This document shows, in pieces, positions 1 through 46,970 of a stretch of DNA of 46,970 nucleotides. The notes beneath the pieces were generated by a model. That model was given only the letters and a program-made list of their open reading frames with translations. It did no database searches and was not told the origin of the DNA. Position 1 is the first letter of the stretch. Each line of letters opens with the position of its first letter. The translations under genes were made by a program, and so were the position numbers. This DNA is from a virus: positions 1 to 46,970 of the IMG/VR virus record IMGVR_UViG_3300032046_000049. One strand, given 5' to 3'.

Positions 1-906
1 CCTTCCATCGCTTTTAAAATATTCCTGGGATACATTTTGTTTGAGTTGCTCAATGCCGAAGTAATCAGTGACCATGTTGATCAGATCTTCTGGATAATCT
101 ACAACGCCTTTTAGTTGTTTGATGATGGCCGAATCAGAGCTTCCATATATCTTAGATAAGACCGCAATCTTTATTGCAGCACGAGATACATTCTTTAATC
201 CAATCTCGTTTAAGATATGAGTGTACACATCTTTCGGAATGTTCTTCTTCCCATTGATTGAAAGAATTGTTCGTGGTTCCAAAGAAGAATAATCAAGATA
301 ATAGATTTTACCGTTCTTACCAAACCTAGACTCAAGCATATGCCTGTAATCTTTTTTTAGATTTAGGATATTTGGACCTTTGGCTATTTTCAATCTACCA
401 GTGATTGTCCCGAATCTATCATAATAAGGCTTTGCTGTAAATCCATTCTCGGGTACAAATGTCTTTATTGAATCATGATCTCCAAAATTCTTGTCAAGAT
501 TTTCTAAAAAGATATTAGTGTTTACCTTGGCAGGTCTAAGAGCTTCAAACAATGGAGTATGCTTACAATAACTGTCTCTATAATAAGAGAAATCAAAGGT
601 TCCAAAACTATCTTGGAGTCTACCAATAAACTTTTTTACTTCCTTTTTATAGACATTTTCTGGTAGAATACTAAACCAAGGCATGTCTTCCTTTATTGGA
701 GTAACATGTTCCATTGATCTAACAAACTTCTTTGGAGGGAATCTTGGTAAATCAAAACCAAACAATTTTGATAATAGCCAGGCCTCTTTAGAACTGGCAT
801 CCAAAATATCTGTTGGATGTTCATCTGTTTTAACAATCTCTCCATTATCCTTGCAAATAATGTTAAAAGGACTGCCAAAGACTTTCTTGTTTATGAAAAA
901 TTCCAC
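1..906 (-). CDS. Family A DNA polymerase, partial (continues beyond left edge)
   Basis: Reading the minus strand from GTG at 906 gives an open frame of 302 residues running off the window. An in-frame TGA at 919-921 leaves GTG as the only usual start after it. The protein shows Pol I polymerase-domain landmarks in order: ITGRLKIAKGPNILNL (about 168-183) resembles the TGRLSS..PNLQNIP region; YYLDYSSLEPRTIL (203-215) is motif A with the metal-binding Asp205; SRAAIKIAVLSKIYGSS (241-257) is the motif B helix with Arg242, Lys246, Tyr254 and Gly255. Only about 160 residues precede these motifs, with no visible 3'-5' exonuclease motifs, so the exonuclease may be absent or separate. The residue aligned with E. 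coli Phe762 is Leu250. It begins 39 bases after the baseplate gene on the same strand. The family call is firm; the start is less certain because no clear ribosome site is visible. Confidence 0.85.
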   Translation of the reverse strand, partial: MEFFINKKVFGSPFNIICKDNGEIVKTDEHPTDILDASSKEAWLLSKLFGFDLPRFPPKKFVRSMEHVTPIKEDMPWFSILPENVYKKEVKKFIGRLQDSFGTFDFSYYRDSYCKHTPLFEALRPAKVNTNIFLENLDKNFGDHDSIKTFVPENGFTAKPYYDRFGTITGRLKIAKGPNILNLKKDYRHMLESRFGKNGKIYYLDYSSLEPRTILSINGKKNIPKDVYTHILNEIGLKNVSRAAIKIAVLSKIYGSSDSAIIKQLKGVVDYPEDLINMVTDYFGIEQLKQNVSQEYFKSDGR

Positions 907-945
907 ACAACAAGTATGTCACATGTGGAATAAGAAATAAACAAG

Positions 946-3900
946 TTATTTTGCAGAAGATGGAGGCTCAGTGCTTCCAGGAATTTGCTTACTATATTCA
1001 GCAACTGTCTTAATGGCATCAGTAACCTTGTCAATAACGCTTGTATACTTTCCATAAGCATCCAATGGACCAAATTTCACATCTGTTGCAAAACTACCAG
1101 CAGAAAACTTATGAGTTATTCCGGATACTGCATAAATGTTGTCGGCAGTTGTTCCTGATTGAAAGTCCACGTAGAAAGCTTGAGCAAAATCTATCAATGG
1201 GCAACCAAGCATGTTTATTTCTAATTGGGTTGGGATTACTCTCATTGGTAGGCCACCAGGGTTTTCTCCATTTGGTTGCAATTGACTCTTTTGGAAACTT
1301 CTAAGCAAGTTGACTGTATTTAGTTTTGGATCTTGTATCGATGACAAATTAGCTTTTAAGATTGTTGTACCTTGAGCACCATATATGATATATGGCATTG
1401 AACTCTGTATGAATTCTTTCAACTTACGAGAACCACCAGAGACAGTATACATGTCACTATTATCAGCAACAGGTCTTATCAAACCTTCACTGTCCGCCGC
1501 AGCCTTGATAACAGCATTAGCTTGATCAAGATTAGCCTTACTTTGAAGTTCAGCGATTTCTTGATCACTTTGTTTTCTTTTATTTTTTTCTTTATCTGAT
1601 GTGGAAGTATTATTGTTTTTACCAGCAAGACTTATGTTATCCAATTCTGTATCTCTCATACTTGACAACAAAGAACTGAGTGTTGTATACGAACTAGCTT
1701 GTTTATCAAACACATGAATTCTAAGAATTGTTCTACCGTTGGTTGCTAAAATATCTTGTCCATCTTCAGCATCTATATCTTCTGACAATGCTTCGACATA
1801 AAATTGAATCTGTGGCATCCTAAATGTTCCATCAGGGGTAACTGTTTTTAACAATTTATTGACTCTATCGTTGTAAGTTGGAGCTTCGTCTACCGTTTCT
1901 ATACTTGTTTGACCATCTTTAGTAACATCTTTAAACAATGGTTTTCCATTTTCCATCAATCCGAAAGATCGTGCAGCTGGATCATCTAGTAATATTTCAG
2001 CCAAAAACGATAAGAATTGATTTAAAGTCATAATGCCAGATTTGCTAACATGCTCAAGTCTATATTTGGTTAACATCTCTGACAGATATCCCATATCAAC
2101 AATAAAATTTCCTATATTCATGTCTCTTGCAAACGCAGCATAAGAATTAAACGGATAATAGATAAATTGAATCTCATCAAACTGTTTTGAGTTTGCTAAT
2201 GGTTCAGCCACAAAATGAAGTAATAGAGTAGCAAGAGATATCTCTCCATTCAACACATTTTTAATGTTTGTATTGTCAATCTTTTTAACTGATGGAGTTG
2301 CACCTGTGGCTGGTGCAGTTCCGGCCGCAGGGGCAGCCTTCTCTGCATCTGTTGGTTTTTTATTTCTACCAGTGCCTATTCTTTTAGCAGTTCTTCCAGA
2401 TTTTTTTGCAGTCTCAGAACCTTTCTTCTCCAAAGAATCTATAGCTATATCCAAAAATGGATCTTTGATGTTTGTAAGTTTTTTCATTTTTTCATCTACA
2501 GCACCAATTATGTTTTGTTTCAATTTTTGAACTAAAGATGTATTGCCTTTTTTGTTTGAATCGGCCAATAACTCATTAAGGGCTTTACTTAGTTGTTTAG
2601 CATCCGGATTACCTTTGTTTAAGTCGGCAGTTATTTGGTTTAAGGCTTTCTTGAGTTCTGGGCTTAAAGTAAAATAACTTGTAGCATCACTAGCTGCATC
2701 TAAAATCTGAACACCACGTATCTCTTTTGATTTTGCTGATTGTGGGAATACTTTCTCTCTAAGTTTTCCAACAAGTTCCTGCAATTTTTCTATTTCTTTC
2801 ATAGTGTTGCCAGAAAATTTATCTGTAGAGGAAATAAGTTCTGTGTCAAAAGCTATTGAACCACGCATTGATAATTTAAGAGTTATCTCAACTGCTCCTG
2901 CATCTGTGAATGTAAAACTAGAATTTATGATGCCAAATTTTTCTTTAAGTCTCATTCCATTGATCAAATCACCATATGGATTATCTGTTCCAACAATACT
3001 TTCTCCATCAGGATGATGCCAACCATATTCAATCATGATTTCATTTAAAGCATACATGTCTGGTCTGATAAGCTCTGCCACTTCTGACAATCTTGATCTG
3101 TCATGCAAAGTCATCTTCATTGTTGCAGTTTTGTTGGACATTAAACCTTTAGTTGGAACAATTGTGATTTCTAAATCATTGAAAGACAACAATGGTCTAA
3201 ATTTATCTAACACTGGATTTGCCCTAAGTGATTCATTATCTGTCATATCTGCGTTTACAAGAGTCTGAGGGGAAGTAAATAATTCCATACCGGCAGTTGA
3301 ATAAGTTGGCGATTGCTCTGCAGCAGCTTTACTTGATGCAATCAAACCTGCTGTTACAGATGCTCCATCAACCATCAAACTTTCAGCAGTATTTTCGTTT
3401 ACCTTTTTTGCACCCTCAAGAAACTTTACTAACGATAGAGATTGAATTTCATTATTACCAGAACGAGGAGGCCTTGGAAAAAAGAATTGAATATTGACAA
3501 AAGGAGTTGCTCTGGCTAATTCTAAACTTGGAATTCCATTCATGAAAATTGTTACAGCATCTACATTTCTTTGTTCTAGTGAAACTCTTACAGAGTTAGA
3601 AAAGATTATTGAAATATTCGGAGCTTCTTTACTTGGTGAATCAATGGTGCTATTTATTGGGGAGTTGTCTTCTAATTGCAACAATTCTTTGATGTTTGAT
3701 TTTTCGCCATTATCAACAAAACATATTCCCAATAAATCATTAATTCTTGTGCCAGTACCAAGTTCTTGAAGTCTTTTTATTAATTTTGTTGTCAATAATG
3801 CGCCGCCTGACGTGTTTATCAACAAATTATTAAGTTCAATTTCAAGTTTATTCGGATGTCTTTTTTCGGTTGGAGAAGTTTTGGCTCTTGGAGATCCTGT

Positions 3901-4011
3901 TAATTTCTCCAAAGAATTTAAAGCTTGCTCGACAGATTCGGCATTTGGTAGGTCAAAAAACTTTACCAATTTATTGGTTGCGTCTGTTAATTTTCTTTTA
4001 GATGATACCAT
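946..4011 (-). CDS. Baseplate hub-like virion protein
   Basis: Large tail protein of about 1021 residues. The ATG at 4011 is preferred over one 24 bases upstream, because it lies two bases after the previous stop and behind a GCTGGG ribosome-site-like sequence. Residues about 270-385 form a beta-rich segment (NDLEITIVPTKG..., IEYGWHHPDGES..., GIINSSFTFTDAGAVEITLKL). The C-terminus has NIYAVSGITHKFSAGSFATDVKFGPLDAYGKY in two parts, which resembles the tail-tube-like folds of phage hub proteins that recur in environmental myophages. A lysine- and alanine-rich linker lies near residues 540-580. It follows the LysM-like baseplate gene and precedes the DNA polymerase. I infer a gp27-like hub or inner wedge role from gene order and these patterns; no catalytic motif is visible. 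Confidence 0.6.
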   Translation of the reverse strand: MVSSKRKLTDATNKLVKFFDLPNAESVEQALNSLEKLTGSPRAKTSPTEKRHPNKLEIELNNLLINTSGGALLTTKLIKRLQELGTGTRINDLLGICFVDNGEKSNIKELLQLEDNSPINSTIDSPSKEAPNISIIFSNSVRVSLEQRNVDAVTIFMNGIPSLELARATPFVNIQFFFPRPPRSGNNEIQSLSLVKFLEGAKKVNENTAESLMVDGASVTAGLIASSKAAAEQSPTYSTAGMELFTSPQTLVNADMTDNESLRANPVLDKFRPLLSFNDLEITIVPTKGLMSNKTATMKMTLHDRSRLSEVAELIRPDMYALNEIMIEYGWHHPDGESIVGTDNPYGDLINGMRLKEKFGIINSSFTFTDAGAVEITLKLSMRGSIAFDTELISSTDKFSGNTMKEIEKLQELVGKLREKVFPQSAKSKEIRGVQILDAASDATSYFTLSPELKKALNQITADLNKGNPDAKQLSKALNELLADSNKKGNTSLVQKLKQNIIGAVDEKMKKLTNIKDPFLDIAIDSLEKKGSETAKKSGRTAKRIGTGRNKKPTDAEKAAPAAGTAPATGATPSVKKIDNTNIKNVLNGEISLATLLLHFVAEPLANSKQFDEIQFIYYPFNSYAAFARDMNIGNFIVDMGYLSEMLTKYRLEHVSKSGIMTLNQFLSFLAEILLDDPAARSFGLMENGKPLFKDVTKDGQTSIETVDEAPTYNDRVNKLLKTVTPDGTFRMPQIQFYVEALSEDIDAEDGQDILATNGRTILRIHVFDKQASSYTTLSSLLSSMRDTELDNISLAGKNNNTSTSDKEKNKRKQSDQEIAELQSKANLDQANAVIKAAADSEGLIRPVADNSDMYTVSGGSRKLKEFIQSSMPYIIYGAQGTTILKANLSSIQDPKLNTVNLLRSFQKSQLQPNGENPGGLPMRVIPTQLEINMLGCPLIDFAQAFYVDFQSGTTADNIYAVSGITHKFSAGSFATDVKFGPLDAYGKYTSVIDKVTDAIKTVAEYSKQIPGSTEPPSSAK

Positions 4012-4013
4012 TT

Positions 4014-4310
4014 TTACCCAGCAAATCTTGCACAATCATCAATGTTTGGAATTCTAATCAATGTTCCAGGAGGAACTTGTGGACTCCAACCAATATCTGA
4101 TGCAGCAGCAATTAACCACCAAAGTTTTCCATCACCCCAGCGTTTGCCTGCCATTATATCTAGTCTTTCAGACTCTTTTATTGAAAATTCTTCAATTATT
4201 CTTATATTGCCATTGGCAATGTTCTCTCTAATAACCGGGATACAGTTTGAAGTTCCATAATTGTAACCCAAATCATAATATCTTGTTCTGGCATATCTTT
4301 TTAACGACAT
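4014..4310 (-). CDS. LysM-like baseplate wedge protein (gp53/gpX type)
   Basis: This 98-residue protein contains ERLDIMAGKRWGDGKLWWLI followed by PPGTLIRIPN. That is the usual shape of LysM-type baseplate or tail-tip proteins: a short helix pair, a WW motif, then P-x-G-T-x-L-x-I-P. In contractile-tailed phages such small LysM proteins attach to the hub and wedge. A good ribosome site (AGTAGGAAG) sits just upstream of the ATG at 4310. It lies between two very large tail proteins and ends two bases before the hub gene, which implies coupled translation. Similarity to T4 gp53 is by motif and position only. Confidence 0.65.
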   Translation of the reverse strand: MSLKRYARTRYYDLGYNYGTSNCIPVIRENIANGNIRIIEEFSIKESERLDIMAGKRWGDGKLWWLIAAASDIGWSPQVPPGTLIRIPNIDDCARFAG

Positions 4311-4322
4311 AACTTCCTACTT

Positions 4323-7300
4323 TCATACGCCGATCAGCTTTTTATTTGAATTGTTTTCTTTATTTTCTTCAGGCGTATTGGCTGAGGATCTTCTATCTAA
4401 GAACTTCTTTTGTGCGTATTCCCTTGATTTTCTTTTTGAAGACTTCAATAGATTCATAATTGAACCAACATTGTATGGCATTCCGATTGGAGCACCTGAC
4501 GAATCAAGACCTGGTGACAATTCAAATATTGGTGAGAAAGATATGTCTATTTTACACCACATTGGAGCTCTATGATTTAGTTCTTCAGTTTCCCATCTAG
4601 CATCTGACCAATCAAAAGACAAACTCTTTATAAACCCTGGCAGACCTTGACCAGCCACCGAGTCGAATGATTTAATAATTGGATTCGACTCGGGATTAAA
4701 AAATGCGTCTCTATCTTCAGTCAGATCAACAACCGAAGATAATGTATCATCAGGAAAGTTTTTTTCATAATAATCAACATTATACCCAATACTATAACCA
4801 ACAGTAGCAGCCGGACCGTATAATAGACTAATGGGATCATTAGTTGAATTGTCCAATTTAAACAAAAAGCGATTACTGTTTTTTGGATCTACACCGACAT
4901 ATTCTCCATATAATGTTCGAATCCCAGTAAATTTCTTTTGAGCTATAACATTGCCATTTCTAAAAATACCTGTTGTTTGGAGGTTAATTTTATCTCCTTC
5001 AAGTAATATTGGTGGGTTTTGTGAAAAACGATTATCTAAATCTTTTTTGTATTTTATGTTCTCAGGATTATCTTTTATTACAGTGACACTCTTTCTTAAA
5101 TCAAACTGTTCTGTACCTAATCCGAACATTCTTGCAAGATCAAACTCACTATAGTTTGTTTTAAACAAGTCTCCTAATCTTACTCTTATCAATGGTGAGT
5201 TAGATATAAGTTGTGAAAATGGTTGGATAAACTTTCCATTGCCAGTATCAATAGATCTTCCTGCTGTATATTGTGGGCATAACAACATTATCAATCTGTT
5301 TATTTTATACCACATATCACTAAAGTCGTTTCTGGAAGTTGCTACAACTTTGAAAGAAAAACTTATTTCTCTATTTGTATTTTTGTAAGAATAAATCTTA
5401 CCAACTCTACCGAATGCTTCAGATTCATTGTATTCGGCAGTCCAAGAATCATTTACTGATTCCATAAAGGCATGAAAAGATATTATCTCATTTGTTCTGA
5501 CATCATGAAAATAGAATGGCATATAACAACTGTCCAATTCTCTTTCTACTGCTTCGACGTAACTTGCATTAATTCTATTTTTATCTTTTTCACCCGATAA
5601 GAAGTTTTTATCTTTTTGAGGTGGTGCAGCTAGACTATTTCCTTGATACTTTACACTGGCCTCAATTAAACTTTTTGGAAGCAAATACATTGATCTAATT
5701 GTATTGGAACTCCACGCTATTGTACCTGCGTGGTGAGTGGTAATCTTGTCAGATAATCTATCTTTTTTTATCAAGGAAGCAGGATTAGGAAATACTCCGG
5801 TATCTATCTCAACATGATCATAATCTTGATCGTCTATATCATCTATAGAACTTGTCAAATCTTTTTTATCTTTTGGTTCTCCAATAGCAACTCTAAAACG
5901 CAAATCTCCAAGACTTGCCATAATGTTCATGAATTTAATGATTCTAGAATTCTTAAGATTGCCAATGGCATTTAATAAATTTGTTGGATCAGCATCAAGC
6001 CCAATAGTTCTGTTTATATCAAGAGCACCCGGAGCACCTATGTTTTCCATTTGTGAACCATGACCAATCAATGAAGCTGCGGGGCCAATTAATCCCATAA
6101 CATCACTGACAGTTGATTGAATCAACATTCTTAAAATAACATTGTAAAAACCAGGAGCATCAACGATGTTATCATATGGAGTATCAATGCCCAAAGCCTC
6201 TAAAAGACCGCCGGTTGCAGCATTGGCAGCTCCCATGGCAGATCCACCAAGCTGACTGAGTAGGCCGGGTTCTGGGGCATCAAAGAAGACTACAAGGCCA
6301 TGTGACACGCATTTAGCATAGTCTTCTTTTGTTTCTGCAACCAATCCAGATAAAGAATATTTGTATTTATCCTGTTCTTTGCTACTTTCTCCAGGAGTTG
6401 ATGGAAAAGAATATTTTCCAAGTCTTTGTTGCCTAATTTCCCTATTGGTTTTAAAGTTATTTTTGTCGCCACCAGATCCAAAAGAAGATAATAACGCTCC
6501 AACTGGATTTGAAAGCCCACTAGGACCCATTTTATCTACAGCCAAAGATAAAGCTTGTAGGACTGCTCCAATTGTTGCTGCAAGTATTACCGCAGCAGCT
6601 TGTGAATTTGAAGTGCTTATTGCATTAAATGGAACAAGGGGATTGTTAACGCTTCCATAAGACAGATTTGAATTATCTTTCAACTCTGGAAACCTTGATG
6701 CTTTTTGAAATTTTGGATTGACTGTATTAGCTACTTCTCCAGCTTGAAACCTGTTGTTTCTAACCCTTAAACCCATTCTTGCAAGACCTGGAGCTGTTGC
6801 AGCAGCTTTAGCAAGTAACACTTGACCAACATTGTCTGTATCTTGTGGGATATAATACTCACCACTAGATTCCATTAAGATTTGCAACCCAAGATTCTTT
6901 AGATTCTTGACTTTAAAACTTACATCTTCACTGTTGTCTGGTACATCTGGCCACTTTTTTGGGGTATATGTTCCAAGATTTTGTTGTAAATGAGATATGC
7001 CAACATTACTGTCTTCCTCTAATACAGAAGTGTTCTTGTCAATGTAAACACTGTTACCAGAGAACCTATTGTTCTGGAGTTGTCTTTCCACGACAATCTT
7101 AGAAACTTTTGATTTGTCAAGATTCTCATTTACGTCTGTGTAAAGATCTTGTACTTTTATTGATTTTGGATTGCTGGTTTTACCTTTGGCAACATCAATA
7201 GTAAGATCATCATTAATGTTTAGAAAGTTTGAGTTTGATAAAGATTTAAATGAGCTAACAGCCTTTTGAGACTTCTCAGTTGTTGGCTTCGAATATTCTT

Positions 7301-7598
7301 TATTAAAGGTGGTTGTAGCGTTATTATCTTCATCACTGATAGCAGTTGGATTACCATTGGCATCAACAAGTGAGATGTCTTTTGAGTCTACTTTTATTGA
7401 AGGATTGTTGCCAGCTACAGAAGTTATCTTAGCTAGATGATCCCCGAGTTTTCTTTTGGTTGCAGGAACCAAATCATCTTGATCAAAGACAACGGTTTTA
7501 CCATCACCACTGTTTTCAAGAATCATTTTTGGTGGTTCTTCAACTACGAGCTGTCTTATACCCTCGGTTGTGATGTCAATATCTTTGTCGTTACCCAT
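4323..7598 (-). CDS. Large tail/baseplate structural protein (tube-initiator-like)
   Basis: A 1091-residue protein. The first 260 residues are polar and Asn/Lys/Ser-rich. Residues about 330-375 and 470-560 are Ala/Gly/Leu-rich and hydrophobic (for example AAAVILAATIGAVLQALSLA). From about 690 there is a beta-rich block, FHAFMESVNDSWTAEYNE...REISFSFKVVATSRNDF..MWYKINRLIMLLCPQY, followed by SPLIRVRLGDLF and later IKSLSFDWSDARWETEELNH and CKIDISFSPIFELSPG. Such blocks occur in tube-like baseplate proteins that bridge hub and tail tube (T4 gp48/gp54 position). It sits after the tape measure and before the LysM-like gene, consistent with that role. The C-terminus is basic. The exact family is not recognised. 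Confidence 0.55.
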   Translation of the reverse strand: MGNDKDIDITTEGIRQLVVEEPPKMILENSGDGKTVVFDQDDLVPATKRKLGDHLAKITSVAGNNPSIKVDSKDISLVDANGNPTAISDEDNNATTTFNKEYSKPTTEKSQKAVSSFKSLSNSNFLNINDDLTIDVAKGKTSNPKSIKVQDLYTDVNENLDKSKVSKIVVERQLQNNRFSGNSVYIDKNTSVLEEDSNVGISHLQQNLGTYTPKKWPDVPDNSEDVSFKVKNLKNLGLQILMESSGEYYIPQDTDNVGQVLLAKAAATAPGLARMGLRVRNNRFQAGEVANTVNPKFQKASRFPELKDNSNLSYGSVNNPLVPFNAISTSNSQAAAVILAATIGAVLQALSLAVDKMGPSGLSNPVGALLSSFGSGGDKNNFKTNREIRQQRLGKYSFPSTPGESSKEQDKYKYSLSGLVAETKEDYAKCVSHGLVVFFDAPEPGLLSQLGGSAMGAANAATGGLLEALGIDTPYDNIVDAPGFYNVILRMLIQSTVSDVMGLIGPAASLIGHGSQMENIGAPGALDINRTIGLDADPTNLLNAIGNLKNSRIIKFMNIMASLGDLRFRVAIGEPKDKKDLTSSIDDIDDQDYDHVEIDTGVFPNPASLIKKDRLSDKITTHHAGTIAWSSNTIRSMYLLPKSLIEASVKYQGNSLAAPPQKDKNFLSGEKDKNRINASYVEAVERELDSCYMPFYFHDVRTNEIISFHAFMESVNDSWTAEYNESEAFGRVGKIYSYKNTNREISFSFKVVATSRNDFSDMWYKINRLIMLLCPQYTAGRSIDTGNGKFIQPFSQLISNSPLIRVRLGDLFKTNYSEFDLARMFGLGTEQFDLRKSVTVIKDNPENIKYKKDLDNRFSQNPPILLEGDKINLQTTGIFRNGNVIAQKKFTGIRTLYGEYVGVDPKNSNRFLFKLDNSTNDPISLLYGPAATVGYSIGYNVDYYEKNFPDDTLSSVVDLTEDRDAFFNPESNPIIKSFDSVAGQGLPGFIKSLSFDWSDARWETEELNHRAPMWCKIDISFSPIFELSPGLDSSGAPIGMPYNVGSIMNLLKSSKRKSREYAQKKFLDRRSSANTPEENKENNSNKKLIGV

Positions 7599-7607
7599 AC
7601 CCTATAA

Positions 7608-7769
7608 CTATTTTGGTTTGTAATTCTCAAGTGGCTTTAAAACATTATTTTCAAAAGTATCCACAAACTCTCTCAATGATTTTATTACAACTTCCCTTTC
7701 ATCTTCTGGTAGCTTTTGTAGTAGTTCTTGATAATGGTTTGATTTAAGTAATTCATCAAATAAACTCAT
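7608..7769 (-). CDS. Small acidic/helical protein, 53 aa
   Basis: The minus strand from ATG at 7769 encodes 53 residues beginning MSLFDELLKSNHYQELLQKL and ending ENYKPK, then TAG. It is predicted to be mostly helical. The gene fits exactly between the tape measure stop (7784) and the start of the 1091-residue tail protein (7598), and GAGTG upstream may serve as a weak ribosome site. The tight packing and absence of a competing frame support a real gene. A small protein just after the tape measure may help tail assembly, but nothing in the sequence shows a function. Confidence 0.7.
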   Translation of the reverse strand: MSLFDELLKSNHYQELLQKLPEDEREVVIKSLREFVDTFENNVLKPLENYKPK

Positions 7770-7783
7770 ATAACACTCAACCC

Positions 7784-10700
7784 TTATTTATCGGTAGTTC
7801 CTTTAAATGCCTTTTGTTTCTTAACAATAAATGCTAAATCTTCTGCATCTATCTTTACTTCTAGTTGGACAGTAACATTTAGTTCACCACGATTAAACTT
7901 ATATTCAGCACTGTTCTTTAAACCAATTTTGTCCACAACTTTTCCTATATTTGCTTCAAGATGCAATGGACTATTCAAAAGAGTTTGTATCCCACTATCA
8001 GTGTCATTAATAACTTTAACCATGCCAGACAAACTTTTTCTTACTTTTTCTATTCTAGCAATGCTTACATCTTTTATGTTTTGGTCGATCTGTTCAAAAG
8101 ATGACATAATTTTTGGCATTCTTCCCAACAATGGATCAATGATGTATACTTTGAAATTAGTCAAAAATAAATCAACATGATTTTTCCCACCAACTCCAGA
8201 TATCCAAGAAGTAAGCTCTGACTGTTTTCCAAAGAATTCAGCTATAACCTTCATTCCTTCTATTACCTTAATGAGGGTATTAAAAGATTGTGTTGAACTT
8301 TTATTGATATTTTTTCCAGCAAATACAGCTGGTAATTTATCCATTATGCTCAATACCGAATTAATCCAACCATCTGCTCCTAACCCACTGTTTAGAAACC
8401 CAGTTAATGCACCACCCATCGCTCCAAGTGCATCACGCATTGCATCAATATTTATTGCTGATTCCTGATAATCATTTTTAGAACCTGCATTTTCTGTAGA
8501 ACTTTTTTTGAACGTCTTAAACGAATTAATAAATTCAACTGACGGTACAATTGAAGCAAAAATAGAAGATAAAACTGAAAATATTGTTTTAAATTTTTCG
8601 ACACTCTCCATCGGAATCTTTTCAATACCTTTCAATCCAGATTCTAACAAAATCTGAATACTGGGTAGCAAATATTCTACCAACATATTTGTCAAAGATT
8701 TAACATACGCTGATGCTCCTTCAAGTTTTGAAATAATATCGTCTTTTTTACCTGACAACAATTCTGCTGCTGGCAGCACTGCTTTGATTATTTCAGACAA
8801 AGAACCTATTATTGGGGAGATCGCTCCTATTTTTTCCAGATCTCCAGTTTTCACTTCATCTTTTGTCATAATTCCTATAAGCTTAGAAAAAGAGCCTATT
8901 AGTTTGCTAACAAAACTTGTTATTGGATCCAATAGATTTTCGATATTTCTGGCTGCATCAGATGCAGAAAGTTGGGCGCCCTCACTTAAAAATGGTACGA
9001 CAAGTTTTATTATATCTACAAAAAATCCTAGCATTCTACCAAATGAATCAATTTTCATACCAAAACTGCTTGACAAATTTAATTTGTCAAGTTTGTTAAT
9101 AATTTCGATACAACTATCAACCATTGTGTTGATGATACTAATCAAAACAGATAAACCCGCTGTAACCAACAAGAAAGAAATGCCAGCACTAAACACTGTG
9201 ATTGTCCCAATAAACCCACTGGCTACCAAAACCGCTCCTGCTGCTGCAAGAGCTATAGACATTGCTCCAATTACAGCTTCAAGCTTACCAAGAGCTATCA
9301 TATCAATCTTTCTAAATGTACTCTGCATACCCAAAAAGGCAAAAGCCATTGCCCCAGCAATAAGGGCGAGGCCCCCCAGGCCTGCCAATGCTGCTATTAT
9401 GGCTGTTCCCATAGATAACTGTATCAATGATCCAGCAGCAATTAAGGCAGCCATGCCAACTGCCATGATACCAAAAGCTATTGCACCAGAAGTCATAACT
9501 GCTGCAGTCTTTGCTATTTCTTCTGTAGACATTGATCCGGCAACTTTACTTATTCCCCACATTGTCACAGCGATCGCCAAACCAATTGCCAAAAGAGCAC
9601 CGGCAAGAACCAATATGTTTTTAACAGACATCGGGTTTACTTTTTTACCAGCGTCAGACAATCCAGGAACAGTTTCAGCAGCCTCAGCAACCGCTTCCAT
9701 TGTTTTCTTTTTACTTAGAACACTAGCAGTAGCTTCGGCAGCCATAGGCGCACCCTTGGCTATAAAGTTACCAAGAACTATTGCTAATCCTTTAATCATT
9801 GAAGCAACTAACATTGAAACAATTGCTGGTCCAAATATTACTGTTCCGAGACCCAACATTATCTTTCCACCATTTTCATCCCAATATTTTGTTATATGTG
9901 GCATGATATGAGTATCAAATCCAAGCTTTAATAAATCCCAACCGGCTTCCAAGAAATCAAAGATAGCATTTTTAAAGTTTGTCAACAACGTTGGATCATT
10001 CCATATATCAATGAATGGTTTAAGCATTTCTAACAGGAACTTTGTTATTCCACCTTGTGAACTAGATGCATTCCCCATTATCTTTTGCCACTCTGGACCA
10101 TTTGGATTTTTTAGTGCCGCAAAGATACCAGTTGTATTGGTCAAGAGATTGGTCATCTCTTTGATACCAAACCTAATTGCTCCAGCCATTACTTCAAATA
10201 TTCTCTTGAATACTTTCTTGGCGCCATCAATGGCTTTTGCCACGTTTGGATTATTTGTATCAAACAGATCAAAGAAATACTTTTTAAGTTGGTTAAACAA
10301 TCCCTCTGGGCTTGCTTTTGGGTCAGCTAGAAAGTCTTTAAAGGCTCCCGCAACCTTCATCATAATGCCCTTTGGTTTAAGCTTATCAGTAAATGAACCA
10401 ATCTCTTTGAAGAAGTCTCTTACACCAGCAAACATCTCTTTCATTCCTGGCCAAGTATCTATAATTGCTCTACCAACAGCAATGCCAGCTTGTAGAGTAG
10501 CTTGTAGGGCTCTTTGAATTGATCTAAACATCTCTCTGAATTCTTTAGATCTTTCCATTCCTATTCCAATGCCCTTAATAAAAGCATCAAAGAATCCATC
10601 AATGCCACCACCAGATTTAACAAGTCTTTCAATAGACATTGCCAGTTTATCCATTGCTTGGGCTTGTGTTAATTGTTGTTTTTCGGCCTTTTTTGATTCT

Positions 10701-12016
10701 TTTTCAATCTCTTCATAACTCATTGCTTGTTTGTTGAAGCCCTTTAACAAAGCCTCATCAGACAAACCAGTTTGTGCTGCTAACAATGCTCTCTCTTGTC
10801 TTGTAAGAGCATTGATATCTTTTCCTGTCTTAACAAACTCACTACGAAGCATCTCAAATCTTTTTGCTGGATCTTGTTCTTTGATAAGAGCCAAAGCATC
10901 CACGTTCATTCCAAATGCCTGACTAAGTTGTGCTGCTCCATCAGCGGCAGATTCAAAGTCATCAAACTTGTCAATTACACCTAATAATTCTTTTGTTTCA
11001 AGTCCAAGCTTTCTTGTATAAAGAGCTGCCTGAGTCATTGTCTTGATGCTGATGTTACCAAAATTTTTATAGTCAGACATCATAGTGCCGACGGCTCTAG
11101 CAACTATCTTTCCATTTACATTGAAAGCATCACCAAGTTTAAATGCATAGTTTGTTATTTCTCTACCAAGTTCGGAGAAGCTTTTACCAGTAGCAATGGC
11201 TCTTGTAGAAAGACCCTGTATTCCTTCATCAGTTAGACCAAGGCCCTTTTGATAGGCAGCCATTCTTTCTATCTGTTGTGGATCCTTGAAAGAATCTTGC
11301 AATGCAGAAAATGCTGGTCCCATCTTTGTTGCAAGTTCAGCAATTGCCTTAAGTCTTTCTGCCATGTTACCAAGAATTCTTCTAGCAGAGATTCCTGTTT
11401 CTGCAAGATCTCCCTGAATTCCCTTAAAGCCCTTCATGACAGCCTTAGCTTCATTGGTAGCCAACTGACCAAACTCTTTTCTAACGTCTTCTACGGCCTG
11501 TCTAAACTCTCCTCCGCCACCTTGGCCAGCACCCGATATTAAACTACCAAGCCATTTAAATGGGGCTGACATAATAGAAACACCTATGTCAAACAAAACA
11601 CCTAATAGAGTAGTAAATGTAGAAACTACTCCCTTAACAAGATTTGACACAACAGAAACACTGCTTTTGAATTTATTCCAACCTTCAAGAGCAATAGAAA
11701 CTTTCATTGCCTTTTTTAACAAATCATCAAATCCAGTTCCCATTATCTTGGTTGATTTGGCTGCTTTCTTAGCAGATTCATCTACTTTGTTTGTCGCTGC
11801 AGCCATTCCTTCAATAGCTTCTTCTGCACTTTTGGCAGCAGCATCAGCGGCAGCAAAGTTTTTTGATATCTCTTCTGCTGGCATTTCTTGCATTACAGAA
11901 GCAATAGCTTTCATAGTAGCCAATTGTCCTTGCATCATTTTTGCTTGAATACCAAATATCTTGGTTTGTTCTTGCATTAATTTGGTAATTTCAGCAGTTG
12001 TTTCTAAATTGGCCAT
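7784..12016 (-). CDS. Tail tape measure protein
   Basis: At 1410 residues this is the longest protein here. The N-terminal 90 residues are helical and Ala/Lys/Glu-rich. A conserved-looking segment at about 190-450 (LGLTDEGIQGLSTRAIATGK, FGMNVDALALIKEQDPAKRF, TRQERALLAAQTGLSDEALL) matches the style of myophage tape measures. Several hydrophobic stretches occupy about 740-960 (for example TVIFGPAIVSMLVASMIKGLAIVL and AALIAAGSLIQLSMGTAIIAALAGLGGLALIAGAMAFAFLG, each given in part), as expected for a tape measure that contacts or enters the host membrane at ejection. Tail length should scale with this gene. It lies downstream of the chaperone gene, separated from it by two plus-strand genes. Confidence 0.9.
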   Translation of the reverse strand: MANLETTAEITKLMQEQTKIFGIQAKMMQGQLATMKAIASVMQEMPAEEISKNFAAADAAAKSAEEAIEGMAAATNKVDESAKKAAKSTKIMGTGFDDLLKKAMKVSIALEGWNKFKSSVSVVSNLVKGVVSTFTTLLGVLFDIGVSIMSAPFKWLGSLISGAGQGGGGEFRQAVEDVRKEFGQLATNEAKAVMKGFKGIQGDLAETGISARRILGNMAERLKAIAELATKMGPAFSALQDSFKDPQQIERMAAYQKGLGLTDEGIQGLSTRAIATGKSFSELGREITNYAFKLGDAFNVNGKIVARAVGTMMSDYKNFGNISIKTMTQAALYTRKLGLETKELLGVIDKFDDFESAADGAAQLSQAFGMNVDALALIKEQDPAKRFEMLRSEFVKTGKDINALTRQERALLAAQTGLSDEALLKGFNKQAMSYEEIEKESKKAEKQQLTQAQAMDKLAMSIERLVKSGGGIDGFFDAFIKGIGIGMERSKEFREMFRSIQRALQATLQAGIAVGRAIIDTWPGMKEMFAGVRDFFKEIGSFTDKLKPKGIMMKVAGAFKDFLADPKASPEGLFNQLKKYFFDLFDTNNPNVAKAIDGAKKVFKRIFEVMAGAIRFGIKEMTNLLTNTTGIFAALKNPNGPEWQKIMGNASSSQGGITKFLLEMLKPFIDIWNDPTLLTNFKNAIFDFLEAGWDLLKLGFDTHIMPHITKYWDENGGKIMLGLGTVIFGPAIVSMLVASMIKGLAIVLGNFIAKGAPMAAEATASVLSKKKTMEAVAEAAETVPGLSDAGKKVNPMSVKNILVLAGALLAIGLAIAVTMWGISKVAGSMSTEEIAKTAAVMTSGAIAFGIMAVGMAALIAAGSLIQLSMGTAIIAALAGLGGLALIAGAMAFAFLGMQSTFRKIDMIALGKLEAVIGAMSIALAAAGAVLVASGFIGTITVFSAGISFLLVTAGLSVLISIINTMVDSCIEIINKLDKLNLSSSFGMKIDSFGRMLGFFVDIIKLVVPFLSEGAQLSASDAARNIENLLDPITSFVSKLIGSFSKLIGIMTKDEVKTGDLEKIGAISPIIGSLSEIIKAVLPAAELLSGKKDDIISKLEGASAYVKSLTNMLVEYLLPSIQILLESGLKGIEKIPMESVEKFKTIFSVLSSIFASIVPSVEFINSFKTFKKSSTENAGSKNDYQESAINIDAMRDALGAMGGALTGFLNSGLGADGWINSVLSIMDKLPAVFAGKNINKSSTQSFNTLIKVIEGMKVIAEFFGKQSELTSWISGVGGKNHVDLFLTNFKVYIIDPLLGRMPKIMSSFEQIDQNIKDVSIARIEKVRKSLSGMVKVINDTDSGIQTLLNSPLHLEANIGKVVDKIGLKNSAEYKFNRGELNVTVQLEVKIDAEDLAFIVKKQKAFKGTTDK

Positions 12017-12075
12017 ATGTTATTAATACTCTGATCGATAATTAGAAACGTACACAAAAATTTTTAAGGAACCAG

Positions 12076-12507
12076 ATGAGCAATAACAACGATAGTAAGA
12101 AAACAATAACAGAAATAGTTGAAGCTGATAAAAAGCAACAACAATTAAATGAAATCTACATTCCAAAACTATCTTGGGCTGGAAAGTTGTTCTTTGCAAG
12201 TGTTGGTGCATATCTTGCGAACAGTGCCTATAAGGGTTATCAAAACTCTCAAGGTATGATGGGAGAAGATGCTATGGCTCCAGCTCCTGAAGGCAATGAA
12301 ATCAAAGTACCAAAACTACCAATAAAAATTCGTGCAACAAAAGAACAAATCAAGGCTATCATGGATGCAATTACTTCTTCGGTAGAGTTTCAAGAAGAAA
12401 TAAGTAAACCAGGTGCCACCATTGAATCTGTTATCCAAAAGTTAAACCTAAAGAATACTAGCAAGGCTAACTTTGAGCAGATCACTGGAAAGAAATGGCC
12501 ACTTTGA
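12076..12507 (+). CDS. Unknown protein with a central hydrophobic segment, 143 aa
   Basis: Plus-strand gene with a good ribosome site (AAGGAACC, then ATG at 12076). The N-terminal third is charged. A hydrophobic stretch, WAGKLFFASVGAYLANSAY at about 35-53, could be a membrane helix. The C-terminal half (ATKEQIKAIMDAITSS...) is helical and ends in TGKKWPL. I do not recognise a family. It starts 59 bases from the divergent tape measure start, so both may be driven from 12017-12075, and it is followed eight bases later by the Nudix gene, forming a two-gene island inverted relative to its surroundings. Confidence 0.7.
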   Translation: MSNNNDSKKTITEIVEADKKQQQLNEIYIPKLSWAGKLFFASVGAYLANSAYKGYQNSQGMMGEDAMAPAPEGNEIKVPKLPIKIRATKEQIKAIMDAITSSVEFQEEISKPGATIESVIQKLNLKNTSKANFEQITGKKWPL

Positions 12508-12514
12508 TTAATTT

Positions 12515-13057
12515 ATGCGCAAACTAAGAGAAAGAAATGTAATCATAAACGTTAACGGTTCCAAATACCCAAAGGAATTGGTCGTTAAACAATATCAATT
12601 ACCAAACTCAAAAATACAACACTTTATTACAACCAAAGAAGTAAGTTCTGTAACTGTGTTTGCTTTAACAAAGGATGAGAAAGTCTATCTTGTAAAACAG
12701 TTTAGACCAGGATCAGAAAAGTATGATTTGGAACTTCCTGGTGGAGCTATCAATCCAGGTGAAGATCATTCTGTTGCAGCAGCAAGAGAGCTACAGGAAG
12801 AAACTGGTTTGGTTGCTGGAAGTGTACATCATTTGGGAAGTATTCCATATAGTCCATATTCCAGTGGAATAAAGCATATGTACATGGCTCTAAACTGTAC
12901 TCCAACTGGTAAACTCAAGTTAGATAGCAATGAGTTTCTTGAAGTAAAGATCTATGATTTAGATGACGTGAAAAAACTCATAAAGAGCGCAAAGATCCGA
13001 GGATTTGATTGCGTCTATATGGGTTTAGACCGTTTAGCTGAATTGGCCAAGTTTTAA
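12515..13057 (+). CDS. Nudix hydrolase (ADP-ribose pyrophosphatase-like)
   Basis: Residues 77-99 match the full Nudix box G-x5-E-x7-R-E-U-x-E-E-x-G-U, written GAINPGEDHSVAAARELQEE then TGL; Glu92, Glu95 and Glu96 would bind the divalent metal. The 180-residue length and an N-terminal strand domain before VTVFALTKDEKVYLVKQFRP are typical of ADP-ribose pyrophosphatase-type members, which cleave nucleoside diphosphate derivatives to nucleoside monophosphate plus a phosphorylated partner. The substrate cannot be read from sequence; other nucleotide sugars, NADH or capped RNA ends are possible. The stop overlaps the convergent end of the chaperone extension frame by four bases. No strong ribosome site is visible, so translation may be coupled to the preceding gene. 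Confidence 0.9.
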   Translation: MRKLRERNVIINVNGSKYPKELVVKQYQLPNSKIQHFITTKEVSSVTVFALTKDEKVYLVKQFRPGSEKYDLELPGGAINPGEDHSVAAARELQEETGLVAGSVHHLGSIPYSPYSSGIKHMYMALNCTPTGKLKLDSNEFLEVKIYDLDDVKKLIKSAKIRGFDCVYMGLDRLAELAKF

Positions 13058-13317
13058 CGCTTTAGATTATGTGGGACGAATGGCCGCTTTCCCATTAATT
13101 CTCTAGTTTGTGGATCATTGTGGTGGACTGCCTTGGAAACTTGAGTTTGTTCACCACTATTGTTTGCCTTTGCTATTTCTTCATTCAGTCGTTTCATATA
13201 CCATCGTCTATATGCCACGGGCCATTTGTAATAAACATCCCAGGTCATACCGCCATAGTAGGATAGATTAAAGAAAGGTTCTAATAGAACCTCTTGTCTA
13301 TCACTTGGCTCCAGGCC
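13054..13317 (-). CDS. Tail assembly chaperone C-terminal extension, reached by frameshift
   Basis: This frame is open from a T7 run inside the end of the chaperone gene to TAA at 13054. It encodes 87 residues: GLEPSDRQEVLLEPFFNLSY, then YGGMTWDVYYKWPVAYRRWY, then MKRLNEEIAKAN and onward. The segment before the only ATG (13248) looks genuinely coding: LLEPFFNLSYYGG plus WPVAYRRWYMKRL is the typical pattern of the short protein following T4 gp26-type genes. No ATG, GTG or TTG lies in this frame between the T7 run and 13248. The simplest reading is a +1 or -2 frameshift producing a chaperone fusion of about 397-398 residues, as in the G/GT system upstream of many tape measures. Independent initiation at 13248, giving 64 residues, remains possible. 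Confidence 0.7.
   Translation of the reverse strand, partial: GLEPSDRQEVLLEPFFNLSYYGGMTWDVYYKWPVAYRRWYMKRLNEEIAKANNSGEQTQVSKAVHHNDPQTRELMGKRPFVPHNLKR
13276..13292 (-). promoter_or_regulatory. Hairpin downstream of the frameshift site
   Basis: AGGTTCT and AGAACCT form a perfect 7-bp stem with a three-base loop, starting 25 bases after the T7 run on the minus-strand mRNA and just after the chaperone stop codon. It could pause ribosomes and promote frameshifting, although the spacing is longer than the usual 5-9 bases. It has no T-tract, so it is unlikely to be a terminator. Confidence 0.4.
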
Positions 13318-14248
13318 AAAAAAACTCAGAACCTAGTGGCAATGCTATGTTATCGAAATAATCACAGCTACTGCACTGGAACTCTACCTCCATCTTTACT
13401 CCTGGATCATTGTCATCAAGATACTTTCTAAATGAACGGCTATCCATTGCTGGCATGTAATTAACAAACTTTACAATGTCGCCTCTATTATCATTACCGT
13501 CAATAGATACAATTGATGAGATAAGCTTAGTAGTAATGAGGTTATCGTTTTGATTACCTCTCTTTTTTCTTGCGTCAAGTTCTTGTACTATCTTTTCTTC
13601 ATCAGCAGCAGTTAAAAACTTAAACAAAACATTCTTCTTTGTTACTGGAAGGACGTAAGCAAACAAGTTATGACCTGGTTCAACTGGTTCAATCTCTAAT
13701 GACTTGATATCAAGATTTGCAAGGTCTGTGTGCATCTCATTCTTTGCTTCACACTTTGGGCAATTAAATCCCTGAACATAATCTCTTCCGTAGCCAGAAA
13801 TTCTAATTGCAATCATCAAAGCTGTTCTGTCACCAGACAACAAACTTCTAACGTCAATGTTTTTATCCATCAAACAAGACTTGATTAGTTCTGTTACCAT
13901 TGTTCCCTTCTTGATAAGGGCTCTACTCATAAGGATATCTTCTTCTCTTGCAGTCATTGATCTATAATCAACATGCTCGGCAAGATATAAAGGAGAATCT
14001 GGCGAATATACAAGACCACGAGAAGGCAGCGGACAAGCATCAATAGGAATATCTATACCAAGTTCTTGTCTGGCATATTGTTCTCTAGACATCTCTTTTA
14101 CTTTTGGTTGATCAGAGAAAATCTCATTTGCTCTACGAGCATTTTGTTGTTGTGGGGTTGTTGGTACAGGTACTGAAGCAGGTTTACTTGGAGTAACTCC
14201 TGCTGCTTCATTGAAAATTGATTCCATATCATCTGGTCTATCAGACAT
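13301..14248 (-). CDS. Tail assembly chaperone / T4 gp26-like baseplate assembly protein
   Basis: The 315-residue product has the pattern of the T4_baseplate family: CPLPSRGLVYSPDSPLYL, then DYRSMTAREEDILMSRALIK, a central LLSGDRTALMIAIRISGYGRDY, and a Zn-ribbon-like set of cysteines (FNCPKCEAKNE and FQCSSCDYF). Family members act in tail or baseplate assembly and, in many myophages, occupy the chaperone position before the tape measure. The final codons GAG TTT TTT TGG overlap a second frame (13317-13054), suggesting that a minority of ribosomes make a longer protein. The ribosome site GGAAGGA lies upstream of ATG at 14248. Confidence 0.75.
   Translation of the reverse strand: MSDRPDDMESIFNEAAGVTPSKPASVPVPTTPQQQNARRANEIFSDQPKVKEMSREQYARQELGIDIPIDACPLPSRGLVYSPDSPLYLAEHVDYRSMTAREEDILMSRALIKKGTMVTELIKSCLMDKNIDVRSLLSGDRTALMIAIRISGYGRDYVQGFNCPKCEAKNEMHTDLANLDIKSLEIEPVEPGHNLFAYVLPVTKKNVLFKFLTAADEEKIVQELDARKKRGNQNDNLITTKLISSIVSIDGNDNRGDIVKFVNYMPAMDSRSFRKYLDDNDPGVKMEVEFQCSSCDYFDNIALPLGSEFFWPGAK
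13318..13324 (-). promoter_or_regulatory. Candidate slippery site (T7 run) for programmed frameshift
   Basis: On the mRNA, seven consecutive U residues are read as UUU UUU UGG in the chaperone frame. A shift of +1 or -2 here moves ribosomes into the 87-residue extension frame. That frame is closed by TAG four codons upstream of the run, so the overlap is short and the shift must occur near this point. A -1 shift would instead reach a stop after about a dozen codons. Confidence 0.6.
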
Positions 14249-14339
14249 AAGTTTTAAATCCTTCCGAGATATTTGATTATTAGTGTATTCTACTAATATG
14301 TATATGAATCGTTTATTTTGTGGGAAGGAAAAAATTCAT

Positions 14340-15065
14340 TTATCTAATTCTGAAACCAGGTGGAGCATAGAAATCATTATACACAGTTGTTGTCAAACCA
14401 TAGTCAACAAGCACAGGAACATCTTGTCCATCTCTATTAACAATTCCCCAAGAATTTATTCTAGTTAAATCTCCAGGTGGAACATCAAAATCCATCATAT
14501 ATCCTACCATGTCAGATAGTAACTCTGTCTCTTTTATTTGGTCATAGTTCGGTATAGACAAATACATAGATTTTCCTTTACCGTTTCTAACTCTATACTC
14601 AGAGTCTAATGTATTACACCAATCTCTAAAACCAAATCCCACCAATCTTTTAAAGTCGCCAGCATTCATCTTTCTTGCTTTCTCAGACTCAATCCAAAGA
14701 TCATTTGGTTCTGCATCAAATACCTTAGCAACAAAAGAATACCAACCCTTCATACCAATATCTGATTCAACATTATTTTGAGCTATTCCCTTGTCATTTC
14801 TTGCAAGTTTCAAAACAGTGTTTTCATCAACATCAAATACTATTCTTGCAGATCCCTGACCCAACTTACCAAGTTTAGTTTTAGCGTATGCCACTCTTTT
14901 AGCAAATGTTGGCAGACTCTTAAAAAACTCTATGTTCCATTCTGCTGGATAGTTTGCCTCATCAAACAGATCATCCTGTAGTAATGATTTATTTGACCCA
15001 GGAATGGGTCTGGCAGCTCGTACAAGCTCTGGGTGTTTGTTCTTGTTAGGGTTGGGTGGGTTCAT
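14340..15065 (-). CDS. Kinase-fold protein (phage, virion region)
   Basis: This 241-residue protein shows kinase-like landmarks: a glycine loop LGQGSARIVF (68-77), a lysine in TVLKLAR (Lys86), GDLTRIN with Asp199 and Asn204 spaced as in the HRDxxxxN catalytic loop, and PVLVDYG with Asp221 as the DFG-like metal ligand. It shares GQGS(A/S)R...V, LK..RN.KGIAQN..E and DYG with the protein at 25929-27314, so the two are paralogues. The substrate is unknown; similar folds phosphorylate proteins, small molecules or antibiotics, and some are pseudokinases. It lies between the GNAT-like gene and the chaperone gene in the tail operon, suggesting late synthesis and possible packaging with the virion. 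Confidence 0.6.
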   Translation of the reverse strand: MNPPNPNKNKHPELVRAARPIPGSNKSLLQDDLFDEANYPAEWNIEFFKSLPTFAKRVAYAKTKLGKLGQGSARIVFDVDENTVLKLARNDKGIAQNNVESDIGMKGWYSFVAKVFDAEPNDLWIESEKARKMNAGDFKRLVGFGFRDWCNTLDSEYRVRNGKGKSMYLSIPNYDQIKETELLSDMVGYMMDFDVPPGDLTRINSWGIVNRDGQDVPVLVDYGLTTTVYNDFYAPPGFRIR

Positions 15066-15099
15066 GTTTTAAAGTCCTAGAATGGCTTATAATCAATTA

Positions 15100-15684
15100 T
15101 TATTTGACACCAATAAATATACGTTTACCAGTCTTTGCTTCAAGAATCAATTGTTTCTTACGAGTTTCATCAATCTCACCAACAATCTCATTCTCATCAC
15201 ATACCTCATCAACATATTCACAAAGCCAACTTCTGTAATTGCCAGAACTATATTCTTTTTGTCCAATATATTCCATAATAAAACCAGATGTTCTACCAAG
15301 AGAAATATAAACATTTGTTATTGGACCATTGTTGTCAACATAGTTTGTGTGTGATGTAAAGATACCAGTTGTTAATGCCTGAGCAAGTCCTAGACCACGA
15401 TGGCTAGCTTTAAATCCACCAAAAGTTATCTCATATGCTTTATTAATGCATTCCTTTTGTATTCTTTTATATTCAAGACCGCCAACTATGGTTGAACCAT
15501 CCATTACATCAAAAACCAAAAACTTTTCGTCTTCATATTTGTAAAGGTCATAAGATTTGCCGTTTTTATCGACAATCTCCAGAACCTTTTCTGCTACTTT
15601 TGTATCAATGTATTTACCGCAATGTCTTGATAGTTGAGCATCGATGATTCTATCTAATGGATTGAATCTTATACTTCCAAACAT
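15100..15684 (-). CDS. GNAT-like acetyltransferase
   Basis: The 194-residue protein has GGLEYKRIQ (strand), EITFGGFKASHRGLGLAQALT around residues 85-105 (given in part) and a following strand NVYISLG. The R-G-L-G-L-A string (96-101) fits the R/Q-x-x-G-x-G/A loop of GNAT enzymes that binds the acetyl-CoA pyrophosphate. The acceptor is unknown. Its ribosome site AGAAGG is inside the end of the HNH gene, and only 14 bases separate the two, so it would be coupled to the tail operon. The call rests on one motif and fold-like order. Confidence 0.5.
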   Translation of the reverse strand: MFGSIRFNPLDRIIDAQLSRHCGKYIDTKVAEKVLEIVDKNGKSYDLYKYEDEKFLVFDVMDGSTIVGGLEYKRIQKECINKAYEITFGGFKASHRGLGLAQALTTGIFTSHTNYVDNNGPITNVYISLGRTSGFIMEYIGQKEYSSGNYRSWLCEYVDEVCDENEIVGEIDETRKKQLILEAKTGKRIFIGVK

Positions 15685-15698
15685 GGGATAACCTTCTC

Positions 15699-16568
15699 TT
15701 AAAAATTATGACAATCATGTTCACCTTGGTGACAAGATTTACATAAAACTACACCAGATACATTATTAACTATATGATATTCTGCAACCTCATCAGAGAT
15801 CTTTTGTTTTAATTCAAACAATTCTTTGGCGTTTTCTTTTAGAGAAACACTGTATTTTTCTGTCCAATTGTTTTGTTTGGCAATTTTTCTAACAATGTCA
15901 GAAAACAATTCTTTGTCATGATGAACTTCTAATTTTACAGATTTATCTTTATAAAAATTGTTTCCACATTTTGAACAACTGAATCCCGACTCTTTTAATT
16001 TTGGGTATTTCCATTCGTCAAACAATTTATTAGATGAACAAACATTAGATAAAGCTGATATGCCGCCTTTCCATTGTGAATGTTTTTCTCTAGATAATGT
16101 AGGAACAACACCATTTAATCTGTTTCTTTTCATCCTTTCAGATCTTTTAACCAACTCAACTGGATTATTGTTGATCGAATTGACCATGTTAGCTATTCTT
16201 TGGTCTGTCTCTTTAGTTAAACCCTTGCCCCAATGTTCACCAGTCTCTTTTAGAAAGAATGGTTTATATTCTCCATCTTCTATCATTTGTTTTCTGGTCT
16301 CCAAAGACTTTATTCTGGCTTTATTGTTGTGTCCCCAGTTATTATTAATCCGAGCTGCATGTCCTCTGACATATTCATTATATCCAAGAACACAACCAAT
16401 AAATTTTGTATTAGAACCACATCCACACTTACAAGTTGGTCTAATGCCATTTACCTTGTATCTCAGATATGTCTCTTCTACGGAAATGTCATGTACCTTA
16501 TTTCTGTGCTTGACAAAATATATAATTCCTTCAAATTCTCTATCACAATCTTCACATTTGTATGTCAT
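15699..16568 (-). CDS. HNH homing endonuclease with N-terminal zinc finger
   Basis: I place the start at ATG 16568 (289 residues), nine bases after AAGGAG; a TTG two codons upstream is less likely. The N-terminus YKCEDCDREF...KHRNKVHD is a C2H2 finger (C-x2-C-x12-H-x4-H), followed by CKCGCGS. A central SREKHSQWKGG is common in phage homing endonucleases. The C-terminus has CSKCG, LEVHHDKEL and VVLCKSCHQGEH, which give the HNH metal site held by zinc ligands. Such enzymes cut intron- or gene-free alleles and spread their own gene. It sits as a free-standing insertion just after the tail tube gene. Expression looks restrained by a hairpin over its ribosome site. Confidence 0.88.
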   Translation of the reverse strand: MTYKCEDCDREFEGIIYFVKHRNKVHDISVEETYLRYKVNGIRPTCKCGCGSNTKFIGCVLGYNEYVRGHAARINNNWGHNNKARIKSLETRKQMIEDGEYKPFFLKETGEHWGKGLTKETDQRIANMVNSINNNPVELVKRSERMKRNRLNGVVPTLSREKHSQWKGGISALSNVCSSNKLFDEWKYPKLKESGFSCSKCGNNFYKDKSVKLEVHHDKELFSDIVRKIAKQNNWTEKYSVSLKENAKELFELKQKISDEVAEYHIVNNVSGVVLCKSCHQGEHDCHNF

Positions 16569-16577
16569 AAACAAAAA

Positions 16578-16612
16578 CTCCTTGCTTTGTACTTTTATTG
16601 TACCACAAGGAG
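16578..16612 (-). promoter_or_regulatory. Hairpin sequestering the HNH ribosome-binding site
   Basis: On the minus strand CTCCTTG (16612-16606) pairs with CAAGGAG (16584-16578), and inside it GTAC pairs with GTAC around a seven-base loop. The right arm contains the GGAG that lies nine bases before the HNH ATG. The structure would hide the ribosome site in long read-through transcripts, as known for several T4 homing endonuclease genes. Confidence 0.65.
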
Positions 16613-16692
16613 TCTCATTTGTATTTGATAATTACGTTTTAGAAGAAAAAAATTTATTTAATATGGTAAATACTGTGTTGCCAAATGACATA

Positions 16693-17181
16693 CTAAAATT
16701 GTAGTACAGCGTTGTCAAATCTTATAGATAATTGGATATCAGCCAAATCAGAACCTTCATAGGTTAGTTCACCATAGTTAGAAGATTTGATAAAGGCACC
16801 TTTGATATCCCAAAGTTGTACGACAGTGCCAACTGGATCTAACATCTTGATTTGAATGTCTCTCTTGTAGAAATCAGCATAACCTGATCTACCAGAAACA
16901 GATTCAAAACAAAGTCTCATCCATTCCATTACCTGTTGTGAACCAGCTGGTGCTATTGCATCATTAAGTGTCACAGCTATTTCTGAAAAGGTTGTTTTGC
17001 CAGCTACATAACGAGTTGAGTTGATCCAGTTAATGGCAACTTCTTCTGTTGTGTGGTTTGGTCTTTGAGCTGTTTTGATTAGAAATGAATCAATGCCTTC
17101 AATCGCAAAGATGAACCTGCGTTTCGCAAGAGGTTCAAACTTGGTTGGTAACATGTCATTTACTGAAAGAGTCTCGGCCAT
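16693..17181 (-). CDS. Tail tube protein (gp19-like)
   Basis: A 162-residue protein, the usual size for T4-type tube subunits. It contains RRFIFAIEGIDSFLIKTAQR near the N-terminus, then a central TFSEIAVTLNDAIAP and MEWMRLCFES, and the C-terminal block DPVGTVVQLWDIKGAFIKSS followed by YGELTYEGSDLADIQLSIRFDNA. This 'D-x-x-Y-x-x-S-L-x-x-I-x-L-T/S-I-x-x-D' ending is characteristic of tube proteins, which stack as hexamers inside the sheath. An AGGAG ribosome site precedes ATG at 17181. It follows the two sheath genes, as in T4. Confidence 0.88.
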   Translation of the reverse strand: MAETLSVNDMLPTKFEPLAKRRFIFAIEGIDSFLIKTAQRPNHTTEEVAINWINSTRYVAGKTTFSEIAVTLNDAIAPAGSQQVMEWMRLCFESVSGRSGYADFYKRDIQIKMLDPVGTVVQLWDIKGAFIKSSNYGELTYEGSDLADIQLSIRFDNAVLQF

Positions 17182-17224
17182 TTTATTGTTCTCCTAAATT
17201 ATCTTTAATTATACGTGTAAGAAT

Positions 17225-18484
17225 TTATTTCTTGATTCTTTTTTTAGCAGGTCCAACCAGGTTAGAGTTAGATGGAAATGGAGAATCCGAAGGTCCACCA
17301 GCCATCATAGGATCATCTTCATCAGTTGTTGGATCATTAGTAGGTTCCAGCTCAGATAGTTTTACATTAAATCTTTTTGCTGGATGTTTTTGTGTTTGTG
17401 GTTTATAGAGTCCAACAACTGCATCAGTATAGAAACCACGAGATTGACGAATTTCAACATTCTCTAATTCCTCTACCATATATGGACCAGTTTTAACACC
17501 AGTCTTTGGATCAATCCAATAAACGCCATCACCCTCTTCAACTTTTTGATAAAATTGTAATCTTTTTAGTGGAATGCTTAGTTCATCATTATCTTCTTCA
17601 CCCTTTTTAAAAGGGTCTTCACTGGTATCCTGAACTATGAATCCAACAGGGTTTACAGAAGTGAGCTTTTTGGCGTCCATTTCTGCTTCTTCTCTAGAAT
17701 CATAATATTTGCCAGGTTCAACTCCAGCTTTTTGACAAGCTGGTCCAGTGTATGGTGAAGTAGAGAGTCGTGAAGCCTTTACAATATAATACTTTACATC
17801 ATTAGGGATTTCTGATTCATTCAGACTTTTTTTTTTGATCTCTTCCAAAACCAACTTCTTAACAAGAAGTCTAAATTCCTTTAGAGACATTGATTTGTGT
17901 TCAACAGATTCCCAAGCAGCACGGACACCAGTTCTTTCATCCGGTTTTGCTTGTCTACGTTGTTTCTCTAGTTCGGCCTGATTATAGGAATCTTGGTCAC
18001 CCTGAGTCCATTCCCCATTATCCCCTGAGCCCCGCTGGCCTCGTGGTGCACCGCCAACGACACGTTGGTTATATTTAACTTTATTAATTCTCTCTTGTTC
18101 TTTTCGTTTGTATTCTGGGGAATTCAGACGGTCTTGTTCTCGGCGTTCAGCCTCTTGTCTAGCCTCCCGTGATCTCTGATATTCTTTCTGTTCAGCCGCT
18201 CGCTCATCGTTGAATTGTTGAGTGCTTGCTTGTTGTTCCGCCTGTCGTTGCTTCCATGCGGCCAGCTTTGCAGCCTGTTGTCTTTTTTCTTTATTAAGTT
18301 GTTTCTTGGAAGTAGTAGCCCAATGTGCTGCGTTAACAACAGAATCAGCAACACCCTTTCCAAAGTTTGAGATTGTCTTTCCAAAGCCAGCCTCTTCCAT
18401 CGCCGCTTCTTCTTCTTTTACAATTTCTTTAGTCACTTCTTCGACTAAACCCTTAAATTCTTTTAATGTTAGTTTTATTGTCAT
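17225..18484 (-). CDS. Unknown virion-region protein with two helical tag motifs
   Basis: The 419-residue product starts best at ATG 18484, just after the sheath stop. It begins with the recurrent amphipathic tag (LKEFKGLVEEVTKEIVKEE), has a Gln/Arg/Glu-rich, probably coiled region at about 60-200, and then a second tag copy (MSLKEFRLLVKKLVLEEIKK) near residue 217, followed by a folded-looking domain (YYIVKASRLSTSPYTGPACQ, GVYWIDPKTGVKTGPYMVEE). The middle has locally higher GC and CGT-rich codons. The second tag begins with Met, so a shorter product is conceivable, though its upstream ribosome site is weak. No known family is recognised; its position between sheath and tube suggests a tail- or capsid-associated role. 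Confidence 0.6.
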   Translation of the reverse strand: MTIKLTLKEFKGLVEEVTKEIVKEEEAAMEEAGFGKTISNFGKGVADSVVNAAHWATTSKKQLNKEKRQQAAKLAAWKQRQAEQQASTQQFNDERAAEQKEYQRSREARQEAERREQDRLNSPEYKRKEQERINKVKYNQRVVGGAPRGQRGSGDNGEWTQGDQDSYNQAELEKQRRQAKPDERTGVRAAWESVEHKSMSLKEFRLLVKKLVLEEIKKKSLNESEIPNDVKYYIVKASRLSTSPYTGPACQKAGVEPGKYYDSREEAEMDAKKLTSVNPVGFIVQDTSEDPFKKGEEDNDELSIPLKRLQFYQKVEEGDGVYWIDPKTGVKTGPYMVEELENVEIRQSRGFYTDAVVGLYKPQTQKHPAKRFNVKLSELEPTNDPTTDEDDPMMAGGPSDSPFPSNSNLVGPAKKRIKK

Positions 18485-18489
18485 AGCTA

Positions 18490-21459
18490 TCAACCACCTG
18501 CGCCTTGGTTAGTGACCACGAAATCAACAGATAGTTGTTCCAAGGTCTTTGTTGGAGTAAGGAAAATCTTTCCTCTGATTATTCTGTTTTCTACATCTGC
18601 TTGGGTTGTTGTAGAAGTATCGATTACTACCAAGAACTTCTCTACACCCTTTTGATCTTGAATCTTCTTCAGGATTGGGTTTACCAATTGTGAGAATCTA
18701 GCAAGAGTTTCTGCACGATTTGGCTCAAATAACATTCTGTTTGCTACTGACTTAACTTTTCTACGTACATCGATCAATAGTCTTCTTACGTTTACACGGT
18801 CAAGAGAACTCTCAGTTGCCTGTAGTGTCTTCTGTCCCCAGATTACGTTACCTTCACTACCCGCAAATGAAACGATTGGGTTAATGTCAAACTCTTGTAG
18901 AGTGTCCATATTGTCTCTTGACAATACAACAGCTGCTCGTTCAGTTGTTTCTAGTGCGCCTCGGGTGAAGCCTGCTGGAGCGTTCCATGGGAAGCCTACA
19001 GCATCATTCTTAGAGAAGGCACCAAGTACAGCTACAGATGGTGGAACAATTCTTGTTTGACCAGTGAAGCTATCTGTTAGAACAACGTCTGGGAAGTAAA
19101 CAGCACCGAAAGAACTGTTGATTCCTCTGTTGTAGAAGTTGTTGGCAGTGTTGGTTACACTTACTACCTGAGCACTTGCAGAAACCAAGATGTTTGTGGT
19201 ATCATATTGTTCAAGATCCATGATATACATAGCATCGAATCTTTCTTCGGTTGCTTGTAGAGCACGATCTGTGATGATTGAATGTCTAATGCCTGGTGTT
19301 ACTAGAAGTTGAATGTCTACTTCAGTAGTATCACTTAGGATAGTGATTGCCTTATCAAAGGCAGATACTGTTGGACCTTGTGTTATACCACGATTTACGT
19401 TGTTAATTTCTTCGACTATACAGTTGTTAGACATGTTTGTTTGTTCTCTGTCAAACACGTTTGAACCGTCATAACCACCAAACATAAAGAATGAGAACTT
19501 AGCAACATTTCTGATGCTGGAGTTAGTCAAATCACTGACTGCTAGAGATCTGCTGTAAGCAGTTGTAGCAATAGCTCCATTTCTTACATAAACCCATTCT
19601 TGGATGTTTTGTGTATCAATGTCTCCATTTGCCTTAAGAGCAACCTTTACGCTATCAAGACTAAACTTGTTGAAGTTGAATCTATCAGCATCCAAGATGC
19701 CATTAGCAGCAGTATCAGCTACACCATGATTATCAACAACAACAAAGTTTTGATAGTCTGTTTGGAAATCTGGGTAGTATTTGTTGAATGAAGAAACGTT
19801 TGTGCTAACAATGTCACTGGAATTTGGTTCAGCAAGACTTGTTCTTTCTTCAAAATGAGTTCCCCAGTAAAGACCCTTATCTGAAGTCTTGTTTGTTGAA
19901 CTTCCCTTGGAGATATTCTCTCTGAAAGGAACTGGAAGTTGTACCAAATCATAGAATGGATTTGTCTTAGAAAGATATACTGAGTCTGTGAATGATGGCA
20001 TTGGTGCGGAACCAGATGTCATGATATGTGGAGCGCCTCTGAAACCAAATGGAACTGCACTTGGGTCTATCTCACCATTTGAAACAATTTCGCTAACTTC
20101 AACACGAATATAACGTGATTTGTTTGGGAAGTTTCCTTCGGTGATAAGCTTCTGAGAACCGATTGATGCATCGAAGTTAAAGAAGGTGTTAAAATCACCG
20201 ATAACTCTTGCAACATAGTTTGGAGAGTTTGGATTAAGGCTTAATCCTCTGTATGCCTCTAGAACCTTTTGGCTCTTATCTGTATCAGTGAAATCTCTTA
20301 CAACAAGATCAAACTTGCTGTATGGATCTGCATCTGTACCTGGAACAATGCTCTCAATTGAGAACTTCATTTTATCATTTGACCAAGCGCCATCAGTTAG
20401 AGCAAAGATTCTGAATAGATTTTGTTCAGTGCCACCGAATTTTTGTGAAGTGATCCAAGAAGTTCTTGCGGTTTGGTATCTGTCTTCAAAGTTTTCATAA
20501 CTTGGAACAGTTGTTGAGCCAGAGTTTCTTGTAAGAGAAGAATGGACCAAGAATGCAATCTCTTCAGAGTATAGAGCACCATTGACTGCTCCAGCACCAT
20601 AAGCTGCATTAACAACAGATGAACCTGTTGGTACTGCAAGGGTTGGATAAACTTTCCAATCAGAGTATAGATAATGACCAGCTTCTTCAATCTTATATGG
20701 ATTTGTGTTTAGAACATTTCCGATATAGTTTTTAGCAGTTGGATCAAATGATGCAGTAATAGCACTTGAGTATGAAGGATCAGTGTTGCTAAATCCGTTT
20801 AGGAGCAATACTACTTCTTGTCTACTATCTTTAAGATTGATAGAGCCAGTAAGAGAACCATTCGCACCGGCAGCAGTACCAGTTACTGAAGGAGTGTTTG
20901 TGCCTGGTCGGCTGCTAGACAAAGTAATATAGACACCTGATGGAGCCATTAAGATGCCACGAATGACTGGCACACCCTCTGATGGTTTGTTAACATCAGA
21001 GAACATTGTGCCGAGTTCCTTCATGTAACAACCAAGGAAGAAGGTTCTACCTTCTTCGCCACCAGAATAAGCATAAGAGTTGTTTCCAAAGGCACCACCT
21101 GGACGTTGTGGTAGTCTTTGACCAGCAACGAAACCAGCATTAGCAACACGGCCAGCGTTAGTTCCGCTGGTTTCTCTTTTCTTACCAGAACCTGCACCAA
21201 GGACTCTTAGGAATGTAAGACTTGGAGCATTTCTTAACCATTCTATTGAAGCTAATGGACCATTTGCCATTTCATCTGATGGTGCACCGAAATCTACAAC
21301 ATAATCTTGTCCGGTAGCAACAGTTGTTGGTACAAATGCTGGTCCCTTTACAGATGTTCCTATTACACCAGCTGGAATTCCTGTTGGTTGAATAGAAGTT
21401 GGTCCAGTACGGTTTATTACTCTCGCCGAGACTCCTGCGCTCTTAAAACTTTGTGCCAT
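18490..21459 (-). CDS. Contractile tail sheath protein, second copy
   Basis: 989 residues. The N-terminus GIPAGVIGTSVKGPAFVPTT and the C-terminal block VNPILKKIQDQKGVEKFLVV ... GKIFLTPTKTLEQLSVDFVV are sheath signatures (gp18 family). The region around 780-900 (PSVAVLGAFSKNDAVGFPWN, APAGFTRG) is also typical. It is a paralogue of the protein encoded just upstream (21534-24599), sharing the order and many residues at both ends while the middle has diverged. At about 1000 residues both exceed T4 gp18 (659), implying inserted outer domains. AAGG precedes ATG at 21459. Confidence 0.92.
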   Translation of the reverse strand: MAQSFKSAGVSARVINRTGPTSIQPTGIPAGVIGTSVKGPAFVPTTVATGQDYVVDFGAPSDEMANGPLASIEWLRNAPSLTFLRVLGAGSGKKRETSGTNAGRVANAGFVAGQRLPQRPGGAFGNNSYAYSGGEEGRTFFLGCYMKELGTMFSDVNKPSEGVPVIRGILMAPSGVYITLSSSRPGTNTPSVTGTAAGANGSLTGSINLKDSRQEVVLLLNGFSNTDPSYSSAITASFDPTAKNYIGNVLNTNPYKIEEAGHYLYSDWKVYPTLAVPTGSSVVNAAYGAGAVNGALYSEEIAFLVHSSLTRNSGSTTVPSYENFEDRYQTARTSWITSQKFGGTEQNLFRIFALTDGAWSNDKMKFSIESIVPGTDADPYSKFDLVVRDFTDTDKSQKVLEAYRGLSLNPNSPNYVARVIGDFNTFFNFDASIGSQKLITEGNFPNKSRYIRVEVSEIVSNGEIDPSAVPFGFRGAPHIMTSGSAPMPSFTDSVYLSKTNPFYDLVQLPVPFRENISKGSSTNKTSDKGLYWGTHFEERTSLAEPNSSDIVSTNVSSFNKYYPDFQTDYQNFVVVDNHGVADTAANGILDADRFNFNKFSLDSVKVALKANGDIDTQNIQEWVYVRNGAIATTAYSRSLAVSDLTNSSIRNVAKFSFFMFGGYDGSNVFDREQTNMSNNCIVEEINNVNRGITQGPTVSAFDKAITILSDTTEVDIQLLVTPGIRHSIITDRALQATEERFDAMYIMDLEQYDTTNILVSASAQVVSVTNTANNFYNRGINSSFGAVYFPDVVLTDSFTGQTRIVPPSVAVLGAFSKNDAVGFPWNAPAGFTRGALETTERAAVVLSRDNMDTLQEFDINPIVSFAGSEGNVIWGQKTLQATESSLDRVNVRRLLIDVRRKVKSVANRMLFEPNRAETLARFSQLVNPILKKIQDQKGVEKFLVVIDTSTTTQADVENRIIRGKIFLTPTKTLEQLSVDFVVTNQGAGG

Positions 21460-21533
21460 GTTGTGTTACCTTAATGTTGTCTAAAATTAACTATTTTAAT
21501 CTATGGAAATGTGAGTTGGAATTAAGATGTTTT

Positions 21534-24500
21534 TCAGCTGAAGCTGACACCACTTCTTGTAATGATAAAATCTATTGCTATAAATTCTACTGCTCTTGTT
21601 GGCTTAAGAATAATTCGGCAATTCATCTTATGATTATTTACATCTGTATCGGTGTTATTTGAACTGTCACAAGTTACCTTGAAGAACTCGACGCCCTTTC
21701 TAAGTTGAACTGTGCTCAGTATTGGGTTAATTTGATTTACAAGTTGCTCTCTAAGAGCTGGAGTGATGTTCTCCCAAATAATTCTGTTACCAACGTCAAT
21801 TACTTGACGCTTAACATCATTCAACATTCTTACTACGTTTACACTTCCAAGGGCTGAACCAGCTTGCTCAAGAGTGTTCTGTGAGAAGATTACGTAACCT
21901 TCATTTGGGAATTTGATGATTGGATTGATGTGTACGGAATATAGACGTTCACGTTCTGGCTGACTTACTCTTGTAGTAGTCAAAGTAACGAAGTCTAGGG
22001 ATGCACGGTTAAATCCTGCTGGAGCAAACCATGGGAAAGAAACCTTGTCATTGAAACTTAGAGCAGAGACTACAGCAACTGATGCTGGGACTGTTACTCT
22101 TCTGTTATTGACAGTATCGTCCATTGTAATGTCTGGGAAGTATGAGCCACAATATTCGTTATTCAAAGCTCTGCTTTCATGATTGTCCGCAGTCTTGTTT
22201 GGATCTGTGTATACTCCAGTTTGTCCGTCAAAGATTCTCTCACCATTTGCATCATAGTATGGAACGTCCATAGCATAATATGCAAGAGCAAAGTCTTTTA
22301 TCTTGTCAGCAAAATAATCTGTGACAAGTGGTTCTCTTTGTCCTGGTACTGCCAAAACGTTGATGTTTGAAGCAATTGGATCTGTGATAATGTCTGCTGC
22401 TGCACGGTATGAGTTAATTGTGTTGTTTGTTACGCCCAAACCATTTTGGTTATATGCAAAGCCTGGAGAAACGAATGAACCATTTACGTTACCGTAGATT
22501 CCATCAGTTCTTGCATCTGTTGAAGAAGCTCTGTCATTCATGACTGCTGCGTTCTTATCCAAGATGTTTACACCATCAAAACCACCTTGTAAAATGGTTG
22601 TGAATTTAGCATATTGACTAAAGGCATTGAATACTGCTGCACTAGAACCATTGTTCAACAATGAAGCAAGGGTAACTCTTTCGGTTGATGTAACAGAGTC
22701 AACGATGTTGTAGTTAGAAACGTCTGGCTTACCATTTCTGATATAGGCTGCTTCCTTCATGTGAATATCAGATGAAGAAGTTAGATCAGACAAGCTTCCG
22801 TTACCAAGAGCAACACGAGCAAGTGTGAACTTATGATTATGTAAGGTGTCCTTGTTTGAAGAACCAGTTACAACCGCATCAAGTTGACTGATACCAGAGA
22901 ACTTAGTATAAGCCAAAGCCAAACTGTTTTGTTCGTTAAATGGATTTGGGTTAAGGATGTTCTTGTTTCTTTCAAGCTTAACACCCCAGTAATATCTTGC
23001 ATCAACAATCTCAAAGCCACCTGGAGCGCCTTGTAGTTTACCAGCGTCAGTAGATACAGCTCCTCTTGTTACCTTGAATCTGAAAGGCATTGGAGGGACT
23101 ACAGAGGCCAAGATATGACCACTTGCTGCGCCAGTGCTAGCTGCAAGTCTAGAGATTGCACTAAAGCCAGTTGAACCAGAGTTATCTTGTAGTCTTGAGT
23201 TTGTGCTAAGAACTTCAAATCCTCTGTGACCGAATGGTACAGACTCTTCTGGGATCAATTTCTTCTCTACTGCTTCATTCATTACAACACGAATATATTT
23301 TGACTTGTTTTGGAACTTGCCTTCAACAATCAATCTTCTATCCGCTAGGTCTTCTGAATCGAAGTTAAAGTATGCTTTTCTATCTCCAACAACTTTACCG
23401 ATGTAACTATCAGATTCTGGATCTAAGGTTAGGTTGTTAAATTGTTCTAGAATCTTTGGGCTTGTATCAACGTCATCAAAGGCTCTTACAGCCAAATTGA
23501 ATGTTGCATACTTGTAGCGTGGGTTTGCAGACTTCTTAATGTTTAGAATCGAAACCTTTACTTTACTGTTTGGATAAACACCATCATCAACTGATTCAAT
23601 ATGGAATAGATCATATTCTGCCTTACCAAATGGTTGGCTGATGAAAGATGGAGTCTTAGCAGTCTTATATCTTGTATCAAAACGACCAAAAGTGTTTAGG
23701 AATGGAAGGCTAGTGTCACCAGAGGTTGTACTTGTGTTTGCAGAACCTGAAGCAATAACAACGCTATCTGTACCAACATTTACTTTAGCCATTTCCGCAT
23801 CAACAGCATAATCAGCATAAACAACGTGTTTCTCTGTTGAGAACTTCTCTGGGTCTGTGTTTAGAATCTTTGTAAAGTAGTTTGCGTCAGAAGGATCTAG
23901 TGAAGCAGTAAGAATTCTGATTCCAGACTTACCTTCAGAAGATGCATAGCTGCTACCATCAGAGCTTGAGATAACAAGTTTGAAATAACGGCTTGTTGGA
24001 TCAACAGTAGCAGCGTCATCAATTGTTGTAGCCCAGTTTTCATTGTAGCTTAGAACTTGTAGTCTTGTTCCGTTAGATGCAAAGATTACACCTCTTACAA
24101 GGAATGATTCTAGAGAACTTGTTACAAACACGCTATCGTTGTTTGTGAAACCTAGTTGTGAATAAGCTTCAGAACCAGTTACAGTATGTCTAGCCAATAG
24201 GAATTGAACAGCACCTTGAGCACCGCCATGGGCAGCACTATCTGGAACTAGGGATGCACTGATTTTGAAACCAGCATTCTTTACAACACCCTGTTGACGA
24301 GTAGCATCCATATCAGCAGCAGTGGTATTACCACCAGCGCCAAGAACTCTTACGAAGGTTAATCCGTTTTTGTTTGCTAAATGTTTATCCGCAGCATATG
24401 GAGCGACGAATCTTGGATTTAAATCACCAAATTTTGTTACGAAATCTGCAAATGAACCAACTGTACGTGGTACGAATGCTGGGCCTCTCTCTGATGTACC

Positions 24501-24599
24501 AACCAAACCTGCAGGAATACCTACTGGTTCTTGTGTTTGTTGTGATAAATCAATTTCTCTGTCAAAATACGCTGGGAAGTTAAATACTGGAGAAGTCAT
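21534..24599 (-). CDS. Contractile tail sheath protein, first copy
   Basis: 1021 residues. Signatures match the sheath family: GIPAGLVGTSERGPAFVPRT near the N-terminus, PASVAVVSALSFNDKVSFPW and FAPAGFNRASLDFV in the core, and INPILSTVQLRKGVEFFKVT ... CRIILKPTRAVEFIAIDFII at the end. It surrounds the tube as hexameric rings and contracts on infection. GAGG lies upstream of ATG at 24599, and a candidate promoter motif (24646-24654) is 46 bases before the start. It is the first of two tandem paralogues; which is the main sheath cannot be told from sequence. Confidence 0.92.
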   Translation of the reverse strand: MTSPVFNFPAYFDREIDLSQQTQEPVGIPAGLVGTSERGPAFVPRTVGSFADFVTKFGDLNPRFVAPYAADKHLANKNGLTFVRVLGAGGNTTAADMDATRQQGVVKNAGFKISASLVPDSAAHGGAQGAVQFLLARHTVTGSEAYSQLGFTNNDSVFVTSSLESFLVRGVIFASNGTRLQVLSYNENWATTIDDAATVDPTSRYFKLVISSSDGSSYASSEGKSGIRILTASLDPSDANYFTKILNTDPEKFSTEKHVVYADYAVDAEMAKVNVGTDSVVIASGSANTSTTSGDTSLPFLNTFGRFDTRYKTAKTPSFISQPFGKAEYDLFHIESVDDGVYPNSKVKVSILNIKKSANPRYKYATFNLAVRAFDDVDTSPKILEQFNNLTLDPESDSYIGKVVGDRKAYFNFDSEDLADRRLIVEGKFQNKSKYIRVVMNEAVEKKLIPEESVPFGHRGFEVLSTNSRLQDNSGSTGFSAISRLAASTGAASGHILASVVPPMPFRFKVTRGAVSTDAGKLQGAPGGFEIVDARYYWGVKLERNKNILNPNPFNEQNSLALAYTKFSGISQLDAVVTGSSNKDTLHNHKFTLARVALGNGSLSDLTSSSDIHMKEAAYIRNGKPDVSNYNIVDSVTSTERVTLASLLNNGSSAAVFNAFSQYAKFTTILQGGFDGVNILDKNAAVMNDRASSTDARTDGIYGNVNGSFVSPGFAYNQNGLGVTNNTINSYRAAADIITDPIASNINVLAVPGQREPLVTDYFADKIKDFALAYYAMDVPYYDANGERIFDGQTGVYTDPNKTADNHESRALNNEYCGSYFPDITMDDTVNNRRVTVPASVAVVSALSFNDKVSFPWFAPAGFNRASLDFVTLTTTRVSQPERERLYSVHINPIIKFPNEGYVIFSQNTLEQAGSALGSVNVVRMLNDVKRQVIDVGNRIIWENITPALREQLVNQINPILSTVQLRKGVEFFKVTCDSSNNTDTDVNNHKMNCRIILKPTRAVEFIAIDFIITRSGVSFS

Positions 24600-24645
24600 T
24601 TTTGTCCTCTTAGTTCTACGGAACGGTTATATATATGCTCTAATC

Positions 24646-24654
24646 TAAATAGTT
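24646..24654 (-). promoter_or_regulatory. Candidate late promoter motif AACTATTTA
   Basis: AACTATTTA on the minus strand, 46 bases before the first sheath start, one of several copies of this nonamer in gaps before late genes. No canonical -35 box is seen. It may be a phage late promoter core, by comparison with the AT-rich T4 late element. Confidence 0.35.
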
Positions 24655-24691
24655 GACAATTTATTGAAAATCATCGCATTGCAACAAACTG

Positions 24692-25900
24692 TCATTTATT
24701 TAGGGAATCTATATATTCCCTCAAAAGACTTTGGTCTTCCACATAAAAAACTGTCTCTCCCTTTTTTTGATTTGACTCTAAAATAGACACGGTTTTTGAA
24801 ACATATTTTTTTGTTTTTGGATCCCAGACTTTCTTTGTAGAAGAATATTTTTGATTTGTTGTTGGTCTCTGTTTGGTCTGAGGATCTATCTCTGTATCAG
24901 ACAAAATAAATTTGTCCTGGTTCTTTGTCACTTCCTGTAAATGCTTTTTTGTGATCATCTCCCCATTTGGAAATGAATCAAACACAATGTTTGGAGAAGA
25001 TATCCATCTTCTGACTGGAACCTTGTTTGTCTCATGATTTGGTGCTAAGATAAAACCCTTGACGTTTACGGTAAAGGAATATCTCACTATTCTCTTATCT
25101 TCAGTAAACTCTTCAAAGTTTTCTTGGCTGCCAAAGTTTTCATCTGTATAAGACATAAACCAATAACCCTTTTCAGTTCCAAGTTTATGTCCTCTTACTT
25201 GTGGTAAGAATGAAGAGATATATGTTTCTATCAGATAGTTCATATGTTGAACATATTTGGTCCAAAAAACAACTTCATATGTTGCAGTAAAGAATTGTGG
25301 TTGTGGTATGGTTATAAACTCCCAAATATTATTACTCAATTGTGGAGATAGTAAACCCCCGTTGACTATATCAACATTCTTACCTTCTTCGCCAGTAGTT
25401 CTTCTAGTATCACCAAGATCCATGTTTTTCATAGCCTCCTTGTTGATAAAGTTTTGGTAATCTCTGTCTTCTTCTGCCAAACGACGTTTAATGGTAATGG
25501 TGCCAGTAAACTGATTCATACCACGACCAGTAATATCCTGATCTGTCTGTGTGACAGCAGTTCTTCTAACAGAGATTGCTGGTAACATCAAAGTATTGTT
25601 TTTATCTCTTGGTGGGCGTAGACGTTTTGTTAACGCAAACCTTTCACCAGTAGCAAATATAACGAATGGTTTCTTAATAGAAATGTTTTTGTTTGCAGAG
25701 GCTACGTTTCTTATAGTAAACCCAATGTCTTTGTCAAACAAGTTAAACAAAGCAATATCAGAATCTGATATGCCACAAGGAGGAATGGTAAACTCATCAG
25801 AGGTATCATCACCCTCATATCCTGAATCTAAATGTGATTCAGGATTCTTTGGATCTCTTTCTATTGTCTGACGAGTAACATTTTTTGATCTATTAACCAT
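24692..25900 (-). CDS. Tail completion / sheath stabiliser-like protein (gp15 type)
   Basis: A 402-residue protein with a polar N-terminus and a beta-rich core. The segment QPQFFTATYEVVFWTKYVQH, MNYLIETYISSFLPQV and GYWFMSYTDENFGSQENFEE, then RIVRYSFTVNVKGFIL, has the order seen in tail terminator proteins of the T4 gp15 type: strands, a helix contacting neighbours, then strands. Those proteins cap the tail and join it to the neck. Its place just before the sheath genes and after the neck genes fits. A weaker copy of the AACTATTTA motif (AACTATCTA, 25910-25918) lies before the start but very close to it. The family call is by pattern and position. Confidence 0.5.
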   Translation of the reverse strand: MVNRSKNVTRQTIERDPKNPESHLDSGYEGDDTSDEFTIPPCGISDSDIALFNLFDKDIGFTIRNVASANKNISIKKPFVIFATGERFALTKRLRPPRDKNNTLMLPAISVRRTAVTQTDQDITGRGMNQFTGTITIKRRLAEEDRDYQNFINKEAMKNMDLGDTRRTTGEEGKNVDIVNGGLLSPQLSNNIWEFITIPQPQFFTATYEVVFWTKYVQHMNYLIETYISSFLPQVRGHKLGTEKGYWFMSYTDENFGSQENFEEFTEDKRIVRYSFTVNVKGFILAPNHETNKVPVRRWISSPNIVFDSFPNGEMITKKHLQEVTKNQDKFILSDTEIDPQTKQRPTTNQKYSSTKKVWDPKTKKYVSKTVSILESNQKKGETVFYVEDQSLLREYIDSLNK

Positions 25901-25928
25901 AATACTAATTAGATAGTTATACGGTTAG

Positions 25929-27314
25929 TTAGTCTCGTTTGGCGTCCGCAAGTTTGTGTTTTGCAAAAACAAATTCCTTACGTACTTTCTCATATTCTTG
26001 GTATAATTGTTTTTGTTTATCAGAAATTGCCGGTTCATTTGCTAATTGTCGTCGGCGGTCTTCAGCATTTAATAAATCTGCCAATTCTTCCATTCGTGTG
26101 CGAAGGGCATTTTTATTATCTTCTAATGCCAAAATATTCTCTCCATCTACCTGATTTATATCTTGTTTAGTTGCTTCTGTTGGAGTATTACCAAAATAAT
26201 GTTTATCAATGACTTCGTTAGTAGCACCATAATCATATATCACAACTCTTCCGTCAGCAGTCTTTCCCCAATGACTTGGAATAGTAACATCTGGTGTGTA
26301 CAGATCCGCATTCTTTTTGGCCATGATTGCCATTTTTGTAAACGGGGCTACTCGATCTTTTGTATTTTGGTTGATTGGATTGGAGAAAAATTGAGCAAAT
26401 TTTTGTTGTGGGTATAAATTAAGATGAAAATTGATTGATCTCACGTAATCATCAATACCTGTTAATTCATTAAACTCTTCATATGTCTCTATTGGTCTAA
26501 CAAGCTCTACCAAAAGCCAAGTATTGTTTGGATCATAATCATAAATCTTGTTGATTAGTTTGTTGGTTTTTGGATCTGTATAAACTTCTAATTCTGCTTT
26601 GTTTTGAGCAATACCTTTTGTGTTACGAGAAACTTTAAGTGCTCTACTACTATCAACCAGATATACATTTCTTGATGACCCTTGACCCAACATTTCGGTG
26701 TTTGTTTCTAAGAAAGCTTGTCTTTGTGCTGGATGGAACTTCTTAAATTCCTCCATGTTTATAAACTTCTTTTCTGTCATCATTGATTCATCAATGGTTG
26801 CAGGAGTTGGTTGATCTTTTTCAACGTACTTCTTTAGTTTAGTATAATATTGTGGATCTTCTACTAAGTGTGCCAAAGCTATCTTTGCAGTGTTGATAAG
26901 ATTACTATGGGTAACATCAAGTCTTGGATGTACTGCGCCATGCTCTAGTTCAACCCACATTCCCTTATAGAACTCTTTGAAGTTAACCTTCTTCCAGTTA
27001 ACATTCAATATGTTTCCTATGCCACGAGCCTTCTGTGGGGTCAAGGAAAGCTTCTTCTTTAGGTCTACGGCTTGTGGTGACTCCTCATCCTTTGTGTGGT
27101 CTGCAGAGGCTAATAGAGGCATTCCTCCAACACTACCATAACCATAGTAACCACCATAAAAACCATCAGCACGACTACCATATGGATTTTTAAAATCACC
27201 CTTACCAGCAACCTGCATAGCACTAGTTTTAGATCCTGCAGCACCTGGGAAGAATTCCTTAATTGCCTTATCAAGTTCTTCCTTGATGATATCTTTTAGT
27301 TTATTTTTACTCAT
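25929..27314 (-). CDS. DUF5661 domain fused to kinase-fold domain, with helical tag
   Basis: I choose ATG 27314 (461 residues), behind GTGGA, over GTG four codons upstream; the start overlaps the gp14-like gene by eight bases. Layout: N-terminal tag MSKNKLKDIIKEELDKAIKE; a Gly/Tyr-rich linker (about 38-65); a DUF5661-like segment, GMWVELEHGAVHPRLDVTHS then AKIALAHLVEDPQYYTKLKK (118-162); and a kinase-like domain with LGQGSSRNVYLV (209-220), Lys227 in ALKVSR, ADLYTPD (Asp337) and VVIYDYG (Asp361). The catalytic Asn expected five residues after Asp337 is Asp342, so activity is uncertain. A charged coiled tail ends the protein. It is a paralogue of the 14340-15065 protein in the kinase-like part. 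Confidence 0.65.
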   Translation of the reverse strand: MSKNKLKDIIKEELDKAIKEFFPGAAGSKTSAMQVAGKGDFKNPYGSRADGFYGGYYGYGSVGGMPLLASADHTKDEESPQAVDLKKKLSLTPQKARGIGNILNVNWKKVNFKEFYKGMWVELEHGAVHPRLDVTHSNLINTAKIALAHLVEDPQYYTKLKKYVEKDQPTPATIDESMMTEKKFINMEEFKKFHPAQRQAFLETNTEMLGQGSSRNVYLVDSSRALKVSRNTKGIAQNKAELEVYTDPKTNKLINKIYDYDPNNTWLLVELVRPIETYEEFNELTGIDDYVRSINFHLNLYPQQKFAQFFSNPINQNTKDRVAPFTKMAIMAKKNADLYTPDVTIPSHWGKTADGRVVIYDYGATNEVIDKHYFGNTPTEATKQDINQVDGENILALEDNKNALRTRMEELADLLNAEDRRRQLANEPAISDKQKQLYQEYEKVRKEFVFAKHKLADAKRD

Positions 27315-27999
27315 GATAGAATCCACTTCCTTCAGGATCTATGGCAACATTTTCTGTTTCATCAACATCAACCTTCCTTGGGCCTTCTCCAAGAGAGATA
27401 TCTGCCATATCGTCTTTTAATCTTTTTCTAATTTGTCTAGTATCGTTAGTTGCGCCTTGTTCTGTTTCATCAAGACCTCTTTGTTGGATAAACTTCTTTT
27501 CAACGGTACTGTCAGAGAACTTCTTACTTGTCTCCAACAACTCTTTAAATGTATCCAAATCAAATTCACCAGTTCTTGCTAGTTTAGCAGTAACCTTAGT
27601 TGCCTTATCATATTCTGCTTGACCATAGATGTTGTCTAAATCTATAGCCTGTAATATTTCATATACCTCATGACCATACACAAAGAAATCGCCGGCAAAC
27701 ACTTCCAAACCCTTGTCTATCAAATCTCTCGATTGAATAAACAACTCAATAGAAAGTTCTCCGTCAACACCAAACTTACCAAAGTTTTGTGCTCTTGTTG
27801 GTTGACCAGCAAGTACATCTACTTTGATTGGGTTTTCAAACACCTTCTCAATTGCTTCATCATAAACTGAATGAACCTTGGTATATAACACCGATACTGG
27901 ATAATAGATTACATATTGACCCACAACATCCTTAACAAACTCTTTTGTTATGTCTGCTATGAATTGTTGTTCTCTTGGTCCTATGAATAATCTTGACAT
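27307..27999 (-). CDS. Neck protein (gp14-like)
   Basis: The 230-residue protein has DVVGQYVIYYPVSVLYTKVH followed by SVYDEAIEKVFENPIKVDVL near the N-terminus, then KFGVDGELSIELFIQSRDLI, AGDFFVYGHEVYEILQAIDL and YGQAEYDKATKVTAKLAR. This order (YYxP, a disease-free acidic helix, an FGxxxxxxxxF strand pair, then GDxxxxxxxxxEI) resembles T4-type neck protein gp14. The C-terminal 80 residues are charged and variable. It lies directly after the gp13-like gene, matching the T4 order 13-14. The neck joins the portal vertex to the tail. Confidence 0.55.
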   Translation of the reverse strand: MSRLFIGPREQQFIADITKEFVKDVVGQYVIYYPVSVLYTKVHSVYDEAIEKVFENPIKVDVLAGQPTRAQNFGKFGVDGELSIELFIQSRDLIDKGLEVFAGDFFVYGHEVYEILQAIDLDNIYGQAEYDKATKVTAKLARTGEFDLDTFKELLETSKKFSDSTVEKKFIQQRGLDETEQGATNDTRQIRKRLKDDMADISLGEGPRKVDVDETENVAIDPEGSGFYHE

Positions 28000-28011
28000 G
28001 TTTTACCAATC

Positions 28012-29301
28012 TTATCTTAATGAAATGTTCACAGTTGGAGGATAGGGTACGCCGGCCATTTGTTTTAATAGACTTTCTGCTTTATTTGCTTCTGTCTCTG
28101 CAAGCTTAGCATAAGTAAGACTTTCAAGTTTAGAAACAAGCCCAGATTCTCCGTAAAGAAGTTTATCTTTATCTTCTCTTCCCTGAGAAACTAAGTCATC
28201 ACCATTTAATTGAAGATCAGCTCCACCAATAGGAATGGTTTTAAACTTACTTCTAACTCTTCCTAACATTTCTGTAGCACAGGCAAGAGTATATTCAAAT
28301 ATCCAATTCTTTGCCCATGGATTTAAAGAACTATAATCAAGTAAACCATAAGGGATGTTGGAAGGATTGTTAACTCCATAGAAAGAGTTATCTTTTATTG
28401 GGTTTTCCCATTGCCCAGTAGAACCAGACACACTTGAACCATAAATGCCTTCTACTGGAGTAGACGGAAACCTAACTCTAATCCAAAGTCTTCTCTCTTG
28501 TCCACCAGAACTTATTGGAGGGACAGGGAATATTCTTATATGTCGGCCAGATATTCTATATCTGTAGTTTGATCTTCTTATTCTTAACGCCTCTTTTAAC
28601 ATGCCACCACGAAGAACGTCTTCAAATATTGGCATTACGTTAAATCTTGTACCAAGAGCAAAAGCACCAGGTTGAGTTCCTCCAGCAGAGCCAGAAGCAT
28701 CTACATTTGCTAGAAAGCCTGTACCGTAACCACCATAACCAGCATAAGAATATGCAGTTGGAGCATGATGGAAGACCTCAACAACTCTCATTCTTCCATT
28801 GCTTGCAGAAGGTATCATTGCAGACAATGGAACATCATTTTCATCCACTAAATCTGTATAAAGATCGTAATCCTGTTGTCCTTCATTTAGAAGTATAGAA
28901 CCAGAGTATGTATTCTCAGATTGTCCGTAACCAATTTCTGCCGAATATGGTTCTGCCTGTTTGATCAAAAATTCAAGGCTGGAAGGAACATATTGTGAGG
29001 ATAGGTTTATTGATAGATTGGCTGTGTTGGCATCTGTAGGACTTACAGAACCAGTTGCAGAACCAAGTAGTGAACTAAGATTAGATTTGGCTTGATATTC
29101 TATTAATTGAGCATTGAAAGTAAATGTGGCTCTTTCAAAACATGTCCAGATCATTTTCTTTGTAAGTTCAGCTGAAAGAATATCTTCTCCATGCGTTCTA
29201 AGAACAAAAAAGATTATTTTGTCTGCATCATTTTGGAATACAGGATTTTTATCATAAAACCCAAATGGGCAAGGATGAATTGTATTGTTGAAGTCAGACA
29301 T
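28012..29301 (-). CDS. Neck / head-tail connector protein (gp13-like)
   Basis: A 429-residue protein. The C-terminal part NPWAKNWIFEYTLACATEML followed by GRVRSKFKTIPIGGADLQLN and GDDLVSQGREDKDKLLYGES is the best recognised block; in T4-type gp13 proteins a similar 'W...Y..A.AKE.LG..R.K....P.....LNG..L' occurs. The middle is Gly/Tyr/Ser-rich and may be flexible. The start ATG 29301 is next to a 77-base divergent gap shared with the HAD gene, where a promoter-like AACTATTTA is found. It would bind the portal after DNA packaging. Confidence 0.6.
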   Translation of the reverse strand: MSDFNNTIHPCPFGFYDKNPVFQNDADKIIFFVLRTHGEDILSAELTKKMIWTCFERATFTFNAQLIEYQAKSNLSSLLGSATGSVSPTDANTANLSINLSSQYVPSSLEFLIKQAEPYSAEIGYGQSENTYSGSILLNEGQQDYDLYTDLVDENDVPLSAMIPSASNGRMRVVEVFHHAPTAYSYAGYGGYGTGFLANVDASGSAGGTQPGAFALGTRFNVMPIFEDVLRGGMLKEALRIRRSNYRYRISGRHIRIFPVPPISSGGQERRLWIRVRFPSTPVEGIYGSSVSGSTGQWENPIKDNSFYGVNNPSNIPYGLLDYSSLNPWAKNWIFEYTLACATEMLGRVRSKFKTIPIGGADLQLNGDDLVSQGREDKDKLLYGESGLVSKLESLTYAKLAETEANKAESLLKQMAGVPYPPTVNISLR

Positions 29302-29332
29302 GTGTTATTAAATATTCCCCTTTGTACCAATG

Positions 29333-29341
29333 TAAATAGTT
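29333..29341 (-). promoter_or_regulatory. Candidate late promoter motif AACTATTTA
   Basis: Minus-strand TATAAACTATTTACATT lies 31 bases before the gp13-like start, in the 77-base gap shared with the divergent HAD gene. Since a leftward terminator-like hairpin precedes this gap, a fresh promoter here would be needed for the neck and tail genes. Confidence 0.4.
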
Positions 29342-29378
29342 TATACCATTTAATCGACGTGACACAATATAGATTAGT

Positions 29379-29915
29379 ATGCCTACAAAAGAACTTTATA
29401 TATTTGACTTTGATGATACCCTTGTTTCTGATTGCGCCAACATTTATGTTCATCATAGATCAAGATCAACAATATCCCTTGACATCCAAGCCTACTATAA
29501 CTTTATGAATGGGATATATGATGAAAATGAAGTGCTTGACATAACAGAGTTTGATTCTGTCAAAAATCCAAAGGTTTATGTTGAAATGGTTGACAAACTT
29601 AAATCAGTCCTTGATAAAGCAGTCATTCTTACAGCCAGAAGATATTCAGAGCCCGTAGCTGATTATATGTTGACAACTCTTGGAATAGACATTCCTGTAT
29701 ATGCAATTGGAGTATATGTGAATGTTTTGCCAACCAAAAAAGATAGTGCAAACAGAAAAAGGATTTGGATAGAACAACAGATCATAGATCATGGTTATGA
29801 TTATGTAGAGTTTTGGGATGATGCTAAAGTAAACATTGAAGAAGCAGAAAAACTAAAGGTCACGTTTCCCAACGTGACCTTCGTATTACATCATGTTTGT
29901 CATAAATCAGATTAG
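29379..29915 (+). CDS. HAD-superfamily phosphatase
   Basis: 178 residues with HAD motifs in order: YIFDFDDTL (motif I, Asp10 nucleophile and Asp12), AVILTARR (motif II, Thr85), a lysine/arginine in the following SANRKRIWIEQQI segment (motif III position) and EFWDDAKVN (motif IV, paired Asp). The family hydrolyses phosphate from nucleotides, polynucleotide 3' ends or small metabolites. In phages, comparable stand-alone HADs include 5'-nucleotidases and the phosphatase half of polynucleotide kinase; the substrate is not evident here. It is an island transcribed against the late genes, with no clear ribosome site, and its last codons contain a leftward terminator-like hairpin. Confidence 0.8.
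   Translation: MPTKELYIFDFDDTLVSDCANIYVHHRSRSTISLDIQAYYNFMNGIYDENEVLDITEFDSVKNPKVYVEMVDKLKSVLDKAVILTARRYSEPVADYMLTTLGIDIPVYAIGVYVNVLPTKKDSANRKRIWIEQQIIDHGYDYVEFWDDAKVNIEEAEKLKVTFPNVTFVLHHVCHKSD
29848..29881 (-). terminator. Intrinsic terminator-like hairpin for leftward transcripts
   Basis: An 11-bp perfect stem (AAGGTCACGTT / AACGTGACCTT) with a four-base loop lies at 29856-29881. On the minus strand it is followed by TTTAGTTTTT. It is 31 bases after the stop of the 90-residue gene and lies inside the convergent HAD coding sequence, so it encodes LKVTFPNVTF on the other strand. The plus-strand side has no T-tract. Confidence 0.7.
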
Positions 29916-30184
29916 TTTTTCCAAACCATTCCAGGATCTTCATCAACCTCATTCATATTATGTTCAAATATCACATACACATCATCATTCTTGTATGTCA
30001 ATTCACTCACTGCTTGTTTAGCTACTTCTAAAGAAGTAAAGATACCAACGGTAACCCCTCCTTCAAAATCAACTACCTTAGACAGAGAGAACACTTTTGG
30101 GCCTTGGCGCATATGTCCTGTCACTTCTTCTTTAACAATCGTTTCTATAATGTTTTTTATCTTATTTTTAGGGTTATCACTCAT
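29912..30184 (-). CDS. Small tagged protein, 90 aa
   Basis: Begins MSDNPKNKIKNIIETIVKEE, a version of the recurring amphipathic tag, followed by a small alpha/beta-looking domain (PKVFSLSKVVDFEGGVTVGI, FTSLEVAKQAVSELTYKNDD, VYVIFEHNM). The body, with its VGIFTSLEVAKQAVSEL strand-helix, resembles a small ferredoxin-like fold but I recognise no family. Its stop overlaps the convergent HAD stop by four bases. It is the last gene before the strong hairpin at 29848-29881. Confidence 0.65.
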   Translation of the reverse strand: MSDNPKNKIKNIIETIVKEEVTGHMRQGPKVFSLSKVVDFEGGVTVGIFTSLEVAKQAVSELTYKNDDVYVIFEHNMNEVDEDPGMVWKN

Positions 30185-30189
30185 ATCAT

Positions 30190-30468
30190 TTACTTACTTT
30201 TTCTAAGTTTCTTTGTAAGCTCTTTGTCCATTGATTCAAGAACACCATCTCTGATCATCTCACGAAGTTGTTCAAGAGTTACGTTCATTTCTTCAGGAAT
30301 CTTATCTTCTTCAGAAAGAGCTTCTCTGATCATCTCACGAAGTTGTTTTTTAGTAACTTTGATTGATTTCTTAGGAGCAACGGAGGCAGCATGTTCTTTC
30401 AAACTCTGTCTAGTTATGGACTCAACCATTTTCTTCAAGTCATTTAAATTTAAGGTCTTTTCGGCCAT
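30190..30468 (-). CDS. Protein made of three tandem helical tags, 92 aa
   Basis: Almost the whole protein is the recurring tag: LNDLKKMVESITRQSLKE (about 7-24), TKKQLREMIREALSEED (about 39-55) and TLEQLREMIRDGVLES (about 62-77), with short basic linkers and a basic C-terminus. The second and third copies share a 25-base identical DNA segment 75 bases apart, showing recent duplication by whole codons. No enzyme motif exists. It could be a scaffold- or capsid-binding peptide or a decoy substrate for the prohead protease; these are guesses. It is separated from the 90-residue gene by five bases. Confidence 0.6.
   Translation of the reverse strand: MAEKTLNLNDLKKMVESITRQSLKEHAASVAPKKSIKVTKKQLREMIREALSEEDKIPEEMNVTLEQLREMIRDGVLESMDKELTKKLRKSK
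30248..30347. repeat. 25-bp direct repeat (30248-30272 and 30323-30347)
   Basis: TCTCTGATCATCTCACGAAG plus TTGTT occurs identically at both places with a 75-base period, equal to 25 codons. It encodes the QLREMIR core of the tag in the 92-residue protein. Confidence 0.9.
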
Positions 30469-30544
30469 TGAGGTATTCCTGTTGATGTAATTACAACATT
30501 AATTATTTTCATTGACTATATTACTACTTATTTTCGGAGTATAC

Positions 30545-31249
30545 ATGAATAAATTCTTCTTTTTATCCTTTTGTTTTAGTTTATTGTTCTTTAGTTGCAC
30601 ACCATATGAGCTTTATGACACTGTGAAAGACATAGCAGACAGTAGTAAGCTTTGTACAGATGGGACAACATATCAAACAGAATTCCAAGAAAGAGGAATA
30701 TACAGAGATGAAAGAGAAAGAGAGTTTCTTGTCTTTGTAGATTTTGAATCAATCAATGATGTGTTTACAACAGGACAAACAGCAAAAGATATAGCAGAAC
30801 TTGCTGGAATTGCTATGAGAGCATTAGAATCTTCTCAAGATCCTCAATATGAACTTACAACTGATGTTTATATGAAAGGCTTAAGAAGCTTTCATGTGAT
30901 TGTTACAAGTACACAAGCAGAGTTTGACTATTTGTATGGCAAACGAAAGGATGCAGGTGAAAATACTCTTGCTTATACCAATGAAAGACTTTTCTGTTGG
31001 GAAGATCTTGGTGGCGTAAATTTTGATATTGTAGTTAAAAACAAGTATTATAATAACATAGAAGTTTTATCTCATGAAATGTCACATATAATCTCATATT
31101 ATGAATATGGAGACTCAGATGTAAATCATTCAAATCCAGATGTTTGGTTTCCTCTTGGAGGCTTTGATTCTATACAAGGAAAGATACTCTGGGAGTATGA
31201 AGCAGAGACAGGTTTAAATGCCATTGACGGCGGACCTGTGGCTCCATAA
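30545..31249 (+). CDS. Lipoprotein with HEMSH zinc metallopeptidase motif
   Basis: The start is placed at ATG 30545 behind CGGAG, giving 234 residues. MNKFFFLSFCFSLLFFSC is a lipoprotein signal peptide with Cys18 as the lipidation site. The domain that follows has VLSHEMSHIISYYEYGDSDV (HEXXH at 177-181: His177, Glu178, His181), then NHSNPDVWFP with His195 as a possible third ligand and acidic residues at 217-221 as alternatives. Thus it would be a membrane-anchored, periplasm-facing zincin. In a phage such a protein could alter the host envelope, help lysis or exclude other phages. It is a single-gene island opposite to the late genes, with a terminator-like hairpin just after it. Confidence 0.7.
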   Translation: MNKFFFLSFCFSLLFFSCTPYELYDTVKDIADSSKLCTDGTTYQTEFQERGIYRDEREREFLVFVDFESINDVFTTGQTAKDIAELAGIAMRALESSQDPQYELTTDVYMKGLRSFHVIVTSTQAEFDYLYGKRKDAGENTLAYTNERLFCWEDLGGVNFDIVVKNKYYNNIEVLSHEMSHIISYYEYGDSDVNHSNPDVWFPLGGFDSIQGKILWEYEAETGLNAIDGGPVAP

Positions 31250-31285
31250 CAAAAAGAAAGGGCAGGACATCATATAGAGCCTGCC
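31250..31285 (-). terminator. Probable leftward terminator
   Basis: GGCAGG (31261-31266) pairs with CCTGCC (31280-31285) around a 13-base loop. On the minus strand the stem is followed by CTTTCTTTTT. It lies 37 bases beyond the stop of the 189-residue gene and would keep leftward transcripts out of the lipoprotein gene. The six-base stem and interrupted T-tract make it moderate in strength. Confidence 0.5.
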
Positions 31286-31321
31286 AAGTCTTAAATCGCT
31301 TTTAAATTATTCTCTTCTTTA

Positions 31322-31891
31322 TTATGAACCAAGACCCCATGGACGTTTGCTTGGATCTCCTCCATACATAGCCCGCTCTGTTGCCTTTGCATCACGGACA
31401 GCTTTCTCTTCAGGAGATAACAAATTTTCTTTATCTTTTGTTTTTTGTTTTTCTAATTCCCAAGCATCTTCTTTGGCTTTCCAAATTGGTAATTGTTCTT
31501 GTTCCATTTGTGTACCAGATATGGCATTATTTGGATCAAGAAGACCTGCTTGTACGTCTTTTATGGCCTGATTGAAATAAAAAGCAACAAAACCATTTTC
31601 TGAAGTTGACCAAGGTACGGTTGTAGTATTGGCACGTAAATCCTTAAACCATTGTCGTTGTTGTTCTTGAGGCATTTTAAGGTGAGCGATGATTTCATCC
31701 CACATTTTGCCAACGACCCCTTTTCCTTTGAATCCAGATAACCTATTATTTAACATGTTACCATTTATGGTTCTTTCAAAAGATTGTTGAGCCTTACTTT
31801 TGGTTTCTGATGAAGTTTGTGGTTCTCCAATAGCAGAACCAACTTCTTCTTTGATGATTTTCTCTAATAGTTGTTTTGATGTAAGTTTCAT
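31322..31891 (-). CDS. Unknown tagged protein, 189 aa
   Basis: N-terminus MKLTSKQLLEKIIKEEVGSA is the recurring tag, followed by a Ser/Gln-rich linker, a folded-looking centre (GVVGKMWDEIIAHLKMPQEQ, PWSTSENGFVAFYFNQAIKD) and a charged, lysine/glutamate-rich C-terminus ending in SKRPWGLGS. I know no family. It follows the 131-residue gene by eight bases. Its position between capsid and neck genes suggests a head-associated protein. Confidence 0.6.
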   Translation of the reverse strand: MKLTSKQLLEKIIKEEVGSAIGEPQTSSETKSKAQQSFERTINGNMLNNRLSGFKGKGVVGKMWDEIIAHLKMPQEQQRQWFKDLRANTTTVPWSTSENGFVAFYFNQAIKDVQAGLLDPNNAISGTQMEQEQLPIWKAKEDAWELEKQKTKDKENLLSPEEKAVRDAKATERAMYGGDPSKRPWGLGS

Positions 31892-31899
31892 TGTATGCC

Positions 31900-32295
31900 T
31901 TAGAAGTTTATATCTTCTTTATCAGTTGATGTATCTACTAATGAATTTATGTCCGATTGAAGAGTTGTTAAATTTGATATTTTTCTTGCAATGTTCATCT
32001 GAATTTCTTTGAAAACTGCTTGTATCAACTCTTCTGGAATTCCTTGTTCTAAGCTTGCACCAGTAATCTTAAGATATGAGATATTACGAGGATTTAACAA
32101 ACCAAGTTTGATTGCCCTGTCAAGTAACTGTAAAACTTTTGGAGTTTCGTCATTATCTTCTTCACTATCTGACATCATTGGTCTAGCAGTATCTCCAATG
32201 AAATCCTCATATGAAGTCGTTGCTTCTTTGAGCATAAACCTTTGTAGGAAATTTCTCGTTATTTCTACATTATCATCAAATTTCTTGTTTTTCAT
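31900..32295 (-). CDS. Unknown protein, 131 aa
   Basis: A helical, acidic protein (ITRNFLQRFMLKEATTSYED, SDSEEDNDETPKVLQLLDRA, PEELIQAVFKEIQMNIARKI). No family recognised. Its ATG overlaps the stop of the GIY-YIG gene (ATGA), so translation is probably coupled to it; without the endonuclease it would directly follow the capsid gene. The RNFLQRFMLKEA start loosely recalls the helical tag but lacks the IIxE core. Confidence 0.6.
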   Translation of the reverse strand: MKNKKFDDNVEITRNFLQRFMLKEATTSYEDFIGDTARPMMSDSEEDNDETPKVLQLLDRAIKLGLLNPRNISYLKITGASLEQGIPEELIQAVFKEIQMNIARKISNLTTLQSDINSLVDTSTDKEDINF

Positions 32296-33215
32296 ATTGC
32301 TCCAACAGTGTTAAGTATTTCAATTTTTAGTTTAAATTGAGATATAGATTTGCATTGTTTGTTTAACACTTTAATGAGGGTCGTGTAATATAAACCATTT
32401 TGATTGGCGAATTCCTTAACACTATCTCCTACACATAAAACTTTTCCTGTAACAACGTTAATCAATTCTATTCCCTTATATTTTGAATTAGCTATCTTAC
32501 GTTTATGTTCATCAGACAATGGTTTTCTAACCTGACCACTTTGAGAAACATAAACTGGTTCTCCATGATCTTTAACATACCAACCTCCACAACTTTTCCC
32601 CTTGCCTCTTACAACCAAATGTAAAGACTTATAAGAAATTCCTCTTTCAATCGCAAACTCTCTAAGAGATCCAGTAACTAACACTTCTTCTTTTGTTTCT
32701 TTGTTTACAAGAACAATATTGGTCGAATGATCTTTCCATCTATTCTCTTTGGCTATCAAAGCAGCTTTTGCACGAAGCTCGTCATCCTCTTTATAGGTTT
32801 GTTTGATAGCATCTACACGTTTCTTCTTAACCTCTTCAGATGGAGATTTACATCTTTTGTCAGTAATTGAATTAGGTTTATTGTTTTTTGCTCCAACTCT
32901 ACTGTCACAAGCATCAGAACGAAGATTGTAACAATATTTTTGATTATCATAATATTTGTCAAGATAATACTGTTCTCTTACTAATTTTTCTTCTGTTACC
33001 TCTATCACCTCAAAAATAAATGAATCTTCTCCACATTTGTTCCAATCATGTTGAAGAAATTTGTTTGAATGAGTACCAGCCTTTAAACTACTAATATGTG
33101 ATTTGAATCGTTTACTAAACCGAACCGTAGAACCAACATACAATCTATCATTTGTTATATTTTTGATAAAATACACACCATTACATTTTGAACTATTATT
33201 ATAAATTATTTGCAT
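32292..33215 (-). CDS. GIY-YIG homing endonuclease
   Basis: The 307-residue protein has GVYFIKN (about 14-20) and LYVGST (about 25-30), the GIY-YIG strand pair, then RFSKRFKSHISSLKAGTHSN and EQYYLDKYY, fitting catalytic Arg and Glu positions. C-terminal DNA-binding repeats follow: two NUMOD1/IENR1-like units (VLVTGSLREFAIERGISYKS and LCVGDSVKEFANQNGLYYTT) and a NUMOD3-like SDEHKRKIANSKYKG. It is a free-standing gene immediately after the major capsid gene, a common insertion place for such elements. The sequence upstream duplicates part of the end of the capsid gene. Confidence 0.9.
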   Translation of the reverse strand: MQIIYNNSSKCNGVYFIKNITNDRLYVGSTVRFSKRFKSHISSLKAGTHSNKFLQHDWNKCGEDSFIFEVIEVTEEKLVREQYYLDKYYDNQKYCYNLRSDACDSRVGAKNNKPNSITDKRCKSPSEEVKKKRVDAIKQTYKEDDELRAKAALIAKENRWKDHSTNIVLVNKETKEEVLVTGSLREFAIERGISYKSLHLVVRGKGKSCGGWYVKDHGEPVYVSQSGQVRKPLSDEHKRKIANSKYKGIELINVVTGKVLCVGDSVKEFANQNGLYYTTLIKVLNKQCKSISQFKLKIEILNTVGAI

Positions 33216-33225
33216 ATAAAACCTA

Positions 33226-33253
33226 AAGACCAGGGATTAATTTCCCCAGTCTT
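33226..33253 (-). promoter_or_regulatory. Hairpin between capsid gene and GIY-YIG gene
   Basis: On the minus strand AAGAC..GGG pairs with CCC..GTCTT around a nine-base loop, directly before TTTAGGTTTTATATG, the start region of the endonuclease. It could be a weak terminator after the capsid gene or limit access to the weak ribosome site TTTAGG. The sequence alone does not decide. Confidence 0.4.
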
Positions 33254-33291
33254 CAGTATAGTTCATTCAGGACACTTTGTCCAGTTATATC

Positions 33292-33338
33292 CCCATGTCT
33301 AGTGGGGGCACTTTAGCCTATATAATGCCCATGTCTAG
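33292..33338. repeat. Short direct repeat at capsid 3' end (33292-33302, 33328-33338)
   Basis: CCCATGTCTAG occurs twice, 36 bases apart. One copy encodes the last residues of the capsid gene (LDMG on the minus strand); the other is in the gap before the GIY-YIG gene and continues with a similar AT-rich stretch. It looks like a partial copy of the gene end. Confidence 0.6.
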
Positions 33339-35234
33339 GATTGTTACGGTGCCGTAGAAGTCACTTCTGACCATCTTCTTACCGTATCTTGTCATGACGC
33401 CCTTACGTGGAGTGAAATCCTCTTGAGCGTAGATGACTGGAGTCAAGATAAGTGGTACGTATGGTGCGTAGATATATCCTGATTCTAGGAAGGTGTTGCC
33501 CTTTAGACCGATTAGGATCTTGTTGGCTGGGAAGTATGGATCCTTGTAAACAGTGTATCTGTTGTTAAGGGTGCCAACGGTCTCTGCGCCGATGGTCATT
33601 CCATCCTTGACTTGTCCGTCACCGTCGATGCGGTAGCTTGACTTGTAAGCATTCAAATGCTCTAGGATTGTGCAAACTTCTGGTGAAGTTACGATGAAGT
33701 TACCTGAGCCACGAAGGGTCTTCTTGTGGATTTGGTTAGCTACGTCGGTGATGGTCTCAAGTAGTGTCTGATACCAGTGTTGCGCATCAGCAAAGATCAT
33801 TGGACCTGGTGAAAGTGTGCTGGACATAAGAGCTTCTTGGCCAGTGAACTTGTTAACCATCTTACCTGGGGCTCTGGACCAGAATAGGTTAGCTGCGTTT
33901 GCTTGTGTAAGCAAGTCGTTCAAGATTTCTCTGTCGATATCGAGAGTAATAGCCTCGGAAAGGATATTTGTCAATTCAACTTCTACGTCGATTGAGTAGA
34001 ATGCAGTTAGATCTTGAGCCATTTCTGGTGACCACTTTGCACGCAACTTACGGGTAGCAGCAGTAACTGAGGTGCTCTCAATTCTGATGTCAACTTCTGG
34101 GATTCTTGGTGAAGAATCGACTGCGAAGTCTGATTCAAATGATGGGATGGTCAAGGTTGAACCATCGCTGTTTACGCTTAGCGCATCAGAGATAGCTGCG
34201 GAACCTGTGATCTGTGTACCAGCAGTTGTGCTTGGAGCTGGAGCTGTACCAGCGTTTGCAACACCGACAACGAATTGTACGTGTGAGCCGTTAAGTGGGT
34301 CTGGAGTAAAGACTGAACCGTTCCAGTTACCACGCTTGTTCATTCTACGTAGGTTTAGTACGCCACGACCAGCTTGGTACTTCTCGCCCCATTCAGCAGC
34401 ACTGTTTGCAACTGCGCCGAAGCCAGAGATTGCAATTTGCTCGATGTTGGAAAGATCTGCACCATTGATGTTTGTGGTGATTTCTGACGCAGCGACGTGG
34501 ATGAAACAGTAATCCATAAGATTAGCAGTTAGATCGTTTTCAACTCTTGTGTCATAGTCAACGAAACGTGCGTTGTAGCCTGTGAAGTCATCAGCAGTCT
34601 TGACTGTACCTGTTGAGGTCCAAACTGAACCAGTTGCCCAGTAACCAGTTGCACCAGCAGCGACTTGGATTACCTTGGTCTGCTTGTGAACCTTTGAGTA
34701 GCCGGAACCGACTAGATCGTATTGACCACCTGTTGCAAGTGATCCTGAACGTACACCAGCGCCTCTTGGGTTGTTGTACAATGAATCTTGTGAGGTGTAT
34801 GTGCTTGGGTTAACTACTGAAGTTGTTGAGTAGTTGTTTGCTGCTGAGGAAGCATCGCCACCAACGGATGAACCGTAGGTATAATCAAGATAGAACAATA
34901 GACCAGCTGGCAAGCTCATTGGTTGTACGGATACAACTTCATTTGCAATTAGACCGGCGAACACTCTACGAACGATTGGGAATGCGACGTTTGTGAAACC
35001 AGCAACCTTACCGCTTGGGGAAAGACCTGCGCCACCCAATGATAGGGCGTTTGATTCACGTAGTAGCTCCGCTGCTTGGTTCTCAAGCAAACGTGCCATG
35101 TTATCCTTATTAAAGCCACGAAGGCCTTCTAGCAAGCCGGTTTGATCCCATTTCTTGACTAGTCGAGGAGCGTCGTCACCAAGTGATCTACGTTGTGCTC
35201 CTTCAGCTAACTGTGATAATGTAAATTGTTTCAT
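33318..35234 (-). CDS. Major capsid protein (gp23-like)
   Basis: The 638-residue protein starts MKQFTLSQLAEGAQRRS and has the hallmark LLENQAAELLRESNALSLGG (about 49-68) followed by FTNVAFPIVRRVFAGLIANE, VVSVQPMSLPAGLLFYLDY. C-terminal FIVTSPEVCTILEHL and YKDPYFPANKILIGLKG are also typical of T4-type HK97-fold capsid proteins. A gp21-type cleavage site (L/I-x-E) is visible as LRE at residues 58-60, so about 60 residues would be removed during maturation. AGGAG lies upstream of ATG at 35234. Codon usage is richer in GC than neighbouring genes, as expected for the most expressed protein. Confidence 0.95.
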   Translation of the reverse strand: MKQFTLSQLAEGAQRRSLGDDAPRLVKKWDQTGLLEGLRGFNKDNMARLLENQAAELLRESNALSLGGAGLSPSGKVAGFTNVAFPIVRRVFAGLIANEVVSVQPMSLPAGLLFYLDYTYGSSVGGDASSAANNYSTTSVVNPSTYTSQDSLYNNPRGAGVRSGSLATGGQYDLVGSGYSKVHKQTKVIQVAAGATGYWATGSVWTSTGTVKTADDFTGYNARFVDYDTRVENDLTANLMDYCFIHVAASEITTNINGADLSNIEQIAISGFGAVANSAAEWGEKYQAGRGVLNLRRMNKRGNWNGSVFTPDPLNGSHVQFVVGVANAGTAPAPSTTAGTQITGSAAISDALSVNSDGSTLTIPSFESDFAVDSSPRIPEVDIRIESTSVTAATRKLRAKWSPEMAQDLTAFYSIDVEVELTNILSEAITLDIDREILNDLLTQANAANLFWSRAPGKMVNKFTGQEALMSSTLSPGPMIFADAQHWYQTLLETITDVANQIHKKTLRGSGNFIVTSPEVCTILEHLNAYKSSYRIDGDGQVKDGMTIGAETVGTLNNRYTVYKDPYFPANKILIGLKGNTFLESGYIYAPYVPLILTPVIYAQEDFTPRKGVMTRYGKKMVRSDFYGTVTILDMGII

Positions 35235-35276
35235 TTGTTTATAATCTCCTAATTTCTTTCTCTGTTTTCTTTCTTA

Positions 35277-37568
35277 TCACTTGTCATTGGTAGTTTTGAT
35301 ACCAGCGAGCTCCTGCCAACGTCGGGAACTGACACTTCCTTCATCGCTTGCACGATTGACGTTCTCATTTAGAGATACAGCACTTCCTGGAGCGGTGACC
35401 TTTGAGGATGACCCCACCAATTTTTTGGAAGCAACAGCAGATTCTGCTAATTTATTTTTAATCTTTGAGTAAATCTCTTTTGTCTCTTGGACTGTCTTTG
35501 CACGGTCCAAATGTTCTACAATCTTCTCTAGATTTGCTTTTGACAAATCACCACGTTGTAGGAATTTTGTAAAGTAAACATTCTTTGCAATAAACAAGTT
35601 GGCTTCTTGCAATTCTGCTTTCAAACCTTCAACTTGTGACTTGTAATTCTTCATTGCCTTTGCAGCAGTGACAACCTTTGATTCAAGCATTGCTTGTCTC
35701 TTCTTGAATGACTCTCTCATCTGCATCATTGCAGTCTCGTCCATTTCTGGTTCGTCATCTTGAAGCATCTTTGGTGCTCCGCCCATGCCGCCTTCTGGCT
35801 GACCAAGGTTTACGTCTGATAGTGAAACACTGATGTCATCAAGTGCACCGACATCAACGTCAGCAAGTGCATCTTCAACTTCGTCTGGTAGATCAATGTT
35901 GATTACCAAGTCAGCGCCATCGTCCATGTCGCCACCCATCATGTCGTCTTCATCAGAATCTACACCAAGACCGGACATATCAGAACCCATGTCGTCGGAA
36001 TCCATATCTGGTTCGCCGCCCTTGTCGTCTGCATCTGGTTCTTCATGATCTTCGTCGCCCATTGGGAAGTCGTTTTCCTTCATGGTTTCAACGCCTGGAC
36101 CCTTAACGGCCTTTAGACCCTTACCTGGTTCATCCTTCTTTGAAAGATTCTTCTTGGCTGGTTCGTCCTTCTCTGGCTCGCCATCTTCCCAAGACTTAGC
36201 ATCCGAGGCTTCTCTTAGCTTTGCCATCTTCTTCTTGATTGATTCTTTACGAATCTGTCTGATAGCTTCCTTAAGTTCTTTTTCATCCATGTCGAATTCA
36301 ACAGATGGATCTTCGTCAGTGTCGCCAAAGCCAGCATGACCTTTTGCTTCGACTTCTTCTGCGATAGAAGCTAGAGCTTCTTCGATAACTTTATCTTGAT
36401 CTTTTTCTTTAAGACCAGCTTCACCCTTTTCCCAACCCTTTGGAGCTGGTGGTTTTGGACTGGTGCCTGGAAGAGAATCACTATTAGACCAAGAGCCTGG
36501 AAGCATTTCTTCTTGTAGCTCTACGTCTGGGGCAACACCTGACTTGTCTGCTGCATGTTTCGCAGAAGCCGTTGTTGATTGATTGGTTCCAGCCTTATCA
36601 CCTTGTTCGGCGTAAGATTCTTCAAAAAGCCTTGCAGCGTATTCTTTGAGACTTGTCATGTTTTTCTCTTCCTTTAGATCGTTCTCTATGTAACTATTCT
36701 TCAATTCAGCGTCTTTCAGCTTTAAAAACAAAAATTCTAATTTATTTTCATTTATTTTTATTTGTTGACTGTTAATTTTCCCAGCATCCTTAAGCTTGTC
36801 CAAGCTTTCAAGAAGTTGAAAAAGCCTTGTTTTTAGGGATTCTTTTACGATTCCGACAGTATTTTTGCTAAAATAAACAGAATCAATTTTACTTGACACT
36901 TCATGTAAAGAATTTTTCCATGAATTCAAATTAGTTGACTCAGCTAGTGGTTGAGCAGGAGGTGCCATTGGATTTTCTTCTTCTTCACCTGGAACTGGAG
37001 CTACATCAGATAATGGTGTATTCATGTCAAGTCCAGGAGCACCTGCGTCAGGACCTGGAGGTGTTAGTTGATCTGCTGCACCTGGAGCTGGTGTGATTGG
37101 TGCTGCTGAAGCATCTTCTTCACCAGAGGAAGAAAACAAGTCTTCAAAGTCAACAGTAATCTTTCCATCAGCGTCTGGCATTGCTGCATTCACTACATCC
37201 TCACCAGAAGCTGCCATACCTGAAGATATTGGAGCAGTGGTCGAGGAGTCTCCAGCCATAGCACCGCCAGACAAATCTAATCCTGCTGGATCAGTTGCTG
37301 GAGGAGCGGCAGAAACATCAGCACCTGGAGCTGGTGGAGCAGCAGGAGGCGCTAATGATGGATCGGCGAGTGGATCTTCATCTTGTTCGAGAAAGAAAGA
37401 ACCAATGTCACCACCGCCACCAGTACCACCAGATTCAGAAATCTGTTTGGTGATTACTCTTTTAATATAAGGAGATATTGCTTCAATGATACTTTTCTTA
37501 GCATCTTCTTCTGCAATCTCTTTTAATTTTTTAGCTTCTAAAATAGCTTCTTTATAAAGATCCGTCAT
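35277..37568 (-). CDS. Prohead core scaffold protein (gp22 position), with long N-terminal part
   Basis: 763 residues. The N-terminal helix (KEAILEAKKLKEIAEEDAKK) is followed by a Pro/Ala/Gly-rich stretch to about 195 and a helical section (about 212-300). From Met304 the sequence restarts with MTSLKEYAARLFEESYAEQ, then a highly acidic Asp/Gly/Met-rich region, and a C-terminal coil (ANLFIAKNVYFTKFLQRGDL, SKANLEKIVEHLDRAKTVQE) ending RRWQELAGI. That ending is characteristic of core scaffolds in large T4-type phages, and the gene sits between protease and capsid, like T4 gene 22. Met304 (ATG 36659) has a good ribosome site (AAGGAAGAG), so a shorter scaffold may also be made. Scaffold is normally digested by the prohead protease. 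Confidence 0.75.
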   Translation of the reverse strand: MTDLYKEAILEAKKLKEIAEEDAKKSIIEAISPYIKRVITKQISESGGTGGGGDIGSFFLEQDEDPLADPSLAPPAAPPAPGADVSAAPPATDPAGLDLSGGAMAGDSSTTAPISSGMAASGEDVVNAAMPDADGKITVDFEDLFSSSGEEDASAAPITPAPGAADQLTPPGPDAGAPGLDMNTPLSDVAPVPGEEEENPMAPPAQPLAESTNLNSWKNSLHEVSSKIDSVYFSKNTVGIVKESLKTRLFQLLESLDKLKDAGKINSQQIKINENKLEFLFLKLKDAELKNSYIENDLKEEKNMTSLKEYAARLFEESYAEQGDKAGTNQSTTASAKHAADKSGVAPDVELQEEMLPGSWSNSDSLPGTSPKPPAPKGWEKGEAGLKEKDQDKVIEEALASIAEEVEAKGHAGFGDTDEDPSVEFDMDEKELKEAIRQIRKESIKKKMAKLREASDAKSWEDGEPEKDEPAKKNLSKKDEPGKGLKAVKGPGVETMKENDFPMGDEDHEEPDADDKGGEPDMDSDDMGSDMSGLGVDSDEDDMMGGDMDDGADLVINIDLPDEVEDALADVDVGALDDISVSLSDVNLGQPEGGMGGAPKMLQDDEPEMDETAMMQMRESFKKRQAMLESKVVTAAKAMKNYKSQVEGLKAELQEANLFIAKNVYFTKFLQRGDLSKANLEKIVEHLDRAKTVQETKEIYSKIKNKLAESAVASKKLVGSSSKVTAPGSAVSLNENVNRASDEGSVSSRRWQELAGIKTTNDK
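36657..36674 (-). promoter_or_regulatory. Internal ribosome-binding site and start within the scaffold gene
   Basis: AAGGAAGAG followed by AAAAAC and ATG (36659) lies in frame within the 763-codon gene. Translation here would give a 460-residue product containing the acidic and coiled scaffold regions without the Pro/Ala-rich N-terminal part. Confidence 0.5.
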
Positions 37569-37584
37569 TGTTTAACCTTTATTA

Positions 37585-38070
37585 TCACTTACCGTCTGAT
37601 TTGCCAAAAATTAGACTTCCCAATTTTTGTGCAGAGATTGACTTTGTTGTTTTGCTTGGAGATTCCAAACCATTACCATTAAATGGAGCTCCAGAGCCTT
37701 TTGCAGCCTGTGTAGCTTCTGCGCCGACAGCTGGTATATCTGCTGGATTCAAACTTCCTTCAACGCCTGGTGAAGCGATGTTTGGAGCATATGGTGAACC
37801 TGGGAGACCTGCTCCACCAACTTCAACATCCTTTTCCAAATCTGGGGCACCTGAGTAATCTCTATCGAAACTACCAAAAGTCTTACCACCATCATTCACT
37901 ACGCCATCAACCAATAATGTCTGTCCCTCTGTTCTAACCACTTCTTCTGTCAATTCTCCCTTATAAATTGGAGATGATGGAAATGCTTTTTGTAGAGTTT
38001 TTGTATCCGAAGATCCATTACCTCTTGTAGTTGATGGGGCTGTTACTGTTAATTGACGATGTGTAGGCAT
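37585..38070 (-). CDS. Unknown Gly/Pro/Ser-rich protein, 161 aa
   Basis: A low-complexity, probably extended protein: RQLTVTAPSTTRGNGSSDTK, GELTEEVVRTEGQTLLVDGV, FGSFDRDYSGAPDLEKDVEV, then repeated GS/PGV/AGA stretches and a basic end (SAQKLGSLIFGKSDGK). No family recognised. It lies in the head cluster, 16 bases before the scaffold gene, and is preceded by a promoter-like AACTATTTA at 38092-38100. A capsid decoration or core role would fit its place, but nothing shows it. Confidence 0.6.
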   Translation of the reverse strand: MPTHRQLTVTAPSTTRGNGSSDTKTLQKAFPSSPIYKGELTEEVVRTEGQTLLVDGVVNDGGKTFGSFDRDYSGAPDLEKDVEVGGAGLPGSPYAPNIASPGVEGSLNPADIPAVGAEATQAAKGSGAPFNGNGLESPSKTTKSISAQKLGSLIFGKSDGK

Positions 38071-38091
38071 TTGTAGCTTTCCTTTGACTCA

Positions 38092-38100
38092 TAAATAGTT
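38092..38100 (-). promoter_or_regulatory. Candidate late promoter motif AACTATTTA
   Basis: Minus-strand CAAACTATTTATGAG lies 21 bases before the 161-residue gene in a 67-base gap. A start of transcription here would feed the scaffold and capsid genes, which need high expression. Confidence 0.4.
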
Positions 38101-38137
38101 TGGATTAACTAATATTGTTTAGATATTGTGTATTTGA

Positions 38138-38614
38138 TCATTTCTTAGCAAAAGCAACCTGTGCCCAATGCTTCAAATTACCATCTGGTGTCATCTCCTG
38201 TAGAGATTCTACTTCTTCTGCCAATCTTTCATTGGTATAACTTTCCATAACAACAGTACCAGGAACACCCTTCTCATGTTGCTTTTGATAGGTTGTCATA
38301 GCTGTGTCTGCTAGAATATCTGCAAACAAACTACTATCACCACCGACAGAAACAACATTAGCCAAATGATTGATTTGTTCTACAAGTCCTGCATTAGCAA
38401 GTTGTTCTCTTGTTCTTTGTTGTGTTGTATAGTCTGTTGGATTTTGAAGTTGTTTTGTTTTGGTTCCCTCAGAAGATGGTAATCTTCTTGTTTGGGTTGC
38501 TGGAGCAGAATTAACTGATTCTTTTAGAGATGAAAGTATTTTTTCTTCTCTTAGAATTTCAATCAAACATTCCTTTAGAATACCCTTTAATTGACTTTTA
38601 GTTAATCTTGCCAT
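38138..38614 (-). CDS. Unknown tagged head-region protein, 158 aa
   Basis: The N-terminus, LTKSQLKGILKECLIEILRE, is a clear copy of the recurrent tag, followed by a Thr/Gln-rich linker and a helical second half (REQLANAGLVEQINHLANVV, GGDSSLFADILADTAMTTYQ) ending in LKHWAQVAFAKK. No family is recognised. The gene starts two bases after the prohead protease stop, so it is co-translated with it; a link with prohead assembly is therefore likely. Confidence 0.6.
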   Translation of the reverse strand: MARLTKSQLKGILKECLIEILREEKILSSLKESVNSAPATQTRRLPSSEGTKTKQLQNPTDYTTQQRTREQLANAGLVEQINHLANVVSVGGDSSLFADILADTAMTTYQKQHEKGVPGTVVMESYTNERLAEEVESLQEMTPDGNLKHWAQVAFAKK

Positions 38615-38616
38615 GA

Positions 38617-39237
38617 TTATTTATCCCCACGAATCTTTTTATGGAATGCTAAAGTTTCATTTGCTGCCATAGAGACTCTCTGTTGTCTTGAAAAAATATC
38701 CTTCAATTCTTTTCTAGAATATTCTTTTGCTTCTTTCATCATCCATGCACCAGGTGTACTCGGCTCAGATACGAAATCCCAACAGATGAAATAAAGATCA
38801 TCCTGTACTATATCGCCTTCTCTTTGTTCAGATACAGAACCAAGAGCTCTACTTGAAATTCCAACTTTAATGTTTGCCTTGATAAGGCTTTCTAAAATAT
38901 TACCCATTGGAGTATTTAAAATCTCTACCTTACCCTTAACAGCTCCATCTGGTTCCATCCAGATATCTGTTATAACGTGAGATACGTTTTTTAAGTTGAC
39001 AACTGGTTCATCTGCGTGATCCAATTCTCCAACTGCACGACGTTCTTTAACCAGAACATTATATGCCTCAATCTGTGGCTCTAAGATTGAACGTGGATAG
39101 ATTCTACCATTTTGGTTTACTGTATCTGCTCTTTGTAAGATACCAGTTACAACAAGAGGTCCACCCTCTTTCTGTATCTTCTTGACCTCTTCATGGTCAT
39201 AGGTAAAATCATTAAGTTCTTTTAATAGCTTGACCAT
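38617..39237 (-). CDS. Prohead core protease (gp21-like)
   Basis: The 206-residue protein carries the herpesvirus-like serine protease signature of T4 gp21: VTGILQRADTVNQNGRIYPR, AVGELDHADEPVV with His74, NIKVGISSRALGSV with Ser128 or Ser129, and CWDFVSEPSTPGAWM. The enzyme matures the prohead by cleaving scaffold, capsid and internal proteins after L/I-x-E. It lies between the portal and the scaffold as in T4. Its ATG overlaps the previous stop by one base (TAATG), so translation is coupled. Confidence 0.93.
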   Translation of the reverse strand: MVKLLKELNDFTYDHEEVKKIQKEGGPLVVTGILQRADTVNQNGRIYPRSILEPQIEAYNVLVKERRAVGELDHADEPVVNLKNVSHVITDIWMEPDGAVKGKVEILNTPMGNILESLIKANIKVGISSRALGSVSEQREGDIVQDDLYFICWDFVSEPSTPGAWMMKEAKEYSRKELKDIFSRQQRVSMAANETLAFHKKIRGDK

Positions 39238-40115
39238 TACTTGTCTTCTTTCAATTCTTCATTCAATTTAGAAATTGACATATAGAAAATTACATTAGCT
39301 TCTTCAATCACATCTATTTTTGAGTAGTCAGTTTCAAGCAGGCTTTTTATTTCCTGGAAGCGTTGTCTATCAACAGCATTGATTGATTTCTTAGCGACTT
39401 CTTTTTCAAGAAGACTCAATGTCTCTTCTTTCAAAGAGATCATCTTTTCTTTTAACTTGTCCTGATTATCTTCAAATATGAATTCACGAAGAATATACTT
39501 TTGACTCTCAGTTAGTTGGCCAGCAAACTTTTTATTGAACTTCTCATTCATGATGTTGACAACAAGACTGTCAACAACTTGGTCTGATTCTTTTAATGTG
39601 CCAAGGGCATCAAGATCTTTTGTATGTTTACTCTCTACAACAATCTTATTGCAAAGAAGGTTTAAAACCTTGTCTTCTAATTGCATGTTTTGAGAGTCTA
39701 TAGATTTGTCTTCTTTAATCCAGTTATTCAAAAGAAGTTGTATTGAAGCAATTTCAACATAATTTGAAACATTTCTGTTGAAAAAATTGGTGTCTTCAAT
39801 CTTGTTGTGAATCTCTCTAAGAAGGAAAGTTTTTTCTCTTTCAAGTTTCTTCTCAGATATGGATTTGGAGGCTTGTTTTACCTTCATAAGAAAGTCATAT
39901 GCAATTTGTTTGTTGTCAAACTTTGATTCCATCAAAGCAGAAACAAGCCTCATTTCTTTCTGAAGCTCGGTTCCTGATTTCATATACTTGGACCAAATAA
40001 TATTGGCTTCTTCAGCTTGGACTTTGTTTTTGTCAACAAAACAGCTAGCTATATGCTTCGAAAAAAATTCTCGGAGCAACCCAACATTTCTTTTCTTGTT
40101 GTGACTTAAACTCAT
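39237..40115 (-). CDS. Helical protein in gp67/gp68 position, 292 aa
   Basis: Mostly helical and strongly charged (KKRNVGLLREFFSKHIASCF, EKKLEREKTFLLREIHNKIE, EETLSLLEKEVAKKSINAVD). No recognisable domain. In T4 the prohead core genes 67 and 68 lie between portal and protease, and this gene fills that spot, so a prohead core or internal protein is possible. Clusters such as LKE, LLE and IEE are candidate cleavage sites but are common in such helices. Its start is preceded by a TAAATAGTG variant of the promoter-like motif (40142-40150). Confidence 0.6.
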   Translation of the reverse strand: MSLSHNKKRNVGLLREFFSKHIASCFVDKNKVQAEEANIIWSKYMKSGTELQKEMRLVSALMESKFDNKQIAYDFLMKVKQASKSISEKKLEREKTFLLREIHNKIEDTNFFNRNVSNYVEIASIQLLLNNWIKEDKSIDSQNMQLEDKVLNLLCNKIVVESKHTKDLDALGTLKESDQVVDSLVVNIMNEKFNKKFAGQLTESQKYILREFIFEDNQDKLKEKMISLKEETLSLLEKEVAKKSINAVDRQRFQEIKSLLETDYSKIDVIEEANVIFYMSISKLNEELKEDK

Positions 40116-40141
40116 GAATCAACTCTATAGTTCTTCCATAT

Positions 40142-40150
40142 TAAATAGTG
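40142..40150 (-). promoter_or_regulatory. Candidate late promoter motif (CACTATTTA)
   Basis: Minus-strand CACTATTTAATATGG lies 26 bases before the 292-residue gene, in the gap after the portal gene. It differs by one base from the copies at 24646, 29333 and 38092. Confidence 0.3.
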
Positions 40151-40168
40151 GCTATTTTTGGATTAAGA

Positions 40169-42304
40169 TTATTCATCTTCATTAAAGACATCCGATAAGG
40201 ACTTTTCTTTAATTTTTTCAATCACTATTTCATTATTTTTTGAAGTTGGTTTACTATTAGCAATTTCAAGAATTAATTCATCACCATCTTTTTCTACAGA
40301 GATGTCATCAAAATCTAATGAATCAATTGCCTCATTGATAACAAGCTTTTTGTTCTTTGGATGATGTTCAATGTAGTATTTCAGATTTTTTAGAACAGCC
40401 TTCATGTGGTTGTTGACAGCTGGTTCAATTTGAATCAAATATTTCTGATCTTGTTTATTCATGTCCTTCAAAGTTCTAACTTTGAGATCAGCATAATCAA
40501 TACCTTCTGTCTTTTGCCCAAACACATCTTTGGTGTATTTGTTTTTCTGACTTAGCATTGCATTCATGTCTGGCATTGCTGTATTCTGTCTACCAGTACC
40601 TTCACCCTCACGTCTAACTCTATTTCTTCTATGTCTTGTTAGGAATGGAGTAGCCTTGATTGGAGTTTTATTTGTATCAAGATCAACAACATAAGCTTGT
40701 CCATCAGAATCATACTGTCTGAACTTAGACAACACAAGATCGGCACGAGCACCAGGATCTTGTTGTATTGGTTCTTCTGGAGGTGTTCTTGGAACATTTG
40801 CTCCAGGGACATCATACATGGATGGATCAAAAATATCTGTAGTCTTTGGAGATGACTTTTCATCAGGTAAAACCAACTCCAAATCATCCAACTCTTTTTC
40901 TCTAAGTTTATCTTTTCTCAAACCTTTTTCAATAGACGAAATTTCTTCATTTGTCAATTCCAGAATGTTCTTTTGAATCCAATGTTCATCAACAAGCTTT
41001 GTCTCTTTTGCAGTTCCAGCTGTATCAAACTTAACACTCCATAATTCAAGCTTCTGCTGTAAAGCAACAGAACTTGGATTAGAAAGTTTAAGTTCAAAAT
41101 CAATCAAATCTGGTCCATCAAATCCCTTGGTAAATAAATGAATCATTGCCAACTTGTTTAACTCAGCAATGATAATTTTCTGGAATGATTGAATGGTTCT
41201 AGAAAATCTAATATCCATCTGAGCCAAGGATGCCTTTGCAGAAAGGTTTTCATCAAAGTTCATGTATGGCTTTGGAACCTTCAAGGCAGCGAATAACTTA
41301 CGTTGAATATATTCTACGTCTTCTGTAGCAGAAACGTGTTGACCACCAGAGAGTGTATCAATCTTTGTACCAGATTGACCACCACGGATTGGAATGAAAT
41401 AATCGTCCAACATTGATTGAGCATTGTATCTAAGGTCTTCTTTACCAGTTCTGCTATCCATGTTGCCATTTGATCTAAGTGTAGATTTAACAGCGTCCAT
41501 GTAGCTCTCAACGTCTGTTGGAGGCACGTTACCAACGTCAATATAAAACACTCTTCTTTCAGGAGAACGTACAACACGGTAAGTTAACATAGCATCTTCT
41601 AACATTGTTAGCTGACGCCAAATCTTTCTAGCAGTCTCTAGAATTGAAGTACCATATGGTAAGAACAAGTCATTGCTTAAAATTCTAAAGTGACTGATTT
41701 GCCAGTTTTCAAGATATCTGTTACCACGAGTGATCCACTTAAATCTTACTGCATAAGGATCTTCTGGGTCGAAACCTTCTTCTCTTTCTAACTCACTTAC
41801 TTGAATTGGCATTACATTGATTACACCCTGATCTGGTACAACCTCATTATAAAGAAAGAAATCACCATATTTTACAAGGTTTCTTGTCCATGACTTAAGA
41901 TTGAACTCAATATTCAAAACATCATAAAAGACATCATCAAGAGCACGCTTAATTTCTTGGTTGTTACTGTAGATGTGGAAACACTTACCACGATCATCTC
42001 CACCAACAGCTTCATCAGCATAGATATCAAGGGCTGTAGCTATCTCAGGAGTATACTCCATCAAACTAAACTCTGAGTATCGTGCTAGTCTGTCTAGGAT
42101 GCCGTATGTGCCAAGTACACTGAACGGAGAGTTCTCTCTACCAAATCCAAATGGAAGGTTCTTACCGCCATATGTGCCCCGTATAAGTTGATTGTCACCA
42201 TACTTTGGGTTACTATCATAGCCTTTGATTCTTCTTTGGATAGCTGGTCCAGATCTGAAAAGTCTGGTTAGTCTTTGACTAAAAGATTCTGGTAACTCTG
42301 CCAT
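40169..42304 (-). CDS. Portal protein (gp20-like)
   Basis: 711 residues, somewhat longer than T4 gp20. The N-terminal half has YSEFSLMEYTPEIATALDIY ADEAV, KSWTRNLVKYGDFFLYNEVV and MPIQVSELEREEGFDPEDPY, and the centre has WRQLTMLEDAMLTYRVVRSP ERRVFYIDVG, AVKSTLRSNG and KVPKPYMNFDENLSAKASLAQ in part. These are strong signatures of T4-type portals, which form the dodecameric DNA gate and start head assembly. The C-terminal 200 residues are charged and variable. It is the first head gene after the nucleotidyltransferase fusion. Confidence 0.95.
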   Translation of the reverse strand: MAELPESFSQRLTRLFRSGPAIQRRIKGYDSNPKYGDNQLIRGTYGGKNLPFGFGRENSPFSVLGTYGILDRLARYSEFSLMEYTPEIATALDIYADEAVGGDDRGKCFHIYSNNQEIKRALDDVFYDVLNIEFNLKSWTRNLVKYGDFFLYNEVVPDQGVINVMPIQVSELEREEGFDPEDPYAVRFKWITRGNRYLENWQISHFRILSNDLFLPYGTSILETARKIWRQLTMLEDAMLTYRVVRSPERRVFYIDVGNVPPTDVESYMDAVKSTLRSNGNMDSRTGKEDLRYNAQSMLDDYFIPIRGGQSGTKIDTLSGGQHVSATEDVEYIQRKLFAALKVPKPYMNFDENLSAKASLAQMDIRFSRTIQSFQKIIIAELNKLAMIHLFTKGFDGPDLIDFELKLSNPSSVALQQKLELWSVKFDTAGTAKETKLVDEHWIQKNILELTNEEISSIEKGLRKDKLREKELDDLELVLPDEKSSPKTTDIFDPSMYDVPGANVPRTPPEEPIQQDPGARADLVLSKFRQYDSDGQAYVVDLDTNKTPIKATPFLTRHRRNRVRREGEGTGRQNTAMPDMNAMLSQKNKYTKDVFGQKTEGIDYADLKVRTLKDMNKQDQKYLIQIEPAVNNHMKAVLKNLKYYIEHHPKNKKLVINEAIDSLDFDDISVEKDGDELILEIANSKPTSKNNEIVIEKIKEKSLSDVFNEDE

Positions 42305-42368
42305 TAATAAGCCCTTTTTTGATTAATCTATAATAGATATCTCGTTAGTATAACGAAAAAATCTAAAA

Positions 42369-44909
42369 TCACTTGTTTAAGTTTGTTGGAATCTCTCTTT
42401 TGGATGAGATCAATGCCTTTTTAAACTCATCCATGATTCTGTTTTTATCTTTTTTAAACCTGAATGCTGGGCTTTCAACCAATGCCAATAGTTTTTCATA
42501 CGAATCAATTTGATCCCAAGTATAACCCTTACCAAACAAGATATAAGAAACAATGTCTGGGTCAACAGATATTACCTTTTCATTTACTACTTCAGATTTC
42601 TCTGTTGCGCCCTTTGAAGGAACAATCTTCTTTTTTGCTATCTTCATTCCTGATCTTGGGTTAATCAACAGCCTGTAGAAACTTGTTGGGTCTTTAGGAC
42701 TTGTCCAACGAACCACCGAGAATATTGAAGCGATTAAAATGTTTCTATATGCTGCTTTATATGCACTTTCTTTTGGTGCACCTGATGAAGTCTTCTTCAT
42801 CCAACCAACATTACCAACAAAGAAATCAATTTGAATCAATCCTGGTTCTTTTATCCCATTTCCCTGTGCATCAAGTGCTTCTATTTGTTTTTGATTATTA
42901 TCAATAAGTGGCACAAGAATATGAAATTGTCCCAAACCCTTATTAATCTTATATCTAGCACCGGCACTCTTTAAGAACTGGTCTAATTCTTTCCAAAAGT
43001 CTTTTGTTTCATCAATCCCAAGTTTTGATTCTATCTGTTCCTTACCAATAGCAACATCAAGGTCTCCAACAAATGGTTTAGACTTATTGCCAATGATTTC
43101 AAATTCAATTGGAGCCAATCCTGTTTGTTTCAAGGCGTTATTGACATTTGTCTCTATAAGCTCATTTGGAATTGTAGAGTTTGATTCTGGGAAGACATTT
43201 CCTCCCTCAGTTAAAAAATTATATGCCATTGTTCTTCTTACTGACTCTGGTACAATCCCACGATTTAGAAACTTCTGTCTGATCTCTTCTGGAGATGTTG
43301 TTTGTAACATTGACTTCATCATATTGATCTTACTCTTATCAAGATCAATTGACTTTTCTGTATCTGCTACTTTCTTTGGTATTGTTATTTGACCTTTATT
43401 TACGTTAAAGTCTTCTTCTGCTGTTTGTAGATCTTGTTCCCACATGTTTAATGCGTCAACCAAGTTTGTTGCATCTGTTTTGATCGCCTTTTTAAACTTG
43501 TTTTGTGCATCAATAAGTTTATCTATGAAAGCCCAGTTTAGTTCTTTACGCTTAGTAAACTTATTTTTGTCAACTATCTTTACCAAATCTCCATTTGGTG
43601 CTGCAACCACAAGACCTTCATATTCATCTCCAAATAATGATTTGAATTTGGTTTGTAATGCTTGTTGTTTAGCAGACTTTCCAATCTCTTTTATTGCAGC
43701 AAGTAGTTTTTCCTTTAGATCTTTTTCCTCTTGAGTTCTTGCTGGCTTACTAAGAATGTTCCCATTCTTTTCTATCAGCTTTCTTATGTTCAAGATTAGC
43801 TTGTTGTCAAACTTTAGTTTTGATAGATCTACAGTTGGAACAGCATATACTTTTATGGAAGTATATTTGTTTATCTCAGAAGCAAGGTCTTTCCAAAACT
43901 CTGGTTTGTGAAATGCTTGTTCACCAAACTTTGTCTCGAATATAACAAATATTCCATCACCAATTTTCTTTTCGTCATAAATAACAATATTATGATCATA
44001 TGAAGGGATTGCTTCACCTTCAATTTCAATTGATCCATTAAAAACAAAACCATGTTTCTTCTGGAGTGAAGCTACTATCTCAGCTAATGGCACATTCTTC
44101 AACAACTCAAAATATCTCTTGAAATCTTGCATAAAGAACAAGTTTGATATTTGACTTGAGTCTGTATATGTATTACTCTTTGAGCTGATAAAGAAAGTGT
44201 TGTCTTTCAATCCAAAGGCAAAATAATTTCCATCCACTTTTTCACTAACATGGAACTGTTTATTATCAAGATTCCAAAAACTAAGAAAGTCTAAGAGTTG
44301 ACTTGGTTTTAAATCTTCTATATGTTTGATACCTTCATTCAAAAATATCTGTTTGAGATTATACTTTGATTCTGACAACATCTTTAGGATCTGTTTGCTA
44401 TATTTCTGGAGATATGCTGGAAGTATTGAAGTGAACTGTTTAATGTCGGCTGTTGCTATTGCTTTACGTGCTAGTGTCCCAGACACATTCACATTACCTT
44501 CTCTGTTTATGGGAGAGAATTGAAGTTGGTTGTTAAATAACAGTTTAGATAAGGTCTTTGCTGTTCTCGCATTGTTTATGTTTGAGATATCTGAATCATC
44601 TGCATAAAATGTGTAGGTGTTGTTGTCTTCTGGATCTTCGTTTGCTGTTTCTAACAAATTAAACAAGGCAGTGGTTGGATTTGGTTCATAAGTTACCTTG
44701 ACATTCTTTGGTAAAGCAGGAGCTATTAGTTTATCCCAAATAGGTTTCATCTGATTCCAAGAGATTGGTAATTCACCTTTTCTTTTTCTGTCAGATGTAG
44801 ATACAAACAAATAGACCACTTCATTTTCTGAAGCAGCCTTATTTACCAAGAAGTCATGACCAGCTGTGAATGGTTTGAATCCGCCAGCTATGATTCCTAT
44901 CTTACTCAT
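42369..44909 (-). CDS. Triple nucleotidyltransferase fusion (HIGH-type, ligase-type, pol-beta-type)
   Basis: The start at ATG 44909 gives 846 residues and puts the first strand (MSKIGIIAGGF) at the N-terminus, as in the family; an ATG 11 codons earlier only adds an atypical leader. Domain 1 (1-175) is a cytidylyltransferase/adenylyltransferase: GGFKPFTAGH (9-18, with TxGH in place of HxGH, as in CoaD) and SGTLAR (143-148, the ISSTxxR position). Domain 2 (about 180-460) looks like a covalent nucleotidyltransferase: SEKVDGNYF (motif I, Lys224), IEGEAI (III), GIFVIFE (IIIa), EGLVV (IV, Glu431) and DLVKIV (V-like). Domain 3 (about 555-750) is pol-beta-like: IIGNKSKPFVGDLDVAI with Asp616 and Asp618, and LIQIDFFVG with Asp695. 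It opens the leftward operon before the portal. The substrate and the role are unknown; RNA or DNA end repair and nucleotide-cofactor work are options. Confidence 0.75.
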   Translation of the reverse strand: MSKIGIIAGGFKPFTAGHDFLVNKAASENEVVYLFVSTSDRKRKGELPISWNQMKPIWDKLIAPALPKNVKVTYEPNPTTALFNLLETANEDPEDNNTYTFYADDSDISNINNARTAKTLSKLLFNNQLQFSPINREGNVNVSGTLARKAIATADIKQFTSILPAYLQKYSKQILKMLSESKYNLKQIFLNEGIKHIEDLKPSQLLDFLSFWNLDNKQFHVSEKVDGNYFAFGLKDNTFFISSKSNTYTDSSQISNLFFMQDFKRYFELLKNVPLAEIVASLQKKHGFVFNGSIEIEGEAIPSYDHNIVIYDEKKIGDGIFVIFETKFGEQAFHKPEFWKDLASEINKYTSIKVYAVPTVDLSKLKFDNKLILNIRKLIEKNGNILSKPARTQEEKDLKEKLLAAIKEIGKSAKQQALQTKFKSLFGDEYEGLVVAAPNGDLVKIVDKNKFTKRKELNWAFIDKLIDAQNKFKKAIKTDATNLVDALNMWEQDLQTAEEDFNVNKGQITIPKKVADTEKSIDLDKSKINMMKSMLQTTSPEEIRQKFLNRGIVPESVRRTMAYNFLTEGGNVFPESNSTIPNELIETNVNNALKQTGLAPIEFEIIGNKSKPFVGDLDVAIGKEQIESKLGIDETKDFWKELDQFLKSAGARYKINKGLGQFHILVPLIDNNQKQIEALDAQGNGIKEPGLIQIDFFVGNVGWMKKTSSGAPKESAYKAAYRNILIASIFSVVRWTSPKDPTSFYRLLINPRSGMKIAKKKIVPSKGATEKSEVVNEKVISVDPDIVSYILFGKGYTWDQIDSYEKLLALVESPAFRFKKDKNRIMDEFKKALISSKREIPTNLNK

Positions 44910-45096
44910 ATGTCTTATGATCCATGTTAAAGTCCAAATCAATACTTAAATATACATATTCATGTTTTGAAGCCAAATTTACTTGTGATTATTATGCCAC
45001 AGAGAACTCTAAGTTTACCTACATTCTCTCTTCTCTTATTATAGGGTAGTGTATCATCCTTTTCTAAAATATGATTAACAATAAGGTTTTAAGAAC
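44910..45096. promoter_or_regulatory. Divergent control region between leftward and rightward operons
   Basis: This 187-base AT-rich gap separates the leftward late operon from a rightward operon and has no convincing gene. Very short frames (MINKVLRT at 45071, and a 16-codon frame from 44994) are probably chance. AT-rich tracts such as AAATATACATATT (near 44949) could hold promoters, but no clear -35/-10 pair is seen. AAGG at 45084 serves the GTG start at 45097. Confidence 0.5.
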
Positions 45097-45435
45097 GTGA
45101 TCCCAAAGAGACTATTATCTATAATCGATTATGTCATCGACTATATTGGTGACAACAGCGATGATTGGTTCAAGATCAAAATGGAGATAATCAACAACTT
45201 TCCACCAAATGAAAGAAGTAGATTTTCAAGAAGACATTACAGTACCAAAAAACATATTCTGAATTCTTTCGATAAGAAAGTAATTACTTATTGGGAAAGC
45301 AAAACTGGAATGAAGCTCTGGGTTGATCCCAACAAGTTACATCCAGATAATTGGACAGCTAAAGGCCGTGGATGTGGTCTGAGGAAATTTAATGAACAAC
45401 GCAGACGACAAAAAGAAGCTGAAACAACTGATTGA
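45097..45435 (+). CDS. Unknown basic protein, 112 aa
   Basis: It starts at GTG 45097, nine bases after AAGG, with an in-frame stop at 45082 leaving no earlier start. The protein is basic and hydrophilic (FPPNERSRFSRRHYSTKKHI, WESKTGMKLWVDPNKLHPDN), ending in an Arg/Gln-rich tail. It is not recognised. The last 44 bases overlap the next gene, whose ribosome site GAGGAAA lies inside it, implying coupled expression. Confidence 0.6.
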   Translation: MIPKRLLSIIDYVIDYIGDNSDDWFKIKMEIINNFPPNERSRFSRRHYSTKKHILNSFDKKVITYWESKTGMKLWVDPNKLHPDNWTAKGRGCGLRKFNEQRRRQKEAETTD

Positions 45436-46444
45436 ATCCATTATCAAGGAATCGCTTGATGAAAATCAAGAAGTGATCAAAGAAGATGGATTAGTTGGTG
45501 CCTTCGTTCAACCATTTACTGACATTGCTAAGACTGCACAATATGGTATGAAGAAACTTGCTACTGTTGCTGGTGGTAACATCTTTCGTATGACTGCTAA
45601 CATCATTGCATTGTCTATACCGTTTATAGCCGCAAAAGAACTTAAAAAGATGGACCGATCCATCACACAAGAGATACAAAAAAGAGTTGGAGCTGTAGAC
45701 AGTCAATATAAAGATGTTTTGGAAAGAAACATGGCTGCATTGCAGGCCCAAGATCTTTCAATTGCTGCGTTTCTCATCAATCCAGCTATGTTTTTAACCG
45801 TAAACACTGGATTAGAGGGAATTAGTGCAACTCTAGGAATTCTTGACGCATTAACCCTTGGTAACTCTACTGTGGCTTCTCTAAAAGGTAAGGTAGATTC
45901 TCTCACTAAGACAAACACTGGTTGGGGTGGATCAAAGGGTGGCTCAGCCGGAGGAGCTGCTGGTGGTGGAGATTATGGTGGAGATTTCGGTGGCGATGGA
46001 ATGGCTGAGTCAAAGAAACCACTCATAAAAGAAGAAGTAGATGTTGAACAGTTAAGAAAGCAAGTTCTTGCTTCTGTTACTGAGTTGATGAAAAAGCCTG
46101 AGATAAGACAGGCAATAAAAAATAATCCTCTTGTTACTGCTATTGAACAAGGAACTTTAGATGTTGTTCTTAACAGAGTAAAACAGTTGATGACTATCAA
46201 CGATTATGATAAACTTAAGTCTTTTATGGGCGCAGATTTTGCTGAGTTTGAAAAAACAAGTTTGGGTAGTTTACCAAAAGGTACAAAACCTGAAGATATA
46301 GCAAAGTTCAAGCAGTCATCTGTTCCTGAGATTAAAAAAGCATATAAACAAATCTATTTGAAATATTTGAATGGTATTTTGGCATCTGCCATAAACCCAC
46401 AAGCTGTTCAACAAGCCATACAGTTTGTAGAGAAATTAGGTTAA
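45392..46444 (+). CDS. Tagged, partly hydrophobic protein, 350 aa (possible internal virion protein)
   Basis: GAGGAAATTTA leads to ATG 45392. The N-terminus has KKKLKQLIESIIKESLDE, the recurring tag. Hydrophobic segments follow at about 66-85 (NIFRMTANIIALSIPFIAAK) and 121-150 (SIAAFLINPAMFLTVNTGLE), then a Gly-rich linker with GGDYGGDFGGDG near 187-200 and a helical C-terminal half (VEQLRKQVLASVTELMKKPE). This combination of a targeting-like tag, membrane-active segments and a flexible linker would fit an internal or ejected protein, but this is inference. No family is recognised. Confidence 0.6.
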   Translation: MNNADDKKKLKQLIESIIKESLDENQEVIKEDGLVGAFVQPFTDIAKTAQYGMKKLATVAGGNIFRMTANIIALSIPFIAAKELKKMDRSITQEIQKRVGAVDSQYKDVLERNMAALQAQDLSIAAFLINPAMFLTVNTGLEGISATLGILDALTLGNSTVASLKGKVDSLTKTNTGWGGSKGGSAGGAAGGGDYGGDFGGDGMAESKKPLIKEEVDVEQLRKQVLASVTELMKKPEIRQAIKNNPLVTAIEQGTLDVVLNRVKQLMTINDYDKLKSFMGADFAEFEKTSLGSLPKGTKPEDIAKFKQSSVPEIKKAYKQIYLKYLNGILASAINPQAVQQAIQFVEKLG

Positions 46445-46495
46445 ACTCTTAACATAGTTTGCTATGATACTCCAATACCAATCAGGAGTTTTAAC

Positions 46496-46777
46496 ATGGC
46501 AAAAAAGAGTAAAGACCAAGGCGCAGATAGACAACCATTGGAACTCGGTGAACTAAAGAAGATCACCGATGAATTCATGAATCGTTACAATAACACTGAG
46601 AACGAGCTTCAGCTCTTGAAGGAAGATCAGGCTAATCTTATTGAAGAATTTAGCGATCGTCTTGATATGAAGACGCTAAAACAAGCAATTCGTACAATTA
46701 AGATCAAAAAGAAGGTAAATCATCTAGACACATACGAAAGTTTTTGTAATATCTTAGATGAAAGAGAATCAGTGTGA
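46496..46777 (+). CDS. Small coiled-coil protein resembling GapR/DUF2312 layout, 93 aa
   Basis: CAGGAG lies before ATG 46496. Residues about 20-70 form a helical hairpin-like stretch, KITDEFMNRYNNTENELQLL then KEDQANLIEEFSDRLDMKTL and KQAIRTIKIKKKVN. GapR-type proteins have a similar layout: a coil, then E-x-x-x-x-G/L-D-x-K-x-L/I-R-x-x-I-x-x-x-K. GapR binds overtwisted AT-rich DNA. The resemblance is of pattern only, so a DNA-associated role is a weak suggestion. Confidence 0.45.
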   Translation: MAKKSKDQGADRQPLELGELKKITDEFMNRYNNTENELQLLKEDQANLIEEFSDRLDMKTLKQAIRTIKIKKKVNHLDTYESFCNILDERESV

Positions 46778-46778
46778 A

Positions 46779-46970
46779 ATGAACAACACAGTTAAGAAAC
46801 CAAAGTTACCAGTAATCTTATACGAAGAACCAAAACCTGGTGAACCAGCAAATCCAATTCCATATGTGGAAGTTGCACAAGATGACGAAATGCCAAAAGT
46901 TCTCTTTGTTTCTGAGTATAAAGAAACTGGTGAATTTGAGGTAGATCCTGAGTCTGGTTCAGTTCCCATT
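46779..46970 (+). CDS. Unknown protein, N-terminal part (runs off right edge)
   Basis: From ATG 46779 the frame is open to the window edge (64 residues so far): MNNTVKKPKLPVILYEEPKP then a proline- and glutamate-rich, probably unstructured stretch (VEVAQDDEMPKVLFVSEYKE). It follows the previous stop by one base, so translation is probably coupled. Too little is present for a family. Confidence 0.6.
   Translation, partial: MNNTVKKPKLPVILYEEPKPGEPANPIPYVEVAQDDEMPKVLFVSEYKETGEFEVDPESGSVPI

Follow-up and report, generated by a model that had tools for sequence, protein, structure and literature searches.

Phage RNA repair, for instance by Pnkp and Rnl1 of T4, is regarded as the work of enzymes produced after infection. 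Packaged enzymes have already been described in myoviruses (PMC9503650), and T4 delivers its internal proteins IPI and Alt into the host cell (PMC9026906; PMC9958956; PMC5512222). At their N-termini, the internal proteins of T4 possess targeting leaders about ten residues long, and the T4 protease gp21 cleaves on the C-terminal side of the motif L/I-x-E (PMC9026906). Large multi-enzyme proteins, called polyvalent proteins, are known from both phages and conjugative elements; they presumably enter the host together with the DNA and are split into units, a task proposed for a metallopeptidase, and Pol-beta nucleotidyltransferases (NTases) have been reported among them for conjugative elements only (PMC5512222). 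The association of a Pol-beta superfamily NTase with an RNA ligase is exemplified by RlaP and the phage ATP-grasp RNA ligases, RlaP being predicted to restore nucleotides ahead of ligation (PMC7824862). The fungal tRNA ligase combines end-healing and sealing domains (ligase, kinase and 2H phosphodiesterase) in one chain.

The gene analyzed here belongs to an uncultured T4-like phage represented by a 46,970-base IMG/VR viral record (the window). It is an 846-amino-acid ORF (42369..44909, minus strand; ATG at 44909, stop at 42369, no internal stops) that encodes, in this order, a HIGH-type NTase, a ligase and a Pol-X-like NTase, hereafter the trio. The gene for the T4-type portal protein (40169..42304, minus strand; phrog_213, 2.9e-69) follows downstream on the same strand after a gap of 64 nucleotides; no tRNA genes were found within the window. 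An earlier note, made from the sequence alone, had proposed that three unrelated NTase folds are joined in this frame, and this proposal stands: the motifs lie where it had placed them, and AlphaFold2 models of the domains match PDB structures of three superfamilies. Our preferred reading, to which we assign a probability of roughly 0.55, is that the gene encodes a head polyprotein from which the prohead protease would release three enzymes, and that these would be packaged, delivered into the host and used there as a kit for the processing and sealing of nucleic acid ends, most likely on RNA.

The three core signatures occurred together in 0 of 2000 shuffled sequences of the same composition; individually, the HIGH pattern was never encountered, the Pol-beta pattern was found in 0.05% and ligase motif I in 2% of the shuffles. 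The AlphaFold2 model of the full protein, generated with 30 relatives, has a mean pLDDT of 82.6 and a pTM of 0.48, and because of the latter value it does not define the mutual placement of the domains. The fold Z-scores in the PDB comparison are modest, about 8–9.5; much of the fold assignment rests on the conserved catalytic residues.

Domain 1 (residues 1–175; 44385..44909, minus strand) contains the HIGH motif GGFKPFTAGH (residues 9–18, with TAGH at 15–18; 44856..44885, minus strand) and the SGTLAR motif (residues 143–148; 44466..44483, minus strand). The GH of the former and the S and R of the SGTxxR pattern are retained in five divergent HIGH domains, and the identity of domain 1 to its relatives is 33–46%. 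In the model, residues 3–135 match NTases of the CoaD/NadD type, which, together with the motifs and the Pfam profile Citrate_ly_lig (PF08218), places the domain in the HIGH superfamily; by comparison, it is NadR/NadD-like. In the profile searches, PF08218 matched domain 1 above its cut-off (6.7e-8), RNA_ligase (PF09414) scored below the curated cut-off on the window protein (0.0037; 17.9 bits vs 27), and domain 3 produced no Pfam match.

The core of domain 2 (residues 193–446; 43572..44333, minus strand) contains SEKVDG, which is motif I with the predicted AMP-accepting lysine K224 (44238..44240, minus strand), followed by IEIEGEAI (294–301), FVIFE (321), EGLVV (431) and the motif V lysine K444 (43578..43580, minus strand). 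K224, E431 and K444 are invariant across the 11 aligned ligases; two of these, Lys224 and Glu431, are residues on which the earlier note had staked its assignment, as it had on Asp616, Asp618 and Asp695 of domain 3 (see below). Residues 193–457 match T4 RNA ligase 2 (Z 9.5 over 175 residues, rmsd 4.7) as well as trypanosome REL1 and the Naegleria RNA ligase, which share the ligase fold, motif I (KxDG) and motifs IV and V with the phage domain, so that it falls in the covalent NTase (ligase) superfamily. Unlike these enzymes, it has a helical insertion (about residues 369–418) and a long helical C-terminal region (residues 448–550; 43260..43568, minus strand), with no OB fold after motif V in the AlphaFold2 model, and stays below the PF09414 cut-off, as does its relative in L097 (25.1 bits; cut-off 27). 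Given these scores, we call the domain Rnl2-like and do not place it in the family.

Domain 3 (residues 569–846; 42372..43205, minus strand) starts with GGNVF and includes the motifs GDLDVAI (from 615), with the first two catalytic aspartates D616 and D618 (43056..43064, minus strand), and IQIDFF (from 692), with the third, D695 (42825..42827, minus strand). All three, and K718, are invariant across 26 aligned NTases, so that the loss of active-site residues by which the earlier note would have been refuted was not seen in either alignment. Folded alone, the domain has a pLDDT of 95.1 and a pTM of 0.89, and the matches listed for this model are Pol lambda, beta, mu and TdT, with Z up to 8.5; in the full-length model, residues from about 555 to 805 match Pol lambda and TdT. 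The aspartate triad and the fold match to Pol lambda, Pol beta and TdT identify a member of the Pol-beta superfamily, and the likeness to Pol X itself (Z about 8.5, rmsd 4.4, 13% identity) is of a degree at which other Pol-beta families are also possible. A PDB sequence search with domains 2 and 3 retrieved no credible relative. Identity with RlaP (PF10127) was considered and rejected: none of the members tested matched the Pfam profile, and hhalign against three RlaP sequences gave a probability of 0.1%. The trio thus differs from RlaP in having a third domain without a PF10127 match and, additionally, a HIGH domain and the LxE borders described below.

A tblastn search of phages with the whole protein yielded no matches at 1e-5, searching viral contigs with a pattern built on one sequence was likewise negative, and none of the 106 pattern matches in genome contigs was a relative. 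Relatives of each domain were obtained by profile-guided scans of viral contigs. The HIGH-ligase-NTase order is present in a single ORF in three other contigs (L200, 951 aa; L203, 1439 aa; L204, 1429 aa), and in 13 contigs (L107, L108, L140, L178, L192, L194, L195, L202, L207–L210 and L212) the trio is adjacent or partly fused; L140, for example, encodes a HIGH-ligase protein and then an overlapping NTase gene. The resulting 16 contigs besides the window, each with a HIGH domain, the ligase motif pair and an NTase in one fetched stretch, include some that are closely related to one another, and the divergent ligases among them were identified solely from the patterns of motifs I and IV. Repetition of the three-domain order in independent contigs makes an assembly chimera unlikely. 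Partial combinations are ligase-NTase (L099–L104 and L137), a 2H phosphoesterase-like domain ahead of ligase-NTase (L136), ligase followed by HIGH (L094–L097, L195, L196 and L212) and NTase followed by DUF6267 (L110–L112). When 46 HIGH-bearing contigs, retrieved solely by their HIGH domain and excluding those with the known trio, were searched whole, an NTase was present in 3, each time less than 6 kb from the HIGH gene. Linkage among sequences this divergent argues for a common task. In portal relatives with enough flank, the slot upstream of the portal gene mostly holds another gene, roughly 530 aa in length, and not the trio gene that was sought there.

Pfam, PHROGs, NCBIfam and the literature searched yielded no counterpart that unites the trio with prohead-protease sites at its borders, and the literature search produced nothing on DUF6267 or on phages that pair Pol X with an RNA ligase. 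The earlier statement that no described enzyme has this combination therefore agrees with the searched sources, with the qualification that the combination recurs in unannotated phages.

In the reaction that we envisage, the NTase would replace lost nucleotides and the ligase would seal the strands, the substrate most likely being RNA, such as tRNA cut by a host defense. The joint end processing and sealing suggested in the earlier note gains from the recurrent linkage of the trio and from the 2H-ligase-NTase protein of L136, the nature of the substrate being a matter of inference. The N-terminal domain of L136 matched PF08302, the cyclic phosphodiesterase of fungal tRNA ligase, just below the cut-off (E 1e-4; 22.3 bits, cut-off 23); this counterpart is found in L136 only and not in the window protein, and, unlike the fungal enzyme, the phage proteins belong to another ligase family and no kinase was found. 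RNA is favored over DNA because domain 2 matches RNA ligases first, has no OB domain, and because the 2H domain of L136 suits RNA ends with cyclic phosphates. The same observations count against a DNA repair kit, in which the NTase would fill gaps or extend DNA ends and the ligase would close nicks in phage DNA that is entering the cell or being replicated. That reading draws on the match of domain 3 to the gap-filling DNA polymerases lambda and beta, a likeness that would equally suit DNA gap filling, and on the pairing of Pol X with a ligase, by which base excision repair and end joining operate; nevertheless, we consider it unlikely.

The case for a polyprotein comes from the domain borders, on which the earlier note makes no comment. 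Both junctions contain L-x-E: KQIFLNE^GIKHIEDL, where the leader-like stretch MLSESKYNLKQIFLNE (residues 177–192; 44334..44381, minus strand) ends in the predicted site LNE^G (192/193), and MAYNFLTE^GGNVF, where the leader-like stretch MAYNFLTE (residues 561–568; 43206..43229, minus strand) ends in the predicted site LTE^GG (568/569). The longest low-pLDDT stretches of the full-length model, residues 125–192 and 562–569, coincide with these two junctions. Among 41 NTase relatives, the residue preceding GG (or SG) is Glu in 27 and the start Met in 14, a count that takes in L109 on the assumption that its true start is the Met before GG; in all 27 Glu-type proteins, P3 is L, I, M or V. Eight more members, in which the GG pattern used for the search is absent close to where the domain begins, were left out of this count, two of which by eye show LVE^GGSAF (L192) and LSE^SGIAF (L210). 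After grouping into 18 clusters at <50% identity, [LIMV]xE was found in 14 of the 14 that have upstream sequence, and the motif is kept although P2, P4 and P5 vary. A structural need for Glu is disfavored because the Met-Gly-Gly forms would lack it, and the Glu-or-Met pattern fits Gly-Gly as the mature N-terminus of the NTase. Stand-alone NTase relatives also bear leader peptides, the relative in L106 starts with MKSFVEFITE^GGNVF, and the ligase domain begins after LxE^[GS] in 12 of the 16 listed proteins, the other 4 beginning no more than 11 residues from the frame start. M177 and M561 were weighed as possible internal translation starts, but no clear ribosome-binding site was seen by eye.

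As a sequence motif, the borders thus show L/I-x-E at the mature N-terminus, as in substrates of T4-type prohead proteases. The window encodes a head maturation (prohead) protease (38617..39237, minus strand; phrog_207, 1.2e-46), the proposed processing enzyme, and a major capsid protein (33318..35234, minus strand) in which LxE occurs at residue 11 (QLAE^G) and again at residue 60 (LLRE^S). These two sites are conserved in 28 of 28 related phages, the window included, which agrees with a shared protease specificity.

The alternative of an uncut multifunctional RNA repair enzyme acting in the infected cell, with the LxE motifs incidental, would sit easily with the one continuous ORF, with the recurrence of three-in-one ORFs and with RlaP as a described case of Pol-beta NTases working with RNA ligases (PMC7824862). 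It is improbable in view of the Glu-or-Met rule in all 41 counted NTases, the leaders of the stand-alone relatives, the low-confidence linkers at both borders and the encoding of the components by separate genes in many phages. The single fused enzyme that the earlier note took for the working form is likewise probably wrong, given LxE at both borders and GG as the apparent mature N-terminus of the NTase.

In the polyprotein scenario, the precursor would be synthesized alongside the portal and capsid proteins and enter the prohead, where a gp21-type protease would cut after FLNE192 and FLTE568, releasing the HIGH NTase, the Rnl2-like ligase and the Pol-X-like NTase, the last with the mature N-terminus GGNVF; the freed enzymes would be packaged with the DNA and then delivered into the host. 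The place of the gene in the virion operon, which had appeared odd in the earlier note, has an explanation if the trio protein is packaged in the head. A point against this reading is that no N-terminal targeting leader is evident ahead of the HIGH domain in the window ORF. In phage PA5oct, the ligase and the NTase are near neighbors in a virion-gene cluster, and the stand-alone NTase EST35_0231 is annotated as structural by ESI-MS/MS; the annotation is weak, since the MS-marked list also includes ribonucleotide reductase and thymidylate synthase and may hold contaminants, and the ligase gene is unmarked. Packaging is not universal, because in the isolates Atu_ph07 and Phosso the ligase-NTase pairs lack leaders and lie next to genes for replication.

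The predicted protein resembles the T4 internal proteins IPI-III and Alt in its head-region gene and in short leaders ending in L/I-x-E that are presumably removed by a gp21-type protease. Unlike in those proteins, the predicted cuts would part three enzymes of one precursor, and packaging here is inferred. In contrast to the polyvalent proteins, which are also large and multi-enzyme, the processing sites fit the prohead protease; a zincin metallopeptidase or another polyvalent signature domain was not detected by Pfam in the window protein, which we do not count as a member.

The HIGH domain fits our preferred reading less readily and counts against it; the enzyme would carry out some nucleotidyl transfer, for example in making a cofactor. 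Its NadR/NadD-like character and the occurrence of NAD synthesis genes in phages (PMC7824862) could be taken to mean that the whole protein serves the metabolism of cofactors or nucleotides, with NAD or another dinucleotide as the product of the HIGH domain and the other domains as passengers or regulators. This is very improbable, as the window protein contains no kinase, Nudix or phosphoribosyltransferase partner, and the active sites of the ligase and the NTase are conserved in a pair that is also found without the HIGH domain. Transfer of nucleotides by at least one domain to virion or host proteins instead of nucleic acid, for which the location among head genes and the predicted protein modification by Pol-beta NTases of other conflict systems (PMC5512222) might be cited, is more improbable still, domain 3 resembling, among the matches listed, Pol X polymerases and not the minimal NTases of those systems, and the ligase partner arguing for nucleic acid ends.

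More tentatively, and with somewhat less than even odds, the trio may represent a widespread, unannotated class of head-packaged repair kits, encoded as polyproteins or by neighboring genes and freed by the protease, in which exposure of the Gly-Gly N-terminus perhaps activates the NTase and RNA repair would be ready at DNA entry. If the proposal is true, a particle-borne kit would work before any phage gene expression, against early tRNA cutting or other defenses, and a prohead protease would be seen to split a multi-enzyme precursor. Unannotated NTase and ligase-like families of abundant phages would acquire a testable function and become a source of new ligases and end-adding enzymes.

Several further observations concern leaders and neighbors of the trio genes. 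Six structural-region proteins of the window (31322-31891, 29912-30184, 25929-27326, 38138-38614, 17225-18493 and 45392-46444) carry an amphipathic leader, LKxxIxEEVxxA, which resembles the ligase leaders in L100, L101 and L137 and is possibly a common head-targeting signal. The HIGH NTase of Synechococcus phage S-MS29 (L004:4764-5930) starts with MKKFSAFLSEA, and the resemblance of this start to a T4 capsid targeting leader with its cutting site suggests packaging by analogy. In Flavobacterium phage immuto, gp182 (L003:6536-9259; 907 aa), encoded directly after an MGGNVF NTase gene, joins an N-terminus of weak Pol-beta likeness to a HIGH NTase and to regions that resemble peptidases, and its parts are likewise separated by xxE^[GA]-like motifs. 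In the cultured jumbo phages Phosso (L220:3809-5861) and Atu_ph07 (L221:3037-4834), the ligase adjoins the NTase near primase-helicase genes, and the NTases start with MGGAAF and MGGRAF, respectively.

DUF6267 as a relative of the ligase is suggestive only (hhalign probability 14%). In the cyanomyoviruses P-HM2, S-8S56 and Syn1 (L219, L222 and L223), a KWDG-bearing DUF6267 protein adjoins a HIGH 'cytitidyltransferase', and an NTase-DUF6267 query matched 472 phage records, mostly cyanophages through the DUF6267 part; that the gene preceding DUF6267 in cyanophages is the third NTase was suspected but not supported. PD-(D/E)XK-like motifs, seen by eye and with no Pfam support, are present beside or fused to the trio in L002:4638-5657, L203:8902-10296 and L223:3478-4977. 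Elsewhere in the window, a pair of neighboring tail-sheath-like proteins, each about 1000 aa long (18490-21459 and 21534-24599), match PF17482 just under the cut-off, and a 180-aa ORF on the plus strand (12515-13057), Nudix-like by eye, is embedded among virion genes of the minus strand.
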